Assembly: GCA_014879735.1 (NCBI GenBank)
Contig: JACSRN010000103.1
Coordinates: forward strand, 52,808-116,807
Length of the DNA: 64,000 bases
From: Paracoccaceae bacterium
GTDB lineage: Bacteria > Pseudomonadota > Alphaproteobacteria > Rhodobacterales > Rhodobacteraceae
Direction: 5' to 3'
Part shown: in pieces, positions 1-64,000 of the stretch
Numbering within the stretch: position 1 is the stretch's first letter
Layout: each line of letters starts with the position of its first letter
Program-made: the position numbers and the translations under genes
Notes under the pieces: generated by a model
What the model was told of the DNA's origin: nothing
Seen by the model: only the letters and a program-made list of their open reading frames with translations
Databases searched by the model: none

Positions 1-2
1 AC

Positions 3-1025
3 GAGGATCGCCTGATCGCAGGCCGGCGTCGCAATCTGGCCGGCATCGTCACGGCCTTTCTGGCCGAACTGCGCGACAGGGCCGAAGCGACGACCGGGCT
101 ACGGTTCCGCCGCGTCCTTTCCGGCCGCCCGGTGCATTTCCACACCCGGGACGCGGCGCAGGACGCCCGCGCCGAAATCGACTTGCGCGCCTGTTATCTT
201 GCCGCGGGTTTCGATGAGATTGCCTTTCTGGCCGAACCCGAGGCGGCAGCCTTGGCATGCCACGGCCTCGGCCGGGCGGACGGTCCGGGACTGATCGTCG
301 ACATCGGCGGCGGCACCTCCGACTTTTCGATCTTCCGCAGCGCTGGGGCGGGCATCGAGATCCTTGCCAGCCACGGCATCCGCCTGGGCGGCACCGATTT
401 CGACCGTTCGATCTCGTTGACACATGCCATGCCGGCCCTGGGCCGCGGCGGGCAGTTGCGGCGCGACATCGGGCCGGGTCTGCTGCCGACCCCGGGTGCG
501 ATCTATACCGAGCTGGCGAACTGGGCGATGATCCCGTTCCTCTACACGCCGGACACGCGGCGTCAGGCCCGGGAAATGGCACGGCTGGCGGTCGACCGGC
601 GCAAGATGGATCGGCTGGTGACGGTGCTGGAAGAGGAGCTCGGCCACGACCTGGCCTTTGCGGTAGAACGCGCGAAGATCGCCGCCAATTCCGGCATGCA
701 GGAGGCCCGCATCGCCATGGGTTTCATCGAGCGCGGCCTGTCCCGTGCTGTGCACCCCGAAACGATGGATCGCGTGCTGGTCCGCCACCGCGCCGCGCTG
801 GCTGACGCCGCGGCCCAGACATTGCAGATGGCGGCCATCCCGCCCGAAGCCATCGGCCGGGTAATTCTGGTTGGCGGATCGAGCCTGATGGGCCTGGTTG
901 CGGACGAGGCGCTGCGGCTGTGCCCGCGGGCGGAACTCGTTCGCTCCGAAGCGTTCACCGCGGTGGTGGACGGGCTGGCGCTGGCCACCGCCGGGCAGCA
1001 GGCAGGTCGGGACAACACCCGATAG
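3..1025 (+). CDS. Hsp70-family protein (YegD-like), 5' end outside window
   Basis: The reading frame is open from base 3, well upstream of the ATG at 132 listed in the ORF track, so the gene starts left of the window. The visible part has the actin/Hsp70 ATPase phosphate loop (IVDIGGGTSDFSIF) and near the C-terminus VILVGGSSLMG, the adenosine motif of Hsp70 proteins. There is no substrate-binding domain of DnaK size after the ATPase core, which fits YegD-like ATPases rather than DnaK. Role inferred: chaperone-like cytoplasmic ATPase, client unknown. It is not the diol dehydratase reactivase, whose sequence is distinct. Family call firm, function not. Confidence 0.85.
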   Translation, partial: EDRLIAGRRRNLAGIVTAFLAELRDRAEATTGLRFRRVLSGRPVHFHTRDAAQDARAEIDLRACYLAAGFDEIAFLAEPEAAALACHGLGRADGPGLIVDIGGGTSDFSIFRSAGAGIEILASHGIRLGGTDFDRSISLTHAMPALGRGGQLRRDIGPGLLPTPGAIYTELANWAMIPFLYTPDTRRQAREMARLAVDRRKMDRLVTVLEEELGHDLAFAVERAKIAANSGMQEARIAMGFIERGLSRAVHPETMDRVLVRHRAALADAAAQTLQMAAIPPEAIGRVILVGGSSLMGLVADEALRLCPRAELVRSEAFTAVVDGLALATAGQQAGRDNTR

Positions 1026-1245
1026 AAAAAGTCAACTATCTGATTTTCTACAGATTTATCTTGTATCGCATCCCGGCCCGCGGTATTTCCGCTGCAAGGA
1101 CGCAAGCCCGCCATTGGCCAGCCAGCAACCCGACTCCTGCCCGATCAAACACGCCCCATCGCCACGCGCGACCTGTCATGGCGTGCGAAACCCGTTGTGT
1201 TTGCGGTTCCGTCGCGGTTTCCTGGTTTCGGATCGGGAGGGATCA

Positions 1246-2286
1246 ATGCGCCGCACAGCCGGAGAACTCGACGGCCACCGCGTCGAAACCGTCACGTTGA
1301 CCGGCAATGCCGGGCTGCGCATCGACATCATGACCTACGGCGCCCGCCTTGTGGGTCTGGAGGTCGCGGGGCGCGACGGGCAGCCGGCCGATATCGCGCT
1401 CGGCTACCGCGACCTCGACGCCTGGGCTGCCTCGACCACTTATATCGGTGCCACCTGCGGCCGCTGCGCCAACCGGATCGGCGGCGCCGGCTTTGTGCTG
1501 GACGGTCGCGAGATCCGGCTTGACCGCAATGAAGGCGCCAACACGCTGCATGGCGGGACACAGGGCTTTGACCGCAAGCACTGGCAGATCGACGAGGCGA
1601 CACCCCGCGCCGTCTCGCTGACCGCGGTATCCGAAGCCGGAGAGATGGGCTTTCCCGGCCGGATGAAGATGCGCACCACCTACCGGATCGACGCGCAGAA
1701 CCGCTTGCGGATCGAGATGGAAGCCACGACCGATGCGCCCACCGTCGCCAATATCGTGAACCACGCCTATTTCAACCTGGCCGGCACGGGCGACGTGCTG
1801 GGCCAGATGTTGCGGATCGAGGCCGGGCATTACACCCCTGCCGATGCAGCCCTGATCGTTACCGGCGAAATCCGCGCCGTCGACGGCACGGCCTTCGATT
1901 TCCGGACCGCCCGCCCCATCGGCCTGCAACTGCCGGGCGATGCCGGATTCGATACCAACTTCTGCCTCTCTGCCCCGACCGGGCCCCTGGCGGGCGAGAT
2001 GCTGCGCTTTGCCGCCGAGGCCTGGGACCCCGGTTCGGGCCGTCGGCTTCGGCTCTGGACCACAGAGCCGGGGTTGCAGTTCTATTCCGGCGGCTATCTC
2101 GACGACAGCCTGCCCGGCAAGGCGGGCGCGATCCGCCGCTTCGGCGGCTTTGCGCTGGAGACGCAGAAGTTTCCCGACAGCCCGAACCGGCCGCAGTTCC
2201 CCTCGTGCCGGTTGGATCCGGGCCGGACCTACCGCCATGTCATGCTGTTCGACTTCACCCCGCAGGAGGCCGGTACACCGTCGTAG
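1246..2286 (+). CDS. galM: Aldose 1-epimerase (galactose mutarotase)
   Basis: Interconverts alpha and beta anomers of aldoses in the cytoplasm. The 346-residue product has the expected length and family motifs: an N-terminal beta-sandwich start (MTYGARLVGLEV), the conserved NRIGG around residue 82, NEGANTLHGG with a conserved His, VNHAYFNLAG with the second catalytic His, and a late GLQFYSGGYLD stretch. The ORF track starts at 898, but that extension runs through the previous gene. ATG 1246 follows GGGAGG (1235-1240) with normal spacing, so I choose it. It stands alone between the Hsp70-like gene and RNase D, so no sugar pathway is implied by context. Confidence 0.9.
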   Translation: MRRTAGELDGHRVETVTLTGNAGLRIDIMTYGARLVGLEVAGRDGQPADIALGYRDLDAWAASTTYIGATCGRCANRIGGAGFVLDGREIRLDRNEGANTLHGGTQGFDRKHWQIDEATPRAVSLTAVSEAGEMGFPGRMKMRTTYRIDAQNRLRIEMEATTDAPTVANIVNHAYFNLAGTGDVLGQMLRIEAGHYTPADAALIVTGEIRAVDGTAFDFRTARPIGLQLPGDAGFDTNFCLSAPTGPLAGEMLRFAAEAWDPGSGRRLRLWTTEPGLQFYSGGYLDDSLPGKAGAIRRFGGFALETQKFPDSPNRPQFPSCRLDPGRTYRHVMLFDFTPQEAGTPS

Positions 2287-2368
2287 AACGCCGACATGCA
2301 TCGGCGGCGTTGACCGGCCCGGTGGGCAAGGCTAAGTCGGGCGTCATCAACTCCGAAAGGCATGTCCC

Positions 2369-2983
2369 TTGGCCATCCATCTTTACCGGAACGATCTGCC
2401 AGACGGGCTGGCCCTTGGTCCGGTTGTCGCCATCGACACCGAGACGATGGGCCTTGACCCGCGGCGCGACCGGCTGTGCGTGGTGCAATTGTCGTCGGGC
2501 GACGGCAGTGCCCATCTGGTGCAGATCGCCCGCGGCCAGACCCGCGCGCCCAACCTGGAACGCCTGCTGACCGACCCGGCGGTGCTCAAGCTGTTTCACT
2601 TCGGCCGTTTCGATATCGCCGCGCTGAAACAGGCGTTCGGCGTGACGACGGCGCCGGTCTGGTGCACCAAGATCGCTTCGAAGCTGGTCCGTACCTTCAC
2701 CGACCGGCACGGGCTGAAATACCTGCTGGCCGATCTGGTCGGCGTCGACGTGTCAAAGCAGCAGCAGACCAGCGACTGGGGCTCGGCCGAACTGACCGAG
2801 GCGCAGAAGGATTATGCCGCTTCGGACGTTCTTTACCTGCATGCGCTGAAGGCGGCGCTGGAGGAGCGGCTGATCCGCGAAGGGCGGCTTGACCTGGCCC
2901 AGCGCCTGTTCGCCTTCCTGCCGACCCGGGCCGAACTGGACCTGATGGGCTGGGACGACACCCACGACATCTACATGCATTGA
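2369..2983 (+). CDS. rnd: Ribonuclease D-like 3'-5' exonuclease
   Basis: Single-domain DEDD-family 3'-5' exoribonuclease of 204 residues, about half the length of E. coli RNase D because the C-terminal HRDC domains are missing; short forms are common in alphaproteobacteria. Motif I is VVAIDTETMGLDP (DxE), motif II lies around LFHFGRFDIAAL, and the DEDDy C-terminal motif is around QKDYAASDVLYL. The start is TTG at 2369, preceded by AAGG at good spacing; an upstream ATG (2362) is out of frame. It lies 4 bases before lptC, so the two are probably co-transcribed. Confidence 0.88.
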   Translation: MAIHLYRNDLPDGLALGPVVAIDTETMGLDPRRDRLCVVQLSSGDGSAHLVQIARGQTRAPNLERLLTDPAVLKLFHFGRFDIAALKQAFGVTTAPVWCTKIASKLVRTFTDRHGLKYLLADLVGVDVSKQQQTSDWGSAELTEAQKDYAASDVLYLHALKAALEERLIREGRLDLAQRLFAFLPTRAELDLMGWDDTHDIYMH

Positions 2984-2987
2984 CGCC

Positions 2988-3620
2988 ATGGCCGGGATCG
3001 ACCGCCATTCGCGCCTGGTGAACTGGTTGAAGGTCGGCCTGCCGCTGGTCGCGCTGGCGCTTCTGTCAACGTTGTTCCTGCTTGGCGACAGGATCGATCC
3101 GTCGGATGCGATCCCCTATGCCGAAGTCGATGTCGAGGCGCTGGCCCGCAATCCGCGGATGACGGCCCCCTCCTATGCCGGCACCACCTCGGACGGCGCC
3201 GAGATCAGTGTCACGGCCGAGGCTGCGCGGCCCGCCACCGCCGATCGCACGGCCGCGGCGCTGCGGGTGACGGCCGAACTGAGGATGCCCGGCGGCGGCA
3301 GTGCCGAGATCCTTGCCGGCACGGCAGAGATCGACACCGGCGCGGGCGTACTGCGCCTGTCGGATGGGGTGACGCTGATCTCCTCCTCGGGCTACCGGAT
3401 CGAGACACCGGGACTCGACACTGCGCTTGACCGCTCGCATGCCGAAAGCACCGGCCCGGTCGAGGCGACGGGCCCGGCCGGCCGGATCGAGGCGCAGAAT
3501 TTCACGCTGGAGCGGCAGGACGGCGACGGAACCGGCGGGAAAGCCTATCTTCTGGTTTTCTCCGAACAGGTTAAGCTGATATATCTTCCGGGCGGTAAAG
3601 CCCCTGACACGGAACCCTGA
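2988..3620 (+). CDS. lptC: LPS export protein LptC
   Basis: Bitopic inner-membrane protein of the LPS transport bridge; it hands LPS from the LptBFG ABC extractor to LptA. The 210-residue product has one N-terminal transmembrane helix (about residues 15-33, LKVGLPLVALALLSTLFLLG) and then a periplasmic region rich in short beta-strands, as expected for the OstA/LptC jelly roll. Sequence conservation in LptC is low, so the call leans on its position directly before lptA and lptB. Its TGA abuts the lptA ATG (3620/3621), indicating translational coupling. Confidence 0.85.
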   Translation: MAGIDRHSRLVNWLKVGLPLVALALLSTLFLLGDRIDPSDAIPYAEVDVEALARNPRMTAPSYAGTTSDGAEISVTAEAARPATADRTAAALRVTAELRMPGGGSAEILAGTAEIDTGAGVLRLSDGVTLISSSGYRIETPGLDTALDRSHAESTGPVEATGPAGRIEAQNFTLERQDGDGTGGKAYLLVFSEQVKLIYLPGGKAPDTEP

Positions 3621-4103
3621 ATGACCCGCCTGGTCCTTGCCCTGATCCTTGCACTTGCCGCCACCCCTGCCGCCGCCCAGCAGGCGGCGGTCGATTTCGG
3701 CGGGCTGAAGCAGGATACGACCCTGCCGGTCACGGTCGAGGCCGATCGGCTGGCCGTGAACAATGCCGATGGCAGCGCGGTCTTTACCGGCAATGTCCGC
3801 GTCGCGCAGGGCGAGATGCGGCTGGCCGCTGCCGAGGTGACGGTCGCCTACGGTCAGGATGGAACCTCGATCTCGCAGCTTCACGCGACGGGCGGCGTGA
3901 CCATCGTCAATGCCGCCGATGCGGCCGAGGCCCGCGAGGCGATCTATACCATCGACAGCGGAACCATCGTGATGACCGGAGACGTCCTTTTGACCCAGGG
4001 CGCCAGCACCATGGCGGGGCAGAAGCTGACGATCCACTTGAAGGATGGGACGGGCGTGATGGAGGGGCGGGTTTCCACCACCTTCATGCCGGGCGGAAAC
4101 TGA
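3621..4103 (+). CDS. lptA: LPS transport periplasmic protein LptA
   Basis: Periplasmic bridge protein carrying LPS between LptC and LptD. The 160-residue product starts with a signal peptide (LVLALILALAATPAAAQ, cleavage near residue 20) and continues with the OstA repeat pattern (VEADRLAVNNADGSAVFTGN, then MTGDVLLTQGASTMAGQ). It starts directly after lptC and its stop overlaps the lptB ATG by one base (ATGA-type junction at 4103). Length and domain are normal for the family. Confidence 0.9.
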   Translation: MTRLVLALILALAATPAAAQQAAVDFGGLKQDTTLPVTVEADRLAVNNADGSAVFTGNVRVAQGEMRLAAAEVTVAYGQDGTSISQLHATGGVTIVNAADAAEAREAIYTIDSGTIVMTGDVLLTQGASTMAGQKLTIHLKDGTGVMEGRVSTTFMPGGN

Positions 4104-4864
4104 TGCCCCAGCGCCCGGACCTGACGATGACGCCCGGCTCGCAGGGGCTTTCGGTCCGCAGCCTGCGCAAGTCCTACAAGAAGCGTCCCGTCATCCGCGA
4201 CGTCTCGATGGATCTGCGCCGCGGCGAGGTGGTGGCGCTGCTTGGCCCCAACGGCTCGGGCAAGACGACCTGCTTTTACTCCATCGCCGGCCTTGTCACG
4301 CCGGAGGGCGGCCAGGTGCTGATCGACGGGCGCGATGTCACGCTGCTGCCCATGTACCGCCGCGCCCGGCTGGGGATCGGCTATCTGCCGCAGGAAGTGT
4401 CGATCTTCCGCGGACTTTCGGTCGAGGACAATATCCTTGCCGTCTTGGAAATCTGTGAGCCTGACGGCCACAAGCGGCGCGAGCGGCTGGAGGAACTGCT
4501 GGGCGAATTCTCGATCACCCATCTGCGCCAGACCCCCGCGCTGGCGCTGTCCGGCGGCGAGCGGCGCCGGGTCGAGATTGCGCGCTGTCTGGCCGCCGAT
4601 CCGAAGTATCTGCTTCTCGACGAACCCTTCGCCGGCGTCGATCCCATCGCGGTCGGCGAAATCCGCCATCTGGTGCAGGATTTGAAGTCGCGCGGGATCG
4701 GTGTCCTGATCACCGACCACAATGTCCGCGAAACGCTGGAGATCGTCGACCGGGCTTATATCCTGCATGACGGGACGATGCTGATGTCGGGGACCACGGA
4801 CGAGGTCATCCGGGACGAAATGGTGCGCCGGGTCTACCTTGGCGAGAATTTCCGGATCATGTGA
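4103..4864 (+). CDS. lptB: LPS export ABC transporter ATPase LptB
   Basis: Cytoplasmic ATPase that powers LPS extraction by LptFG. The 253 residues contain Walker A GPNGSGKTT (about residues 48-56), Q-loop YLPQEVSIFRGLS, signature LSGGERRRVE, Walker B YLLLDEPFAGVDP and the H-loop ITDHNVRETL. These, including the VSIFRGLSVEDN coupling segment, are typical of LptB. LptF and LptG are not here, as usual, since they map elsewhere. In many proteobacteria rpoN follows lptB; here hpf follows directly. Confidence 0.95.
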   Translation: MPQRPDLTMTPGSQGLSVRSLRKSYKKRPVIRDVSMDLRRGEVVALLGPNGSGKTTCFYSIAGLVTPEGGQVLIDGRDVTLLPMYRRARLGIGYLPQEVSIFRGLSVEDNILAVLEICEPDGHKRRERLEELLGEFSITHLRQTPALALSGGERRRVEIARCLAADPKYLLLDEPFAGVDPIAVGEIRHLVQDLKSRGIGVLITDHNVRETLEIVDRAYILHDGTMLMSGTTDEVIRDEMVRRVYLGENFRIM

Positions 4865-4888
4865 ACCAACTCTCCGATTCAGTTGACA

Positions 4889-4907
4889 GGTGACTTGCGC
4901 TGTCACC
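4889..4907 (+). terminator. Small hairpin after lptB
   Basis: GGTGAC TTGCGCT GTCACC forms a 6-bp stem with a 7-base loop 25 bases past the lptB stop. There is no U-tract, so it may be an attenuator, an mRNA-stabilising end or chance. TTGACA at 4883-4888, just before it, resembles a -35 box, but no good -10 follows at 17 bases. Confidence 0.25.
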
Positions 4908-5074
4908 AAATGGCCATGATGCGCGCGACATTCACCCTCGCTTTCCCGCCGATGCGATCCATTTTCGCGCCGGCGCCTCTTGCGAGGCCGGCCTATCCTG
5001 CACAGGTCAGACTTACGGCCCGGCCCCCGGCGAAGAGGATCGTCGCGCCCGGAAAAGACAGAAGAGGAGAGATC

Positions 5075-5650
5075 ATGCGCTACCAGATCAGCGGCAAGCA
5101 GATGGACATCGGAGAAGCCCTGACGACGCACGTCAAGGCCGAGATCGGCGAACTGGTCGACAAATACGCCCAGCGACCGACCGACGCGGTCGTGGTCTTT
5201 TCCAAATCCGCGCACGAATACGTCTGCGAGACGGTCATCCATCTGTCGACCGGTCTGACGGCCCAGGCCAACGGTCACGCCGCCGAGATCTATGCTGCCT
5301 TCGAATCCTGCCGGGAACGGCTGGACAAGCAGGTTCGCCGCTACAAGCGCCGCATCCGCAATCATCACAATGACCGCAAGGCGCCGGTTGAATATGGCGA
5401 GGCTGCCAAGTATATCCTCGCTCCATCCGAAGAGACCGAGGATGCCGAGCCAGACACGCTTGCCCCCGTGGTCATCGCCGAGATGGAAGCCAAGATTCCA
5501 TCGATCACCGTGGGCGAGGCCGTGATGCAACTGGAACTGGCGGGGCAGAAACTTCTGGTCTTCCGCAACGAAGGGCACGGGGGCGTGAACGTGGTGTATC
5601 GTCGGGAAGACGGCAACATCGGCTGGATCGATCCCCGCAACAGCCGCTGA
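5075..5650 (+). CDS. hpf: Ribosome hibernation-promoting factor, long form
   Basis: Binds the 30S decoding centre and dimerises 70S ribosomes into inactive 100S particles in stationary phase. The 191-residue product has an N-terminal S30AE domain (MRYQISGKQMDIGEALTTHV to about residue 100), a linker, and the C-terminal dimerisation domain of long HPF (VGEAVMQLELAGQKLLVFRN, ending VVYRREDGNIGWIDP). The ORF track starts at 4883, but ATG 5075 follows GAGGAGAG and begins the conserved domain. ptsN follows 30 bases downstream, the usual pairing in proteobacteria. Confidence 0.93.
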   Translation: MRYQISGKQMDIGEALTTHVKAEIGELVDKYAQRPTDAVVVFSKSAHEYVCETVIHLSTGLTAQANGHAAEIYAAFESCRERLDKQVRRYKRRIRNHHNDRKAPVEYGEAAKYILAPSEETEDAEPDTLAPVVIAEMEAKIPSITVGEAVMQLELAGQKLLVFRNEGHGGVNVVYRREDGNIGWIDPRNSR

Positions 5651-5680
5651 CGGCTGCCCGTCACAGGAATTCTGTACCCC

Positions 5681-6145
5681 ATGGATCTTTCCAGTCTTCT
5701 CGTTCCCGCATCTGTTCGTGTCGTTGGACAGTTCACCTCGAAGAAGCGGCTGTTTCAGGAACTTGGCGAGATCGCCCAGCAAGCCTGGCAGATTCCAGCC
5801 GCCGCCGCCGTCGATGGCCTGCAGGAGCGCGAGACACTGGGACCCACCGGCGTGGGGCATGGCATCGCCCTGCCCCATGCGCGGCTTGACGATTTGAACC
5901 GGATCGCCGGCATCTTCATCCGGCTGGAAAAGCCGCTGGATTACGATTCGGTCGACCGACAGCCGGTCGACCTGGTCTTCGGCCTGCTGGCCCCCAAGGA
6001 TTCGGGCGTGGATCATCTGAAGGCGCTGGCGCTGGTCAGCCGCACGATGCGCGACACCGCGCTGGTGCAAAAGCTGCGGGCGAACAGCGATCCCGCCAAG
6101 ATCCATGCGATCCTGATCGAATCGCGGGCGAACAAGGCTGCCTGA
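5681..6145 (+). CDS. ptsN: PTS-Ntr EIIA component PtsN
   Basis: Phosphoacceptor of the nitrogen-related phosphotransferase system; a regulatory protein that does not transport sugar and affects potassium transport and metabolism by protein contact. The 154-residue EIIA domain contains the phosphorylation-site motif GPTGVGHGIALPHARL, whose second His is the expected acceptor. The ATG at 5681 starts the conserved fold (MDLSSLLVPASVRV). It is the last gene of the lpt-hpf-ptsN block; a strong hairpin follows. Confidence 0.93.
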   Translation: MDLSSLLVPASVRVVGQFTSKKRLFQELGEIAQQAWQIPAAAAVDGLQERETLGPTGVGHGIALPHARLDDLNRIAGIFIRLEKPLDYDSVDRQPVDLVFGLLAPKDSGVDHLKALALVSRTMRDTALVQKLRANSDPAKIHAILIESRANKAA

Positions 6146-6166
6146 AAACGGTCCTTGGCAACCCCG

Positions 6167-6203
6167 CCGGGGGCGCCCTCCCGCGGTCCTTTAGCGCCCC
6201 CGG
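6167..6203 (+). terminator. GC-rich hairpin after ptsN
   Basis: Perfect 10-bp arms CCGGGGGCGC (6167-6176) and GCGCCCCCGG (6194-6203) with a 17-base loop, 22 bases after the ptsN stop and before the convergent C45 gene. There is no clear T-run, so it may act with Rho or serve both strands. Confidence 0.5.
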
Positions 6204-6339
6204 GGGCAGTCGTCCCGCCGGGACTGTGCTTCGATACCACCGATATTGCGCATCTGCCGGCCTGATGCCGCCCGGCAGATATCGGAATCAGCCGATGACA
6301 GCCGATTGACGCGACCCCGGGATGGCCAAGGCCCAGGGC

Positions 6340-7401
6340 TCAGGCCGCCGCCGGATGCCAGCTGCAGGGCCCACCATCATGAACCTCCATGGTGCCATTG
6401 GCCAGATTCAGCGAAATTGTCGCCAGTGTTGCATATTGGTCGTCAGGATCGCCCGGCAGGGGATGGCAGCACAGCCCGGAATCGCCGCACATATGGCTGT
6501 CCATCGCCTCGATCACCTGTGCCGCATCGCGGACCCCGCCGGCCAACTGGCGGGTCAGCATGTCGCGGCGCAAGAGCGTATCGGGGTTCTTCTTCGGCTC
6601 GGTGTCGGACAGCGCGGGCCGGGGATCGAGGAAATGGTTGGTATGGACCAGCAATCCCGCCGCATCCGGCAGCACGAAGCCCGGGCCGCCGGGATGGACC
6701 TCGACCGTGATCGCTGCCGCGCGCATGCCATCCCAGGCCGACAGGTTCAGCGACGTCGAGGCCGTGGCCATGGCCGCGGCAGCAATCTGCGCCGCATGGG
6801 CGATGTTGGTGCCAAGATCCAGCGTGGCACGGGCAATGACATGGACCGGAACGCCAATGCCGTTGCCGTCATCCGCATGGTGCAGGATGGTGAAGAGAAG
6901 GCCCAGGCCACGGGTATTCATACCCGCCTTTCCGACGATGCCACATTCGGTCATCGTGCGGGTGGTGGTGCCGTCCTCCAGCGGAATTTCCCAGACCAGC
7001 CAGCTGTCACGGAACCGATGATACCAGTCCCAGGTCTGCACGGCGACCGGCGGCAGGTTTCCCCGCTCGCGCAGCGCGATCACGGCAGAGCACTCGCCAC
7101 GCAGCGGTGCGCGCAAGGCGCCAAGCACCTCGGTCCGGGCGTTGATCGCACCGATCAGCCGCGGATCGAGCCCTGCGCCGCTTGCCATGCCGCGCATTTC
7201 CGCCGCCAGATGCGGTGCAAACCCCTCGGTCGCGGCCAGCGCCAGTTCTCCCGGGGCAAAGGGATCATGTGCTGGGTCCAGATCGCGCCACATGGTCCGG
7301 TAGCCCGCCACGGTGGCGGCGATCCGCGAGGCATGGGCGCGGCCGAAATCCTCGCCGCGCGCATAGGGTTCCGTCTCGGTCGAGCGATACAGCCGGGTCA
7401 T
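6340..7401 (-). CDS. C45-family peptidase / acyl-CoA:6-APA acyltransferase-like Ntn hydrolase
   Basis: Ntn hydrolase of the family that includes fungal isopenicillin N acyltransferase; bacterial members are mostly uncharacterised amidases or acyltransferases. The 353-residue product carries the probable autocleavage and nucleophile site RGECSAVIAL (Cys becomes the new N-terminus, about residue 120), then VQTWDWY, which resembles the conserved QNWDW. The ORF track extends to 7683, but the first 94 residues look like arginine-rich non-coding translation; MTRLYRSTETEPYARG is the natural start. It is isolated, with a convergent ptsN terminator on one side and a long gap on the other. A broken relative lies at 46.8-47.7 kb. 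Substrate unknown. Confidence 0.8.
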   Translation of the reverse strand: MTRLYRSTETEPYARGEDFGRAHASRIAATVAGYRTMWRDLDPAHDPFAPGELALAATEGFAPHLAAEMRGMASGAGLDPRLIGAINARTEVLGALRAPLRGECSAVIALRERGNLPPVAVQTWDWYHRFRDSWLVWEIPLEDGTTTRTMTECGIVGKAGMNTRGLGLLFTILHHADDGNGIGVPVHVIARATLDLGTNIAHAAQIAAAAMATASTSLNLSAWDGMRAAAITVEVHPGGPGFVLPDAAGLLVHTNHFLDPRPALSDTEPKKNPDTLLRRDMLTRQLAGGVRDAAQVIEAMDSHMCGDSGLCCHPLPGDPDDQYATLATISLNLANGTMEVHDGGPCSWHPAAA

Positions 7402-7882
7402 GCCACCACTCCACCGCCGCCTGCCCGCGGCCGAGGCGCATCCAATGAGGCACGGCGGGCCGGTCGAGTCTGTATCCGCCGATTGTCGGCAAAGACGCCC
7501 ATGGTTGCGACCCCTTCCTGATGGTTCCGGACATGCCAGATCGGCCCGCCAGCCGCTTCGGCCGTTGCCCGCGCCAAACGCTTTCGGATGCATGGTGCTC
7601 GACCAGAGATCGGCGGGCAAGTGGGCGGCCCCAGAATCGCGGGGTCCCGCGCCGGATTTCCTCAATCCCCGATACCGCGACAATCCCTGTCCCTTGCTAT
7701 GGGCAAGGTTGAGGGTGGCGGGCCACTACCACCTTCCGGCCTCCACCCTCTCCGGGGCAACCGGCGTTTCCACGATACCGGCATCTGCCCCGAAGATACC
7801 GGCTGGCGTCACGTTGTAACCGGCCGCCAGCGCGGGCGCGACAGATCCGGTCTGCGCCGCGGCAGGTCTGCCCCCCGGTGGC
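7402..7882. other. Intergenic region, 481 bases, no gene recognised
   Basis: No frame here encodes anything I recognise, although long open frames exist because of the base composition. It holds two hairpins: CCTTGC TATGG GCAAGG (7692-7708) and GAGGGTGG (7711-7718) with CCACCCTC (7743-7750). They could end the transcript of the GlcG-like gene or belong to the promoter of the C45 gene. Neither has a T-tract. Confidence 0.5.
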
Positions 7883-8296
7883 CTAGGTCAGGCCACAGGC
7901 GGCCAGCGCAGCCTCGGCGCAGGCGATATCCTGCGCGACAAGACCACCGGATACGCCGAGGGCGCCGATGCAGGCGCCATCAACCAGGATTGGCAGGCCG
8001 CCGCCCCACAACAGCATCCGCGCGCGGCTGGCCGCACCGGCGCGCAGTTCCTCGGCGGACATGCGTTCGCGCAACGCCTCGGTCGAGCGGCGAAAGCTGG
8101 CGGCGGTCCAGGCCTTGTCGGTGGCCGCGGTCAGGAAGACCTCGTTCACGCCGTTCATCCGCAGCAGGGCCAGCGGCAGGCCACCGGCATCGGCAGCGAC
8201 CGCAGCGATGCGCCAGCCCTGGCGCGCCGCCTCGTCCACCGCAGCCTGCACCAGCCGCTGCGCCATGGACGCGGCAAGATCTGCCCGCGCCACCAT
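7883..8296 (-). CDS. GlcG/HbpS family (PduO C-terminal-like) heme-binding-type protein
   Basis: A 137-residue single-domain protein of the GlcG/HbpS family (DUF336). It shows the typical N-terminal helix and strand (AQRLVQAAVDEAARQGWRIAAVAADAGG) and the C-terminal GGLPILVDGACIGALGVSGG. The same domain forms the C-terminal half of PduO in propanediol operons and stand-alone GlcG in glycolate operons; some members bind heme. Start ATG 8296 was chosen because the 613-residue frame in the ORF track is antisense to the aldehyde dehydrogenase. It lies 17 bases after that gene, so they are likely co-transcribed, in keeping with a diol/hydroxyacid role. Exact function unknown. Confidence 0.82.
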   Translation of the reverse strand: MVARADLAASMAQRLVQAAVDEAARQGWRIAAVAADAGGLPLALLRMNGVNEVFLTAATDKAWTAASFRRSTEALRERMSAEELRAGAASRARMLLWGGGLPILVDGACIGALGVSGGLVAQDIACAEAALAACGLT

Positions 8297-8313
8297 CACA
8301 TCCGGCCCTGGGG

Positions 8314-9756
8314 TCAAGGCCGGCCCGGGAAGGTATAGGCGGTCTTGACCGTCGTGAAGAACTCGACAGCGTGGTGTCCCTGTTCGCGCGGCCCGAGGCT
8401 GGAGGCCTTGCGCCCGCCGAACGGGACATGGAAGTCCACCCCCGCCGTGGGCAGGTTCACCATCACCATCCCGGCCTGTGCTGCGCGCTTGAAATGCGTG
8501 GCATGCGCAAGACTGCTGGTCACGATGCCGGAGGACAGGCCGAATTCGGTATCGTTCGCCACGGCCAGCGCCTCGGCGTAATCCTTCACGCGGATCACGC
8601 AGGCCACCGGACCGAAGATTTCCTCGCGCGAGATGCGCATGGCATTCGTCGCATCGGTGAACAGCGCCGGTTGCAGGAAGTAGCCTTCCGTTCCGCGGCT
8701 TACCCTTTCGCCGCCGAAGGCCAGCTTCGCGCCCTCGTCGCGGCCGATCGCGATATAGCGCTGATCCTGCTCCATCTGGCTTTCGTCGACCACCGGGCCG
8801 ATCTGGGTTGCGCTGTCCAGCGCATGACCCACGGTCAACTGCCCCATCCGCTCGACCACGGCGGCGACAAAGGCGTCGTGAATGCCTTCGGTCACGATCA
8901 GCCGGGACGAGGCGGTGCAGCGCTGGCCGGTCGAGAAGAAGGCGCCCTGCACCGCGCAGTCGACCGCCACTGCCAGATCGGCATCGTCCAGCACGACCAG
9001 CGGGTTCTTGCCGCCCATCTCCAGCTGCACCCTGCGCCGCAGCCGCGCCGATGCTTCGGCCACCCGGGCGCCCGTCGCGGTCGAGCCGGTGAAGCTGATC
9101 GCATCGATGCCGGGGCTGTCGAGCATGGTCTGGCCGACGACCGAGCCGCGGCCCATCACCAGGTTCAGCACGCCGGCGGGCAGGCCGGCGCGATGCAGGA
9201 TATCGACCAGCGCCCAGGCGCAGCCCGGCACCAGATCGGCGGGCTTCAGCACGACGCAGTTGCCCCAGGCCAGCGCGGGGGCAAGTTTCCAGGCGGGAAT
9301 CGCAATGGGAAAGTTCCAGGGCGTGATCAGCCCCACCACGCCAACCGGCTCGCGCGTGATCTCGACACCGATGCCGGGACGGACCGAGGGCAGCAACTCG
9401 CCGCCCGCGCGCAAGACCTCGCCGGCGAAGTAGTCGAAGATCTGACCGGCACGGGCGGCCTCTCCGATGCCTTCGGCCAGGGTCTTGCCCTCTTCCGACG
9501 AAAGAAGCCGGCCCAGTTCCTCGCGCCGCGCCGTAATCTCGTCGGCCGCCTTGCGCAGGATGGCATGGCGCTGCAGGGGAGGCATCGCGGCCCAGGCCGG
9601 GAAGGCAGCACGGGCGGCGGCAATGGCGGTCTCGGCCTCTGCGGCTGTGGCGCGGGCATAAAGCCCCACGGGCGACGTCAGATCCGAAGGGTTGCTGTTT
9701 TCGGCAAAGGTATCGCCCACCCATTCGCCGTTGATCAGATTCTGATGTTTCTGCAT
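8314..9756 (-). CDS. NAD(P)-dependent aldehyde dehydrogenase
   Basis: ALDH superfamily enzyme of 480 residues oxidising an aldehyde to the acid. Visible motifs: GLITPWNFPIAIP (oxyanion Asn), FTGSTATGARV (nucleotide-binding fold), LEMGGKNP (general-base Glu), GQRCTASSR (nucleophilic Cys) and EEIFGPV. Its N-terminus (LINGEWV...NPSDLTSPVGLYARA) resembles semialdehyde dehydrogenases of the alpha-ketoglutaric semialdehyde group. In this island it could equally oxidise propionaldehyde or 3-hydroxypropionaldehyde made by the diol dehydratase. ATG 9756 follows GAAAGG; the upstream ATG at 9774 has no ribosome site. It is not a CoA-acylating PduP-type enzyme by sequence. Confidence 0.88.
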   Translation of the reverse strand: MQKHQNLINGEWVGDTFAENSNPSDLTSPVGLYARATAAEAETAIAAARAAFPAWAAMPPLQRHAILRKAADEITARREELGRLLSSEEGKTLAEGIGEAARAGQIFDYFAGEVLRAGGELLPSVRPGIGVEITREPVGVVGLITPWNFPIAIPAWKLAPALAWGNCVVLKPADLVPGCAWALVDILHRAGLPAGVLNLVMGRGSVVGQTMLDSPGIDAISFTGSTATGARVAEASARLRRRVQLEMGGKNPLVVLDDADLAVAVDCAVQGAFFSTGQRCTASSRLIVTEGIHDAFVAAVVERMGQLTVGHALDSATQIGPVVDESQMEQDQRYIAIGRDEGAKLAFGGERVSRGTEGYFLQPALFTDATNAMRISREEIFGPVACVIRVKDYAEALAVANDTEFGLSSGIVTSSLAHATHFKRAAQAGMVMVNLPTAGVDFHVPFGGRKASSLGPREQGHHAVEFFTTVKTAYTFPGRP

Positions 9757-10030
9757 GTACCTGTCGCCTTTCATCGTGTCGCCGTTACAAGCCGGTGCTG
9801 GTTGCCAAGCCCCGCCATGAATAGGGTCGGAGCCGGAGCCGGCGCCACCGCAGCGCCAGAGTATTCCCGGGGCCGGAAAGAAGAAAGGGATGCGGTGCGG
9901 ATTCGTCTGCCGCACCGCGAAGGGCTGCTATGAAAAATTACAGGCCGCCGGCGGGAGGCGACGTGCCGGAAGCGCGCGGCACGGACCCGGTCCGCGCCGG
10001 GCCTGTGCCGCAAGCCAGAGGCTGCCTCGG

Positions 10031-11212
10031 TCAGATGCGGCCCACGCCCTGCTGCATCCCAGCCGCGCGCGGGTCGAGCAGGATATCGGGGGTGATGTCG
10101 TCGATCCCGGTATGGCCGCAGAAGGCCATGCTCAGATCCAGCGCCGAACGCAGGATCGCCAGCACCCGTGCGACGCCCGCTTCGCCCCCGGCGGCAAGAC
10201 CGTAGAGCATGGCCCGCCCGGCATAGACCCCCCTTGCGCCCAGGGCGCGTGCGCGCAGGATGTCCTGCCCCGAATGGATGCCGCCGTCCATGTGGACCTC
10301 GATCCGCCCGCCCACTGCATCCACGATCCCGGGCAGGGCGGCGATGCTGCTGGAGGCGCCGTCAAGCTGGCGTCCGCCGTGGTTCGACACGATCAGCGCA
10401 TCGGCGCCAAGGCCGGTTGCCGCAGCCGCGTCCTCGGGATCGAGGATGCCTTTCAGGATCAGCCGACCCTGCCACTGATCGCGAACCCAGGCGATGGCAT
10501 CGTGTCCCAGGTTCGGTTCAAACTGACCCGCCGTCCATTCCGCCATCCGCTTCAGCCCATCGACATCGGGCAAATGGCCGAGGATATTGCCATAGCTCCA
10601 GGATTTCGCCCGCAGCATCCGCAGGCACCAGCGCGGCCGGGCTGCAAACTGCGCGACCACCGGCAGGCTGGGTTTCGGCGGCGCCCCCAGCCGGTTGCGC
10701 ACATCGGCATGGCGCTGGCCAAGGATCTGCAAATCCAGCGTCAGCACCAGCGTGCGGCAACCCGCCGCCCAGGCCCGCCGCATCAGATCGGCCACGAAGG
10801 CGCGGTCGCGCATCACGTATAACTGGAACCAGAACGGCCGACTGGCCGCCGTCGCCACCTGCTCGATCGACGAGATCGAGAAGGTCGACATGGTATAGGG
10901 AATGCCCGCAGCCTCGGCCGCACGCATCAGCGCCACCTCGCCATCGGGCCAGAGCATGCCGGCCATGCCGGTCGGCGCGATGGCCAGCGGCATGGCCACC
11001 GCCTCGCCGGCCATGGTGGTGGCAAGCGAGCGGTCGCGCAGGTCGCGGCAGACCCGCTGGCGGAACAGGATCCGCCCGAGATCCGCGGCATTGCGGTCGC
11101 GCGTGCCTTCCGTCCATGACCCGCTGTCGACATAGCCGAAGAACATCCGAGGGACGCGCGCGCGGGCAAGCTCGCGCATCTCGGCAACGGTCTGTATCCG
11201 CGCCAGATCCAT
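10031..11212 (-). CDS. FMN-dependent alpha-hydroxyacid dehydrogenase (L-lactate dehydrogenase-like)
   Basis: A 393-residue member of the lactate dehydrogenase/glycolate oxidase TIM-barrel family, which oxidises (S)-2-hydroxyacids to 2-oxoacids with FMN. It shows IAPTGMAGMLWPDGE near the flavin, STFSISSIEQVA, and the active-site SNHGGRQLDG with catalytic His and substrate-binding Arg, followed by HMDGGIHSGQDILRARALGA (FMN phosphate site). The ATG lies 3 bases after the aldA-type stop codon. That points to stepwise use: the aldehyde dehydrogenase makes lactate (or glycerate/glycolate) and this enzyme makes pyruvate (or the 2-oxoacid). Lactate is inferred, not proved. Confidence 0.88.
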   Translation of the reverse strand: MDLARIQTVAEMRELARARVPRMFFGYVDSGSWTEGTRDRNAADLGRILFRQRVCRDLRDRSLATTMAGEAVAMPLAIAPTGMAGMLWPDGEVALMRAAEAAGIPYTMSTFSISSIEQVATAASRPFWFQLYVMRDRAFVADLMRRAWAAGCRTLVLTLDLQILGQRHADVRNRLGAPPKPSLPVVAQFAARPRWCLRMLRAKSWSYGNILGHLPDVDGLKRMAEWTAGQFEPNLGHDAIAWVRDQWQGRLILKGILDPEDAAAATGLGADALIVSNHGGRQLDGASSSIAALPGIVDAVGGRIEVHMDGGIHSGQDILRARALGARGVYAGRAMLYGLAAGGEAGVARVLAILRSALDLSMAFCGHTGIDDITPDILLDPRAAGMQQGVGRI

Positions 11213-11215
11213 GAT

Positions 11216-12661
11216 CTAGTCGGCCCAGTTCACATACATGGTCTTCTTGCGCAGATAACCTTCAAAGCCGTGCTGCCCGTCCTCGCCGCCAAGACCCGAG
11301 TTCTTCCAGCCGCAGTGGAAGCCCTGGACCAATTCGCCGCAGCCGCGGTTGACGTAGATTTCACCGAAGGCCAGGTCGCGCGCGGCCAGCATCAGGCGGC
11401 GGACGTCGCGGGTGAAGACATAGGCCGACAGGCCATAGTCGCTGGCATTTGCTTCGGCCAGGGCCTCGTCGAAATCCCCGATCACTGTAACCGGGGCAAT
11501 CGGGCCAAAGATTTCCTCTTTCGTCAGCGGGTTGTCCCTGGGCGATGTCATCACCGTGGGCTGGTACCAATACCCCTTGGCGAAAGCCGCACCCTGCGGC
11601 CGGCCACCGCCGGTCAGAACCTCGGCGCCCGCTGCAACGGCGCGGGCGACGATGGCTTCGATCTTCTCCAGTTCCATGCGGCTGACCTTCGGGCCCATGT
11701 CTGGGTCGGTCATCGGATCGGCCAGCATCAGCGCCCGTGCGCGGGCGACGAATTTCTCGGTAAAGGCCTGCGCGATCTTCGCATGGACATAGATCCGCTC
11801 GGCGCAGGTGCAGATCTGGCCGCAATTGGTGAAGCGCGAGACGATGGCGGCGTCGACCGCCCGGTCAAGATCGGCATCGTCCAGCACGATGAAGGGGGCC
11901 TTGCCGCCCAGTTCCAGCCGGATCGGCTTCAACCCCGGTGCCGCCGCCGAAAAGATCTCGCGCCCTGCCCGGACCGATCCGGTCATCGTCACCAGATCGG
12001 TGCCACGGCTTTCCACCAGATGCTGGCCAACGCTGCGCCCAGGTCCGGTGACGACATTGATCACGCCGGCGGGAAAGCCCAGGGTATCGGCGATGCGGGC
12101 GATCTCGATCCCCGACAGGGGCGTGATCTCGTGCCCTTTCAGCACCACCGTGTTGCCAGCCGTCAATGCCGGGCCAAGCTTGCGGCCGGCAAGCGCCGAG
12201 GGATAGTTCCAGGCCGTCAGCGCTGCCACCACGCCATAGGGCACGCGGCGGATCCATACATCCTCGTCGGCATTGTCCGAAGGCAGCAGTTCCCCCTGAA
12301 TCCGCCGCGCCTGTTCGGCGGCGTAGCCAAGGAAATTGGCGGTAGCGTCGATCTCGCCACGGGCCTGCCCGATGGGCTTGCCCTGTTCGGCCACCACGAT
12401 CTTCGCCAGATGCTCGCGTTCATCCAGGATGGCGCTGGCCAGCTTGCTGACCATGCGACCGCGCTCGATCGCGGGCAGGCGAGACCATTCGGGCTGTGCC
12501 CGGCGCGCAGCCGCGATGGCGCGCTCGGCATCGGCCACGGTCCCCTCGGGCACCGTGGCGACCACCGTCTCGTTCGACGGGTTCTCCACCTCGACCCGCG
12601 CCGCGCCCTCGCCATCGGTAAAGGCGCCGTCGATGTACATCTGGTAATGCGGAACGCTCAT
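11216..12661 (-). CDS. aldA: Lactaldehyde/glycolaldehyde dehydrogenase, AldA-type
   Basis: 481-residue ALDH with the AldA-like opening VPHYQMYIDGAF, AALTAWNYPSALAGRKLGPA, LELGGKAPFIVLDDADLD (general-base Glu) and NCGQICTCAERIYV (catalytic Cys), plus a C-terminal HCGWKNSGLGGEDG. In E. coli AldA oxidises L-lactaldehyde to L-lactate with NAD. Here it sits between an MDR alcohol dehydrogenase-like gene and an FMN lactate dehydrogenase-like gene, an order that matches diol to lactaldehyde to lactate to pyruvate. A GGAGG lies at the usual distance before ATG 12661. Glycolaldehyde or glyceraldehyde are alternative substrates. Confidence 0.85.
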   Translation of the reverse strand: MSVPHYQMYIDGAFTDGEGAARVEVENPSNETVVATVPEGTVADAERAIAAARRAQPEWSRLPAIERGRMVSKLASAILDEREHLAKIVVAEQGKPIGQARGEIDATANFLGYAAEQARRIQGELLPSDNADEDVWIRRVPYGVVAALTAWNYPSALAGRKLGPALTAGNTVVLKGHEITPLSGIEIARIADTLGFPAGVINVVTGPGRSVGQHLVESRGTDLVTMTGSVRAGREIFSAAAPGLKPIRLELGGKAPFIVLDDADLDRAVDAAIVSRFTNCGQICTCAERIYVHAKIAQAFTEKFVARARALMLADPMTDPDMGPKVSRMELEKIEAIVARAVAAGAEVLTGGGRPQGAAFAKGYWYQPTVMTSPRDNPLTKEEIFGPIAPVTVIGDFDEALAEANASDYGLSAYVFTRDVRRLMLAARDLAFGEIYVNRGCGELVQGFHCGWKNSGLGGEDGQHGFEGYLRKKTMYVNWAD

Positions 12662-12729
12662 GGCGCTGTCCTCCCTCGGTTCCCCCCGCCCTCCGGCGGC
12701 CTCTCTCGTCCGTCTGCCTCTGGCCCGGA

Positions 12730-13716
12730 TCAGGCGTCGATCCGCACCACGACCTTGCCGTCGAACTCGCGGCGACGCAGACGGGCAAGATAATCAGGCA
12801 CTTCGTCCAGCGTGATGACCGCTTCGATCATCGGATCCAGCCTGCCCTCGGCGAGCATCTCGACCAGGGCCGCACCCATGACGGCAAAGTCGCGCTGCGT
12901 GCGCAGGTCCCCTGCGCCATAGGCGCCGCCCAGGGCGATCTCGTGGATCGAGGCCGCATAGGTATAGGGCGGCGTCCGGCTCAGGTCGGGCAGCGGGTCG
13001 ACGCAGGCGAGATGGCCGTTGTAGCGCAGCAGCGACAGAGATTTGCGAGCATCCTGCGGGTTCGCCACCTCCAGCATCGCATCCGCGCCGAACCCGCCGT
13101 TCGCGGCCCGGACCTCGGCCGGCAGATCGGTGGCGCGATAGTCCAGTGCCACATCGGCACCAAGCGCCTTGGCCCGCGCCGCCTTTTCGGGACGGACAAG
13201 CGCGATCACCCTGGCCCCGATCCGATGTGCGATCTGCACCGCAAAACCGCCCACCCCACCCGAGGCACCCTGGATCACGATGGTCTGCCCGGCTTCCAGC
13301 CGAATCTTGCGCACCAGCGCCTGATAGGCGGTCAGGCCGGCGCAGGGCACGGCCGCGGCAGCCTCGAACGAGACGGTCTCCGGCAGGCTGACCAGAACAT
13401 GCGCCACGGTCACGGCAAATTCGGCAAATACGCCCTGCCGGTTCAGGTTGCCGTGCCAGACCACACGGTCGCCGATCTGCCAGCCTTCGACACCCTCGCC
13501 CAGCGCATCGACCACCCCCGCGGCATCGAGGCCAACGACATGCGGCTCGTGCCACCAGGGTGCCACGCCGGTACAAAGCTTCCAGTCGACCGGGTTCAGG
13601 CTGGCGGCCATGACCCGGACGCGCACCTCGCCCGGCCCGGGCTCGGGCACCGGCAGATCGGCAAGGCCGGTGGTGGACATGTCGTCTTGCGGTTTGGTGC
13701 AGAAAATCGCGCGCAT
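12730..13716 (-). CDS. Zinc-independent MDR oxidoreductase (quinone oxidoreductase-like)
   Basis: 328-residue medium-chain dehydrogenase/reductase. It has the N-terminal GroES-like fold (EPGPGEVRVRVMAASLNPVDWK) and the Rossmann motif IQGASGGVGGFAVQIA near the middle. The catalytic zinc ligands of true alcohol dehydrogenases (GHE motif, Cys cluster) are not visible, so it is closer to quinone oxidoreductase/crotonyl reductase-like MDRs. It lies 68 bases before aldA on the same strand. It may handle an aldehyde/alcohol or a quinone, and the substrate cannot be read from sequence. Confidence 0.82.
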   Translation of the reverse strand: MRAIFCTKPQDDMSTTGLADLPVPEPGPGEVRVRVMAASLNPVDWKLCTGVAPWWHEPHVVGLDAAGVVDALGEGVEGWQIGDRVVWHGNLNRQGVFAEFAVTVAHVLVSLPETVSFEAAAAVPCAGLTAYQALVRKIRLEAGQTIVIQGASGGVGGFAVQIAHRIGARVIALVRPEKAARAKALGADVALDYRATDLPAEVRAANGGFGADAMLEVANPQDARKSLSLLRYNGHLACVDPLPDLSRTPPYTYAASIHEIALGGAYGAGDLRTQRDFAVMGAALVEMLAEGRLDPMIEAVITLDEVPDYLARLRRREFDGKVVVRIDA

Positions 13717-13762
13717 GGCTTGGGGGCTCTCGTTCGTGTCAGGAAAATCTGGCCGGCGTCGA

Positions 13763-14173
13763 TCAGGGGGCCGGCACCATCCAGTCGGGCTGGACCAGTT
13801 CGATCAGATAGCCATCGGGGTCCTTCAGGAAGGCGATCAGGGTGCGCCCGTGCTTCATCGGTCCGGGCTCGCGGGTGATCACTGCACCGCCGGCACGAAG
13901 GGTTTCTGCCGTGGCATAGATATCGGGGGTTTCCAGCGCGATATGGCCGTAGCCGGTACCGATCTCATAGGGGCCGTGATCGTAGTTGTAGGTCAGTTCG
14001 ATCACCGTGCCGGTGTCCTCGGGGCCATAGCCCAGAAAGGCCAGCGTGAACTTGCCTTCGGGAAAATCCTGTCTGCGGATAAGTGTCATCCCCAGCAGCC
14101 CGGTATAGAACCGGATGGAGGCGTCGAGGTCCTGCACGCGCAACATGACGTGCATCATGCGCAGTTTGCTCAT
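13763..14173 (-). CDS. gloA: Glyoxalase I (lactoylglutathione lyase), VOC family
   Basis: 136-residue VOC-fold enzyme isomerising the methylglyoxal-glutathione adduct to S-lactoylglutathione. It shows HVMLRVQDLDASIRFYTGLLGM (first metal-ligand His), LAFLGYGPEDTGTVIELTYN (Glu), GHIALETPDIY (His) and LKDPDGYLIELVQ (last Glu), the four GloA metal ligands. The ORF track starts six codons upstream; ATG 14173 follows AAAGGA at 7 bases and begins the conserved domain. It is the first gene of the gloA-MDR-aldA-hydroxyacid dehydrogenase run and has the TAACATGTC motif 53 bases upstream. Its job is probably detoxifying methylglyoxal made during C3 oxidation. Confidence 0.92.
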   Translation of the reverse strand: MSKLRMMHVMLRVQDLDASIRFYTGLLGMTLIRRQDFPEGKFTLAFLGYGPEDTGTVIELTYNYDHGPYEIGTGYGHIALETPDIYATAETLRAGGAVITREPGPMKHGRTLIAFLKDPDGYLIELVQPDWMVPAP

Positions 14174-14225
14174 CGGGCGGTCCTTTCGCATTTGGGTCCC
14201 GGCGCCGTGGCGGCTCCAAGACAGG

Positions 14226-14235
14226 TAACATGTCT
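14226..14235. promoter_or_regulatory. Putative operator TAACATGTCT upstream of gloA
   Basis: TAACATGTCT matches 9 of 10 bases of TAACATGTCA, which occurs twice, inverted, in the ABC transporter/diol dehydratase divergent region. It lies 53 bases before the gloA ATG, in the gap after the GntR gene. The likely binder is the FCD GntR regulator encoded next to it, by proximity only. Confidence 0.5.
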
Positions 14236-14267
14236 ATTCGAAGCGACCACTTCCGCCGCCCCGGACC

Positions 14268-14933
14268 TCAGGTGGCTATCGAACTGTAGTAGCGTTCGGT
14301 ATAGGCGATATGGCTGCGCAGGACGCGGACCGCCGCCGCGCGGTCGCGGGCGACGATCGCCTGCTTCAGCGCCTCGTGCTCGCTGAGGGAATTGGCGTTA
14401 TGCGCCTCTTCCTGCGAGAAACGGTAGCGCAGCGCGGCAAAGCGGCTGTTGACCTGGCTGCGGTAGGTCTGTTCCAGCAGGGGTGACTGGGCCCGCCCCA
14501 TGATGCAGAGGTGAAGCTCGGTATCCAGTTCCTGATAGACTTCGCGCGCGCGCACTTTCAGCACCTCGTGCATTTCCAGGCAGATGCGGCGGATGTCGGA
14601 TTCCAGGCCCTGCGGATCGCGCTCCATCGCCATGGCGATGGCCTCGACCTCCAGTGCGGTGCGCAACTCGCAAAGCGCGTGCAACTCCGTGACCGAAGGG
14701 CGGAACACGAAGGTGCCGTTCTGCGGCCGGATGTCGATCAGCCCCTCGCCTTCCAGCCGGATATAGGCCGAGCGGATCGGCGCCTTGGTCACGCCATAGA
14801 GTTCGGAAAGTTGCGCCTCGGAGATCTTCTCGCCAAGCGCGAAACGGTTCTCGATGATGTCCTGACGCAACCGTTCCAGCACCAGTTCGGAAACGGGTCT
14901 CGGCCGTTCGATCTTGGGAATGGTCCGGTTCAT
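14268..14933 (-). CDS. GntR-family (FadR/FCD subfamily) transcriptional regulator
   Basis: 221-residue regulator with an N-terminal winged helix (ERLRQDIIENRFALGEKISEAQLSELYGVTKAPIRSAYIRLEGEGLI) and an all-helical C-terminal FCD ligand domain containing the Asp/His metal-binding pattern (ELDTELHLCIMG and SEHEALKQAIVARD). FCD regulators commonly sense small organic acids. It sits between the GMC oxidoreductase and gloA on the same strand, inside the island it most likely controls. The repeated TAACATGTCA element is the best candidate operator. Confidence 0.9.
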   Translation of the reverse strand: MNRTIPKIERPRPVSELVLERLRQDIIENRFALGEKISEAQLSELYGVTKAPIRSAYIRLEGEGLIDIRPQNGTFVFRPSVTELHALCELRTALEVEAIAMAMERDPQGLESDIRRICLEMHEVLKVRAREVYQELDTELHLCIMGRAQSPLLEQTYRSQVNSRFAALRYRFSQEEAHNANSLSEHEALKQAIVARDRAAAVRVLRSHIAYTERYYSSIAT

Positions 14934-14945
14934 TACCCTGGCCCG

Positions 14946-16538
14946 TCAGCGCTGCAACATGAAGGATACTGCCTTATCCGCAATCACCAGTGTGGTCGAG
15001 TTTGTATTGCCGCTGATGATTGTCGGCATCACCGACGCATCAGCGACGCGCAGCCCGTCGATCCCCTTCACCCGCAGATCCGGCGTGACGACGGCCCGCG
15101 GATCGTCCTCGCGACCCATGCGGGCGGTGCCGACCGGGTGATAGACGGTCTTGACGAATTTCTTCGCATGTTCGGCAATGGCTTCGTCGCTGTCCTTGCC
15201 GGGGCCGGGAAAGATCTCGCGGTCGATCATGCCCTTCAGGGGCGTCTGGGCCAGGATGCGCCGGGCCTGCCGCACGCCGCCGATCGACAGCCGCAGGTCT
15301 TCGGGATCCTCGAAATAGTTCGGATCGACAAGCGGCTGCTGACGCGGATCATCCGAGGTCAGCCGCACCGACCCGCGCGATCCCGGGCGCAGCACGCAGG
15401 AATTGATTGTCAGGCCCCAGGTCGGCTTCAGATCGGTCGTGCCCGGCTCCAGATAGACCGAAGGCACGCAGAACTGCTGGATCTTCGCCTCGGCCGACAG
15501 GTCGTCTGGGTTGAAGAACGAGCAGGCCTCGACCCCGTTCGAGGCGACGGGGCCGGTCTTGAACAGCAGGTACTGCAGGCCGTTGCGGATCTGGTTCCAG
15601 CCGCGGTCCTGGCCGAAATAGCCGTAGGGACCGTTGCAGAACGACAGCACCGGCACTTCGGTATGGTCCTGCAGGTTCTGGCCCACGCCATCGAGGTCGA
15701 CCAGCGTCGGGATCCCGGTCTCCTTCAGGTGGAAATGCGGCCCGATGCCCGACAGCATCAGCACCTTGGGCGTCGCGATCGAGCCGGCACAGAGCACCAC
15801 CTCGCGGCCCGCCTGCGCCGTGGCAACCTTGCCGTCGCGGGAATATTCCACCCCGGTGGCACGGCCGTTCGCAGTCAGGATGCGATGGACAAGGCTTCCG
15901 GTCAGCACCTCCAGCCGCCCGGTCTTCCTGGCCGGATGCAGGAAGGCATCGGCTGCAGACACGCGCCGCCCGTCCTTGGTGTTCATTTGGACGAAGCCGG
16001 TTCCCGCCTGCCTCGGGCCATTGAAATCGGGCGTGAAGGGAATGCCGGCAGCCTGGGCGGCCATCACATAGGCGCGGCTCAGTTCACATAGATGCACCGG
16101 GTCGGAAACCGCCATCGGCCCTTCGACGCCGTGCAGATCGTTGTTGAAGCGGTTGTTGCCTTCCATCGCCTTGAAGCGCTTCAGCAGCTCGGGCCAGCTC
16201 CAGCCGGTATCGTCGGTCGCCTCGACCCAGGCATCGTAGTCGGTGGCCTGGCCGCGGATATAGACCATGGCATTGACCGACGACCCGCCGCCAACCACCC
16301 GTCCCGTCGGCACCACCGGTTGCCGCCCGCCCAGCCGCTGCTGCACGGTGGACTGGTAGAACCACATGTATTTCTCGACGCCCAGAAGCTTGACGAAGCC
16401 GGCAGGCATCTGGATCAGCGGATTGCGGTCGGAACCACCGGCTTCGAGGACAAGCACCGTCGCGCCTGCCTCTGCCAGTTTGCCCGCAATCAGCGACCCC
16501 GCTGTCCCGCCGCCGACCACGACATAGTCATAGGTCAT
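14946..16538 (-). CDS. GMC-family FAD oxidoreductase (choline/alcohol dehydrogenase-like)
   Basis: 530-residue flavoprotein oxidising an alcohol to an aldehyde or ketone. It has the ADP-binding VVVGGGTAGSLIAGKLAEAG at residues 6-25, the GMC signature GRVVGGGSSVNAMVYIRG near residue 85, and the C-terminal catalytic region YHPVGTARMG plus VMPTIISGNTNSTT. There is no signal peptide. It overlaps the end of the upstream ATPase gene by 11 bases, so it belongs to the transporter operon. The likely substrate is whatever the importer brings in, for example a short diol or polyol; choline is less likely because no betaine genes are nearby. Confidence 0.88.
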   Translation of the reverse strand: MTYDYVVVGGGTAGSLIAGKLAEAGATVLVLEAGGSDRNPLIQMPAGFVKLLGVEKYMWFYQSTVQQRLGGRQPVVPTGRVVGGGSSVNAMVYIRGQATDYDAWVEATDDTGWSWPELLKRFKAMEGNNRFNNDLHGVEGPMAVSDPVHLCELSRAYVMAAQAAGIPFTPDFNGPRQAGTGFVQMNTKDGRRVSAADAFLHPARKTGRLEVLTGSLVHRILTANGRATGVEYSRDGKVATAQAGREVVLCAGSIATPKVLMLSGIGPHFHLKETGIPTLVDLDGVGQNLQDHTEVPVLSFCNGPYGYFGQDRGWNQIRNGLQYLLFKTGPVASNGVEACSFFNPDDLSAEAKIQQFCVPSVYLEPGTTDLKPTWGLTINSCVLRPGSRGSVRLTSDDPRQQPLVDPNYFEDPEDLRLSIGGVRQARRILAQTPLKGMIDREIFPGPGKDSDEAIAEHAKKFVKTVYHPVGTARMGREDDPRAVVTPDLRVKGIDGLRVADASVMPTIISGNTNSTTLVIADKAVSFMLQR

Positions 16539-17613
16539 CAGAGTGTTCCTTCACCTTCACATCGGCGGGGAACAGCAGCAGGTGGTCGGGATCGACCGAG
16601 ATGGTGACGGTTTCGTTGCGGGCGACCTTCACCCCCGGCGGTGCAATCAGCGAGACGCGCACCGAACCGATATCGACGAAGATCTCGTTATGGTCCTGCA
16701 ACTCCTCGGTGATGAAGCCGCGACCCTGCAGCTGCACCGGCGAGCCCGCGCCAAGCCGCATGAAATGCGGGCGGATTGCCGCAAGCCCCACGGGGCCCAG
16801 TTCGCGCACCCGCGCGCGAAGCGGGTCGGTCAGCGAAACACGGTTCCCCTCGATCGTCAGGCCAGTTTCATCGGCATCGCTAAAGTCGAAGAAGTTGATC
16901 GGCGGCTCGCCCACGAAACCCGCGACAAAGGCATTGGCCGGGCGGGAATAGACCTCTGGCGGGGTTGCCAGCTGCTGGATCGCCCCGTCCGACATCACCA
17001 TCACCCGGTCGGCAAGGGCCAGCGCCTCTTCCTGATCATGGGTGACATAGATCATCGTATGGCCGAATTCCTGGTGGATCGACTTGATGAACCGGCGCAT
17101 CCGATAGCGCTGGCGGGTATCGAGGTGGCTGATCGGCTCGTCCAGCAGGAAGACGGCGGGCTTGCGCACCAGCGCACGCGCCAGGCCCACGCGCTGCGCC
17201 TGCCCCGAGGACAGCCGGCCCGGCTTCAGCCCGAGAAGGGGGGTCAGTTCCATCTTCTCGGCCACCGCCCGCACGGCACGGTCGATCTCGGCCTGATCCT
17301 TGCCGGCAGAGCGCAGCGGAAAGGCGATATTTTCATAGACGGTGATCGGCGCGTAGAGGGCATAGTTCTCGAAGGACATCGCGACATTGCGGTCGCGGGC
17401 ACGGACATCGTTGACGGGCGTGCCGTCAAAGAGAATCTGCCCCTCGGTAATCGATTCCAACCCCGCGATCATCCGCATGGTCGATGATTTTCCGCAGCCC
17501 GAAGGACCGAGGATCGCCACGAACTCGCCATCGGCAATGTCGAAGTCGATCCCGTGGACGGCCTGAAAGTTGCCGTAGCGCTTGAGAAGTCTGTTGGCGG
17601 TGATGCGGGCCAT
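16528..17613 (-). CDS. Sugar/polyol ABC transporter ATPase (UgpC/MalK type), second copy
   Basis: 361-residue ATPase with Walker A GPSGCGKSSTMRMIAG, signature SSGQAQRVGLARAL, Walker B VFLLDEPISHLD, H-loop VTHDQEEALALADR and a C-terminal OB-like MalK regulatory domain (about residues 240-361). The signature Leu of LSSGQ reads LSSGQAQ, a normal variant. MARITANRL at 17613 is the natural start; the ORF-track extension has no homology. It follows the other ATPase gene by a single base. Two different ATPases in one operon suggest a heterodimer, as in rhizobial glycerol importers (GlpS/GlpT). Confidence 0.9.
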   Translation of the reverse strand: MARITANRLLKRYGNFQAVHGIDFDIADGEFVAILGPSGCGKSSTMRMIAGLESITEGQILFDGTPVNDVRARDRNVAMSFENYALYAPITVYENIAFPLRSAGKDQAEIDRAVRAVAEKMELTPLLGLKPGRLSSGQAQRVGLARALVRKPAVFLLDEPISHLDTRQRYRMRRFIKSIHQEFGHTMIYVTHDQEEALALADRVMVMSDGAIQQLATPPEVYSRPANAFVAGFVGEPPINFFDFSDADETGLTIEGNRVSLTDPLRARVRELGPVGLAAIRPHFMRLGAGSPVQLQGRGFITEELQDHNEIFVDIGSVRVSLIAPPGVKVARNETVTISVDPDHLLLFPADVKVKEHSDDL

Positions 17614-17614
17614 G

Positions 17615-18709
17615 TCAGGCAACGTTCCTGGCTGGTGCGGCATCGGCAAAAGCCGCGCCACCGGAGAAAAGATGAAGCTTCGCGGGGTCGATTTGCAGAC
17701 CGACGGTCTCACCCGGACGCAGGCGGATTTCGGCCTCGGTCGAGACCTGCAACTCGTCCTTGCCGGTCGAGATCACGGCGATGTTGGAATGGCCCAGATG
17801 CTCGACCACCTCGACCCGGCCGGCCAATGTGCCGGCGGCACCCGGCTCGACCATCTGGATGGCGTTGGAGCGGATCCCGACCTGCAACCCGGTCAGGCCG
17901 ACGGCCGAGGCCGGCGCAGTGCCGATCCGCTGCCCGTCGGCGGTATAGAGCGCGGCCGCCATGTCGTCCGGCCGCGCGGTGACGGACAGAAAGCTCATCG
18001 GCGGATCGCCGATGAAAGAGGCGACAAAAGTGTTGGCCGGGGCATTGTACAGCTCTGCCGGGGTACCAACCTGCTCCAGCCGTCCAGCGTTCAGGATGCC
18101 GATCCGGTCGGCCAGCGCCAGCGCCTCCTTGCTGGAGGTGGTGGTGAAGACGATGGTCGCCTTCATCTCGACCGCCAGTGCCTTCAGTTCGGCCCGCATC
18201 CTGTGGCGCAGCTTGGCATCAAGGTGGCCGATGGGTTCGTCCAGCAGGTAGATGTCGGCCGGCCGGATGATCGCGCGGCCCAGCGCCACCCGCTGGCGTT
18301 GCCCGCCCGACAGAAAGCCGGGGCGGCGGTGCAACACATGCGGGATGCCGAGAACGCCGGCGATGCGGTTCACGCGGGTCTCGATCTCGGCCTTGGGCAG
18401 CCCGGCCGCCCGCAGCGGAAAGGCCAGGTTCTCGGCCACCGACAGATGCGAATAGAGCGCATAGTTCTCGAAGGCCATCGCGGCATCGCGCCGCTCGGGC
18501 GGCACATGGACGATGCTTTGCCCGTTGCGGCGCACATCGCCGGTTGTGGGTTTCGTAAGCCCCGCAAGCAGGTTCAGGATCGTCGACTTGCCCGCCCCGG
18601 CCGGGCCATAGAGCACGAAGAACTCGCCCGTGCGGATTTCAAGGTTCAGCCGTCGCAGCGCAACCGTGCGCAGGCCATAGCGTTTGTGAACATCGACAAG
18701 TGCGTACAT
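17615..18709 (-). CDS. Sugar/polyol ABC transporter ATPase (UgpC/MalK type), first copy
   Basis: 364-residue ATPase. Walker A is GPAGAGKSTILNLLAG, signature [15 protein letters not shown], Walker B IYLLDEPIGHLD. The H-loop region reads TTTSSKEALALADR, where the usual THDQ/His is absent (VFTTTSSKEA). The H-loop His is normally needed for hydrolysis, so this subunit may be the degenerate half of a heterodimer with the 16.5-17.6 kb ATPase, which keeps THDQ. The C-terminal third is the MalK-type regulatory domain. It overlaps the upstream small membrane gene by one base. Confidence 0.9.
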   Translation of the reverse strand: MYALVDVHKRYGLRTVALRRLNLEIRTGEFFVLYGPAGAGKSTILNLLAGLTKPTTGDVRRNGQSIVHVPPERRDAAMAFENYALYSHLSVAENLAFPLRAAGLPKAEIETRVNRIAGVLGIPHVLHRRPGFLSGGQRQRVALGRAIIRPADIYLLDEPIGHLDAKLRHRMRAELKALAVEMKATIVFTTTSSKEALALADRIGILNAGRLEQVGTPAELYNAPANTFVASFIGDPPMSFLSVTARPDDMAAALYTADGQRIGTAPASAVGLTGLQVGIRSNAIQMVEPGAAGTLAGRVEVVEHLGHSNIAVISTGKDELQVSTEAEIRLRPGETVGLQIDPAKLHLFSGGAAFADAAPARNVA

Positions 18710-18951
18710 CAGCGGTCCTCCGCTATAAGGAGTGCCACTTCGGCTTCGGCGGCGGCGCGTTCCGCCCGGCAGACCTTGCGCCGCCAGAAGAAGAAGCCAA
18801 GCCCCAGCACGATTCCGGTCACATTCATCAGCAGGACGGACAGACCGAGGTTCGAGAAGTAGCGTTCCAGAAAGATCAGCCAGAAGAACACCGTTCCGAC
18901 ATAGATCAGCATCGTCTTGAAGCCGGCATCCCAGCCTTGGGAAAAGCTCAT
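18709..18951 (-). CDS. Small integral membrane protein of the ABC operon
   Basis: 80-residue protein with two predicted transmembrane segments (about residues 12-31, TMLIYVGTVFFWLIFLERYF, and 36-55) and a charged C-terminal tail (RRKVCRAERAAAEAEVALL). I do not recognise a named family. Its place between the permeases and the ATPases, 4 bases after one and overlapping the other, shows it is part of the transporter operon. Rhizobial glycerol-importer operons also carry a small membrane protein of unknown role, but I cannot claim homology. Confidence 0.7.
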   Translation of the reverse strand: MSFSQGWDAGFKTMLIYVGTVFFWLIFLERYFSNLGLSVLLMNVTGIVLGLGFFFWRRKVCRAERAAAEAEVALLIAEDR

Positions 18952-18955
18952 GGCA

Positions 18956-19813
18956 TCACCCCCTTACCGCGCCGAAGGTCAGGCCGCGGACCATGTAGCG
19001 CTGCATCACCAGAACGAAGACCAGCATCGGCGCCACCGAGATCGTCGCCGCCGCCGCCACCGGCCCCCAGAGAATTCCCTGCAGCGTGAAGAAGCTTTCC
19101 ACGCCCACCGTCACGGTGGAGGCGAGCTTTCGCGTCAGGATGTAGGCGAAAAGAAATTCGTTCCAGCAGAAGATCAGCGTGAAGACGGCCGTCACGGCGA
19201 TGCCGGGGGCGGCCAGCGGGAACGTCACCTTGCGCAGCACCTGCAACCGCGACAGCCCGTCCAGCCGTGCGGAATGTTCCAGGCTGCGGGGGATATCCTG
19301 GAAGAAGCTGACCAGCAGCCAGATCGCGAAGGGCAGGTTGAACATCACATAGGACACGATCAGCGCCCCGTGCTGATCAAGCCCCAGATGCAGCGCCTTG
19401 CCGACGGCAGTCTTGCCCACGTCGCGGAAGATCAGGAAGTAGGGCAGGATCACCGCGATGGCCGGCATCATCTTGGTCGACAGGATGAAGAACAGAATAT
19501 GCCCGTCGCCCACGTTGTACCGCGCGAAGCTGTAGGCCGCGAGCGAGCCGATGAACACGACGATGGCCGTCGAGATCACCGAGATGATCAGCGTATTCTT
19601 GATGTAGAAGAAGAAGTTCTTGTCGACGATGGCGTGATAGTAGTTGTCCAGCGTCGGCGTGAACAGGAACCGCGGCGGCGAGACCATGATCGCACTTTCC
19701 GGCTTGAAGCTGGTCAGCACCATCCAGAAGATCGGAAAGACGAAGAAGCCAAGGACCAGGAAGATCGCACCATAGCGCAGCACTTCCAGCGGGATGGATG
19801 TCTTGCGCTGCAT
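18956..19813 (-). CDS. Sugar/polyol ABC transporter permease (MalG type)
   Basis: 285-residue inner-membrane permease of the carbohydrate-uptake 1 family with about six transmembrane helices. The EAA motif that contacts the ATPase is EHSARLDGLSRLQVLRKVTFPLAAPG, and the following FCWNEFLFAYILT is typical of MalG-like subunits. It follows the MalF-type gene with a 1-base gap. It forms the channel with that protein; substrate inferred as a short diol or polyol from the operon. Confidence 0.9.
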   Translation of the reverse strand: MQRKTSIPLEVLRYGAIFLVLGFFVFPIFWMVLTSFKPESAIMVSPPRFLFTPTLDNYYHAIVDKNFFFYIKNTLIISVISTAIVVFIGSLAAYSFARYNVGDGHILFFILSTKMMPAIAVILPYFLIFRDVGKTAVGKALHLGLDQHGALIVSYVMFNLPFAIWLLVSFFQDIPRSLEHSARLDGLSRLQVLRKVTFPLAAPGIAVTAVFTLIFCWNEFLFAYILTRKLASTVTVGVESFFTLQGILWGPVAAAATISVAPMLVFVLVMQRYMVRGLTFGAVRG

Positions 19814-19814
19814 C

Positions 19815-20756
19815 TCAGGCCTCCTTCGCGCGATCGGTGAACTGCTTCAGCAGCGGCGTCAGGGCAAAGACGGCAGCCACCAGCATGACATAGAGGAAGA
19901 AGACCGCCATGGTGGATGCATAGTCCATCCGGAAGAGCTTCAGGCCGGTACGGTAGAGATAGAAGGTCATCGTCTCGGTCGCAGTGCCCGGCCCGCCCCG
20001 TGTCAGCACGGCGACGGCATCATAGAGACGCACGCAGTCGATGGTGCGCAGCACCAGAACCAGGAACAGCACGGGTTTCAGCAGCGGGAAGGTCAGCGTC
20101 GTCAGCACCCGCCATTTCGACGCGCCATCCAGTTCGGCGGCTTCGAACGGTTCTTTCGGCAGCGCTTGCAGGCCGGCCAGCGCGATCAGCGCGACAAAGG
20201 GCGTCCACTGCCAGATGTCAAACAGCACCACCGACCAGAGTGCGATGGTGTAATCGCCCAGCCAGTTGGGTTCAGGCAGGCCAAGAAGCCCCAGCACCCA
20301 GTTCAGCACCCCGAACTGCGTATCGTAGAGATAGCGCCAGAACAGGCCGGTCACAGCGGCCGAGGTGGCCAGCGGCAGGATCAGCAGCGACCGGGTGATC
20401 CCCTTGGCGAAGGTGGCGCCATGCAGCAGGAAGGCGATCGCCACGCCGAGGATCATCTCCAGCCCCACCGCCACGACGGTGAATTTCAGCGTGACCCAGC
20501 CGGCTTGCCAGAACTGGTTGTCGGCAAAGACGATACGGTAGTTGGTCAGGCCGACATAGTCGCCGATCTTGCCGCGCGACAGATCTCCCATGCGGAAGGT
20601 CACATCCAGCGCCTGGATCAGGGGCAGGATGGCGAAGATCAGGGTGATCAGCATGGCCGGCGCGATCAGCAGGATCGAAAACCAGCGATCCGACATACCC
20701 GATTTTCCGGGCGGGGGCGAACCGGCAAGGCCGGCGGATTCCGGTGCAGCAGACAT
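19815..20756 (-). CDS. Sugar/polyol ABC transporter permease (MalF type)
   Basis: 313-residue inner-membrane permease with a long N-terminal cytoplasmic segment, a first helix near residues 28-50 (FSILLIAPAMLITLIFAILPLIQ) and the EAA loop FEAAELDGASKWRVLTTLTFPLLKP. It is the first membrane subunit after the binding-protein gene (69-base gap). It pairs with the MalG-type subunit downstream. Confidence 0.9.
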   Translation of the reverse strand: MSAAPESAGLAGSPPPGKSGMSDRWFSILLIAPAMLITLIFAILPLIQALDVTFRMGDLSRGKIGDYVGLTNYRIVFADNQFWQAGWVTLKFTVVAVGLEMILGVAIAFLLHGATFAKGITRSLLILPLATSAAVTGLFWRYLYDTQFGVLNWVLGLLGLPEPNWLGDYTIALWSVVLFDIWQWTPFVALIALAGLQALPKEPFEAAELDGASKWRVLTTLTFPLLKPVLFLVLVLRTIDCVRLYDAVAVLTRGGPGTATETMTFYLYRTGLKLFRMDYASTMAVFFLYVMLVAAVFALTPLLKQFTDRAKEA

Positions 20757-20825
20757 CGGTCTTCCTTGCGGGGGTAACGGAAACCGGGGGCGACGCCGTG
20801 GCCGCCCCCGCGGGACAATCGTCGA

Positions 20826-22166
20826 TCAGTTGGCGATCGGGCAGGGGCCGCCGCAGATCTTCGCGACATCGGCCGCTAGCTGTTCTGCGGCTTCACGCAC
20901 GGTGATCTGGCCGGCCGCAGCCGCCTGCAGCGGGATCTGCATCGTATTGTAGATCTTTGCGCCGAAGGGCGTTTTGAACAGGTTGGACGAGAAGCCCGAC
21001 ATCGAATCGAAGATCATGTTCAGCGTCGCATACTGGCCGTTCGTCGCGCGCCGTTCGGAGGTGGCGAAAGCCGGGTCGGTCAGGACCGAGGTCAGCGTCG
21101 AGGCGCCGCCCAGTTCTGCGAACTGCTTCTGGATCTCGTAGCCGCCGATATGGGCGACGAACTTCATCGCCATGTCGGGCTGGGCCGAGCTGGACGAAAC
21201 CGCCAGCAGGAAGCCGCCCACATAGGCCTTCTTGCCCGGCGCCTCGATCGCGGCGACCTTGGCTCCGGGGCAATTGTCCTCGGTCTTCACCGCATTGGGC
21301 CACTGGTCGAGGAAGAAGCCATGCGTCATCGCAATCTGGCAATCCTTCATCTGGTTCATCACGCCGTCATAGGTGACGGTCAGCGCGGCGGGAGGGGCGA
21401 ATTTCAGTTCTTCCACATATTCGCCAAGCACCTTCTCCACGTCGTCGACCGGAACAGTGCCCTCGGCAGTCAGCCAGTCGGACCCCATGCCCCAGAGCGG
21501 CGCCGAAAGCTCGTCCTGGATTTCCGGGAACGGGCCGGCCATCAGGCCCACGCCGTAGAAGTCCTTGGTCAGCACCTCGCCCTTCAGCGTCTCGCCGGCC
21601 TTGCGGGTGAAGAACTCGGCAATGTCGCGATGCTGTTCCCAGGTGGTGGGATCGGCAAGGTCATAGCCATACTTGGCCTTGAACGCTGCCTGCTCGCCGG
21701 CATCGTCGATCAGATCCTGCCGGATGAACATGCCCGCGGTATAGGTGTAATAGGGCAGGCCCCAGACGTCGCCCTTGTATTCCACCGTCATCGCCCGCAG
21801 CGTCGGCGACACATCGTTCAGCAGTTCCTGCTTGTCTGCGAAGAAGTCGGTCATCGGCAGGATGAAGCCGTTTTCGGCGAACTCGGCCTTTTCGGCGGTC
21901 TCCAGCGTCACCACGTCATAGGCGCCGGTCTGGCCGACCATCTCGATGACTTGCTTGTTGTAAAGCTGCGAATTGTCGATGTTGACAACCGTCACCTTGG
22001 CGCAGTTGTCATCTTCAAAGCTTTTCACGAAGTTCGCCATGGCGTCGGTATAAAAGCCCGCAATGGTCGACCAGGTGATTTCTACGGGATCCGCACATTC
22101 CTGCGCAAAGGCCCCGCCAGCCGACAACAACGCCAGCAGGCTCGCCGAAGCAAGCGATTTTCTCAT
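20826..22166 (-). CDS. ABC transporter periplasmic binding protein (family 1, polyol/sugar type)
   Basis: 446-residue lipid-free binding protein with a clear signal peptide (KSLASASLLALLSAGGAFA-QE). The mature part has the two-lobe family 1 pattern, for instance GAYDVVTLETAEKAEFAENG and VWGLPYYTYTAGMFIRQD. The ORF track runs 15 residues further upstream, but ATG 22166 has a very strong GGAGGAGG before it. It is the first gene of a minus-strand operon that continues through the importer and at least to the GMC/GntR genes. The putative operator TAACATGTCA lies 47 bases upstream. Ligand unknown; a short diol or glycerol is the inference. Confidence 0.9.
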   Translation of the reverse strand: MRKSLASASLLALLSAGGAFAQECADPVEITWSTIAGFYTDAMANFVKSFEDDNCAKVTVVNIDNSQLYNKQVIEMVGQTGAYDVVTLETAEKAEFAENGFILPMTDFFADKQELLNDVSPTLRAMTVEYKGDVWGLPYYTYTAGMFIRQDLIDDAGEQAAFKAKYGYDLADPTTWEQHRDIAEFFTRKAGETLKGEVLTKDFYGVGLMAGPFPEIQDELSAPLWGMGSDWLTAEGTVPVDDVEKVLGEYVEELKFAPPAALTVTYDGVMNQMKDCQIAMTHGFFLDQWPNAVKTEDNCPGAKVAAIEAPGKKAYVGGFLLAVSSSSAQPDMAMKFVAHIGGYEIQKQFAELGGASTLTSVLTDPAFATSERRATNGQYATLNMIFDSMSGFSSNLFKTPFGAKIYNTMQIPLQAAAAGQITVREAAEQLAADVAKICGGPCPIAN

Positions 22167-22212
22167 GACTGACCTCCTCCCAGATGGTCTTGGTGATTCT
22201 TCGGCCAGCATG

Positions 22213-22234
22213 TAACATGTCAGAGATCATGTCA
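22213..22234. promoter_or_regulatory. Putative operator before the ABC operon (TAACATGTCA plus CATGTCA repeat)
   Basis: TAACATGTCA (22213-22222) is followed 12 bases on by a second CATGTCA (22228-22234), a direct repeat of about one helical turn. It sits 47 bases upstream of the binding-protein start. The inverted copy at 22320-22329 faces the divergent dehydratase gene. Confidence 0.55.
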
Positions 22235-22319
22235 AAGCTTGTTGTTTGTCGTGTTTCATCGAGTATACCAGCATGGTGCGACATGCCGATCACGCTGCGG
22301 TTGCTGGATTGCAATCCGC

Positions 22320-22329
22320 TGACATGTTA
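22320..22329. promoter_or_regulatory. Putative operator before the diol dehydratase (TGACATGTTA)
   Basis: TGACATGTTA is the exact reverse complement of the site at 22213-22222. It lies 30 bases before the dehydratase ATG at 22359, a position suited to repression. The pair spans the whole divergent promoter region and suggests one regulator for both units. Confidence 0.55.
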
Positions 22330-22358
22330 GCGATTCTGCGCAAGACAGGAGGATGAGC

Positions 22359-24593
22359 ATGGAAAGGTCGAAGCGATTCGAGGTGCGGTCAAGGCGTCCG
22401 GTGAACCTGGATACTTTCGTGGCCGAGGATGCCGGGCTGGGCCTGGTCGCCATGGACAGCCCCAACGACCCCACCCCCAGCCTGACCCTGGTGCAGGGTC
22501 GCATCGTCGAGATGGACGGGCGCGAAGAGGCCGATTTCGACACGATCGACCGCTACATCGCCGCCCATGCCATCGACCGCAGCGTGGCCGAAGAGGCGAT
22601 GGCGCTCCCCTCGCTTGACCTGGCGCGGCACCTGGTGGACATCTCGACCCCCCGGGCCGAGCTGATCCGGCTGCTGTCGGGCTGCACGCCCGCAAAGCTT
22701 TGCCAGATCATGTCGCATCTGAACGTCGTCGAGATGATGATGGCGCTGCAGAAGATGCGCGCTCGCCGCACACCCGGCAATCAGGCCCATGTCACCAACT
22801 GGCGCGAAAACCCGGTGCTGATGGCGGCCGATGCGGCAGAGGCGGCGCTGCGCGGTTTCGACGAGCTGGAAACCACCTGCCGCGTCGCCCGCATGGCTCC
22901 GTTCAACGCGCTGGCGTTGCTGGTTGGATCGCAGACCGGCCGCGGCGGGGTGATGACGCAATGCGCGGTGGAAGAAGCGCTGAACCTGCGGCTTGGCCTG
23001 AAGGGGCTGACGACCTATGCCGAAACCCTGTCGGTCTATGGCACCGACGATGCGCTGCGCGATGGCGACGACACGCCCTGGTCCAAGGGCCTGCTCGCCT
23101 CGGCCTATGCCTCGCGCGGGATCAAGATCCGCTTCACCTCGGGCACCGGCTCGGAAACGCTGATGGGCTATGAAGACGGCAAGTCCATGCTCTATCTCGA
23201 AGCGCGCTGCCTGCTGCTGGTCAAGGGCGCAGGGGCGCAGGGCGTGCAGAACGGAGCGATTTCCTGCGTGGCCCTGACCGGCGCATTGCCCCAGGGCGTT
23301 CGCGCCATCCTGGCCGAAAATCTGATCGCTGCCGCGCTGGGGCTGGAGGTCGCCTCGGGCAATGACGCGATGTCATCGCATTCCGACATGCGCAAGGCCG
23401 CGAAGCTGATGCTGCAATTCCTGCCGGGCACCGATTTCGTCACATCGGGCTATTCCTCGATGCCGCGGCGCGACAACATGTTCGGCGGCGGCAATTTCGA
23501 CGCCGAGGATCTGGACGACTGGATGATCATCCAGCGCGACATGCGGGTGAACGCGGGGATTTTCCCGATCACCGAGGACCAGGCCATCGCCGTGCGCCGC
23601 CGCGCAGGGCAGGCAATGCAGGCGGTGTTCCGCGGCTTTGGCTTTCCCGAGATCCGCGACGACGAAATCGAGGCAGCGGCGCTGGCCTATAACTCCGACG
23701 ACATGCCGGATCGCGACCTGGTGGCCGATATCGCCGCCGCGCAGGATTTTCTCGAAGGGCCGCTGACCGCGCTGGATGTGGCGCGGGCGCTGGACGAAAG
23801 CGGGTTCGCCGACGTCGCCGCCAACGTCCTTGCCATGCAGCGCGTGCGCGTGGTGGGCGATTATCTGCAGCCTGCGGCGGTGCTGGATGCCGATTTCGCG
23901 GCGAAAAGTGCCTTCACCGACCGCAACGATTACCTCGGCCCCGGCACCGGCTATCGGGTTGCAGGCGAAACCTGGGCGCGACTGTCCGCCATCCCGCAAC
24001 AGCAGACCGCCGCACAGATGGTGCCGCTGACATCTGGCGCGGCGGGCGTGCGCCTGTTGCCGCGCGGCCCGGCGGTTTCCGGCACCCGTACCGACGAGGT
24101 GGTTGTCGGGCTTGGCCCCGCCTTTGCCGAGGATCTGGACCATACGCTGTGCGGGCTGAGCCATGGGCAAGTCCTTGCCGCGCTGACCGAGGGGATCACG
24201 GCGCAGGGTCTGGTCCCGCGTTTCGTGCGCTTTCACGACACCGCCGACTGCGGCCTGATCGGCTGGCAGGCGGCACAGCTTTCGGGATCGGGGATCGGCA
24301 TCGGGCTTCAGTCCAAGGGCACCACGCTGATCACCCGCAAGGGGCTGGCTCCGCTGAACAATCTGGAACTCTTTTCGCAGGCGCCGCTCCTGTCCCGCGA
24401 GGCTTATGTCCAGATCGGTGCCAATGCGGCCAGCCATGCCCTGGGTCGCCCGCCGATGCCGGTGCCGGTGCGCGTCGACAACATGTCGCGGCTGCGGCTG
24501 ATCGTGCATGCCATGCTGATGCACAAACGTGAAATCGCGGCAGTCCGGGCCGGACAGGCCGCCGAAGATCTGGAGCTCGGCTTCGATGCCTGA
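22359..24593 (+). CDS. pduCD: B12-dependent diol/glycerol dehydratase, fused alpha and beta subunits
   Basis: Adenosylcobalamin enzyme that converts 1,2-propanediol to propionaldehyde or glycerol to 3-hydroxypropionaldehyde. Residues 1 to about 545 are the large (PduC) subunit. Active-site residues sit within one position of Klebsiella numbering: Gln and His in NQAHVTN, Glu in GFDELETT, Glu in TYAETLSVYG, Gln in VQNGAIS, Asp in SGNDAMSSHSD and Ser in TSGYSSMP. From about residue 600 it is the medium (PduD) subunit (DEVVVGLGPAF, LSGSGIGIGLQSKGTT, LNNLELFSQAPLL). Enterobacteria encode these as two proteins. ATG 22359 is chosen because AGGAGG ends at 22352. The small subunit follows with an 8-base overlap. 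No reactivating factor or microcompartment shell gene is in the window. Confidence 0.92.
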   Translation: MERSKRFEVRSRRPVNLDTFVAEDAGLGLVAMDSPNDPTPSLTLVQGRIVEMDGREEADFDTIDRYIAAHAIDRSVAEEAMALPSLDLARHLVDISTPRAELIRLLSGCTPAKLCQIMSHLNVVEMMMALQKMRARRTPGNQAHVTNWRENPVLMAADAAEAALRGFDELETTCRVARMAPFNALALLVGSQTGRGGVMTQCAVEEALNLRLGLKGLTTYAETLSVYGTDDALRDGDDTPWSKGLLASAYASRGIKIRFTSGTGSETLMGYEDGKSMLYLEARCLLLVKGAGAQGVQNGAISCVALTGALPQGVRAILAENLIAAALGLEVASGNDAMSSHSDMRKAAKLMLQFLPGTDFVTSGYSSMPRRDNMFGGGNFDAEDLDDWMIIQRDMRVNAGIFPITEDQAIAVRRRAGQAMQAVFRGFGFPEIRDDEIEAAALAYNSDDMPDRDLVADIAAAQDFLEGPLTALDVARALDESGFADVAANVLAMQRVRVVGDYLQPAAVLDADFAAKSAFTDRNDYLGPGTGYRVAGETWARLSAIPQQQTAAQMVPLTSGAAGVRLLPRGPAVSGTRTDEVVVGLGPAFAEDLDHTLCGLSHGQVLAALTEGITAQGLVPRFVRFHDTADCGLIGWQAAQLSGSGIGIGLQSKGTTLITRKGLAPLNNLELFSQAPLLSREAYVQIGANAASHALGRPPMPVPVRVDNMSRLRLIVHAMLMHKREIAAVRAGQAAEDLELGFDA

Positions 24594-24978
24594 CCATCGC
24601 GATACCGACATCGACCCCCGCCGCCGCGAATCGTCGATGCTGCCGGAAGATATCTCGCTGGATGCCCTGCGCGCCGGCGGGATCGAGCCGGAGGATGTGA
24701 CGATCCGCCGCCGCACGCTGGATGCGCAGGCCGAACGGGCCGAGGCAGAGGGCTTTCCCCAGCTTGCACGCAACTTCCGCCGCGCAGCGGAACTGACGGC
24801 GATCCCAGCGCCGGTGTTGCTTGATCTATACGAGAAGCTGCGCCCCAAGCGCGCGCGCTACGAAGAACTTCTGGCGCTGTCGCAAGAGGTTACTGCGCGG
24901 TTCGACGCGCCGGAAACCGGCGCCTATATCCGCGAGGCGGCCGAGGTTTACCGCACCAAGGGACTGGTTCGCGACTAG
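24586..24978 (+). CDS. pduE: Diol/glycerol dehydratase small subunit
   Basis: 130-residue gamma subunit completing the dehydratase. It shows the family pattern ISLDALRAGGIEPEDVTIRRRTLDAQAERAEAEGF followed by NFRRAAELTAIPAPVLLDLYEKLRP and EAAEVYRTKGLV. The ATG (24586) overlaps the end of the fused subunit gene in ATGCCTGA, so the two are translationally coupled. The ORF track starts at 24529 inside the previous gene, which I reject. It is shorter than enterobacterial PduE because the N-terminal extension used there for microcompartment targeting is absent, in line with the lack of shell genes. Confidence 0.92.
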   Translation: MPDHRDTDIDPRRRESSMLPEDISLDALRAGGIEPEDVTIRRRTLDAQAERAEAEGFPQLARNFRRAAELTAIPAPVLLDLYEKLRPKRARYEELLALSQEVTARFDAPETGAYIREAAEVYRTKGLVRD

Positions 24979-25003
24979 GGCTGCACCGGCCATGCCCAGC
25001 AAC

Positions 25004-25043
25004 CATCCGGCGTACCGGATGCCCGGCCCCCCGGGGCCGGGCA
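25004..25043. terminator. Bidirectional terminator between pduE and hutU
   Basis: Two overlapping hairpins lie between convergent genes. CATCCGG CGTA CCGGATG (25004-25021) is followed by TGCCCGGCCCC CC GGGGCCGGGCA (25020-25043), a 24-base near-perfect palindrome. No T-run is present, but the strength and position fit transcription end on both strands. Confidence 0.55.
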
Positions 25044-25083
25044 CCCGCTGGCCGGAAAGGATCCCGGCCGACGATTTCCGCGA

Positions 25084-26748
25084 TCAGGCGGGCTGCATGG
25101 GGTCGCGCATGCCGGCGGCATCACGGGCCGCGATCGCGTCTTCGTAGCCGGCATCCGCATGGCGGATGACGCCGATGCCCGGGTCGACATGCAGGCATTT
25201 CGCCAGACGCCGAGCCGCCCCTTCGCTCCCATCGGCGACCAGCAGGTGGCCTGCAGAGATCGAACCGCCCATGCCGCTGCCGGCCCCCTGGTGAATGGTG
25301 ACGAGATCGGCGCCACAGGCGGCATTCAGCAGGGCGTTCAGCAAGGGCCAATCTGCCACCGCGTCGGTCCCGTCCTTCATGGCTTCGGTCTCGCGCGTCG
25401 GCTGCGCGACCGAGCCGGTGTCGAGGTGATCGCGCGAGATCACCAGCGGCGCGGCGACCTTGCCGCTGCGCACAAGATCGTTCAGCAGCGCGCCCAGGCG
25501 TTCGCGCTCGCCCATGCCCAGCCAGCAGGTCCGGGCGGGCAGACCCTGGATCGCTACCTTCTCTCTGGCCATGTCCATCCAGGTGCGCAGCAGCGGGTCG
25601 TCCGAGAATTCCGCCTGTACGGTCGCATCGGTCGTCCGCAGATCCGCCTCGTCGCCCGAAAGGCAGATCCAGCGCAGCGGCCCGCGCCCGCGCGAAAAGC
25701 TGGGCCGGATGAACATCGGGACGAAGCCGCCGATGTCGAAGGCATTGGCGACACCGTTTTCCCGGGCGTGGCCGCGCAGGTAGTTGCCATATTCGAAGAC
25801 GATCGCCCCGTCGCGCTGAAAGTCCAGCATCGCCCGGATATGCGCGCTCATGCTGTCAAGGCTGCGGCGGGTGTATTCGCCCGGATCCTTTTCCCGCAGC
25901 GTCGTGGCCTCGGACAATGCGAGCCCGGCAGGAACATAGCCGTTCAGCGGATCGTGGGCAGAGGTCTGGTCGGTCACGATTGCCGGCTTCAGGCCCATCG
26001 TCCGCAGCCGCGGCAGCAGTTCGGCGGCATTGCCGATCAGCGCGATGCCAAGCTGGCGACCGTTCTGCGCCGCCTCGCGCGCAAGGGCCATCGCCTGTGC
26101 CGGGTCATCGCAGATCAGATCGCAATAGCCGGTGTCGACCCGGCGTTCGGCCCGGCTGCGGTCGACCTCGACCGCGATGCAGACACCGCCGGCCATCTTG
26201 ACCGCCAGGGGCTGCGCCCCGCCCATGCCGCCCAAACCCGCCGTCAGCACGATCCGCCCGCGCAGATCGCCTTCGGGCATCTGCTTGCCGCAGGCCGCGA
26301 AGGTTTCATAGGTGCCCTGCAGGATACCCTGAGTGCCGATATAGGCCCAGGTGCCGGCCGTGTACTGGCCGTACATCATCAGGCCCTTGGCCTCGAGCAT
26401 CCGGTAGTGATCCCAGGTCGCCCATTTGCCGACAAGATTGGTATTGGCGCACAACACGCGGGAGCAATCCTCATGCGTGCGGAAAACCGCGACGGGCTTT
26501 CCGGACTGGATCACCATGGTCTCGTCGTTTTCCAGCGCCTTCAGCGTCTCGACGATGGCATGATAGCTTTCCCAGTTGCGCGCCGCCTTGCCCGAACCGC
26601 CGTAGATGATCAGTTCCTCGGGCTTCTCGCCGTTCGCGATCGTATTCTCCAGCATCCGCAACATACCTTCCTGCCGCCAGCCCTTGCAGCGCAGTTCGGT
26701 GCCGCGACCAATGGTGAAGTTGCGCAGGTTCGAGATCGGTTTCGTCAT
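25084..26748 (-). CDS. hutU: Urocanate hydratase (urocanase)
   Basis: NAD-cofactor enzyme turning urocanate into imidazolonepropionate. The 554-residue length is normal. It shows LRCKGWRQEGMLRMLENT, IIYGGSGKAARNWESYHAI, TAGLGGMGGAQPLAVKMAGG (NAD site), VTDQTSAHDPLNGY, and LPARTCWLGMG with Cys408 at the place of the reactive Cys of Pseudomonas urocanase. A late loop reads HQGAGSGMGG, where canonical enzymes have HHGGGVGMG, so it is somewhat divergent. ATG 26748 is used because AGGAG lies 6 bases before it. It is the third gene of iclR-arginase family-hutU. Confidence 0.88.
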   Translation of the reverse strand: MTKPISNLRNFTIGRGTELRCKGWRQEGMLRMLENTIANGEKPEELIIYGGSGKAARNWESYHAIVETLKALENDETMVIQSGKPVAVFRTHEDCSRVLCANTNLVGKWATWDHYRMLEAKGLMMYGQYTAGTWAYIGTQGILQGTYETFAACGKQMPEGDLRGRIVLTAGLGGMGGAQPLAVKMAGGVCIAVEVDRSRAERRVDTGYCDLICDDPAQAMALAREAAQNGRQLGIALIGNAAELLPRLRTMGLKPAIVTDQTSAHDPLNGYVPAGLALSEATTLREKDPGEYTRRSLDSMSAHIRAMLDFQRDGAIVFEYGNYLRGHARENGVANAFDIGGFVPMFIRPSFSRGRGPLRWICLSGDEADLRTTDATVQAEFSDDPLLRTWMDMAREKVAIQGLPARTCWLGMGERERLGALLNDLVRSGKVAAPLVISRDHLDTGSVAQPTRETEAMKDGTDAVADWPLLNALLNAACGADLVTIHQGAGSGMGGSISAGHLLVADGSEGAARRLAKCLHVDPGIGVIRHADAGYEDAIAARDAAGMRDPMQPA

Positions 26749-26845
26749 CGTCATCTCCTGAGGATGGTCAGCGGGCGCGTGCGTGCGCCGGGGGCGTCGC
26801 GACGCATCGGAATTTTGGCCGGTCACAACCCGCATCCGGCAGGCG

Positions 26846-27790
26846 TCAGGGCCGGTTCATTTCCACGCCGATCCACGAGGCGATCAGCCGGGTGATCAGC
26901 AGGCTGGTGATGCCGTTCACATCCAGCCCGGGGAAATGTTCGGCCACGTTCATGCCGACGATTTCATGCTGGGCCGCAAGCCCCATGAAGATGTCCTGCG
27001 CATCGGGAAAGCTCAGCCCGCCGGGCAGAGGTGCGCTGGTGCCGGGGGCTTCGGACGGATCGATTCCGTCGACGTCAAAGGCGATGTAGACGCGCGAGCC
27101 GGGCGCCAGCAGGTCAAGCACGCTGCGCGCGCCCTTTGCCCGCACCTCGCGCGCGGTGATCACGGCATTGCCGGCCGCCAGCGTATCGGCCTGGTCGATG
27201 GCGCGTGCGCTGCCAAGGCCGCGACCGCCGACATGCAGGATGCGCTCGACCCAGGGCGCTTCGGAGGCGCGGCGCATCGGGCTGGAATAGCCCTCGCGGA
27301 TGCCGCCGACCTCGTCGCGAAAGTCGATATGGGCATCGAACTGGACCACTGTGACCGGCGCTTGCGCCCGAAATCCGCGGATCGCCATCCAGGTCGTGGA
27401 ATCGTCGCCGCCCAGAATGATGGGCCGGGCGCCGCGCTCCAGCACGCGCGCGACCACGGCGGAAACCCGTTCCGAATTGGCGTCCAGCGTTCCGGGCTCC
27501 GCCAGCACATCGCCAAGATCGCGCACCGGATGCGGCTTGCCTGCGAAGGGCAGGCCGCCCAGATCGATGTCGTAGCGGTCCTGCATGTCGCCATAGCGAT
27601 GCGAGCGCGCGCGCAGCGCTGCGGGGGCGTCCGAGGCGCCGCCGGCCACATTGCGCATGGTGTAGGGATAGCCGAACGGCGCGCCGATCACGGCATAGGG
27701 CGCGTCCAGGTCGTCAACCGAGGCGCAGGCCGGTGCGCCAAGAAAGCGCGGCATGCCCGGAGCAATCGGAATCGTGCGGGTATCGGTCAT
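26846..27790 (-). CDS. Arginase/agmatinase-family amidinohydrolase (formimidoylglutamase-like role)
   Basis: 314-residue ureohydrolase. Metal-site motifs are GGDDSTTW (usually GGDHS), FDAHIDFRD and FDVDGIDPSEAPG. One Mn-binding His is replaced by Asp; the other ligands are kept. In a hut setting the expected job is hydrolysis of N-formimidoyl-L-glutamate (HutG), but agmatinase or guanidinoacid hydrolase activity is possible. It starts 3 bases after the IclR stop and precedes hutU by 97 bases. The family is sure; the substrate is inferred from context. Confidence 0.85.
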   Translation of the reverse strand: MTDTRTIPIAPGMPRFLGAPACASVDDLDAPYAVIGAPFGYPYTMRNVAGGASDAPAALRARSHRYGDMQDRYDIDLGGLPFAGKPHPVRDLGDVLAEPGTLDANSERVSAVVARVLERGARPIILGGDDSTTWMAIRGFRAQAPVTVVQFDAHIDFRDEVGGIREGYSSPMRRASEAPWVERILHVGGRGLGSARAIDQADTLAAGNAVITAREVRAKGARSVLDLLAPGSRVYIAFDVDGIDPSEAPGTSAPLPGGLSFPDAQDIFMGLAAQHEIVGMNVAEHFPGLDVNGITSLLITRLIASWIGVEMNRP

Positions 27791-27793
27791 GGG

Positions 27794-28522
27794 TCATTCC
27801 ATCGTCGTTGTCGCCGGCAGCGACCGCTGCCGGCTGTTCAATTCCAGCGAAAGCCGCTGCGCCTCGGCGCAGATCATCTCGCCGATGCGGGCCGCCAGGG
27901 CTTCGGTTGCGCGGTAAAGCGGCATGGTGATGCTGATGCCGCCCACGATCTCGCCCTGGCTGTCGCGGACGGGTGCCGCGATCGCCGCAACATCCGGCTC
28001 GAGACTGCCCATCTTGACGGCATAGCCCCGCGCGTCGAGATCGCCCAGGATCGCCGCGCCGATTGCCGTTCCGCACAGCGGAACGGGCTGGCCCAGCCAG
28101 GTGTTGTGGCGGATCGGCTTCGGGCTTTCCTCCAGCCGGATGTAGATCGCCGTATCCGGCCCGTTGCGGACGGCAAGGTTCGCCGTCTCTCCGGTCTGGT
28201 CGCGCAGGGCCTGCAGCCGCGGGCCGGCAAGCTCGAAGAGCGAACTTCCACGCAGGCAGGCCAGCGCGATCTTCAGCATCCGCGGGCCGAAGACATAGGT
28301 CGAGGCGGGCGTCTTCCGCAGATAGCCGGCGCCGACAAGCGTACCGATCAGGCGCGAGGTCGTGCTGACGGCAAGCCCCGTTTCCTTGGCCAGTTCGCTC
28401 AACCCCCGCTCCGGATGCAGGATCGTGAAACACTCCAGCAGTTCAAGCGCACGCAGCGCCGAACGCACGGATCCCGGGTCGGTTTCTGCGGCGGCATCCC
28501 CGCGCTCGGCCTTGGCGTTCAT
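27794..28522 (-). CDS. IclR-family transcriptional regulator of the hut-like island
   Basis: 242-residue regulator with an N-terminal winged helix (SALRALELLECFTILHPERGLSELAKETGLAVSTTSRLIGTLVGAGYL) and a C-terminal IclR effector domain (LQALRDQTGETANLAVRNG, PLCGTAIGAAILGDL, VVGGISITMPL). The long ORF in the track is antisense to hutI upstream of ATG 28522. It heads the minus-strand operon and is divergent from hutI; two IclR-type inverted repeats fill the short shared control region. Autoregulation plus control of hutI is the simple reading. Confidence 0.9.
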   Translation of the reverse strand: MNAKAERGDAAAETDPGSVRSALRALELLECFTILHPERGLSELAKETGLAVSTTSRLIGTLVGAGYLRKTPASTYVFGPRMLKIALACLRGSSLFELAGPRLQALRDQTGETANLAVRNGPDTAIYIRLEESPKPIRHNTWLGQPVPLCGTAIGAAILGDLDARGYAVKMGSLEPDVAAIAAPVRDSQGEIVGGISITMPLYRATEALAARIGEMICAEAQRLSLELNSRQRSLPATTTME

Positions 28523-28542
28523 CGAGACTCGCTTGACATGAA

Positions 28543-28579
28543 TTTCCGTCTGATGGATTGTATTTCCATGCCGTGGAAA
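28543..28579. promoter_or_regulatory. Two tandem IclR-type operators in the iclR/hutI divergent region
   Basis: TTTCCATGCCGTGGAAA (28563-28579) is a perfect 6-5-6 inverted repeat. A weaker copy, TTTCCGTCTGATGGATT (28543-28559), starts exactly 20 bases earlier, two helical turns away. Sites built from TTTCC/GGAAA are typical for IclR proteins. They lie between the iclR start (28522) and the hutI GTG (28610). Confidence 0.65.
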
Positions 28580-28609
28580 ATCAACAGTCAAATTCGTGAA
28601 GGAGGAACA

Positions 28610-29944
28610 GTGCAGGACGCCGACATCCTCATCATCAACGCCTCCGAGCTGGTGACATGTGCCGGACCCGTGACCGGACGCATCGGCGACGATCTGGGAA
28701 AGCTGGACATCATCCGTGACGGCGCCCTTGCGATCACCGGCGGCCGCATCGTCGCGGTGGGTCCGACCGATGCCCTGCTGTCCGCCTGGCGCGGGAAAGA
28801 GACGATCGATGCCGGGCACCGGCTGGTCAGCCCCGGCTTCGTCGATGCGCATTCGCATCTTCTGTTCGGCGGAGACCGCTGCTGCGAATACGAGGGCAAG
28901 GTCAAGGGCAGGATCCTCGGCGCGAATCTGGAAACCGGAATCAATGCCACGATTCAGGCAACCCGCCGCGCCGACGACCGGACACTGGTCGAACAGGCCC
29001 TGTCCGATCTGGACGAGGCCCTGCTCTATGGCACCACCACGCTTGAAGCAAAGACCGGCTACGGCCTGTCGCGCGATCACGAATTGCGGCTGCTGCGGCT
29101 GACCAGCGGCCTTGAACACGAAGTCGACATCCTGCCCACCTTTCTGGGCGCGCATGTCCTGCCCGACGAATACCGCAACCGGCGTGACGAATATGTGCAG
29201 CTGGTGATCGACATGCTGCCGGACGTGCTGCCCTATACCCGGTCCTGCGACGTGGCCTGCGATCCGGCCTGTTTCACCGCCGCGGAATGCCTGCGCATCG
29301 GCCGCCACGCGCGCGAACTTGGCATGACGCTGCGCGTTCATGCCGACCAGACCGGCGATGCCGGCGGCGCAGCCGTCGCTGCTGCGCTTGGCGCCGCCTC
29401 GGCCGATCACCTCGACCAATCCTCGGCCGAGGGTTTGCGGGCGATGGCGGCGGCGGGGACCGTTGGCATCTTCTTCCCCGGCGTCACCTTCCACATGCTG
29501 GAAATGGTGCCCCCGCTGACCGAAGACGGCATTGGCGCGGCGGAAAAGCCCTATATGCCGCAATCGGTGCGGCGCGCGCTGCAGGCCGGCGTCGTCTGCG
29601 CCATCTCGGCCGATTTCAACCCGGGCAGCTGCCCGTCGATCTCGATGCAGATGATGATGCAGATGGCCATGCGCCTGTTCCGCCTGTCCTATGCCGAGGT
29701 GTGGAACATGAGCACGCTGAACCCTGCCGTCTCGCTGGGTCTTGCGGCCGACCGTGGCTCCCTTGAGCCGGGCAAGCGCGCCGACGTGCTGATCTGGAAC
29801 GAGATCGACCATCGCCGTGCAGTCAACCGTTTCGGCAGCAACCGGGTCGATACGGTGATGAAGTCCGGCCGCATCGTCGTGCGGGGCCAAAACCTGATCC
29901 GGTCCACCGCGGCGCCGGCAAAATCCGCAAGTCCAGCGGGCTGA
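28610..29944 (+). CDS. hutI: Imidazolonepropionase-like amidohydrolase
   Basis: Metal-dependent hydrolase opening the ring of imidazolone-5-propionate to N-formimidoylglutamate. The 444 residues include the HxH metal motif VDAHSHLLFGGDR, the TTTLEAKTGYGL segment seen in HutI, LRVHADQTGDAGG (His), SADHLDQ (His) and SADFNPGSCPS (Asp). The ORF track begins at 26783 through antisense sequence. GTG 28610 is preceded by AAGGAGG, better than the in-frame ATG 28568, which lies inside the operator. It faces the iclR operon and is followed by the branched-chain-type importer. Confidence 0.88.
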   Translation: MQDADILIINASELVTCAGPVTGRIGDDLGKLDIIRDGALAITGGRIVAVGPTDALLSAWRGKETIDAGHRLVSPGFVDAHSHLLFGGDRCCEYEGKVKGRILGANLETGINATIQATRRADDRTLVEQALSDLDEALLYGTTTLEAKTGYGLSRDHELRLLRLTSGLEHEVDILPTFLGAHVLPDEYRNRRDEYVQLVIDMLPDVLPYTRSCDVACDPACFTAAECLRIGRHARELGMTLRVHADQTGDAGGAAVAAALGAASADHLDQSSAEGLRAMAAAGTVGIFFPGVTFHMLEMVPPLTEDGIGAAEKPYMPQSVRRALQAGVVCAISADFNPGSCPSISMQMMMQMAMRLFRLSYAEVWNMSTLNPAVSLGLAADRGSLEPGKRADVLIWNEIDHRRAVNRFGSNRVDTVMKSGRIVVRGQNLIRSTAAPAKSASPAG

Positions 29945-29980
29945 TCTGCAACCAAAGAACAAAAATCTGAGGAGGTACTG

Positions 29981-31144
29981 ATGACAAAAGCAATTTCCCG
30001 GCGGGCGGTTGTCGCCCTTGCCGCCGCGGTTGGTACGTTTCTATCGATGGGACCAGCCGCCGCGCAGGACACAATCCGCATCTGATTCCACGCGCCCCTG
30101 ACCGGGCCGGCGGCCGGCGACGGCGAAAGCGCCAAGCTCGGCGCCGAACTCGCGATCGAGCAGATCAATGCAGCCGGCGGGCTGCTTGGCAAGCAGGTCG
30201 AACTGATCGAACTTGACGATCAGGCCAAGACCGAGCAGGCGCTGCCCATCGCCAACCGCCTGGCGGGCGAGGGTGTCGCGCTTGTGGTCTCGGGCAGCTA
30301 TTCCGGCCCGACGCGCGCCGCGGCCGGCGTGTTCCAGGAAAACGGCATCCCCTATATCTCGGCCTATGGCGTTCACCCCGACATCACCCGGGCGGGCGAC
30401 TATGTGTTCAGCACCTCGTTCGTGGGCGAAGTCCAGGGTCGCGCGGGCGCCAAGCTCGTGGGCGAGAACGTTGGCGCCAAGCGGGTGTCCATCATCTCGA
30501 TCAACAACGACTTCGGCCAGTCGCTGGTTGCCGGCTTCAAGGAGGCTGCCGCCCAGTTCGGCATCGAGATCGTGAACGAGTACTACTATGGCATGGCCGA
30601 CCGCCAGTTCGGCTCGATCGTGGCGGGCATCCGCCGTGACGCACCCGATGCGATCTATGCCACCGGCTATTTCTTCACCGGCGGCCCACTGGTCAGCCAG
30701 CTTCGCAGCGCGGGGGTAACGGCAACCATCGTCGGAACCGAAGGCTTCGACAGCCAGAACTTCATCGACATTGCCAAGCAGGCCGCCGAGGGCGTGATCA
30801 TCACCACCTCCCTGGACCGCGGCACCGAAAACCCGGTCATGCGCGCCTTCATCGATGATTTCGAGAAGAAGGCAGGTTTCCCGGCCGATATGGTGGCGGC
30901 AACCACCCATACCGCGGTGCTGGTTGCGGCCGATGCGATCACCCGGGCGGGCAGCGTCGACCATGCCGCGATCCGTGACGCGCTGGCGGCCACGAAGGAC
31001 CTGCAGGTTTCGACCGGGGTCCTGACCTTCAACAGCCTGGGCGAAATCTATCACGAGATCGGTGCGCAGATCGTGAAGGATGGCGCGTTCACCCATTACG
31101 CGACCATCGACGATCCCGTGCTGCTCGCGCCGCCCACCGAGTGA
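29981..31144 (+). pseudogene. Branched-chain amino acid-type ABC binding protein, in-frame TGA at codon 35
   Basis: From a strong GAGGAGG site and ATG 29981 the frame reads a signal peptide ending in GPAAAQDTIRI, then TGA at 30083-30085, then continues in the same frame as FHAPLTGPAAGDGESAKLGA. Family members usually have a Gly where the stop lies, so one G-to-T change (GGA to TGA) explains it. The rest is a normal LivJ/LivK-type type I fold (GVALVVSGSYSGPTRAAAG, GTEGFDSQNFIDIAKQAAEG) to 31144, 387 codons counting the stop. No other frame shift is seen. It may be a very recent mutation or a sequencing error; without it the following importer lacks its binding protein. Confidence 0.85.
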
Positions 31145-31171
31145 ACCTGACAACGGCGAAGAGGTCTGGAC

Positions 31172-32038
31172 ATGTTTCATCTAGAGCTGCTGACCGTCGG
31201 CCTGATCCAGGGCGCAATGTATGCCATGATGGCGCTGGGGCTGACGCTGATCTACGGACTTCTTCGCATCCTGCACATCGCGCATGCCGCCCTGTTCACG
31301 CTGGGCGCCTATGCGGGGGTGCTGGCCGCGAATGCGGGCCTTGGACTCTTGCCCGCCGCAATCGTGGCGGTGGCCATCGGCGGGATCGCCGGGCCACTGG
31401 TCTATGTCGCGATCTACCGGCCGCTGCTGGACAAGCCGCCCTATGTCGCGCTGATCGCGTCGATCGGGTTGCTGATTGCGCTGGAAGACGGGTTCCGGCT
31501 GGTGTTCGGGCCCTATGGTCTGTCCTTCGACAACAACCCCTGGTTCATCACGGGCTGGATGATCGGCGGCATCTATCTGAACGCGGTGCAGGCGGCCATC
31601 GCGGTGACGGCGATCCTGTCCATCGCCGCCTTCACCTGGTTCGCGCGCCGGACCCGCGCCGGCGTCGCCTGGCGGGCCACAGTGACGGATCCGGCGATGG
31701 CGCGTACCTTCGGGGTCGAGCCCGACCGCGTCCGGATAATGAGCTTTGCCATCGCCTCGATGCTGGCGGCCGTCGCGGGTGTGCTGATCGGCTTGCTGAA
31801 CAACCTGGTCGAGCCGACCATGGGGTCGATCATCGCCTACAAGGGCCTGGCCATCATCGTGCTGGGCGGGCTGGGCAACGTCCCCGGCACGCTGGTCGCG
31901 GCCTTGTTGCTGGGGGTGGCCGAAAGTTTCGGCCAGACCTATCTGGATCAGGTTCTCGACCGCGATGCCATCGCCTTTCTGGTCCTGATCGTCGTCCTGA
32001 TGGTGCGGCCGCAGGGCCTGTTCGGAAAGGCCGGTTGA
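31172..32038 (+). CDS. livH: Branched-chain-type ABC transporter permease LivH
   Basis: 288-residue inner-membrane permease with about eight hydrophobic helices. It has the LivH-type opening LLTVGLIQGAMYAMMALGLTLIYGLLRILHIAHAA, and a late KGLAIIVLGGLGNVPGTLVAALLLGVAE, the family coupling loop. It follows the broken binding-protein gene by 27 bases and precedes livM by one base. The importer probably serves the hut-like enzymes, so an imidazole compound rather than leucine is a fair guess. Confidence 0.92.
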   Translation: MFHLELLTVGLIQGAMYAMMALGLTLIYGLLRILHIAHAALFTLGAYAGVLAANAGLGLLPAAIVAVAIGGIAGPLVYVAIYRPLLDKPPYVALIASIGLLIALEDGFRLVFGPYGLSFDNNPWFITGWMIGGIYLNAVQAAIAVTAILSIAAFTWFARRTRAGVAWRATVTDPAMARTFGVEPDRVRIMSFAIASMLAAVAGVLIGLLNNLVEPTMGSIIAYKGLAIIVLGGLGNVPGTLVAALLLGVAESFGQTYLDQVLDRDAIAFLVLIVVLMVRPQGLFGKAG

Positions 32039-32039
32039 C

Positions 32040-32873
32040 ATGGACGCCTATATTCTCAGCCTGACGATCTTCGTCGCGATCAATGTGGCGCTGGCGCTGA
32101 GCCTGAACCTGATCAGCGGCTTCTGCGGCCAGATCAGCCTGGGTCACGCCGCCTTCTATGGCACCGGGGCCTATGTCTCAGCCATTCTCTCGGTCTCGGG
32201 GGTGCCTTTCGCGGTGTCCTTCGTGGCCGGTGGCATCGCCGCCGGCATCCTGGGCTTCCTGGTCGGCCTTGCCTCGCTGCGGGTTCGCGAGGATTTCCTG
32301 GCGATCACGACCATGGGGGTAAACTTCCTTTTCGTCGGCTTCGTGCGCAAGCAGGGCTGGCTGGGCGGCGAGATCGGCATCACCGCGATCCCGAAGCCGA
32401 TGTCAGATGCCGGAATGGCCACTCTGGCCTGGATTCTGGTCGCGGCCACCGCGTTTCTGCTGGTGGCGATCCGGCGAAGCTGGCTGGGAACGGGGTTCAC
32501 GATGATTGCCCAGGACGAACAGGCGGCGACAAGCCTCGGCCTCAACGTCGGGCGCTTCAAGCTGGCGGCCTTCGTCATGGGAACCGCCGCGGCGGGGATG
32601 GCCGGCGTCATCTATGCGCATGTCGCACAGCTGATTGTGCCGGATGCCTTTGGCTTCGTCGTGTCGATCTCGATCCTGGCGATGGTCGTGGTGGGCGGGA
32701 TCGGTTCGATCTTCGGGGTCATCCTGGGTGCGGTCCTGCTGACGCTGCTGCCGGAACTGGCGCGGTTTGCCAATGACTACAAGCTTCTGATCTTTGGCGC
32801 GCTGATGGTGGCAGTCATGCTGATCAGCCCGGGCGGGCTGGCCGGCGCGTTCCAGAGGTTGAGGGCACGCTGA
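32040..32873 (+). CDS. livM: Branched-chain-type ABC transporter permease LivM
   Basis: 277-residue permease partner of LivH. It opens with NVALALSLNLISGFCGQISLGHAAFYGTGAYVSA, the LivM signature, and ends with the loop MVVVGGIGSIFGVILGAVLLTLLPE. It starts one base after livH and overlaps livG by one base (TGATG). Shorter than E. coli LivM because the N-terminal extension is absent, as is usual in alphaproteobacterial paralogues. Confidence 0.92.
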   Translation: MDAYILSLTIFVAINVALALSLNLISGFCGQISLGHAAFYGTGAYVSAILSVSGVPFAVSFVAGGIAAGILGFLVGLASLRVREDFLAITTMGVNFLFVGFVRKQGWLGGEIGITAIPKPMSDAGMATLAWILVAATAFLLVAIRRSWLGTGFTMIAQDEQAATSLGLNVGRFKLAAFVMGTAAAGMAGVIYAHVAQLIVPDAFGFVVSISILAMVVVGGIGSIFGVILGAVLLTLLPELARFANDYKLLIFGALMVAVMLISPGGLAGAFQRLRAR

Positions 32874-33622
32874 TGGATCTGCTGAAGACCACATCCCTTT
32901 CGCGCAGTTTCGGCGGCGTCGCCGCGGTCAGGAACGTGACCCTGGCCGTCAAGGACCGCGAACTCCTGTCGGTGATCGGCCCGAACGGCGCCGGCAAGAC
33001 CACGCTGCTGAAACTGATCACCGGCCAGATACCGCCAGATACCGGCAGGATCGAATTGTTCGGCCGCGATGTCACGGCGGTGCCGCAATATGCGCGGGCG
33101 CAGATGGGCATCGCGCTGACCCACCAGATCGTCCGCCCGTTCCGCGGGATGACGCTGGGCGAGAATGTGACCGCCGCCATGGGGCACGGGCATTTCAACC
33201 AGCCCGTCGCCTCGCTGTTTCATCGCCCCGGCGCCGCCGACACGGCGCGGGCGCGCGAGCTTCTCGATCTGGTCGGCATCGGCCATGCCGCCGGCCGCAG
33301 CGCAAGCGAGGTACCGCTGGGCTATCTGAAACGGATGCAGATCGCGCGCGTGCTGGCGACCGATCCAAAGCTGCTGCTGCTGGACGAACCGCTGGCCGGC
33401 CTGAACTATTCCGAGGCGGGCCAGATCGCGGATCTGATCGTGCGGCTGAACGAGGGCGGGCGCACCGTCGTGCTGATCGAGCACAATCTGGGCGAGGTCC
33501 TGCGGATCTCGCACCGGGTCGCCGTGCTGGACAATGGTGCCCTGCTGGCCGAAGGGCTGCCGGCCGAGGTGATCGCCCGGCCCGACGTGCGTGCGGCCTA
33601 TCTGGGCAAGGAGGCCGGCTGA
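32873..33622 (+). CDS. livG: Branched-chain-type ABC transporter ATPase LivG
   Basis: 249-residue ATPase: Walker A GPNGAGKTTLLKLITG, Q-loop LTHQIVRPFRGMTLGENV, Walker B LLLLDEPLAGLN, H-loop IEHNLGEVLRIS. The signature region reads VPLGYLKRMQIARVL, which keeps the LivG-like GxxK/R pattern (LSYGQQRRLEIARAL in typical members) but lacks the SGGQ core. That is a noticeable divergence in this subunit. The gene overlaps livM and livF by one base each. Confidence 0.9.
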   Translation: MDLLKTTSLSRSFGGVAAVRNVTLAVKDRELLSVIGPNGAGKTTLLKLITGQIPPDTGRIELFGRDVTAVPQYARAQMGIALTHQIVRPFRGMTLGENVTAAMGHGHFNQPVASLFHRPGAADTARARELLDLVGIGHAAGRSASEVPLGYLKRMQIARVLATDPKLLLLDEPLAGLNYSEAGQIADLIVRLNEGGRTVVLIEHNLGEVLRISHRVAVLDNGALLAEGLPAEVIARPDVRAAYLGKEAG

Positions 33623-34344
33623 TGCTGGATGTCACCAACATGAGTTGCGGCTATGGCGCCGTTCTGGCGGTCGACGACGTGACATTCCAGGTTCCCGACG
33701 GGCAGATGGTTGCGCTTCTGGGTCCGAACGGGGCGGGAAAGACCTCGACCGTGATGGCGATTGCCGGGCATGTCGAGATGTTCTCCGGCAGCATCGCGCT
33801 GGGGGGCAGGGATCTGGCCGGCACCGGGCCGGCGGGCCGCACCCGTGCCGGGATCGGCCTGGTGCCGGAAGGCCGGCGGATCTTCGGGGATCTGACCGTG
33901 GCCGAGAACCTTCTGGTCGGCAGCTATACCCGCAGCCGGGCCGAGGCGCGCGATGCCGAGGCAGATGCCCTGGCGCTGTTCCCCCGCCTGCGCGAGCGCT
34001 ACGACCAGCGGGCCGGTTCGCTGTCGGGCGGCGAGCAGCAGATGCTGGCCATGGCACGGGCGCTGGTCTCGCGCCCCTCGACGCTGCTGGTGGACGAGCT
34101 TTCGCTGGGGTTGATGCCGGCTGTGGTGCATCAGTGCTTCGAGGCGCTCGCGGCACTGAAGGAGCGCGGCGTCAGTTGCCTCGTGGTCGAGCAGAACACC
34201 GAGGTCGCGCTGCGCTATGCCGACTGGGTCTGCGTCCTTGCCGCCTCGAAGCTGATCCATTCCGGGCCTGCCGCCGAGGTGCGCGGCAATCCGGGTTTTG
34301 TCGAGACCCTGCTCGGCCTTTCGGTCGACAGGGCGGGAGCATAG
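33622..34344 (+). CDS. livF: Branched-chain-type ABC transporter ATPase LivF
   Basis: 240-residue ATPase with Walker A GPNGAGKTSTVMAIAG, the LivF-type GLVPEGRRIFGDLTVAENL, signature LSGGEQQMLAMARAL, Walker B TLLVDELSLGLMP and a Glu/Gln H-loop (VVEQNTEVAL) as usual in LivF. It overlaps livG by one base, and its stop lies 4 bases before the second hutU-like gene, which ties that enzyme to the importer. Confidence 0.92.
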   Translation: MLDVTNMSCGYGAVLAVDDVTFQVPDGQMVALLGPNGAGKTSTVMAIAGHVEMFSGSIALGGRDLAGTGPAGRTRAGIGLVPEGRRIFGDLTVAENLLVGSYTRSRAEARDAEADALALFPRLRERYDQRAGSLSGGEQQMLAMARALVSRPSTLLVDELSLGLMPAVVHQCFEALAALKERGVSCLVVEQNTEVALRYADWVCVLAASKLIHSGPAAEVRGNPGFVETLLGLSVDRAGA

Positions 34345-34348
34345 GACA

Positions 34349-35983
34349 ATGACACGCGACCTGCCCGGGCTACACACCGGCAATATCCTGCGCTGCAAGG
34401 GCTGGCGCCAGGAGGTGATCCTGCGACTTCTGGAAAACAACCTGGCGAATGCCGAAAGCCCGGCCGATCTGGTCATCTACATGTCATGGGCCAAGGCAGC
34501 CCGCGACTGGGAAAGCTTTGACCGGATCGTGGCGGCGCTGAAGGCGCTGGAAGAGGACCAGACGCTGGTCATGCAATCCGGCCGGCCGGTCGGGCTGTTT
34601 CCCACCCAGGGCACCACGCCGCTGGTGGTGATGGCCAACGGCAATGTTGTCGGCGCCTGGAACGGCGAAGCGGAATTCCGCGCGCTGGAACGCAAGGGGC
34701 TGACGATCATGCCCGGGATGACGGCGGCGGCCTGGCAGTACATCGGCTCGCAGGGGATTCTGCAGGGAACCTACCAGACCTTTGCCGCGGCCGGGCAACA
34801 GCATTTCGGCGGATCGCTGGCGGGCCGGCTGATCGTGACCGGCGGCTGTGGCGGGATGAGCGGGGCGCAGCCGCTTGCCGGCCAGTTGGCCGGCGCAGCC
34901 ACGCTGGTTGTCGAGGTCGACGAGGCGCGGATCGACCGCCGCATCGCGACCGGCTATTGCCAGCGCAAAACCCGTGACCTGGACGAGGCGCTGGCCTGGT
35001 GCCGTCAGGCACAGGCGGCAGGCGAAGGGCTTTCGGTCGGGCTGGTCGGAAATGTCGCAACGGTGCTGGACACGCTGATCGAACGCGGAATCACGCCCGA
35101 TATCGTGACTGACCAGACCATCGCCGACCCGGTCAACGGCTATGTCCCCGAAGGCATGACCACGGCTGCAGCGGCAGAACTGCGCCGTTCCGATCCCGCA
35201 GCGCTGAAGGCCAGGGCCGACCGGACGCTGATGCGCCATGTTCGCGCGATGCTGATGCTGAAGGCCCGCGGTGCGCTGGTGTTCGAATACGGCAACAACC
35301 TGCGCAAGTTTGCCTTCGAGGCCGGGCTGCAGGATGCCTTCGGCTTCCGCTCCTTTGTCGAACTGTTCATCCGCCCGCTGTTCTGCGAGGGGATCGGGCC
35401 GTTCCGCTGGATCGCGGCCTCGGGCGATCCCGAGGATATCCGCAGGATCGACGATCTGATCCTGTCGCTCTTTCCGCCCGATCACCGCATCGCCGGCTGG
35501 ATCAGAACGGCGCGCGACCATGTGCAGTTCACCGGCCTGCCGGCCCGGATCGGATGGCTGGGCCTGGGCGAGCGCAAGCGACTGGCCCTTGCCGTCAACG
35601 ATCTGGTGGCCGAAGGCGCCTTGCGCGGCCCCATCGCCTTCACCCGCGACCATCTCGATTCCGGTTCCGCCACCCTGCCCCATCGCGAGACCGAGAACAT
35701 GCTGGACGGGTCGGATGCGATTTCCGACTGGCCAATCCTGAATGCGCTGCTGAATTGCGCCTCGGGCGCCGATCTGGTGGCAGTTCATGCCCTGGGGAAC
35801 TGGGGACAGTCGGCCGGCGTGACGACGATCGCCACCGGCAGCGCCGATGCTGCCGCCCGCCTGGCCCGGGTCATGGACAACGATCCGGGCATCGGTGTCT
35901 TGCGGCATGCGGATGCGGGCTATCCGACCGCGCAGCAGGCGGCCCGGCAGGCCGGGATCGGCATTGCCGAGCAATTGTCCTGA
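34349..35983 (+). CDS. Divergent urocanase-family protein (HutU paralogue)
   Basis: 544-residue urocanase-fold protein, co-transcribed with the Liv-type importer. It aligns end to end with HutU: LRCKGWRQEVILRLLENN, GSQGILQGTYQTFAAAGQQHF, TGGCGGMSGAQPLAGQLAGA, VTDQTIADPVNGYVPEG, FEYGNNLRKFA, RDHLDSGSATLPHRETENM. Three key places differ. YGG after the first strand is YMS. The position of the reactive Cys is Gly402 (LPARIGWLGLG). The late HHGGGVGMG loop is replaced by VHALGNWGQSAG. NAD binding may persist, but ordinary urocanase activity is doubtful. It may hydrate a modified urocanate, or have another role. ATG 34349 chosen over the upstream frame inside livF. Confidence 0.85.
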   Translation: MTRDLPGLHTGNILRCKGWRQEVILRLLENNLANAESPADLVIYMSWAKAARDWESFDRIVAALKALEEDQTLVMQSGRPVGLFPTQGTTPLVVMANGNVVGAWNGEAEFRALERKGLTIMPGMTAAAWQYIGSQGILQGTYQTFAAAGQQHFGGSLAGRLIVTGGCGGMSGAQPLAGQLAGAATLVVEVDEARIDRRIATGYCQRKTRDLDEALAWCRQAQAAGEGLSVGLVGNVATVLDTLIERGITPDIVTDQTIADPVNGYVPEGMTTAAAAELRRSDPAALKARADRTLMRHVRAMLMLKARGALVFEYGNNLRKFAFEAGLQDAFGFRSFVELFIRPLFCEGIGPFRWIAASGDPEDIRRIDDLILSLFPPDHRIAGWIRTARDHVQFTGLPARIGWLGLGERKRLALAVNDLVAEGALRGPIAFTRDHLDSGSATLPHRETENMLDGSDAISDWPILNALLNCASGADLVAVHALGNWGQSAGVTTIATGSADAAARLARVMDNDPGIGVLRHADAGYPTAQQAARQAGIGIAEQLS

Positions 35984-35991
35984 CCACCGCT

Positions 35992-36005
35992 CCCGGCCTG
36001 CCGGG
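35992..36005. terminator. Short hairpin between convergent hutU paralogue and DUF427 gene
   Basis: CCCGGC CT GCCGGG, 6-bp arms, lies in the 36-base gap between the two convergent stops. Small and without T-run, so only weakly supported. Confidence 0.3.
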
Positions 36006-36019
36006 CCGCGCCGCGCCGC

Positions 36020-36877
36020 TCAGTCCTTGTAGCCGATGTAGTTATAGCCGAACTTGAACGATGTGACCGGGGGTTCGACCACCGCGCCATCCACCGTCAC
36101 CTGATCGACGAGTTCGGTCGCAAAGCACAAAAGACCGCGGATGCGGGCGGATTCATGGACCGGATCCGCATAATACCAGATCGCATCCTTCACCAGGTCT
36201 TCGCCGACACGCAGATGATAATACTGTGCCTCGCCCTTGTAGGGGCACCGGCTGCGGGTTTCACTGGCGATCAGGCAGGACATGTCGACATCGGCCTGCG
36301 GCAGGTAGTGGCGCGTGGGCAGGCCGGTCTCGAACAGCAGGACCGGGCGCGCACTGTCGGCAACCGTGACGCCGCGATGGCGCACCGTGACGCGGCGGGT
36401 CGAGGGCAGGCAGTCGACGCGGCGGAACGGGTCGCGGACATGGACGAAGACCTCTTCCTCCTCCTCGAACCAGCGATCGACCTCGTGCCAGTAAAAGCTG
36501 CCATAGGCCGACAGATCGGGTGAGCCGTCGATGGGCTGGTCATAATGCCAGAGGATGTCGTCATAGGCGCCGCCGGCACCTTTCAGCGAATAATGCCGCG
36601 CCTTGCCCTTGTAGGGCGATTCGGTGACGCGCTTGCCCGGCTCGAACAGATCCATCCGGATATCCCGGAGCGGGATGTAGTAGATCGGGATGTGGTCGCT
36701 TTCGAACAGGATCAGCGCCTCGACCGTATCGGCGAGAATCTGGCCGTTCGCCATGGTGCGGACGCGCTTCGGGCAAGGCAGGGTAAAGACCACATAGCCC
36801 GGCTCGAACGGATACTGGGTGATCCGGTCCAGCGGCGGCAGGAACGGACCGCGGGTTCGCAGATGGGGATGTCGCAT
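36020..36877 (-). CDS. Tandem DUF427 protein
   Basis: 285 residues made of two DUF427 repeats. Repeat 1 (about 35-130) has VRTMANGQILADTVEALILFES and SPYKGKARHYSL; repeat 2 (about 155-275) has VTVRHRGVTVADSARPVLLFETG and CPYKGEAQYYHL. The repeated YKGxAxYY with a nearby W/Y and acidic residues is the family hallmark. The biochemical function of DUF427 is not established to my knowledge. It begins 3 bases after the fused ATPase of the peptide ABC operon, so it is probably the operon's last gene and could act on the imported compound. Confidence 0.85.
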   Translation of the reverse strand: MRHPHLRTRGPFLPPLDRITQYPFEPGYVVFTLPCPKRVRTMANGQILADTVEALILFESDHIPIYYIPLRDIRMDLFEPGKRVTESPYKGKARHYSLKGAGGAYDDILWHYDQPIDGSPDLSAYGSFYWHEVDRWFEEEEEVFVHVRDPFRRVDCLPSTRRVTVRHRGVTVADSARPVLLFETGLPTRHYLPQADVDMSCLIASETRSRCPYKGEAQYYHLRVGEDLVKDAIWYYADPVHESARIRGLLCFATELVDQVTVDGAVVEPPVTSFKFGYNYIGYKD

Positions 36878-36880
36878 CGG

Positions 36881-38901
<2,021 letters not shown>

Positions 38902-38905
<4 letters not shown>

Positions 38906-39771
38906 CGTGCGGTCTCCCGGAAGCCATCGGCCAGAAGGTTGCAGGCCACGACGACCGAAGTCACGGCCGCCGCCGGCAAAAGCGCGATATGGGGGTAGAT
39001 CGTCATCAGGTTCACGCCCTCGACCACCATGCCGCCCCAGTCAGGCGTGGGTGGCGGCAGGCCAAGGCCGAGAAATCCCAGCGTGCCGACCAGGATGACG
39101 GCATAGCCGGTCCGCAGGCACAGATCGACGATCAGCGGCGTACCGACATTGGGCAGGATTTCGGCCGCCATGATATAGATCGGGGATTCGCCGGCGGCGC
39201 GGGCGGCCAGCACATATTCCAGCCCCTTGACCGCAAGAACCTGGCCCCGCATCAGCCGCGCCACCCCCGGCGCATAGGTCAGCGTCACCGCGATGACGAT
39301 GTTCCACAGCGAGGGCCCGAAGGTGGTGATCAGGATGATGTAGAGGACAAGCGCCGGAAAGGCGAGCATCACGTCGCCGGCGCGGGCCAGGATCGTGTCG
39401 GTCCAACCGCCATACCAGCCGCCGGCCAGCCCGGCGATGGCACCGACCAGAAAGGCCGAGAAGACCGACAGCGGAATGACGAGGAAGGTCGTCCTGGCGC
39501 CAAAGATGATGCGCGACAGCAGATCCCGGCCGATGGCATCGGTTCCAAGCCAATGGGCCGCCGAGGGCGAGGGGTCGGCGCTGGCCGCAAAGTCGATGGC
39601 GGTGGGATCATAGGGCGCGATCCAGGGCGCGCCAATCGCCACGACCAGCCAGAAGACCAGGATCGCCAGCCCGACGGTCGCGCTGCGCGACCGCAACAGG
39701 CGCGACCCCCGCAGCCGTACCAGGAAGCCGGCCCGCGCCGGCGTGGTCGTCCTGTCCGCTCCGGCCGTCAT
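38902..39771 (-). CDS. Dipeptide/oligopeptide ABC transporter permease (DppC type)
   Basis: 289-residue permease with an N-terminal helix (ATVGLAILVFWLVVAIGAPWIAPY), the DppC/OppC motif HWLGTDAIGRDLLSRIIFGARTT, and the EAA loop EYVLAARAAGESPIYIMAAEILPN. The ORF track extends to 40191 through the neighbouring gene; ATG 39771 overlaps the DppB stop in ATGA, so I use it. Confidence 0.92.
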
Positions 39772-40781
39772 GCGACGCGGATCCGCGGGTCGAGAAGGAC
39801 ATAGGCCAGGTCGCCAAGGAACTGGGTCGTCACCGCCACGCTGAGCGCGATCAGCGTCAGTGCCTGGATCAGGTAGATATCGCCGAACAATGCGGCCTCC
39901 AGCATCAGCCGGCCGATGCCGGGATAGGCGAAGATCGCCTCGACCACGACAACGCCGGTCAGGATCCAGTTGATCTGCAGGAGGATGACGGTGACGGGCG
40001 CGATCATCGCATTGCGCAGCACATGCAGCATGGCCACCCGCATCGGCGCCAGGCCCTTCAGCCGGGCGGTGCGGACGAAAGGCTGCGCCAGGGTATCGAC
40101 CACGGAACTGCGGACGATGCGTGTGACATAGGCCGAAGAGGCGATGACCAGGACCGCCACCGGCAGCACCAGTTGCGAACCGACCGACCATCGGTCGCCC
40201 GGATCAAGCGGGCTGGTTCCCGGCAGCCAGCCCAGCGATGCCGCAAAGACGAAGATCAGAAGAACCGCAACCACGAATTCCGGCAGCGAGGTCAGGCTGA
40301 CCGTCGTGACCGAGATGATGCGGTCCAGCGCGCTGCCCTCGGTCATTCCCGCCAATACGCCCAGAACCAGCGAGATTGGCACCGTCAGACCAATGGCCCA
40401 GACAGTCAGCGTAACGGTATGGCCGAAGCGGTCGGCCAGGACGTCGACAATCGGCCGCCCCTGCATCAGCGAAAAGCCGAAATTGCCGAAGTATTGCGCA
40501 CCCCGCGGATCGCTGAGGCCAAGCCCGGTGGCCGGCCCGCCAAGTTCGTTCGGCACCAGCCCGACAAGCATGCCGAGCCAGCGCAGGTATCGGGTGAAAA
40601 GCGGATCGTCCAGGCCCAGCCGGTCCGACAGCGAACGGACCTGGCTTTCCAGCGCATAGGGGCCGAGAATCTTGGACGCGACATTGCCCGGAGAAAACTC
40701 GGTCACGGCGAAAAGCAGGAACGATGCGATCAGCAGGATGAAGGCGAACTGGCCCAGCCGGTTCAGGACGATCCGCGCCAT
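39768..40781 (-). CDS. Dipeptide/oligopeptide ABC transporter permease (DppB type)
   Basis: 337-residue permease that begins RIVLNRLGQFAFILLIASFLLFAVTEFSPGN, the usual DppB start, and carries the EAA loop FVRTARLKGLAPMRVAMLHVLRNA. Residues before MARIV in the ORF track are not conserved. The start lies one base after the binding-protein stop, so the operon is tightly coupled. Confidence 0.92.
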   Translation of the reverse strand: MARIVLNRLGQFAFILLIASFLLFAVTEFSPGNVASKILGPYALESQVRSLSDRLGLDDPLFTRYLRWLGMLVGLVPNELGGPATGLGLSDPRGAQYFGNFGFSLMQGRPIVDVLADRFGHTVTLTVWAIGLTVPISLVLGVLAGMTEGSALDRIISVTTVSLTSLPEFVVAVLLIFVFAASLGWLPGTSPLDPGDRWSVGSQLVLPVAVLVIASSAYVTRIVRSSVVDTLAQPFVRTARLKGLAPMRVAMLHVLRNAMIAPVTVILLQINWILTGVVVVEAIFAYPGIGRLMLEAALFGDIYLIQALTLIALSVAVTTQFLGDLAYVLLDPRIRVA

Positions 40782-40782
40782 G

Positions 40783-42477
40783 TCAGGCCCCAAGCGCCAG
40801 CTTGTTGGCGAAAAGGGCATAGGTCGGGTGCATCTCGAACCCCATCACACGGGAATCGTAGAAGGTCAGCAGCTTGCGCCAGTAGGTCTGGACAATGGGC
40901 CCGTCTTCCTGCAGCAGTGCCTCGATCTCGGCCATCTTGCCGCGCCGGACCTCGGGGTCGGGCATCGCCTCGGCCTCGGTCAGCAGGCGGTCGAACTCGG
41001 GGTTGGCATAGCCGCTTTCGTTCCAGGCCCCGCCGCTGCGATAGGCAAGGCCAAGGTTGATCACCGCCAGCGGCCGGTGCGCCCAGACGGTGGAGCCGAA
41101 GGGAACCGTCGTCCAGACATCCCAGTACTGCGCATTGGGCATGACGTTGATGTTGCAGGTGACACCGGCCTCCTTCAGCATTTCCTGAATGGCCGTCGCG
41201 TTGCGCAGGTGGTGGGCGGGATCTTTCTGGATCACCAGTTCCACCTCCAGCCCGTCGCCATGGCCAGCCTCGGCCAGCAACGCCCGGGCAGCCCCGATAT
41301 CCTGCTTCCATTCCGGCAGCTTGGCATATTCCGGGTGAATGGGTGCGACATGGTGGTGTTCGGCCGGCGTTGCGAAGGGGCCGAATGTCACGGCACTGGC
41401 CTTCACCGGATCGATGGCCAGCCGGAAGGCCTTGCGCACACGCGGGTCGTCGAAGGGTTTCTGCTTGACGTTCATGCGGCTGATCGCAGTGTCGGCGGTG
41501 GTCACGTCATGCAGCGTCAGATGCTTTTGCTGCTCCAGCATCGACGAAAATTCCGGCTGCACCTGGAAGGCGCCATGAACCTGTCCCGAGATCAGGGCGT
41601 TCAGGATCGCCTGATCGCCGCCGCCGAGATCGATGAACTCCACCCGGTCGAGATAGGGACCCTCGCCCCAGTAATCCGAGACCGCCTCGATCACAGCGCG
41701 GCGGCCGGGTTCGATCTCGACCAGCGTGAAGGCGCCGGTGCCGTTCGACCCCACGTCGAAGGTGCCGCCCTGATCGGGGTCCAGCATCACCGCCTGATAG
41801 TGGTTCAGATGTTCGGGAATGGCCAGTTGCGGCTCTTTCAGGTTCAGCCGAACGGTCTGGTCGTCCACCCGCTCGATGGCATCGGGCGACCAGAGTTCGT
41901 GGCCGATGACCGGCTGGCCGTTCTCGTCGGTCTGGCCGGTATCGACCTCGTTCAACATGTAGCCCTTCATCAGCCCCAGCATGGACGAGCCCACGTCGTC
42001 CGACAGCAGCCGTGTCAGGTTCCAGATCACATCATCGACGGTGAAATCCCGGCCGGAATGCCACTTCACCCCAGGTCGCAGGCGCAGCGTCCAGGTCTTC
42101 AGGTCATCCGACGGTTGCCAGCTTTCCAGAAGATGCGGCCGGGTGACGTTGTCCGAGCCGATCACCGTCAGGTATTCGACGACCTGCGAATAGATCCAGG
42201 GATGGGCGGTGGTGTTCGCGATGGCTGGGGATTTCACATCGTATACGGTGGTCTCCAGCCGCAGGGTCCCGCCCTTGGGCTTTGCCTCCGGCGCGGTCTC
42301 CTGCGCGAAGGCCGGGGTCACGATGCCGTCGATCGCCCCCGCCATCCCATAGGCCGCCGCCGCCGAGGCGCCGAGGAGCGTCGCCGTGCGCAGGAACTCG
42401 CGCCGGTTGATGCGGCCGCCGCGATACTGGGTCAGAAGCTGCGGCATGTAGCTGTGTTGATCGTCCGTCGGCATCAT
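40783..42477 (-). CDS. Peptide-type ABC binding protein (family 5), Tat signal
   Basis: 564-residue family 5 binding protein. The N-terminus carries a twin-arginine signal (NRREFLRTATLLG, then a hydrophobic stretch to AFAQE), so export in folded form is likely. The mature part has the family landmarks GVKWHSGRDFTVDDVIWNLTRL, SNGTGAFTLVEIEPGRRAVIEA and INVMPNAQYWDVWT. A GGAGG precedes the two alternative ATGs 42477/42474. First gene of the minus-strand operon, divergent from the LysR-family gene. Ligand unknown. Confidence 0.92.
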   Translation of the reverse strand: MMPTDDQHSYMPQLLTQYRGGRINRREFLRTATLLGASAAAAYGMAGAIDGIVTPAFAQETAPEAKPKGGTLRLETTVYDVKSPAIANTTAHPWIYSQVVEYLTVIGSDNVTRPHLLESWQPSDDLKTWTLRLRPGVKWHSGRDFTVDDVIWNLTRLLSDDVGSSMLGLMKGYMLNEVDTGQTDENGQPVIGHELWSPDAIERVDDQTVRLNLKEPQLAIPEHLNHYQAVMLDPDQGGTFDVGSNGTGAFTLVEIEPGRRAVIEAVSDYWGEGPYLDRVEFIDLGGGDQAILNALISGQVHGAFQVQPEFSSMLEQQKHLTLHDVTTADTAISRMNVKQKPFDDPRVRKAFRLAIDPVKASAVTFGPFATPAEHHHVAPIHPEYAKLPEWKQDIGAARALLAEAGHGDGLEVELVIQKDPAHHLRNATAIQEMLKEAGVTCNINVMPNAQYWDVWTTVPFGSTVWAHRPLAVINLGLAYRSGGAWNESGYANPEFDRLLTEAEAMPDPEVRRGKMAEIEALLQEDGPIVQTYWRKLLTFYDSRVMGFEMHPTYALFANKLALGA

Positions 42478-42869
42478 TCATCCTCCGTAGGCTGGATCGG
42501 TTTTCGTCTTGCAGGCCGGTCGGTGCCGGCAGGCAGCATTTGCGCCAGGCCGCCGGGTATCGCGCCATGGGCAGGGGCGCGGGATCTAGGGTTGCAGATG
42601 CGGCCGGATCCGGTTGCCACAAGGGCGGTGTCCGGTCTGCGATGATGATCGGAGGGGCCGTTGACCACAAGGCAAAGCGCGAAGCGCCGGCCTGAAGGGC
42701 TGACATTTTTCCGGTTCGCGAATTTCCTGTTCGCGAACGATCCCAGCCGGTCGGAAAACCGCCGGCAACTCCGAACTTCATGCAACCTGCCGCTTCTGTG
42801 GCCACCCCGTCATCCGATTGTCGGAAACCGGCATGCCACCATGTTCAGGTGGCAGCGAAAAAATGCGAC
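42478..42869. other. Long divergent promoter region, no gene recognised
   Basis: This 392-base part of the 441-base gap between the peptide-binding-protein gene and the LysR-family gene holds no frame I can support, although an open + frame runs from 42661 into the regulator gene. It should contain the operon promoter. The regulator-proximal repeats are listed separately. Confidence 0.5.
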
Positions 42870-42919
42870 GCAAGAAAAAGTGCTCGTCCCGCAAGAAAAA
42901 CTGGGCCAGTCTTGCGGGA
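42870..42919. promoter_or_regulatory. Inverted and direct repeats abutting the LysR-family start codon
   Basis: TCCCGCAAGA (42887-42896) and TCTTGCGGGA (42910-42919) are perfect 10-bp inverted arms 13 bases apart; the last A is the A of the ATG. GCAAGAAAAA also occurs twice in direct orientation (42870 and 42891), 21 bases apart. This looks like an autoregulatory operator, and the RNA hairpin would hide the start codon. Confidence 0.55.
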
Positions 42920-43845
42920 TGAAACTTCCGCCTCTGAATGCGGTCAAGGTGTTCGAGGCCACGGCCCGAACCGGAAGCTTTGTCGCCGCCGCGACAGAGC
43001 TTGGCGTTTCCGCCGCCGCCGTCAGCCTGCAGATCCGCAAGCTGGAGGGGTTCCTCGGCAAGCCACTGTTCATCCGCGGCAATGCCGGTATCGTCATGAC
43101 CGATGCCGGACGGCTGATCTATCCGCAGCTTGCCCGGGCGCTGGAGGGAATCTCGTCGGCGACCTCGCGCATTCTCGACTATGACGTGCGGTCGAAGATC
43201 ACGCTCAGCACATTGCAATCGGTGGCGGACCGCTGGCTGGTGCCGGCGCTGGTGGACTTTTCGGCCGAGCATGCCGGCGTCGGGCTGGAAATCCGCGTCG
43301 ACAACGATCCTGTCGATTTTGCCCGGGAACGGATTGATCTGCGCATCGCTTTCGGGGCGCATTTCTATCCGGGCCTGCCGGTGGTGCCGCTGTTTCACGA
43401 CGAGGTGACGCCGCTCTGCGCACCCGCGCTCCTGTCGTGCCTCGATCCCGAGGCGATGCTGATGGATCTCGACGATGCGCGGTTCCTGCGGATCGAATGG
43501 GGCGGCTCCTATGCCTCCTATCCGACCTGGGCCGACTGGTTCGCCGCGGTCGGCTGCAACCGCCAGCTTGATCCCCGGACCGGCATCCGCTTTGCTGGCG
43601 CAGGCATCGCCGCCGCCGCCGCCGTCCGGGGCGCGGGTGTCATGCTCGGCTCGTGCCGGCTGCTGGCACAGGAGATCGCGGCGGGGCTTCTCGTTGCGCC
43701 CTTCGCCAGTGCCCTGCCGATGCCGCACCCCTATTGTGCGGTGCTGCCACCCGGCACCCAGGACAGCAGGGTGCAGTCGCGCGCGTTGCGCGATCTGCTG
43801 GCGGCGCTGACCATCGGCTCGGTTGCGCCACGCGGCCCGGCCTGA
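42919..43845 (+). CDS. LysR-family regulator (GcvA-like)
   Basis: 308-residue LysR-type activator with an N-terminal winged helix (LPPLNAVKVFEATARTGSFVAAATELGVSAAAVSLQIRKLEGFLGKPLFIR, the GcvA subgroup pattern) and a periplasmic-binding-like effector domain (ITLSTLQSVADRWLVPAL, RIDLRIAFGAHFYPGL). The ORF track starts at 42661, but MKLPPLN at 42919 begins the domain. There is no obvious Shine-Dalgarno apart from GCGGG inside the inverted repeat. It faces the peptide ABC operon, its likely target. Confidence 0.88.
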   Translation: MKLPPLNAVKVFEATARTGSFVAAATELGVSAAAVSLQIRKLEGFLGKPLFIRGNAGIVMTDAGRLIYPQLARALEGISSATSRILDYDVRSKITLSTLQSVADRWLVPALVDFSAEHAGVGLEIRVDNDPVDFARERIDLRIAFGAHFYPGLPVVPLFHDEVTPLCAPALLSCLDPEAMLMDLDDARFLRIEWGGSYASYPTWADWFAAVGCNRQLDPRTGIRFAGAGIAAAAAVRGAGVMLGSCRLLAQEIAAGLLVAPFASALPMPHPYCAVLPPGTQDSRVQSRALRDLLAALTIGSVAPRGPA

Positions 43846-43917
43846 TCCGCAGTCGGGATGGCCGGCCACTGCCACTGCCGGCGCACGCTGCCCCGGGGGA
43901 GGATCCGCGCGGCCCGG

Positions 43918-44682
43918 TCAGGGGGCGGCGTGGGATAGAAGGTCGCGTACCCGCTGGGCATTCGACGCCGCAAGGCGGCCGTCGGCATTGTACAGATTGT
44001 TTTCAAAGCCGATCCGCATCTTGCCACCCCGGCGCCCTGCGGCCACGAGGCAGGCGGTTTCCGCCGGGCCGAAGGCGCAGACCGCCCAGTCTGCCGCAAT
44101 GCTGCGGGCATGCTGCCGGGCAAGCGGTGCGTCCAGATCGGCGGGCGCCGATACCTGCCCTGCGGCGTAGCGCCCCAGCACATGCAGAAGCTGCACCTCG
44201 CCGGCGGGAATCGTTCCATCGGCCTGAAGCGCCGCAAGGCGATCGACCTCGGCGGCATCGTACAGGATGTGCTGCACCTGGATGCCGGCCCCGGCACAGT
44301 CATGGAAGAAGGCCCGCGTCCGGCCGATCTGGGGTTCGTCCAGGATTTCGCGCAGCGCAACCGAAACCATGCGCGGCCGGACCGCGGCCACCAGCGCCCG
44401 CTGCTCGGCCGCGGAATAGCGGCCCACGGCTTCGGTCGTGATCTGCACCGCCAGACCGGGGGTCGCCTGGGCCAGTGCTGCGATCAGTTCGGCATAAAGG
44501 CCGGCATCCAGCACATGCGCACCTTCGGCATCGCGGACATGCGCGTGGATCCCGTCTGCGCCGGCGGCCTGACAATCCACCGCACAGGCCACGATTTCTG
44601 GGATCGTCACCGGCAGCGCGGGATGGTCGGCCTTGCCGCGCCGTGCCCCGTTCGGGGCCACCATGACGCATGGCAGGCTCAT
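43918..44682 (-). CDS. BKACE-family (DUF849) beta-keto acid cleavage enzyme
   Basis: 254-residue TIM-barrel enzyme; family members condense a beta-keto acid with acetyl-CoA and split it to acetoacetate plus a CoA ester. Seen: PCVMVAPNGARRGKADHPALPVT (start of the barrel), the zinc HxH in DGIHAHVRDAEG, the catalytic Glu region VQITTEAVGRY, and MRIGFENNLYN near the end, with the late zinc ligand region. Slightly short for the family. ATG 44682 overlaps the stop of the broken aminotransferase gene in ATGA. It probably worked downstream of that transaminase, which would give the beta-keto acid. Confidence 0.85.
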   Translation of the reverse strand: MSLPCVMVAPNGARRGKADHPALPVTIPEIVACAVDCQAAGADGIHAHVRDAEGAHVLDAGLYAELIAALAQATPGLAVQITTEAVGRYSAAEQRALVAAVRPRMVSVALREILDEPQIGRTRAFFHDCAGAGIQVQHILYDAAEVDRLAALQADGTIPAGEVQLLHVLGRYAAGQVSAPADLDAPLARQHARSIAADWAVCAFGPAETACLVAAGRRGGKMRIGFENNLYNADGRLAASNAQRVRDLLSHAAP

Positions 44683-45660
44683 GCCGCCACCGCGCTGCGG
44701 ATCGCGCCGGAAAGCCTGACCACCAACTCGTCGATCTGGGCATCCTCGATGATGAAGGGCGGGGCCAGCAGGACATGATCGCCGCGGTGTCCATCGATGG
44801 TCCCGCCCATCGGATAGCAGATCAGGCCGGCGTCGAAGGCCAGCGCCTTCACCCGGCCATGAAGCCGCCGCGCCGGGTCGAAGGGCGTTTTCGTCGCGCG
44901 ATCCTCGACCAGCTCCACCCCGCGGAACAATCCGCGGCCACGGATGTCGTCGACATTGGGATGCTGCCCCAGTTCGGCCACCAGCGCCACCTGCAATTTC
45001 TCTCCCATCTCGCGCACCTGCGGCAGCTGTTTGCGGTCTCGGCAGCGGCGGCCATCGGATGACCCATATAGGTAGGGCCATGCTGGAAGAAGCCCGCGCC
45101 CAGCCCCTTGGCGATGGTGATCAGATCTGGCGCAACCCCGTCTTCGGCACAGGCGAACAGATGCCCGGTGCGCCCCATGCCGCACATCACCTCGTCAAGG
45201 ATCAGCAGCACGCCATGGCGGTCGCAGATCTCGCGGATGCGCTTCAGATAGCCCTGCACCGCGGGCACTGCACCGGCCGTCGCGCCCACCACCGGCTCGG
45301 CGATGAAGGCCATGACGCTCTCGGGTCCGGGGCGCCGGATCTCGGCTTCCCCCTCGTCGGCAACGCGCCAGCGATAGGCGGTGCTGTCTTCATGCTCCAG
45401 CCGGTCGCGGTATTCGTAGCACGGCGCGATATGGCTGGTCTCGACCATCAGCGGCGCGAACAGTCGCCGCCGCCATTCGTTGCCGCCCGCCGCAAGCGCA
45501 GCCAAGGTGTTGCCATGATCGGTTTGTCGCCGCGCGATGATGCGATGGCGCTGCGGCTGGCCGATCTTGATGAAATACTGCCGGGCCAGCCTGATTGCCG
45601 CCTCGACCGCCTCCGACCCGCCCGAGACGAGATAGACCCGCTCGATGCGCGGCGAACCTT
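44679..45660 (-). pseudogene. Class III aminotransferase remnant, 5' truncated and frameshifted
   Basis: Homology starts abruptly at about 45660 with [28 protein letters not shown], in the middle of the PLP-domain; about 100 N-terminal residues are missing. One frame runs through VLLILDEVMCGMGRTGHLF and the PLP-lysine region LITIAKGLGAGF to YMGHPMAAAAE (near 45045). The sequence then resumes in another frame as LPQVREMGEKLQVALVAEL, with PMGGTIDGHRGDHVLLAPPF near the end. Roughly a dozen residues and the frame are lost at the break. It cannot encode a working enzyme. The 5' end directly abuts the divergent permease gene, so a deletion that removed both promoters is likely. Confidence 0.85.
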
Positions 45661-45683
45661 CCCCTTCCCGACCGGAGCGTTGC

Positions 45684-46336
45684 ATGCAGATCGACTGGTC
45701 CGTCATCCTGACCTTTCTTCCCCAGCTTCTTGCCGGCGCGAAGATCACCATCCAGATCACCGTCATGGGCCTGCTGGGCGGAACGGTCATCGATACATTG
45801 GCCGGACTGATGCGCGCCTGTGGCGGGCCGGTTCTGAACGCCATCGCCTTCGTCTATATCGAGCTGATCCGGGGCACGCCGATCGTGGTGCAGGTGATGT
45901 TCCTTTACTTCGCGATGCCGGTGCTGGCCGGGATGCGTGTCGACCCGATGTCCGCGGCCGTGCTGCCCATCGTCGTGAACGCCGGCGCCTATATCGCGGA
46001 AATCGTGCGGGGCGCCTTCCTGTCGATCTCGAAGGGACTGGCCGAGGCTGGGCTGGCGCTGGGCCTGCCGCAGTGGAAGGTCCTGCTCTATATCCTTGGC
46101 CCGCTGGCATTTCGGCGGCTGATACCACCGCTGGGCAACCAGTTCATCGTCAACCTCAAGGATACCTCGCTTTTCATCGTGATCGGGGTGGGAGAGCTGA
46201 CACGCACCGGGCAGGAGATCATGGCATCGAACGTTCGCGCCGTGGAAATCTGGACGGCGGTCGCGGTGCTCTACCTGATCCTGACCGCCACGATGACCGC
46301 CACTTTGCGCGTCGTCGAAAAACGCATGAGGATCCT

Positions 46337-46340
<4 letters not shown>
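45684..46340 (+). CDS. Polar amino acid ABC transporter permease (GlnP-like)
   Basis: 218-residue permease of the His/Glu/Gln family with about five helices. It opens with [26 protein letters not shown] and has [21 protein letters not shown] and the EAA loop [34 protein letters not shown], both typical. ATG 45684 follows GGAG. The gene itself looks intact, but the binding-protein gene that should precede it is missing and the ATPase that follows is truncated. The importer is therefore dead unless it borrows subunits. Confidence 0.9.
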
Positions 46341-46762
<422 letters not shown>

Positions 46763-46819
46763 CGCAGCCTTTCAGGGGCTTGGCCGGATAGGACTGGCCG
46801 GAGATCCGCAGGAACTGGG

Positions 46820-47689
46820 TCCGCCCTGGGTCGGGCCGGCCGGGCTGCCGTCACGCGGCATCTGGCGGGTCATGCGCTGTGGCAAACCGTGACCGCCGGC
46901 ATCCATGCGCCGCCTGTCGCGCGGATGGCAGAGGCGACCCAAGCCCGCTTTCCGACGATCTGGGGCGAGATCGAAGGCCTGGCAGAGGGGGCTGGGCTTG
47001 CCGGTGCATCAGGTCTTTGCCTGGAATTGCCGGGGCGATCTTCTGTCCTCGGTACCCGATGGCTGCACCACGGTGATGCTGCCCGGACCAGAGCCGGCGC
47101 TGGCCCATAACGAGGATGGGCTGCCGGTCTTCCGCAATGCCTGTTTCATCGCCGAGGCACAGCCGCAGGGCCAGCCCGGGTTCACGGCGTTCTGCTATCC
47201 CGGCTCGATCCCCGGGCATACCTTCGCCTTCACCACGGCGGGGCTGGTCCAGACGGTGAACTACCTGCGTCTGACGGGGGTCGAGGCGCACCTGCCCCGC
47301 ATGGTGCTGGGCCGCGCCGTGCTGGCCGCCCCGACGCTGGAACAGGCTGCCGGCCTTCTGCGGGACGCGCCATCGGGCGGGCTTCATTTTGCCCTGATGC
47401 ACCGCGACGACCGGCGGATTCTCTCGATCGAGTTTCGGCGGCGGAACCTGGTCCTGTCGGGCGGTCGACACGCCGTCAGCCCATGCGAACCACGCCCTGT
47501 ATCTGCCCCGCGGGCTGTCGGCGCAGATCGTCACCCGGTCCTCGCACGACCGGCAGGCGCGATGCAGGCGATGATCCCGACGAAGAAAACACCCTCGGCA
47601 CGGCACTGTTCCGGCTGACCGACCAGGGCCTTCGCTGGACCGTGCATGACACCCCCGACGGACCCGCCCGCTACAGTGGCGCCGCCTGA
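46820..47689 (+). pseudogene. C45-family peptidase/acyltransferase pseudogene
   Basis: Homology to C45 Ntn hydrolases is spread over several frames. Frame a: [17 protein letters not shown] and ARFPTIWGEIEGLAEG. Shift near 47000 to frame b: LGLPVHQVFAWNCRGDL, PDGCTTVMLPGPEPALAHNEDG (nucleophile Cys) and LTGVEAHLPRMVLGRAVL. Near 47470 it moves to a third frame (HANHALYLPRGLSAQIV), and near 47570 back to frame a (ENTLGTALFRLTDQGLRW) until TGA 47689. At least three frameshifts make it non-functional. The start limit is approximate. It overlaps the rpiR start by 44 bases. Confidence 0.8.
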
Positions 47690-48590
47690 AACCCTGACCG
47701 AACTGCGGTCGCTGGCCGTGGCCATCGCCCAGGGCGCCGGCCCGGTGACGCTCGGCACCAAGGCGCGCCATGCGCTGTCGCGCGTCCTGGAGATGGGGGG
47801 CAACCCGGTGCTGCTGTCGATCACGACATTGGCCGAAAACCTGTCGGTGAACCCCTCGACCCTGACACGGCTGGCGCATTCTCTGGGCTATTCCGGCTTT
47901 CCAGCCTTTCAGCAGGTGTTGCTGTCCGCATCGCTGGCGGGGCCTGGCGCGTTCTATTCCCAGCATGCCCGTGCAGCGCTGGAGGCCGGCAGCACGACCC
48001 ATGCGCGCGCGGCCCGGCTGTGCCGCGAAAACCAGGCCAATATCGAACGCTTCTTCGACCGTTTCGACGAGGGCGCCTTCGATGCCGCGGTGGCGATGAT
48101 CGTCACGGCACCGCGGGTGGTGATGCATGGCATCCGCCAGTTCCACGCGGTGGCAAGCTTTCTTGTCCACGGGCTGCGGATGATTCGGTCCGACGTGACC
48201 CTGCTCGATGCCGACGGGCTTGGCACGGCCGAGGGGCTGACGCAGATGGGACCCGACGATGTGCTGATCTCGACCAGTTGCGCGCCCTATTCGGCGCAGG
48301 TGGCCGAGGTGGCGGCAACGGCGCGGCGGCTGGGGCTGAAGACCGTGGCCATCACCGACCGGACCAGCTCGCCGCTGGTTGGCGCCTCGCGCGCGGCGAT
48401 CCTTGTCGCGCATGAGACCAGTTTCCTGTCCAACAGCATCGGCGCCTTCATCGTGGCGGTGGAATGCCTGATCAATGCCTGCGCCGCTGCCCGCCCCGAA
48501 TCCACGCGCGAGGCGCTGCGCCTGCGCGACCGGATGATCGACACGCTTGGCATCGAACTTTCCGCACCCGGCCCGGCCGACCGGGCCTGA
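47646..48590 (+). CDS. MurR/RpiR-family transcriptional regulator
   Basis: 314-residue regulator with an N-terminal helix-turn-helix of the RpiR type (SITTLAENLSVNPSTLTRLAHSLGYSGFPAFQQVLL) and a C-terminal SIS domain (VVMHGIRQFHAVASFLVHGLRMI, DVLISTSCAPYSAQVAEVAATA). SIS domains normally bind phosphosugars or related ligands. The ATG 47646 lies within the end of the C45 pseudogene and has no clear ribosome site, so the true start may be a little downstream. It likely once controlled the broken transporter/aminotransferase/C45 set. Confidence 0.88.
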   Translation: MTPPTDPPATVAPPETLTELRSLAVAIAQGAGPVTLGTKARHALSRVLEMGGNPVLLSITTLAENLSVNPSTLTRLAHSLGYSGFPAFQQVLLSASLAGPGAFYSQHARAALEAGSTTHARAARLCRENQANIERFFDRFDEGAFDAAVAMIVTAPRVVMHGIRQFHAVASFLVHGLRMIRSDVTLLDADGLGTAEGLTQMGPDDVLISTSCAPYSAQVAEVAATARRLGLKTVAITDRTSSPLVGASRAAILVAHETSFLSNSIGAFIVAVECLINACAAARPESTREALRLRDRMIDTLGIELSAPGPADRA

Positions 48591-48626
48591 ACGCCGGCCC
48601 CCGCGCGCCCGAGGACCGGCCAGGCG

Positions 48627-50189
48627 TCAGATCACCGCCTCGATCACGAAGGGGCCGCGGCGCGTCAGGCTGGCGCGCAGAAGATCGGCAAACTGCGCCG
48701 CTGTTTCGGCCCGCGCCGCCTCGACCCCATGGCCGCGCGCAAGGGCAACCCAGTCGAGCCCGGGATTGTCGATCTCGAACATCCGGGCGGCGGCCGGGCC
48801 GTAATCCGGCAGGCCGACATTGATCATCTCCTGCTGCAGGATGGCGTAGCGGCGGTTGGCATAGATCACCGTCGTGACGTCCAGCCCCTCGCGGGCCTGG
48901 GTCCAGAGTGCCTGCAGGCTATACATCGCGCTGCCATCGGCCTGCAGGCCGATCACCCGCCGCCCCGGCGCGGCAATCGCTGCGCCGGTGGCGAGCGGCA
49001 GGCCGATGCCGATGGCGCCGCCGGTCAGTTGCAGATAGTCATGCGCCGGCCCGTGCTGGCTGACAGGAAAGAAGGCCCGGCCCGAGGTGACGGATTCGTC
49101 GACGACGATGGCACCTTCGGGCAGGGCAGTCGCGACAATGGTCGAGACGATATCGGCCGTAAGCGCGGCATTTCCCGGCGGCAGCGCCGTTTCGGCTGCG
49201 GCAAAGGCCGGCGGAACCGCCGTACCGACCGCATCGGCCAGCGCCTCGAGCGCCCGCACCACATCCTGCCGGCGGGTTGCAAGGGTCACGATCTCGCAGC
49301 CGTCGGGCGTCAGGATCGCAGGCTTGTCCGGATAGGCAAAGAAGGCCACCGGCGCATCGGCACCGATCAGGACGATGCGGTCGTAGCGTGCCAGCGTTTC
49401 CAGCGAAAGCCGGATCGGATAGGGCAGCTTGGCGATCGGCGCAGCATCGCCGCCCCGCTCGATCCGGCTGTTGAAGGTCTCGGCCAGAATGTCGGCGCCG
49501 GTCCGGGCCGCGATGCTGGCGGCGATCCGCGCCGGTGCCCGCCGCAGCGCATGGCCGCCCAGAAGCAGCAGGCAGCGGCCAGGAGCCTGCAGCGCCGCGG
49601 CCGCGCGGCGCAACGCCGCAGTCTCGACCGGGGCGAGCGACGGAGTGGCAAGCGGCGCGCGCAGCCCGTCCGTTGCCGGCGACCAGGCCAGGTCGGCGGG
49701 CAGGATCATGGTCGCCACGCCGGAATGCCGTGTGGCGGCAAGCCAAGCCTCGGCCGCCGCATCCTGCAGATCCTCGCCCGGAACGCAGCGGTGAACCCAG
49801 TCCGACATCGGCCGGGCAAGGCTGTCAATGTCGCTGGCCAGCGGCGGATCCAGCGCCAGGTGGTCGACGGCATGATCGCCCACGACATTGATGACCGGCG
49901 ATCCGGCACGCCGGGCATTGTGCAGGTTCGACAACCCGTTCGCCAGGCCCGGCCCCAGATGCAGCAGCGTGACCGCTGGCCGGTCGGCCATGCGGGCATA
50001 GCCATCGGCCGCACCCGTCACCACGCCCTCGGCCAGACCAAGGACGCAACGCATCTGCGGCCGCGAATCGAGGGCGCCGACAAAATGCATCTCGGAGGTG
50101 CCCGGGTTGGCAAAGCAGACCGTCACACCCTGGCCGATCAGACCATCGCAAAGCGCCTGTGCGCCGTTACGAACCGGATTTGCAGACAT
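48627..50189 (-). CDS. Thiamine diphosphate-dependent enzyme (acetolactate synthase/benzoylformate decarboxylase-like)
   Basis: 520-residue ThDP enzyme. The N-terminal PYR domain has VTVCFANPGTSEMHFVGAL and the catalytic Glu in GLAEGVVTGAADGYARM; the central domain follows; the PP domain has the ThDP/Mg motif LQADGSAMYSLQALWTQAREGLDVTTVIYANRRYAIL (ADGS...NR instead of GDG...NN). It belongs to the group often annotated as acetolactate synthase large subunit without a small subunit, and true acetolactate synthesis is unlikely. ATG 50189 is preceded by GGGAGAG. It is divergent from the penicillin acylase-like gene. A decarboxylase or lyase acting on a 2-oxoacid is the inference. Confidence 0.85.
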   Translation of the reverse strand: MSANPVRNGAQALCDGLIGQGVTVCFANPGTSEMHFVGALDSRPQMRCVLGLAEGVVTGAADGYARMADRPAVTLLHLGPGLANGLSNLHNARRAGSPVINVVGDHAVDHLALDPPLASDIDSLARPMSDWVHRCVPGEDLQDAAAEAWLAATRHSGVATMILPADLAWSPATDGLRAPLATPSLAPVETAALRRAAAALQAPGRCLLLLGGHALRRAPARIAASIAARTGADILAETFNSRIERGGDAAPIAKLPYPIRLSLETLARYDRIVLIGADAPVAFFAYPDKPAILTPDGCEIVTLATRRQDVVRALEALADAVGTAVPPAFAAAETALPPGNAALTADIVSTIVATALPEGAIVVDESVTSGRAFFPVSQHGPAHDYLQLTGGAIGIGLPLATGAAIAAPGRRVIGLQADGSAMYSLQALWTQAREGLDVTTVIYANRRYAILQQEMINVGLPDYGPAAARMFEIDNPGLDWVALARGHGVEAARAETAAQFADLLRASLTRRGPFVIEAVI

Positions 50190-50217
50190 TTTCAGCTCTC
50201 CCGATCTATTGCTACGA

Positions 50218-50231
50218 CCGTATTGCAATAC
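50218..50231. promoter_or_regulatory. Putative IclR operator CCGTATTGCAATAC in the ThDP/acylase divergent region
   Basis: Contains the perfect 12-base palindrome GTATTGCAATAC (50220-50231). Its first 11 bases, CCGTATTGCAA, recur inverted upstream of the IclR gene at 53540-53550. It lies about 30 bases before the ThDP gene start and about 65 before the acylase start. Confidence 0.55.
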
Positions 50232-50295
50232 AAGTCGAATGAATTGTAAACTATCCTGATCCCCCGGTCTACTTCTGGCAAGAGGAACTGTGCAG

Positions 50296-52680
50296 ATGAA
50301 AAGCCTTGCGCATTCGACAAGGGGCAAGCCTGCACAGGCAATGCCCGACACCGCCCACCGGCTGGCCGGGCTGCGCGAGGGCGCGGAAATCCTGCTCGAC
50401 CCCTGGGGGGTTGCGCATATCCGGGCCACCACGACGCAGGATCTGTTCCTGGCGCAGGGGTTCAATGCCGCGCGCGACAGGCTTTGGCAGATCGATCTCT
50501 GGCGCAAGCGCGGGCTTGGCCTTCTGGCGGCGGACTTCGGGCCAGGATATCTGGAACAGGACCGCGCAGCGCGACTATTTCTCTATCGCGGCGACATGGC
50601 GGCGGAATGGCGCTGCTACGGCCCCGACGCCCGCGAAATCTGCACGGCCTTCGTTGCCGGCATCAATGCCTATATTGCCGAGGCCGAAGCCGGACGCGCA
50701 CCGATGCCGCCGGAATTCGCGCTGATGGGCACCCGCCCGGGTACCTGGCAGGCCGAAGATGTCGTGCGCATCCGCACCCATTGCCTGACGCGCAATGCGT
50801 TGTCCGAGGTGCTGCGCTCCATCGTCACCGCCGAGAGCGGCGATGCCGCCGAGCGGCTGCGCTGCGATCTGTCACCGAAGGTTGCGCCGGTCTACGATCC
50901 CGACCTGCCGCCCGGCAACGTACCGCTTGCGGTCCTGGATGCCTTCAAGCTGGCCACGACGCCGGTCAGCTTTACGCCCGAACGCCTGGCGGCCCGGCTA
51001 GAGGACGCGCGGCGCTGGCGGCAGGTCGATGCCGCCGGCGATGTCGGGCTGGTCTTCGAATCGCCTGGATCGAACAACTGGGCCGTTGCGCCGTCGCGCA
51101 CCACGACGGGCCGCGCGCTGATGGCCTCGGATCCGCACCGGACGCACGAACTGCCCTCGGTGCGCTATGTGGTGCATCTGAAGGGCGCCGGCATCGACGT
51201 GATCGGCGCCGGAGAGCCGGCCGTTCCCGGGGTTTCGCTGGGTCACAACGACCGGGTGGCCTTTTCGCTGACGATCTTCGGCGCGGACCAGGAAGATCTC
51301 TATGTCTATCGCACCAGGCCCGACGATCCGCTGCACTACAGCTATCGCGGCGGCTGGGAGGCGATGGAGGTTGCCGAGGAGGTCTTTGCCGTTCGCGGTG
51401 CGCCCGACCAGCGGCTGCCGTTGAAGTTCACCCGCCACGGCCCGGTCCTTCACGAAGAGGACGGCCGCGTCTTTGCCCTGCGCACGGTCTGGAGCGATCC
51501 GGGCGCCGCCCCCTATATGGCCAGCCTTGCCGTGATGCGGGCAAAGGATCATGACGCATGGCGGGACGCACTGACCGACTGGGGCACGCCCTCGGTCAAC
51601 CACCTCTACGCCGATACGGCGGGAAGCATCGCCTGGCAGACCGTTGGCACGACGCCGGTGCGGCCGAACTGGAACGGGCTGCTGCCGATGCCGGGGGATG
51701 GCCGCTATGAATGGGCCGGAAAGCTGACGCTGGACCAGCTTCCGCATGTCAGGGATCCGGGCTGCGGCTTTATCGCCACGGCAAACGAGATGAACATTCC
51801 CGAAGGCTGGGACCATGCAGCCCATCCCATCGGCTTTGAATGGATCGACCGCAGCCGGGCCGACCGGCTGAAGCAGGTGCTGTCGGGCGAGGAGCTCCAC
51901 TCCGTCCCCGCAGCCTGCGCCCTGCAGAACGATGTGCTGTCGCTGTCGTCGCGCCGCCTGCTCAACGTCCTGTCGGGTGCCCGGCTGGGGCCGGCGGCGG
52001 CACCGGCGCTGAACCTTCTGGCCGGATGGGATTGTCGGGCCACGGCGGAATCGGCCGAGGCAATGCTGGTGGAATTCTGGATCACCCGGCATCTGAAGCC
52101 GGCACTGTTCGCCGCGGCCGGCGCGCAATCGCCGGCGCTGCTGTGGCCGGGATCGATCCAGGCCATGCTGGAGGTTCTGGAAAACCCCGGATCGCCGGAC
52201 GAGACCGCGGCACGCGACAGGCTGCTGGACGAGACGCTTGCGGCGGCCTGGACCGGCGCCTGCGCCAGCTTCGGCGCGGATCCGGCCGCTTGGCACTGGA
52301 AGACGCTGCACCGCCTGCCGCTGAACCACCGCCTTGCGCGGCTGGACGGCGCGGATCGGGCCTGGTCGATCCCCGAGATGCTGATCGGCGGCAATGGTTC
52401 TACGGTGAACTATGCCAACTACCGTGTCTCGGATTTTCAGGCGATCACCGGGCCATCGGTTCGGCTGGTGATGGATGTCGGCGCCTGGGACAATTCGGTT
52501 TTCGTGAACCTGCCCGGCCAGTCCGGCCTTCCGGCCAGTCCGCATTACGCCGACCTCGCGCCGCTGTGGGAAAACGGCGATTACTGCCCCCTGCTCTATT
52601 CCGATGATGCGGTAGAGGCGGCTGCCGTTGCCCGCATCCGGTTGCGGCCGGTGCAGGAACCGCGCGATGTCAGCTGCTGA
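50296..52680 (+). CDS. Penicillin acylase-family Ntn hydrolase (N-acyl amide hydrolase)
   Basis: 794-residue precursor that should cleave itself into alpha and beta chains and hydrolyse an acyl amide. The beta chain would start at the Ser of SNNWAVAPSRTTTGRALMASDPH (about residue 255); further landmarks are GAGEPAVPGVSLGHNDRVAFSLT and the late GGNGSTVNYANYRVSDFQAITGPSVRLV. There is no signal peptide at the N-terminus (MKSLAHSTRGKPAQAMPD), unlike periplasmic penicillin G acylase, so it seems cytoplasmic and would act on imported substrate. Start could be GTG 50290 or ATG 50296; AGAGGA spacing favours the ATG. It overlaps the convergent iclR end by 11 bases. Confidence 0.88.
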   Translation: MKSLAHSTRGKPAQAMPDTAHRLAGLREGAEILLDPWGVAHIRATTTQDLFLAQGFNAARDRLWQIDLWRKRGLGLLAADFGPGYLEQDRAARLFLYRGDMAAEWRCYGPDAREICTAFVAGINAYIAEAEAGRAPMPPEFALMGTRPGTWQAEDVVRIRTHCLTRNALSEVLRSIVTAESGDAAERLRCDLSPKVAPVYDPDLPPGNVPLAVLDAFKLATTPVSFTPERLAARLEDARRWRQVDAAGDVGLVFESPGSNNWAVAPSRTTTGRALMASDPHRTHELPSVRYVVHLKGAGIDVIGAGEPAVPGVSLGHNDRVAFSLTIFGADQEDLYVYRTRPDDPLHYSYRGGWEAMEVAEEVFAVRGAPDQRLPLKFTRHGPVLHEEDGRVFALRTVWSDPGAAPYMASLAVMRAKDHDAWRDALTDWGTPSVNHLYADTAGSIAWQTVGTTPVRPNWNGLLPMPGDGRYEWAGKLTLDQLPHVRDPGCGFIATANEMNIPEGWDHAAHPIGFEWIDRSRADRLKQVLSGEELHSVPAACALQNDVLSLSSRRLLNVLSGARLGPAAAPALNLLAGWDCRATAESAEAMLVEFWITRHLKPALFAAAGAQSPALLWPGSIQAMLEVLENPGSPDETAARDRLLDETLAAAWTGACASFGADPAAWHWKTLHRLPLNHRLARLDGADRAWSIPEMLIGGNGSTVNYANYRVSDFQAITGPSVRLVMDVGAWDNSVFVNLPGQSGLPASPHYADLAPLWENGDYCPLLYSDDAVEAAAVARIRLRPVQEPRDVSC

Positions 52681-53449
52681 GCGCGTTCGCAGCCGAGATC
52701 GCATGCGGGGCAAAGCGGCGGCGGAATTCGCTCTCGCTCCACTCGCCAAGCGAGCCGGCGATATGGATCGCGCCGACCGGGCTGCCGTCGCGTGCGCGGA
52801 TCGCCGCCGCAAGCACCACCTCGCCGATCAGGCTTTCCTCCAGCGCCAGCGCATAGCCGTCGCGCCGTGCCTGCTCGATCCGCTGCAGGATGGTGGCCGG
52901 ATCGGTGATGGTCTTCGGCGTGAATTGCCGCAGGGTCGATGCGGCGATCACTTCGGCCGCCGCCGCATCGGACAGGCACGACAGGCAGGCCCGGCCGCCC
53001 GCAGAGCTGAATGTCGGAATCCGCCGCCCGGCCAGGGTTGCGAAAAACGTCTCGCGCTTGCTCTGCATGCGCATGGCATAGATGATCGACGTGACGTCAT
53101 AGAGGCTGAGATCCACCCGCTCGCCGCAGGTTTCGCGCAGGTTCTGCAGGATGGGTGCTGCACGTTCGATCAGCGGGTTGATGCGCAGATAGTCGAAGGA
53201 GCGGTCGAGAAGGGCCTTTCCCGGCACCATTCCCGCATCATTCGGTGCTTTCTCCAGATAGCCAAGGCTCATCAACGTCTGTGCCATCCGCTGCGCCGCG
53301 CTCTTATCGATTCCCGCCGCCTCGGCCAGTTCGCGCAGCGACAGGGGGAAGGGATGGTTGCTGAAAGCCTCCAGCACCGACATCGCCCGCGCTACGGACT
53401 TGATGTAGAGCCGCTCGTCGACATCGTGGCGCATCGGCGCATTGCTCAT
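52670..53449 (-). CDS. IclR-family transcriptional regulator
   Basis: 259-residue regulator with an N-terminal winged helix (RAMSVLEAFSNHPFPLSLRELAEAAGIDKSAAQRMAQTLMSLGYL) and an IclR effector domain (LQNLRETCGERVDLSLYDVTSIIY, GRACLSCLSDAAAAEVI). ATG 53449 begins the conserved region; the ORF-track start at 53629 lies upstream of the putative operator. It sits between the acylase gene and the divergent peptide importer and probably regulates both, through the shared CCGTATTGCAA element. Confidence 0.9.
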   Translation of the reverse strand: MSNAPMRHDVDERLYIKSVARAMSVLEAFSNHPFPLSLRELAEAAGIDKSAAQRMAQTLMSLGYLEKAPNDAGMVPGKALLDRSFDYLRINPLIERAAPILQNLRETCGERVDLSLYDVTSIIYAMRMQSKRETFFATLAGRRIPTFSSAGGRACLSCLSDAAAAEVIAASTLRQFTPKTITDPATILQRIEQARRDGYALALEESLIGEVVLAAAIRARDGSPVGAIHIAGSLGEWSESEFRRRFAPHAISAANALSS

Positions 53450-53530
53450 TGGGTCGGTTCCCCCGTCATGAATCGTATCCGGTGCGTGCTTCTTGCCATG
53501 CAAACCGCTTGCATTCAATTTCAATATTAT

Positions 53531-53550
53531 CGTATCATCTTGCAATACGG
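53531..53550. promoter_or_regulatory. Putative IclR operator upstream of iclR and the peptide importer
   Basis: CGTAT (53531-53535) and ATACG (53545-53549) form an inverted repeat, and TTGCAATACGG (53540-53550) is the reverse complement of CCGTATTGCAA at 50218-50228. It lies about 80 bases before the iclR start and 105 before the importer's first gene. Confidence 0.55.
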
Positions 53551-53652
53551 ACGTCTTGACTTTTTTCCACTGCCGATTCGACGCGAGCGCGTGTCCATGA
53601 GGTCGGGGCGTGGTGTGGTCGGTAGACACAGTCTTGTGGGGGAGGGCGCGGA

Positions 53653-54633
53653 ATGATGCGGATCGTGCTTGCAGTTGCTCTGCGGCTTTTGAAGGCCGCG
53701 GCGGTCGTGCTTGCGATCGTCCTGTTGAACTTCGTGCTGATCCGGCTGGCCCCCGGCGATCCGGCCAGCGTGATCGCCGGCCAGGCCGGGGCGGCAGATG
53801 AACAGTTCATGGCGCAGCTGCGCGAACAGTTCGGGCTGGACCAGCCGCTTTACATACAGGCCTATACCTATGTCTCCGGCATCCTGCAGGGCGACCTTGG
53901 CTATTCCTACCGTCAGGCAATGCCGGTATCGGACCTGATCCTCGAACGTTTGCCGGCCACGCTGCTGTTGACCGGAACCGCCTTTGTCCTGGCCCTGGTC
54001 GCCGGTGTGGCGATGGGTGCCGCGGCAGGCCTGAATGCCGGCAAGGCGACCGATTTCATCGTTTCGGTCGTCTCGCTGATTTTCTACGCCACGCCGCTGT
54101 TCTGGATCGGGCTCATGGCGATCCTGCTGTTTTCCGTGACGCTCGACTGGCTGCCGGCCTATGGCATGGTCTCGACCGGAAGCCGGGCCACCGGCTGGGC
54201 GCGGGCCGCCGACATCGCCTGGCACCTCGTGTTGCCGGCAGTCACGCTGGGTCTGTTCTACACCGCGGTCTATGCACGGATGACGCGGGCCTCGATCCTT
54301 GAGGTGCGGGATATGGACTTCGTCCGCACCGCCCGGGCCAAGGGGCTCCGGCGCGGGCCACTGATCCGCCGCCACATCCTGCGCAATGCACTGCTGCCCA
54401 TCGTCACGCTTGCAGGCATCCAGGCCGGCCAGCTTGTCGGCGGCGCAATCCTGACCGAGACGGTCTTCGCCTGGCCGGGCATCGGCCGGCTGGCTTTCGA
54501 CGCCCTGGTTCAGCGCGACTATCAGGTGCTGCTCGGCGTCTTCCTCATCACCTCGGTCATGGTCGTGGTGTTCAACATGATCACCGATCTTGTCTATCGC
54601 CTGGTCGATCCGCGAATCGGAGCAACGGCATGA
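53653..54633 (+). CDS. Oligopeptide/dipeptide ABC transporter permease (DppB type)
   Basis: 326-residue permease with VLLNFVLIRLAPGDPASVIAGQAG near the first helix, REQFGLDQPLYIQAYTYVSGILQGDLGYS (DppB signature) and the EAA loop FVRTARAKGLRRGPLIRRHILRNALLPI. A GGGGGAGGG tract precedes the ATG. First gene of the plus-strand operon; overlaps the next gene in ATGA. Confidence 0.93.
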   Translation: MMRIVLAVALRLLKAAAVVLAIVLLNFVLIRLAPGDPASVIAGQAGAADEQFMAQLREQFGLDQPLYIQAYTYVSGILQGDLGYSYRQAMPVSDLILERLPATLLLTGTAFVLALVAGVAMGAAAGLNAGKATDFIVSVVSLIFYATPLFWIGLMAILLFSVTLDWLPAYGMVSTGSRATGWARAADIAWHLVLPAVTLGLFYTAVYARMTRASILEVRDMDFVRTARAKGLRRGPLIRRHILRNALLPIVTLAGIQAGQLVGGAILTETVFAWPGIGRLAFDALVQRDYQVLLGVFLITSVMVVVFNMITDLVYRLVDPRIGATA

Positions 54634-55472
54634 ACCCTTCCCTGCGCAGATTCCTTACCGATCCCAAGGCCGTCATCGGCCTGACCATCCTGATCGTCAC
54701 GCTGGCGGCCGCGCTTCTTGCGCCGGTGCTGTTCCCGCGCGATCCCTGGCAGATGGTGTCTCGCCCCTTCCTGCCGCCGTTTCAGGACGCGCGCTACTGG
54801 CTTGGCACCGACATGCTGGGCCGCGACATCCTCGCCGGCATCGCCTATGGCGCGCAGATGTCGCTGATCGTCGGCGTTGCCTCGACGGCGGCGGCCCTGA
54901 TCCTGGGCATCCTTGTGGGCGCGTTTGCCGGCTACAACGGCGGCTGGATCGACGATGCGCTGATGCGCGGGACCGAATTCTTCCAGACCATCCCGACCTT
55001 CGTCTTTGCACTGCTGATGGTTGCGATCCTTGCCCCCTCGATCACCTCGATCATCATCGCGATCTGCGTGGTCAGCTGGCCGCCGGTCGCCCGGCTGGTC
55101 CGGTCTGAATTCGCAACGCTGCGCTCGCGCGAATTCGTCAAGGCCGCGCGGGTGCTGGGCGAAAGCAACAGCCGCATCATCTTTACCCAGATCCTGCCCA
55201 ACACATTGTCGCCGGTCATCGCCATGTCGTCGCTGATGGTTGCCTCGGCCATCCTGACCGAGGCCGCGATCAGCTTTCTTGGCCTTGGCGATCCGAACCG
55301 GATGAGCTGGGGCTACATGATCGGCGCCTCGCGTACCGTGATCCGGCAGGCATGGTGGATGAGCTTTTTCCCCGGCCTCGTGATCCTTCTGGTGGTCCTT
55401 GCGCTGAATCTTGTCGGTGAGACGCTGAACGACGCGCTGAACCCCCGGCTTTCGCGGAAGGGACGCCAATGA
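54630..55472 (+). CDS. Oligopeptide/dipeptide ABC transporter permease (DppC type)
   Basis: 280-residue permease with VIGLTILIVTLAAALLAPVL as first helix, YWLGTDMLGRDILAGIAYGAQ (family motif) and EAA loop REFVKAARVLGESNSRIIFTQILPN. Overlaps the previous and following genes by 4 bases each, so all three are translationally coupled. Confidence 0.93.
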   Translation: MNPSLRRFLTDPKAVIGLTILIVTLAAALLAPVLFPRDPWQMVSRPFLPPFQDARYWLGTDMLGRDILAGIAYGAQMSLIVGVASTAAALILGILVGAFAGYNGGWIDDALMRGTEFFQTIPTFVFALLMVAILAPSITSIIIAICVVSWPPVARLVRSEFATLRSREFVKAARVLGESNSRIIFTQILPNTLSPVIAMSSLMVASAILTEAAISFLGLGDPNRMSWGYMIGASRTVIRQAWWMSFFPGLVILLVVLALNLVGETLNDALNPRLSRKGRQ

Positions 55473-57100
55473 CCACGCCGCTCCTGTCCATCGAGGACCT
55501 CACCGTTGCCCTGCCCGGAGGCGGCGACCGTCGCCATGCGATCAGCAACGTCACCCTGCGGCTGAACCGGGGCGAGGTGCTGTGCATCGTCGGCGAATCC
55601 GGTTCGGGCAAGTCGATCACCGCCTCTGCCGTCATGGGCCTTTTGCCCGGCGATCAGCTGAAGGTGACGGGCGGGCAGATCCGGTTCGACGGGCGCAACC
55701 TGCTCGACCTGGACGAAAACGCGATGCGGCGCATCCGGGGCGACCGGATTGCCATGATCTTCCAGGAACCGATGACCTCGCTCAACCCGGTGATGACCGT
55801 CGGGCGGCAGATCGAGGAGGTGCTGGAGACCCATGACGTGCCGGCGGCCGAGCGACCGGCGAAGGTGCTGGAGCTGGCGCGGGCGGTGGATCTGCCCGAT
55901 CCCGAAGAGATCGTGAAGCGCTACCCCTTCGGCCTTTCTGGCGGCCAGCGGCAGCGGGTCATGATTGCCATGGCGCTGGCGCTGGAACCCGACATCCTGA
56001 TTGCGGACGAGCCGACGACCGCGCTTGACGTGACGACCCAGGCACAGATCCTGGATCTGATCCGCAACCTGCAGCGCGCACGCGGCATGGGGGTGCTGTT
56101 CATCACCCACGATTTCGGGGTGGTCGCCGATATTGCCGATCGCGTTGCGGTCATGCAGCAGGGCCGCCTGGTCGAAGAGGGGCCGATCGAGCAGGTCCTG
56201 GTCAGGCCTTCGCATCCCTATACGCAGAAACTGATCGCCGCCGTGCCGCGGTTCCGCACCGCGCGTCCCGAAGCAGTGCCCGAAGGCCCGTTGCTGCGCG
56301 TCAAGGATCTGACCAAGATCTACCGCAGCCGCCGCGGGTTCGGTGCCATGCGCGAAACCCGCGCCGTCGATGCCGTCAGCTTCGAGATCGCCCGGGGCGA
56401 GACGCTGGGTCTTGTCGGCGAATCCGGATCCGGCAAGTCGACGATCGGCCAGTGCATCCTGCGGCTGGCCAGCATCGATGGCGGCGAGGTCCTGTTCGAC
56501 GGCAAGAATGTCGGCACCCTTCAGGGGCACGATCTGCTGGCCTATCGCGGCCGGGCGCAGATGGTGTTCCAGGATCCCTTCGCCTCGCTCAACCCGCGCC
56601 ATCGCGTCGGCCGATCGATCATGGCCGGTCCGCTGGCCCATGGCGTGCCGCGGGCCGAGGCCGAACGGCGGATGAATGCGTTGCTGGAACGTGTCGGCCT
56701 GGATGCCGGCGCCGCCAGCCGGTTCCCGCATGAATTTTCCGGCGGCCAGCGCCAGCGGATCGGCATCGCGCGGGCATTGGCCGTGCAGCCCGATCTTCTG
56801 GTTGCCGACGAGGCCGTTTCGGCGCTGGACGTCTCGGTTCAGGCACAGGTCCTTGACCTGCTGCGCGAAATCCGGCGCGAACTTGATCTCGCGATGCTGT
56901 TCATCACCCACGACCTGCGCGTTGCCTCGCAGATCTGTGACCGCGTCGTGGTCCTGCATCAGGGCAAGATCGTGGAACAGGGCGTCGTGACCGATGTCTT
57001 CGGCCACCCCGAACAACCCTATACGCAATCGCTTATCGCCGCGGTGCCCGGGCGCAGCTGGCACGGAGATCAGCGCGAACCCGAAACCAGCAACATCTGA
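55469..57100 (+). CDS. Fused oligopeptide ABC transporter ATPase (DppD-DppF)
   Basis: 543-residue protein with two ATPase domains: [47 protein letters not shown], then [47 protein letters not shown] (Walker B Glu kept as DEA). It is shorter than the paralogue at 36.9-38.9 kb because the Cys-rich C-terminal tails of both halves are trimmed. The binding-protein gene follows 24 bases later, an unusual last position. Confidence 0.93.
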
Positions 57101-57124
57101 CATGTGATCAGGAGGAGTATTACC

Positions 57125-58714
57125 ATGACGTCGATCAGCAGAAGGGCCATCCTGAAGGGCAGTGCCGCCGGCGTTCTTGCCGGGCTTCTTCCGTCGATCT
57201 CGCTGGCGCAGGACGCCGCGGCCAAATCGATGAGCATCATTGCCTTTCCCGAACCGCCGACCCTGTTCATCGGGCTCGACCAGAACGGCTCGACCCAGAC
57301 GGTTGCCGGCAAGATCTACGAAAGCCTGCTGACCTGGGACTTCGACTTCACGCCGCTGCCGGGCCTTGCGACCGCCTGGGAGATGTCGGAGGACGGCCTG
57401 GTCTACACCTTCCATCTGGCGCAGAACGCGAAATGGCATGATGGCACGCCCTTCACCGCCGATGATGTGGTCTTCACCTGCAGCGATTTCCTGATGGAGG
57501 TTCACCCGCGGGCCCGCGCGATCTTTGCGCATTGCGACAAGATCGAAGCCGTGGATGCACATACCGTCCGCTTCACCCTGAAACAGCCCTTCGGCCCGTT
57601 CCTGATGGGCTTCGAGATGTCGACCGCCCCGATGATTCCGGCGCATCTCTACAAAGGCACCGATTTCCGCACCAATCCGAACAACAACACGCCGGTCGGC
57701 ACCGGGCCGTTCAAGCTGGCGGAATGGGCACGCGGCCAGTACATCCGGCTGGAAAAGAACCCGGACTACCACGGCGAGGGCGAGCCGCATCTGGACGAGC
57801 TGACCTTCCTGATCCTGCCCGACGCCGGCGCCCGCGCCATCGCGCTGGAACAGGGCGACGTGCAGCAGGGCCAGTTCTTCGATATCGAACTGTTCGACGT
57901 CGGGCGGCTGGCGGAACTGCCGCATCTGGAGCTGATCTCGAAGGGCTACGAATATTATGCCCCGGTCGCCCGGATCGAGTTCAACACCCGCGTCGCGCCC
58001 TTCGACGACAAGCGCTTCCGTCAGGCGGTCTGCTATGCGCTGGACAAGCAGCTTTTCACCGATGCGATCTTCTTCGGCATGGGCGAGCCGGCCACCGGCC
58101 CGATTTCCAAGCGGACCCGGTTCTACGACAGCAATGTCACGCTCTATGACCAGGACACCGCAAAGGCCGAGGCGCTGCTCGACGAAATGGGCCTGGCGGC
58201 GGGCGACGATGGCGTGCGGACAACGGTCAAGTTCATGCGCCTGCCCTGGGGCGAGACCTGGGCCCGCTTTGCCGAGATGGTGCAGCAGCAGCTGGCCGTC
58301 GTCGGCATCCGGGTCGAGATCGAACCCTCCGATCCGGCATCCTGGACCCAGCGCTATGCCAACTGGGATTTCCAGATGACCTCGAACTATCCCTACCAGT
58401 TCGGCGATCCGGCGCTGGGGGTTTCCCGCTTCTTCATCTCGTCGAACATCCGGCAGGGCGTCGCCTATTCGAACTGCACCGGCTATTCCAACCCCGAGGT
58501 GGATGCGCTGTTTGACGCCGGGGCCGTGGCGGTTCGCGACGAAGACCGGCAGGCGGCCTATACCAAGGTCCAGCAGATCCTGACCGAGGACGTGCCGATG
58601 TGCTGGCTGGTCGAGGTGAATTTCCCCACCCTGCTCGACCGGCGCTACAAGGACGTGGTCGTCTCGGCCATCGGCGTGAATGAAACCTATCGCCGGGCCG
58701 CGCTGGCTGCGTGA
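57125..58714 (+). CDS. Oligopeptide-type ABC binding protein (family 5), Tat-like signal
   Basis: 529-residue binding protein with a twin-arginine start (SISRRAILKGSAAGVLAGLLPSISLAQ) and family landmarks AKWHDGTPFTADDVVFTCSDFL, NTPVGTGPFKLAEWARGQYIRLEKNPDYHGE and a conserved IEFNTRVAPFDDKRFRQAV. ATG 57125 follows AGGAGGAG. It delivers the ligand to the permeases encoded just before it. The ligand may be an N-acyl amide or small peptide that the acylase then cuts. Confidence 0.93.
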   Translation: MTSISRRAILKGSAAGVLAGLLPSISLAQDAAAKSMSIIAFPEPPTLFIGLDQNGSTQTVAGKIYESLLTWDFDFTPLPGLATAWEMSEDGLVYTFHLAQNAKWHDGTPFTADDVVFTCSDFLMEVHPRARAIFAHCDKIEAVDAHTVRFTLKQPFGPFLMGFEMSTAPMIPAHLYKGTDFRTNPNNNTPVGTGPFKLAEWARGQYIRLEKNPDYHGEGEPHLDELTFLILPDAGARAIALEQGDVQQGQFFDIELFDVGRLAELPHLELISKGYEYYAPVARIEFNTRVAPFDDKRFRQAVCYALDKQLFTDAIFFGMGEPATGPISKRTRFYDSNVTLYDQDTAKAEALLDEMGLAAGDDGVRTTVKFMRLPWGETWARFAEMVQQQLAVVGIRVEIEPSDPASWTQRYANWDFQMTSNYPYQFGDPALGVSRFFISSNIRQGVAYSNCTGYSNPEVDALFDAGAVAVRDEDRQAAYTKVQQILTEDVPMCWLVEVNFPTLLDRRYKDVVVSAIGVNETYRRAALAA

Positions 58715-58775
58715 TCCCGACCAAGACCCGCCCGCGGCCCATTCTGGCCGCGGGTTCCATCAGGAGGTGCCCGCA

Positions 58776-59591
58776 ATGATCTGGCCGAACAAGGCGAAAT
58801 GCGCCGTCATGCTGACCTTTGACTTCGATGCCGAAACGCTGTGGCTTTCGCGCGATCCGTCGAATGCCGGCCGTCCCGGTGTCCTGTCCCAGGGCATCTA
58901 CGGCGCCCAGCGCGGGGTGCCAGAGATCCTGCGGGTTCTGGCCGACTATCACCTGCCGGCCACCTTCTTCACGCCCGGCTGGACGGCCGAGAAATATCCC
59001 GACCGGATCCATGCGATCCTGGCCGACGGGCACGAGATCGGCCATCACGGCTATCTGCACGAATGGGTGGATCCGGCGAAGCCGGCCGAGGAACGCGCCG
59101 CATTTGAAAAGGGGCTGGAAGCGCTGGACCGCGTGGCCGGCATCCGACCCACGGGATATCGCTCGCCGGCGGGGGAAACCTCGTCGAACCTGATCTCGCT
59201 GATCCGGGAATACGGGCTGGTCTATGACAGTTCGCTGATGAACGACGTCTATCCCTATCGTCATACCATGCCCGATGGCACGCCGGGGCCGGTCGAACTG
59301 CCGTGGCACTGGTCAACTGACGATGCGCCGCACATGATGTTCGCAGTGCAGGCGCCGCGCCAGATTCGGAACAACGACGACATCTTCGCAACCTGGCGCG
59401 ACGAATTCGATGCCATCCGGCAAATGGGTGCGCTCTACAATCTGGTGATGCATCCGCAATTCACCGGCCGGCCCTCGCGGCTGATGCTGCTGCGCCGGAT
59501 CATCGAACACATCCTTGATCGCGGCGATGCCTGGATCGCCACCGGCCATGACGTTGCCACCGCCTGGGCGGCCGAGGAGGCGCGGAAATGA
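58776..59591 (+). CDS. NodB-fold polysaccharide deacetylase-family hydrolase (HpPgdA/imidase-like)
   Basis: 271-residue single NodB domain. It has an Asp-containing first motif LTFDFDAETLW, the His pair GHEIGHHGYLHEW, GYRSPAGETSSNLI and LVMHPQFTGRPSRL. This layout matches the Helicobacter PgdA-like subgroup, which lacks signal peptides and contains cyclic imide hydrolases (imidases) and allantoinase PuuE-like enzymes. It is cytoplasmic by sequence. In this operon, next to an amidase and a peptide importer, a ring-opening imidase/amidase role is more plausible than cell-wall deacetylation. ATG 58776 follows AGGAGG at 8 bases. Overlaps the first SDR gene by 4 bases. Confidence 0.85.
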   Translation: MIWPNKAKCAVMLTFDFDAETLWLSRDPSNAGRPGVLSQGIYGAQRGVPEILRVLADYHLPATFFTPGWTAEKYPDRIHAILADGHEIGHHGYLHEWVDPAKPAEERAAFEKGLEALDRVAGIRPTGYRSPAGETSSNLISLIREYGLVYDSSLMNDVYPYRHTMPDGTPGPVELPWHWSTDDAPHMMFAVQAPRQIRNNDDIFATWRDEFDAIRQMGALYNLVMHPQFTGRPSRLMLLRRIIEHILDRGDAWIATGHDVATAWAAEEARK

Positions 59592-60328
59592 CCGACAGGC
59601 CGATGCGGGTGGCAATTACCGGCGCGGCGGGCGCTCTGGGCGCCGCTGTTGCGCGACTGCTGGCTCGCCGCGGCGGGCAGCCGGTGCTGATCGACCGTTC
59701 GGTCGAGGGGCTGCGCGACCTGCGCAGCGAGCTGGGTGGCAAGATTCAGGCGGAAACCCTGAATATCCTGGACCCTGAGGCCGTTGCGGCGGTCTTCGAT
59801 CGGATCGGCCCGCTGGATGCACTGGTCAATGCCGCCGGAATCGAAGGGCCTTCGGGGGCGCTCGACAGTCTCGACCCCGCAGCCTTCGATCCGGTCATGC
59901 ATGTGAACGTCCAGGGCAGCCTGCTCTGTGCCCGGGCCGCGGCGCACCAGATGAAGGCGGCGGGGACCGGCGGGTCCATCGTCAACCTGGCTTCGACAGC
60001 GGGAATGATGGGCTCGGCACATCTGGGGCTTTACGCAATGTCGAAGGCAGCCGTCATCTCGATGACGCGGTCGCTTTCGATCACGCTGGCACCGGCAGGC
60101 ATCCGCGTGAACGCAGTCTGCCCGGGCTCGATCCGCAGCCGCATGTTCGACAGCACCACCGAAGGCCCCAATGCCGCCGCCGCTCGCGCCGCGCTGATCG
60201 CCCGGCACCCGCTGGGCCGCCTGGGCGAGCCCGACGAAGTGGCCGAGGCGGTCCTCTTTCTTGCCTCGCCCGCCGCTTCCTACATCACCGGCGTGGCCCT
60301 GCCGGTCGACGGCGGGCGGCTGGCATGA
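59588..60328 (+). CDS. Short-chain dehydrogenase/reductase (first)
   Basis: 246-residue SDR, NAD(P)-dependent oxidation or reduction of a hydroxyl/keto group. It has the nucleotide motif TGAAGALGAAV, NAAG (LVNAAGIEG), catalytic Ser in NLASTAGMMGSAH, YAMSK, and the C-terminal ITGVALPVDGG. The acidic residue after strand 2 (LIDRS) favours NAD over NADP. It overlaps the flanking genes by 4 bases each. Substrate unknown. Confidence 0.92.
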   Translation: MTDRPMRVAITGAAGALGAAVARLLARRGGQPVLIDRSVEGLRDLRSELGGKIQAETLNILDPEAVAAVFDRIGPLDALVNAAGIEGPSGALDSLDPAAFDPVMHVNVQGSLLCARAAAHQMKAAGTGGSIVNLASTAGMMGSAHLGLYAMSKAAVISMTRSLSITLAPAGIRVNAVCPGSIRSRMFDSTTEGPNAAAARAALIARHPLGRLGEPDEVAEAVLFLASPAASYITGVALPVDGGRLA

Positions 60329-61065
60329 CGGCGCCGGTCGCCATCGTCACCGGCGCCGCTGCCGGCATCGGCGAGGCCATTGCCCTGCGGCTGGCACGCG
60401 ATGGTTTCGCCGTTCTTGCGGTCGACCGCAACACGGCGGCACCGCCGGCGCCCGGCATCCAGGTGCTGCAGCAGGATATTGCGGACAAGGGTGCAGCAGA
60501 GCGCATCCTTGCCGCAGCACAGGCCCTTGGCTCCGTCACCGTTCTTGTCAACAACGCCGGGGTCGGCGGCGCCCGCTCGGTCATCGACAGCGATGACGAG
60601 AACTGGCAGCGGATCCTCGACATCAACCTGTCCGCCGCCTTCCGCCTGTCGCGCGCCGTCCTTCCCGGCATGATTGCACGGCGGCACGGCGGGATCGTCA
60701 ACATGACTTCGGTCTTCGGGTTGACGGGCTATCGCAACATCGCCGCCTATGCCGCGTCGAAATCGGCAATCGCCGGGCTGACCAGCCAGATGGCCGCCGA
60801 TTATGGCCGCGACGGCATCCGGGTGAATGCCATCGCGCCCGGCCTGATCCGGACCGAGATGACCGAACGCCTGCTGCAGGATGCGGCCTACCGCCGGCTG
60901 ATGCTGGACGGCACGCCAACCACAGCGCCTGGTTTGCCCGTCCATGTGGCCGCGGCCGTTGCCTTTCTCGTCTCCGACGAGGCGGCCTTCATCAACGGCG
61001 TGATCCTGCCCGTCGACGGCGGGTGGAGCGCCACCCGGATCTCCCTCCCCCTCGCATCGGACTGA
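60325..61065 (+). CDS. Short-chain dehydrogenase/reductase (second)
   Basis: 246-residue classical SDR paralogous to the preceding one: TGAAAGIGEAIA, LVNNAGVGG, MTSVFGLTGYRNIAAYAASK (Ser-Tyr-Lys) and INGVILPVDGGW. The second strand ends AVDRN, again an NAD-type Asp. Last gene of the acylase/importer operon run. The two SDRs could act on the two stereochemical or successive steps of the released product. Confidence 0.92.
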   Translation: MTAPVAIVTGAAAGIGEAIALRLARDGFAVLAVDRNTAAPPAPGIQVLQQDIADKGAAERILAAAQALGSVTVLVNNAGVGGARSVIDSDDENWQRILDINLSAAFRLSRAVLPGMIARRHGGIVNMTSVFGLTGYRNIAAYAASKSAIAGLTSQMAADYGRDGIRVNAIAPGLIRTEMTERLLQDAAYRRLMLDGTPTTAPGLPVHVAAAVAFLVSDEAAFINGVILPVDGGWSATRISLPLASD

Positions 61066-61108
61066 TGCCCGGCACCTTTTCGTTTTCGACAGCGTGGGAA
61101 GGCCGCTT

Positions 61109-62254
61109 TCAGGGCGCGCCACGCGGTATCGGGTTCAGCGCCTTGTTGTAGGGCTTCCAGTCGGCAATGTCGGGATAGAACTGCCGCCGCCAGGCCCGGA
61201 CGCGCGGGTTCATGATGCGGCGCCACAGCGGCGGGACCATCGCCGCAAAGGTCATCACCGGATAGCCGTGGGGCAGTTGCGGCGCCTCCTCCTCGGTGTA
61301 GTTCTGCAACAGCGGAAAGCGACGGTCGGGTTTGTAATGATGGTCGGAATGACGCTGCAGGTTGATCAGCAGCCAGTTCGTCGCCCGATGCGCCGCGTTC
61401 CAGGAATGGCGCGGCAAGGCATGTTCATAGCGCCCATCGCCCAGGTGGCGCCGGGTCAGCCCGTAATGCTCGACATAATTCACCAGTTCCAGTTGCCAGG
61501 TGGCGACGACGGCCTGGCCGACGAAAATCGCCACCCCCTCCCAACCTCCGAGGGCCAGTGCCAGCAAGGCCATCGCGGCCTGCAAGATCCAGTAGCGCCA
61601 GTAGGGGTTCGTGCGATGCCACCACGGCAACCCCCGCCGCGCCAGCATCGCCCGTTCGGCGCGAAAGGCCGAGCGTCGGGTTTCCACCACGACGCGGGGG
61701 AAGAAGCGGTGAAACCCTTCGTTGTACCGCGCCGTCACCGCATCGCGCGATGTTCCGACGTAGAGGTGGTGCACGCGCAGATGCTCGGTCCGGAAATGGG
61801 AATAGAGCACGGTCGCCAGCAAGAGATCGGCAAGCCAGCGTTCCGCCCTGGATTTCTGATGCATCAGTTCGTGGCTGTAGTTGATCCCGATGGTGCCGGT
61901 CATCACCCCCATGCCGAAGGTCATGCCGATCTTTTCCCACGGGCCAAGGCCAGAGCGCGGCAGATACCACAGGAACAGGCAGAGAAGCGCAAACTGCAGC
62001 GGAAACCAGATCATCGTCAGCAGCCGGTAGAGCGACAGATCCGCCTCGCCGGCCGACAGATCGGCATTGTCGGTGTTCAACCCCAGCACGGCATCAAGGA
62101 TCGAGAACAACCCCCAGCAATAGGCCGGCAACAGCAGCACCCAGGGACCGCCCCAGGCCATGCCCGCAAGGGCGGCCGGCACCGTGCCGAGCGACAGCCA
62201 GAACGGCAGCGCCTGCGACGGGCGAGCAATGGTTTCGGGGGATAGAAGCGACAT
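61109..62254 (-). CDS. alkB: Alkane 1-monooxygenase (AlkB-type membrane di-iron hydroxylase)
   Basis: 381-residue integral membrane hydroxylase that inserts oxygen at the terminal carbon of n-alkanes. All His boxes are present: HELMHQKS, EHLRVHHLYVGT, and LQRHSDHHYKPDR, plus the AlkB-specific NYVEHYGLTR. About six hydrophobic helices precede or separate them (WLSLGTVPAALAGMAWGG onward). Alkane hydroxylation needs rubredoxin and rubredoxin reductase, and neither is next to it. It is convergent with the second SDR and divergent from the DsbA-like gene. Medium-chain alkanes or fatty ethers are possible substrates. Confidence 0.93.
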   Translation of the reverse strand: MSLLSPETIARPSQALPFWLSLGTVPAALAGMAWGGPWVLLLPAYCWGLFSILDAVLGLNTDNADLSAGEADLSLYRLLTMIWFPLQFALLCLFLWYLPRSGLGPWEKIGMTFGMGVMTGTIGINYSHELMHQKSRAERWLADLLLATVLYSHFRTEHLRVHHLYVGTSRDAVTARYNEGFHRFFPRVVVETRRSAFRAERAMLARRGLPWWHRTNPYWRYWILQAAMALLALALGGWEGVAIFVGQAVVATWQLELVNYVEHYGLTRRHLGDGRYEHALPRHSWNAAHRATNWLLINLQRHSDHHYKPDRRFPLLQNYTEEEAPQLPHGYPVMTFAAMVPPLWRRIMNPRVRAWRRQFYPDIADWKPYNKALNPIPRGAP

Positions 62255-62396
62255 CTCGGCCTCCGTTTGGCGTCAGCCTAAACGCTTGCCCCGGCAAAGA
62301 TCAACGCGGCGAAATGGCCACGCCGATCACGGACTTGCGCCTTGCCCCCGCCGGCCGTGCGGGGCAGGGAGGGATTGGACAGCGAAAGGACAGCCG

Positions 62397-63035
62397 ATGA
62401 CGACGACACGCGAGGGAACCTGCACCCGGCGCGGCCTTGCGGTGCTGACACTGGCCGGGATGGCGGGGCTGGCTCTGCCATTGCGGGCCGAAACCAACCC
62501 GATGCCCGAGGAATTGCGTGCGGCAATCGAGCGCCAGCCCTTCGCGCCGGTTCTGGGCAATCCGGACGGCGACGTCACCCTGACAGAGTTCTTCGATTAC
62601 AACTGCCCCTACTGCCGCAAGGGCGTTCCGGCCCTGAAGAAGCTGATCGCCGGCGATTCCGGACTGCGGGTCGTCCTCCGGGAATGGCCGATCTTCGGCG
62701 AGGATTCGCTCGCCGCCACGCAGGTTTCGCTCGCCACGCTGAAACAGGGCAAGTACCTGGAGTTTCACACCGCGATGATGGCGGGGAAAGACCGCGCCGG
62801 AATGGCCAGTGCAATGCGGGTGGCAAAGGCGCTGGGGCTCGATACGGCGCGGCTGAAGCGCGACATGGACTCGGCCGAGGTCATGGACCATATCGAACAT
62901 TCGATGGCGCTGGCCGATCACATGGGGCTGTCGGGGACGCCGACCTGGATTGCCGGACATGGTGGCGCCTTCGGGTATCAGACGCTGGGCGATCTGCGGA
63001 ATCTGGTGGCCCAGGCCCGAAAGGACCTGCTCTAG
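62397..63035 (+). CDS. DsbA-family thiol oxidoreductase
   Basis: 212-residue exported thioredoxin-fold protein. It has an N-terminal signal (CTRRGLAVLTLAGMAGLALPLRAE), the active site FDYNCPYCRKGVPAL (CPYC) and a cis-Pro region LSGTPTWIAG, with a helical insert between. It resembles the DsbA/ScsC-BdbD-like group (Com1-like) that oxidises or isomerises disulfides in the periplasm. ATG 62397 follows GAAAGGA; the ORF-track start at 62160 lies antisense to alkB. Confidence 0.9.
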   Translation: MTTTREGTCTRRGLAVLTLAGMAGLALPLRAETNPMPEELRAAIERQPFAPVLGNPDGDVTLTEFFDYNCPYCRKGVPALKKLIAGDSGLRVVLREWPIFGEDSLAATQVSLATLKQGKYLEFHTAMMAGKDRAGMASAMRVAKALGLDTARLKRDMDSAEVMDHIEHSMALADHMGLSGTPTWIAGHGGAFGYQTLGDLRNLVAQARKDLL

Positions 63036-63054
63036 ACCACGATCCTGGCGCCAG

Positions 63055-63084
63055 AAACCCGGCAGGTCGCAGATCTGCGGGTTT
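63055..63084. terminator. Hairpin between convergent dsbA-like and sulfotransferase genes
   Basis: AAACCCG (63055-63061) pairs with CGGGTTT (63078-63084), 7 bp with a 16-base loop that itself holds the palindrome GCAGATCTGC. The GTTT end and the convergent position fit a bidirectional terminator. Confidence 0.4.
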
Positions 63085-63181
63085 GGCGGGCCATCGGCGG
63101 GGCAGGCCCGGCAATACCATCCGCCAGAGGTGCGAACCCTGTACGCATATGGGCCGGAATCCCTGCCGCGAAACGCCGGGT

Positions 63182-64000
63182 TCAAACCTTCCAGCGGCTG
63201 AAGCCGAAGCCCATGTAATCGCGACCCCAGGCTTCCTGCGCGGCATCCTCCAGTTGCGGATCCCAGATCGCCGCCAGATCTTCGGCCGCTGCGGCATCGG
63301 CCGTGATCTCGGGCGCATCGATGCCGATCTCCTGCGCCAGTGCCTGCAATTCCTCGGCCAGGTTTTCCTCGCGGATCACCCGATCGGGCGGCTGGAACTG
63401 GGCAAAACCCTGCAGCACGGCGGTCTGGCTGGCCAGATGCGCATCGACCCGTTGCCCCGTCTGCCCCCCTGCGGCAAGTTTCGCATAGCGCAGGAAGGCC
63501 AGAAATGCCTGCCGCTCATGCCCGGCATCGCGAAAACCCTCGCCCGGCGAGGGCAGATCGGCCTTATGCGCCCGGTTCAGAAGCTGGCGCAGATCGGCAC
63601 GGTTGCGCGCGGAAACCAGGGTGCGAAACGCTGCATGGCCGCGCAGCAGCGGGTGGCGGATCACGGTAAAGCCGCGGTGGGGCAGGAAACGGCGTTTCCA
63701 CTGGCGCAAAGATTTTTGCGTGAAATCCTCGACCAGCCCGCCGCCGATCCGCACCAGCCAATCGCGAACCGCGGCCTCAGGCCCCGGGCGGATCGGCATG
63801 TAGAGCAGCCCTGCCCCTTCTGCGGCGACAAAGGAGGGAATGGCCGGCTGGCGGCGCGGCTCGAAATTCGGGGTGCGCGCCAGGTTGAAGCGGTCCATCC
63901 GGGCCAGCGCCCGCTCCATCTCCTCGGGGTTCGTGACCTTGGCCACCAGTTCTTCGGGGTTCTGCTTCTTCAGCGTCGCGTCCATCGCCTCCAGCCGCCC
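63182..64000 (-). CDS. NodH-like sulfotransferase family protein, 5' end outside window
   Basis: The frame is open to the right edge, so ATG 63985 in the ORF track is probably internal. The visible 270 or so residues match the C-terminal part of Rhodobacterales proteins annotated as NodH sulfotransferases: VTNPEEMERALARMDRFNLARTPNFEPRR, LLYMPIRPGPEAAVRDWL, EDFTQKSLRQWKRRF, and a C-terminal YMGFGFSRW. The PAPS-binding motifs of the sulfotransferase fold are not evident in this part. Function in sulfating an exopolysaccharide or lipid is only a family-level guess. Confidence 0.75.
   Translation of the reverse strand, partial: GRLEAMDATLKKQNPEELVAKVTNPEEMERALARMDRFNLARTPNFEPRRQPAIPSFVAAEGAGLLYMPIRPGPEAAVRDWLVRIGGGLVEDFTQKSLRQWKRRFLPHRGFTVIRHPLLRGHAAFRTLVSARNRADLRQLLNRAHKADLPSPGEGFRDAGHERQAFLAFLRYAKLAAGGQTGQRVDAHLASQTAVLQGFAQFQPPDRVIREENLAEELQALAQEIGIDAPEITADAAAAEDLAAIWDPQLEDAAQEAWGRDYMGFGFSRWKV

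Follow-up and report, generated by a model that had tools for sequence, protein, structure and literature searches.

The question raised by this locus is whether a urocanase homologue without the reactive cysteine and the glycine loop of its family is a damaged enzyme or one that serves another substrate. In urocanases, tightly bound NAD+ acts on the imidazole ring as the electrophile, and the enzyme adds water 1,4. The gene lies in a 64,000-nucleotide stretch of a Paracoccaceae bacterium genome (the window, whose numbering is used throughout), and a sequence-only reading had argued for a changed substrate and not decay. The gene and its altered segments are:

34349..35983, plus strand: S-methyl thiourocanate hydratase-type urocanase homologue, 544 aa (NF058531; PDB 8q9v by sequence and fold; clade with 8Q9V)
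34478..34486, plus strand: YMS, residues 44-46, replacing YGG (position and alignment)
35540..35572, plus strand: codons of LPARIGWLGLG, approximately residues 398-408, with Gly402 replacing urocanase Cys410 (position and alignments)
35783..35818, plus strand: VHALGNWGQSAG, residues 479-490, shortened counterpart of the HHGGGVGMG loop (position and alignment)

The reading frame runs from the ATG at 34349 to the stop at 35983 with no internal stops, and starts 4 bases downstream of the end of livF (34344). The translation bears out the three replacements described in the sequence-only reading, namely Gly402 for Cys in LPARIGWLGLG (residue 401 is the first of IGWLGLG), YMS for YGG and VHALGNWGQSAG, from residue 479, for the HHGGGVGMG loop. 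The alignments also agree that the NAD site is kept, the urocanase NAD segment being conserved as TGGCGGMSGAQPLA from residue 164. That list of changes was real in every item and overlooked one more, a one-residue deletion that takes out the histidine of TDQTSAHDP to leave TDQTIA-DP. In the alignment, the Cys410 column holds glycine in all rows of the hydratase clade (13/13) and cysteine in the HutU rows, with a single alanine in a congener, and the change from Cys to Gly is therefore not chance. The exception (locus L018, genome G008 of the same genus) is an otherwise canonical HutU with YGG and HHGGGVGMG, and because of its alanine Cys410 is not universal even in HutU.

The odd active site is the normal signature of a described family, that of the S-methyl thiourocanate hydratases, and is no damage. 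In NCBIfam (2026), S-methyl thiourocanate hydratase, thiourocanate hydratase and HutU each have a model of their own, the first two being NF058531 and NF058530. The window hydratase passes NF058531 (960.5, cut-off 880), fails NF058530 by 217 bits (713.3, cut-off 930) and scores 691 on TIGR01228 (HutU, cut-off 375), which is a broad model. As controls, 8Q9V scored 964 on NF058531, 7NED 1013 on NF058530, and the HutU of contig C88 in the window's genome 934 on the HutU model. NF058531 also takes in the second of the two subclades set out below and so does not separate the possible substrates. The best PDB sequence matches were 8q9v and 8q9u (60% identity to 8Q9V), and the same two entries headed a fold search with the model of the window hydratase (TM 0.95). 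Their titles name the Variovorax sp. RA8 enzyme S-methylthiourocanate hydratase, with NAD+ (and an R450A variant), and its function is taken here from these titles. The structure model, proposed earlier as a check, thus settles the fold but not the pocket loops, as pLDDT falls below 50 at residues 43-47, 122-134, 436-460 and 483-485; the model is poor precisely in the altered loops and the pocket is not resolvable from it.

Compared with known enzymes (8Q9V and 7NED were aligned as sequences taken from HMMER output, 528-530 residues), the window hydratase most resembles the Variovorax protein. Both have the same fold and NAD site, glycine for cysteine, YM for YG, the histidine deletion after TDQ and the short loop, and both carry YM[NS]-AKAARDW, PGMTAA-WQYIGSQG and LPARIGWLG. 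They differ in subclade, in the residues that follow YM (SW in the window hydratase, NA in 8Q9V), in the short loop (NWGQ versus DKSA) and in that no S-methyl thiohydantoin desulfurase was found in the window's genome. The methionine of YM was considered as a mark of an S-methyl substrate and dropped, since the nearest relative of 8Q9V (G544_1, below) has YTG. HutU (TIGR01228; PDB 1UWK, 2FKN, 1X87) shares the fold, the NAD site, RDHLDSGS and approximately 48-54% identity overall, whereas the window hydratase has no Cys410, YGG, histidine of TSAHDP or HHGGGVGMG loop and lies outside the HutU clade.

In a 51-row tree, the hydratase clade was recovered with support of 100/99; it was separate from HutU and neighboured the thiourocanate hydratases. 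It comprised the window hydratase, 8Q9V, the proteins of Agrobacterium, Bradyrhizobium, Chelativorans, Lichenihabitans and Paracoccus seriniphilus, and three copies from genome G110. When the tree was enlarged by one more G110 copy and by a pair from G544, a genome of the window's own family, the clade (n = 13) held at 99/98. In subclade A, 8Q9V and G544_1 pair (100/98) alongside the G110 copies, and subclade B contains the window hydratase, its four close orthologues, the P. seriniphilus protein and G544_2 (94/96). The occurrence of both subclades side by side in one G544 cluster suggests two substrates. The four orthologues, from Agrobacterium, Bradyrhizobium, Chelativorans and Lichenihabitans, are 77-82% identical to the window hydratase, the Agrobacterium enzyme being the closest (82%), and dN/dS against them is 0.09-0.19 (Nei-Gojobori; approximate, as dS is 1.0-1.7). 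The window hydratase is under purifying selection, contrary to the relaxed selection that would have spoken for decay. With a distinct clade fixed for glycine, as the phylogeny was expected to show if function had shifted, and a solved S-methylthiourocanate hydratase that carries the same changes, the earlier preference for a changed substrate is upheld. The replacement of the cysteine, real as it is, is less remarkable than it seemed, since thiourocanate hydratases have Ala or Gly at this position and the otherwise canonical HutU of G008 has Ala. The puzzle of the lost cysteine and glycine loop is thereby removed, both being a family trait of hydratases of sulfur-substituted urocanates.

The family is rare. 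The NF058531 cut-off was passed in 2 of 385 genomes of the class, members were found in 2 of 397 genomes of the taxonomic family, and the matches listed for 13 congeners included no hydratase orthologue. Close orthologues sit on plasmids, including those of Agrobacterium and Lichenihabitans, and public plasmid records still label them 'urocanate hydratase'. Such a rare, patchy and plasmid-borne distribution fits horizontal spread. The description of the gene as a HutU paralogue accordingly stands for the urocanase fold and not for a private duplicate of HutU. The family is already described, and what is new here is a member with an unusual gene neighbourhood:

29981..34344, plus strand: livKHMGF, branched-chain-type ABC transporter directly upstream of the hydratase (49-57% identity to transporters of the Agrobacterium and Bradyrhizobium hydratase clusters)
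28610..29944, plus strand: HutI2, divergent imidazolonepropionase-like amidohydrolase, GTG start (TIGR01224 328, cut-off 298)
27794..28522, minus strand: IclR-type regulator (PF01614/PF09339)
26846..27790, minus strand: HutG2, arginase/agmatinase-family hydrolase (hutG 104.5, under the cut-off of 229)
25084..26748, minus strand: HutU2, second divergent urocanase, with Cys408 and the loop HQGAGSGMGGSISAGH (profile score, translation, alignment and tree)

The hydratase is the end of the HutI2-livKHMGF run, which is divergent from IclR-HutG2-HutU2. The regulator is approximately 40% identical to the IclR proteins of the Agrobacterium, Bradyrhizobium and Lichenihabitans clusters, and the closest solved relatives of HutG2 are agmatinase and guanidinobutyrase, with other amidinohydrolases. 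The livK gene (29981-31144, plus strand) has an in-frame TGA at 30083-30085, just past the signal peptide region, and reads IRI*FHAPLTG where a Bradyrhizobium relative has KVGFHAPLTG; this is either a nonsense mutation or an assembly error.

The company kept by the orthologues is more explicit, being that of ergothioneine-type operons. On Agrobacterium plasmid pAt15955, livKHMGF and IclR are clustered with an S-methyl thiohydantoin desulfurase (537.9, cut-off 450), a GST-like gene, ErtE (576, cut-off 520), the hydratase (975.8, cut-off 880), an S/N-oxide reductase, ErtD (782.8, cut-off 600), a glycine-betaine-type ABC transporter and a HAL-like lyase. Variants of this gene set occur in Bradyrhizobium, Chelativorans and Lichenihabitans, and in all four genera an S-methyl-type desulfurase adjoins the hydratase. 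In G544 the cluster is complete: two MIO-less lyases, hydratase 1, a desulfurase (551.6), a GST, hydratase 2, ErtD and ErtE stand in a row. Ergothionase is stated to lack the MIO cofactor (PMC13405746). As a single cluster with one hydratase of each subclade, the G544 locus (L084) is a natural test of whether the subclades differ in substrate. In G110, a hydratase gene is grouped with a desulfurase-like gene and a tandem array of five lyases. The 2.7-Mb genome of G110 holds four hydratase-type genes (L077, L078, L079), two of them in tandem in L079, and the five tandem lyase genes, which lie beside one of the four at L078, are MIO-less.

Elsewhere in the window's genome, contig C114 carries ErtD (777.7, cut-off 600) and ErtE (576.5, cut-off 520) next to a lyase that lacks the MIO motif, has SGHGGPGE at that site and, as far as its sequence goes, fits an MIO-less ergothionase. 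A search for an S-methyl thiohydantoin desulfurase found none in the window's genome (201 contigs, 98.9% complete; an assembly gap is possible), and the same Pfam search was positive in G544 and G110. The C114 cluster was considered as the missing half of the hydratase pathway and is only suggestive, its link to the hydratase being uncertain because Rhizobium jaguaris has the counterpart set (lyase-ErtD-ErtE-UbiD) without a nearby hydratase. The MIO-less lyase loci compared are L008 (C114, 4672-12118), L090 and L089; the C114 locus includes a UbiX/UbiD decarboxylase pair in addition to ErtD and ErtE, and R. tropici has the lyase with UbiD. This suggests that the lyase-UbiD loci belong to another pathway, one that includes a decarboxylation.

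Taken as a class, C2-sulfur-substituted urocanates are the substrates of the window enzyme, an NAD+-dependent hydratase of urocanase fold, with a probability of roughly 0.78. That the substrate is specifically S-methyl thiourocanate is close to an even bet; it is favoured because of the NF058531 model, 8Q9V and the S-methyl desulfurases beside the 77-82% orthologues. An ergothionase-type lyase would remove trimethylamine from an S-modified ergothioneine to yield a C2-sulfur urocanate, and the window hydratase is predicted to add water across it, most likely across S-methyl thiourocanate. The 2-substituted imidazolone propionate so formed would then be converted to glutamate by a putative downstream route in the window's genome. 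The YGG, Cys-strand and glycine-loop segments are replaced together across the whole clade, and this joint replacement is best explained, from the alignments, by a pocket remodelled to take a bulky group at C2, for which the altered segments would make room; the exact substituent is likewise a prediction. Several points count against this explanation: the subclade split, the missing desulfurase, the uncertain tie to the C114 cluster, the livK stop and the poor model in the altered loops. What 8Q9V hydrates may not be what the window enzyme hydrates, because the two are in different subclades and G544 has a member of each side by side.

Within the C2-sulfur class, the window enzyme could instead be a urocanate-2-sulfonate hydratase of an ergothioneine sulfonate pathway. 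This alternative is tentative, and it is a live rival because such a pathway has been reported in vitro, a report that is cited for Agrobacterium radiobacter in PMC13405746, and because the subclades differ: the closest relative of the window hydratase is an Agrobacterium enzyme, and the subclade that it shares with the window hydratase occurs beside that of 8Q9V within the one G544 cluster. Once the sulfonate is hydrated, sulfite could leave with no need of a desulfurase, and the hydantoin propionate so formed would be available to ErtD and ErtE, so that the absence of the S-methyl desulfurase from the window's genome would be no gap; Agrobacterium, Bradyrhizobium, Chelativorans and Lichenihabitans nevertheless retain an S-methyl-type desulfurase beside the hydratase. 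Assignment to the thiourocanate hydratases of the plain ergothioneine pathway is improbable. These form the sister clade in the tree, and 7NED (NF058530, ErtB-type) shares with the window hydratase the urocanase fold, glycine at the cysteine position, WQYIGSQG and LPARIGW; the profile score, however, is far below the cut-off, 7NED has YAA, VFDNGN, HPNIMTE and a full-length Gly/Tyr loop of its own, and the clade motifs VFDNGN, HPNIMTE and GGGGYxGYMTSAG are missing from the window hydratase. A decaying or inactive HutU copy, to which the missing cysteine and the nonsense codon in livK might point, is very improbable for a full-length protein with a kept NAD site, a low dN/dS and changes that are fixed clade-wide.

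The desulfurase-less context of the window hydratase has one parallel. On plasmid p420573 of P. seriniphilus, an arginase-like gene and an IclR gene are divergent from a HutI-like gene and a hydratase (63% identity to the window hydratase; NF058531 945.9, cut-off 880), with a lyase nearby, and a search of the plasmid for a desulfurase found none. Both genomes thus have [arginase-like - IclR] in divergent orientation to [HutI-like - hydratase]. The best plasmid match of HutI2 is the P. seriniphilus gene beside the hydratase (46.9%; only six records reach that threshold) and that of HutG2 is the arginase-like gene of the same cluster (48%). The SYEEI segment of ordinary HutI is missing from HutI2 and from its P. 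seriniphilus counterpart. It is doubtful, though worth stating, that in these two genomes the hydratase feeds an unreported branch without thiohydantoin desulfurase, via HutI2 and then HutG2. Ring opening of the 2-substituted imidazolone by the divergent HutI would yield a glutamate of isothiourea type, the amidino group of which could then be cleaved by the agmatinase-like HutG2. Such a route is conceivable, and since no further HutI2 orthologue was found in 362 genomes of the class, it rests on two genomes. It would offer a possible second route to glutamate.

The neighbouring HutU2 had served as the comparison, as a HutU with an intact cysteine motif. Its Cys408 in LPARTCWLG is indeed intact, but it is not the housekeeping urocanase and has a loop of its own; the housekeeping HutU, with canonical YGG, Cys and HHGGGVGMG, is on contig C88 with HutH, HutI and HutF. 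HutU2 is an orphan variant with a basal position in the HutU clade, its closest relatives are at most 56% identical in 397 family genomes and at most 58% on plasmids, and it is possibly for yet another urocanate analogue. Convergent with HutU2, a fused gene for the large and medium subunits of a B12-type diol/glycerol dehydratase (22353-24593, plus strand, 746 aa) is followed by a separate small-subunit gene (24589-24978, plus strand).

On the other side of the hydratase, genes for a DUF427 protein and for an ABC transporter of dipeptide type occupy 36020-42477 (minus strand). The transporter may be the importer, since a binding protein and permeases related to it (34-38%) are encoded in the G544 cluster, where an apparent DUF427 ORF also stands beside the lyases. 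A further divergent lineage is represented in a Spirochaetaceae MAG (L046, 805-2484) by a urocanase homologue that keeps the cysteine, has RDNLD and the loop SSAGGAAGTGVSCG, and adjoins HutH, HutI and a polyamine-type transporter.
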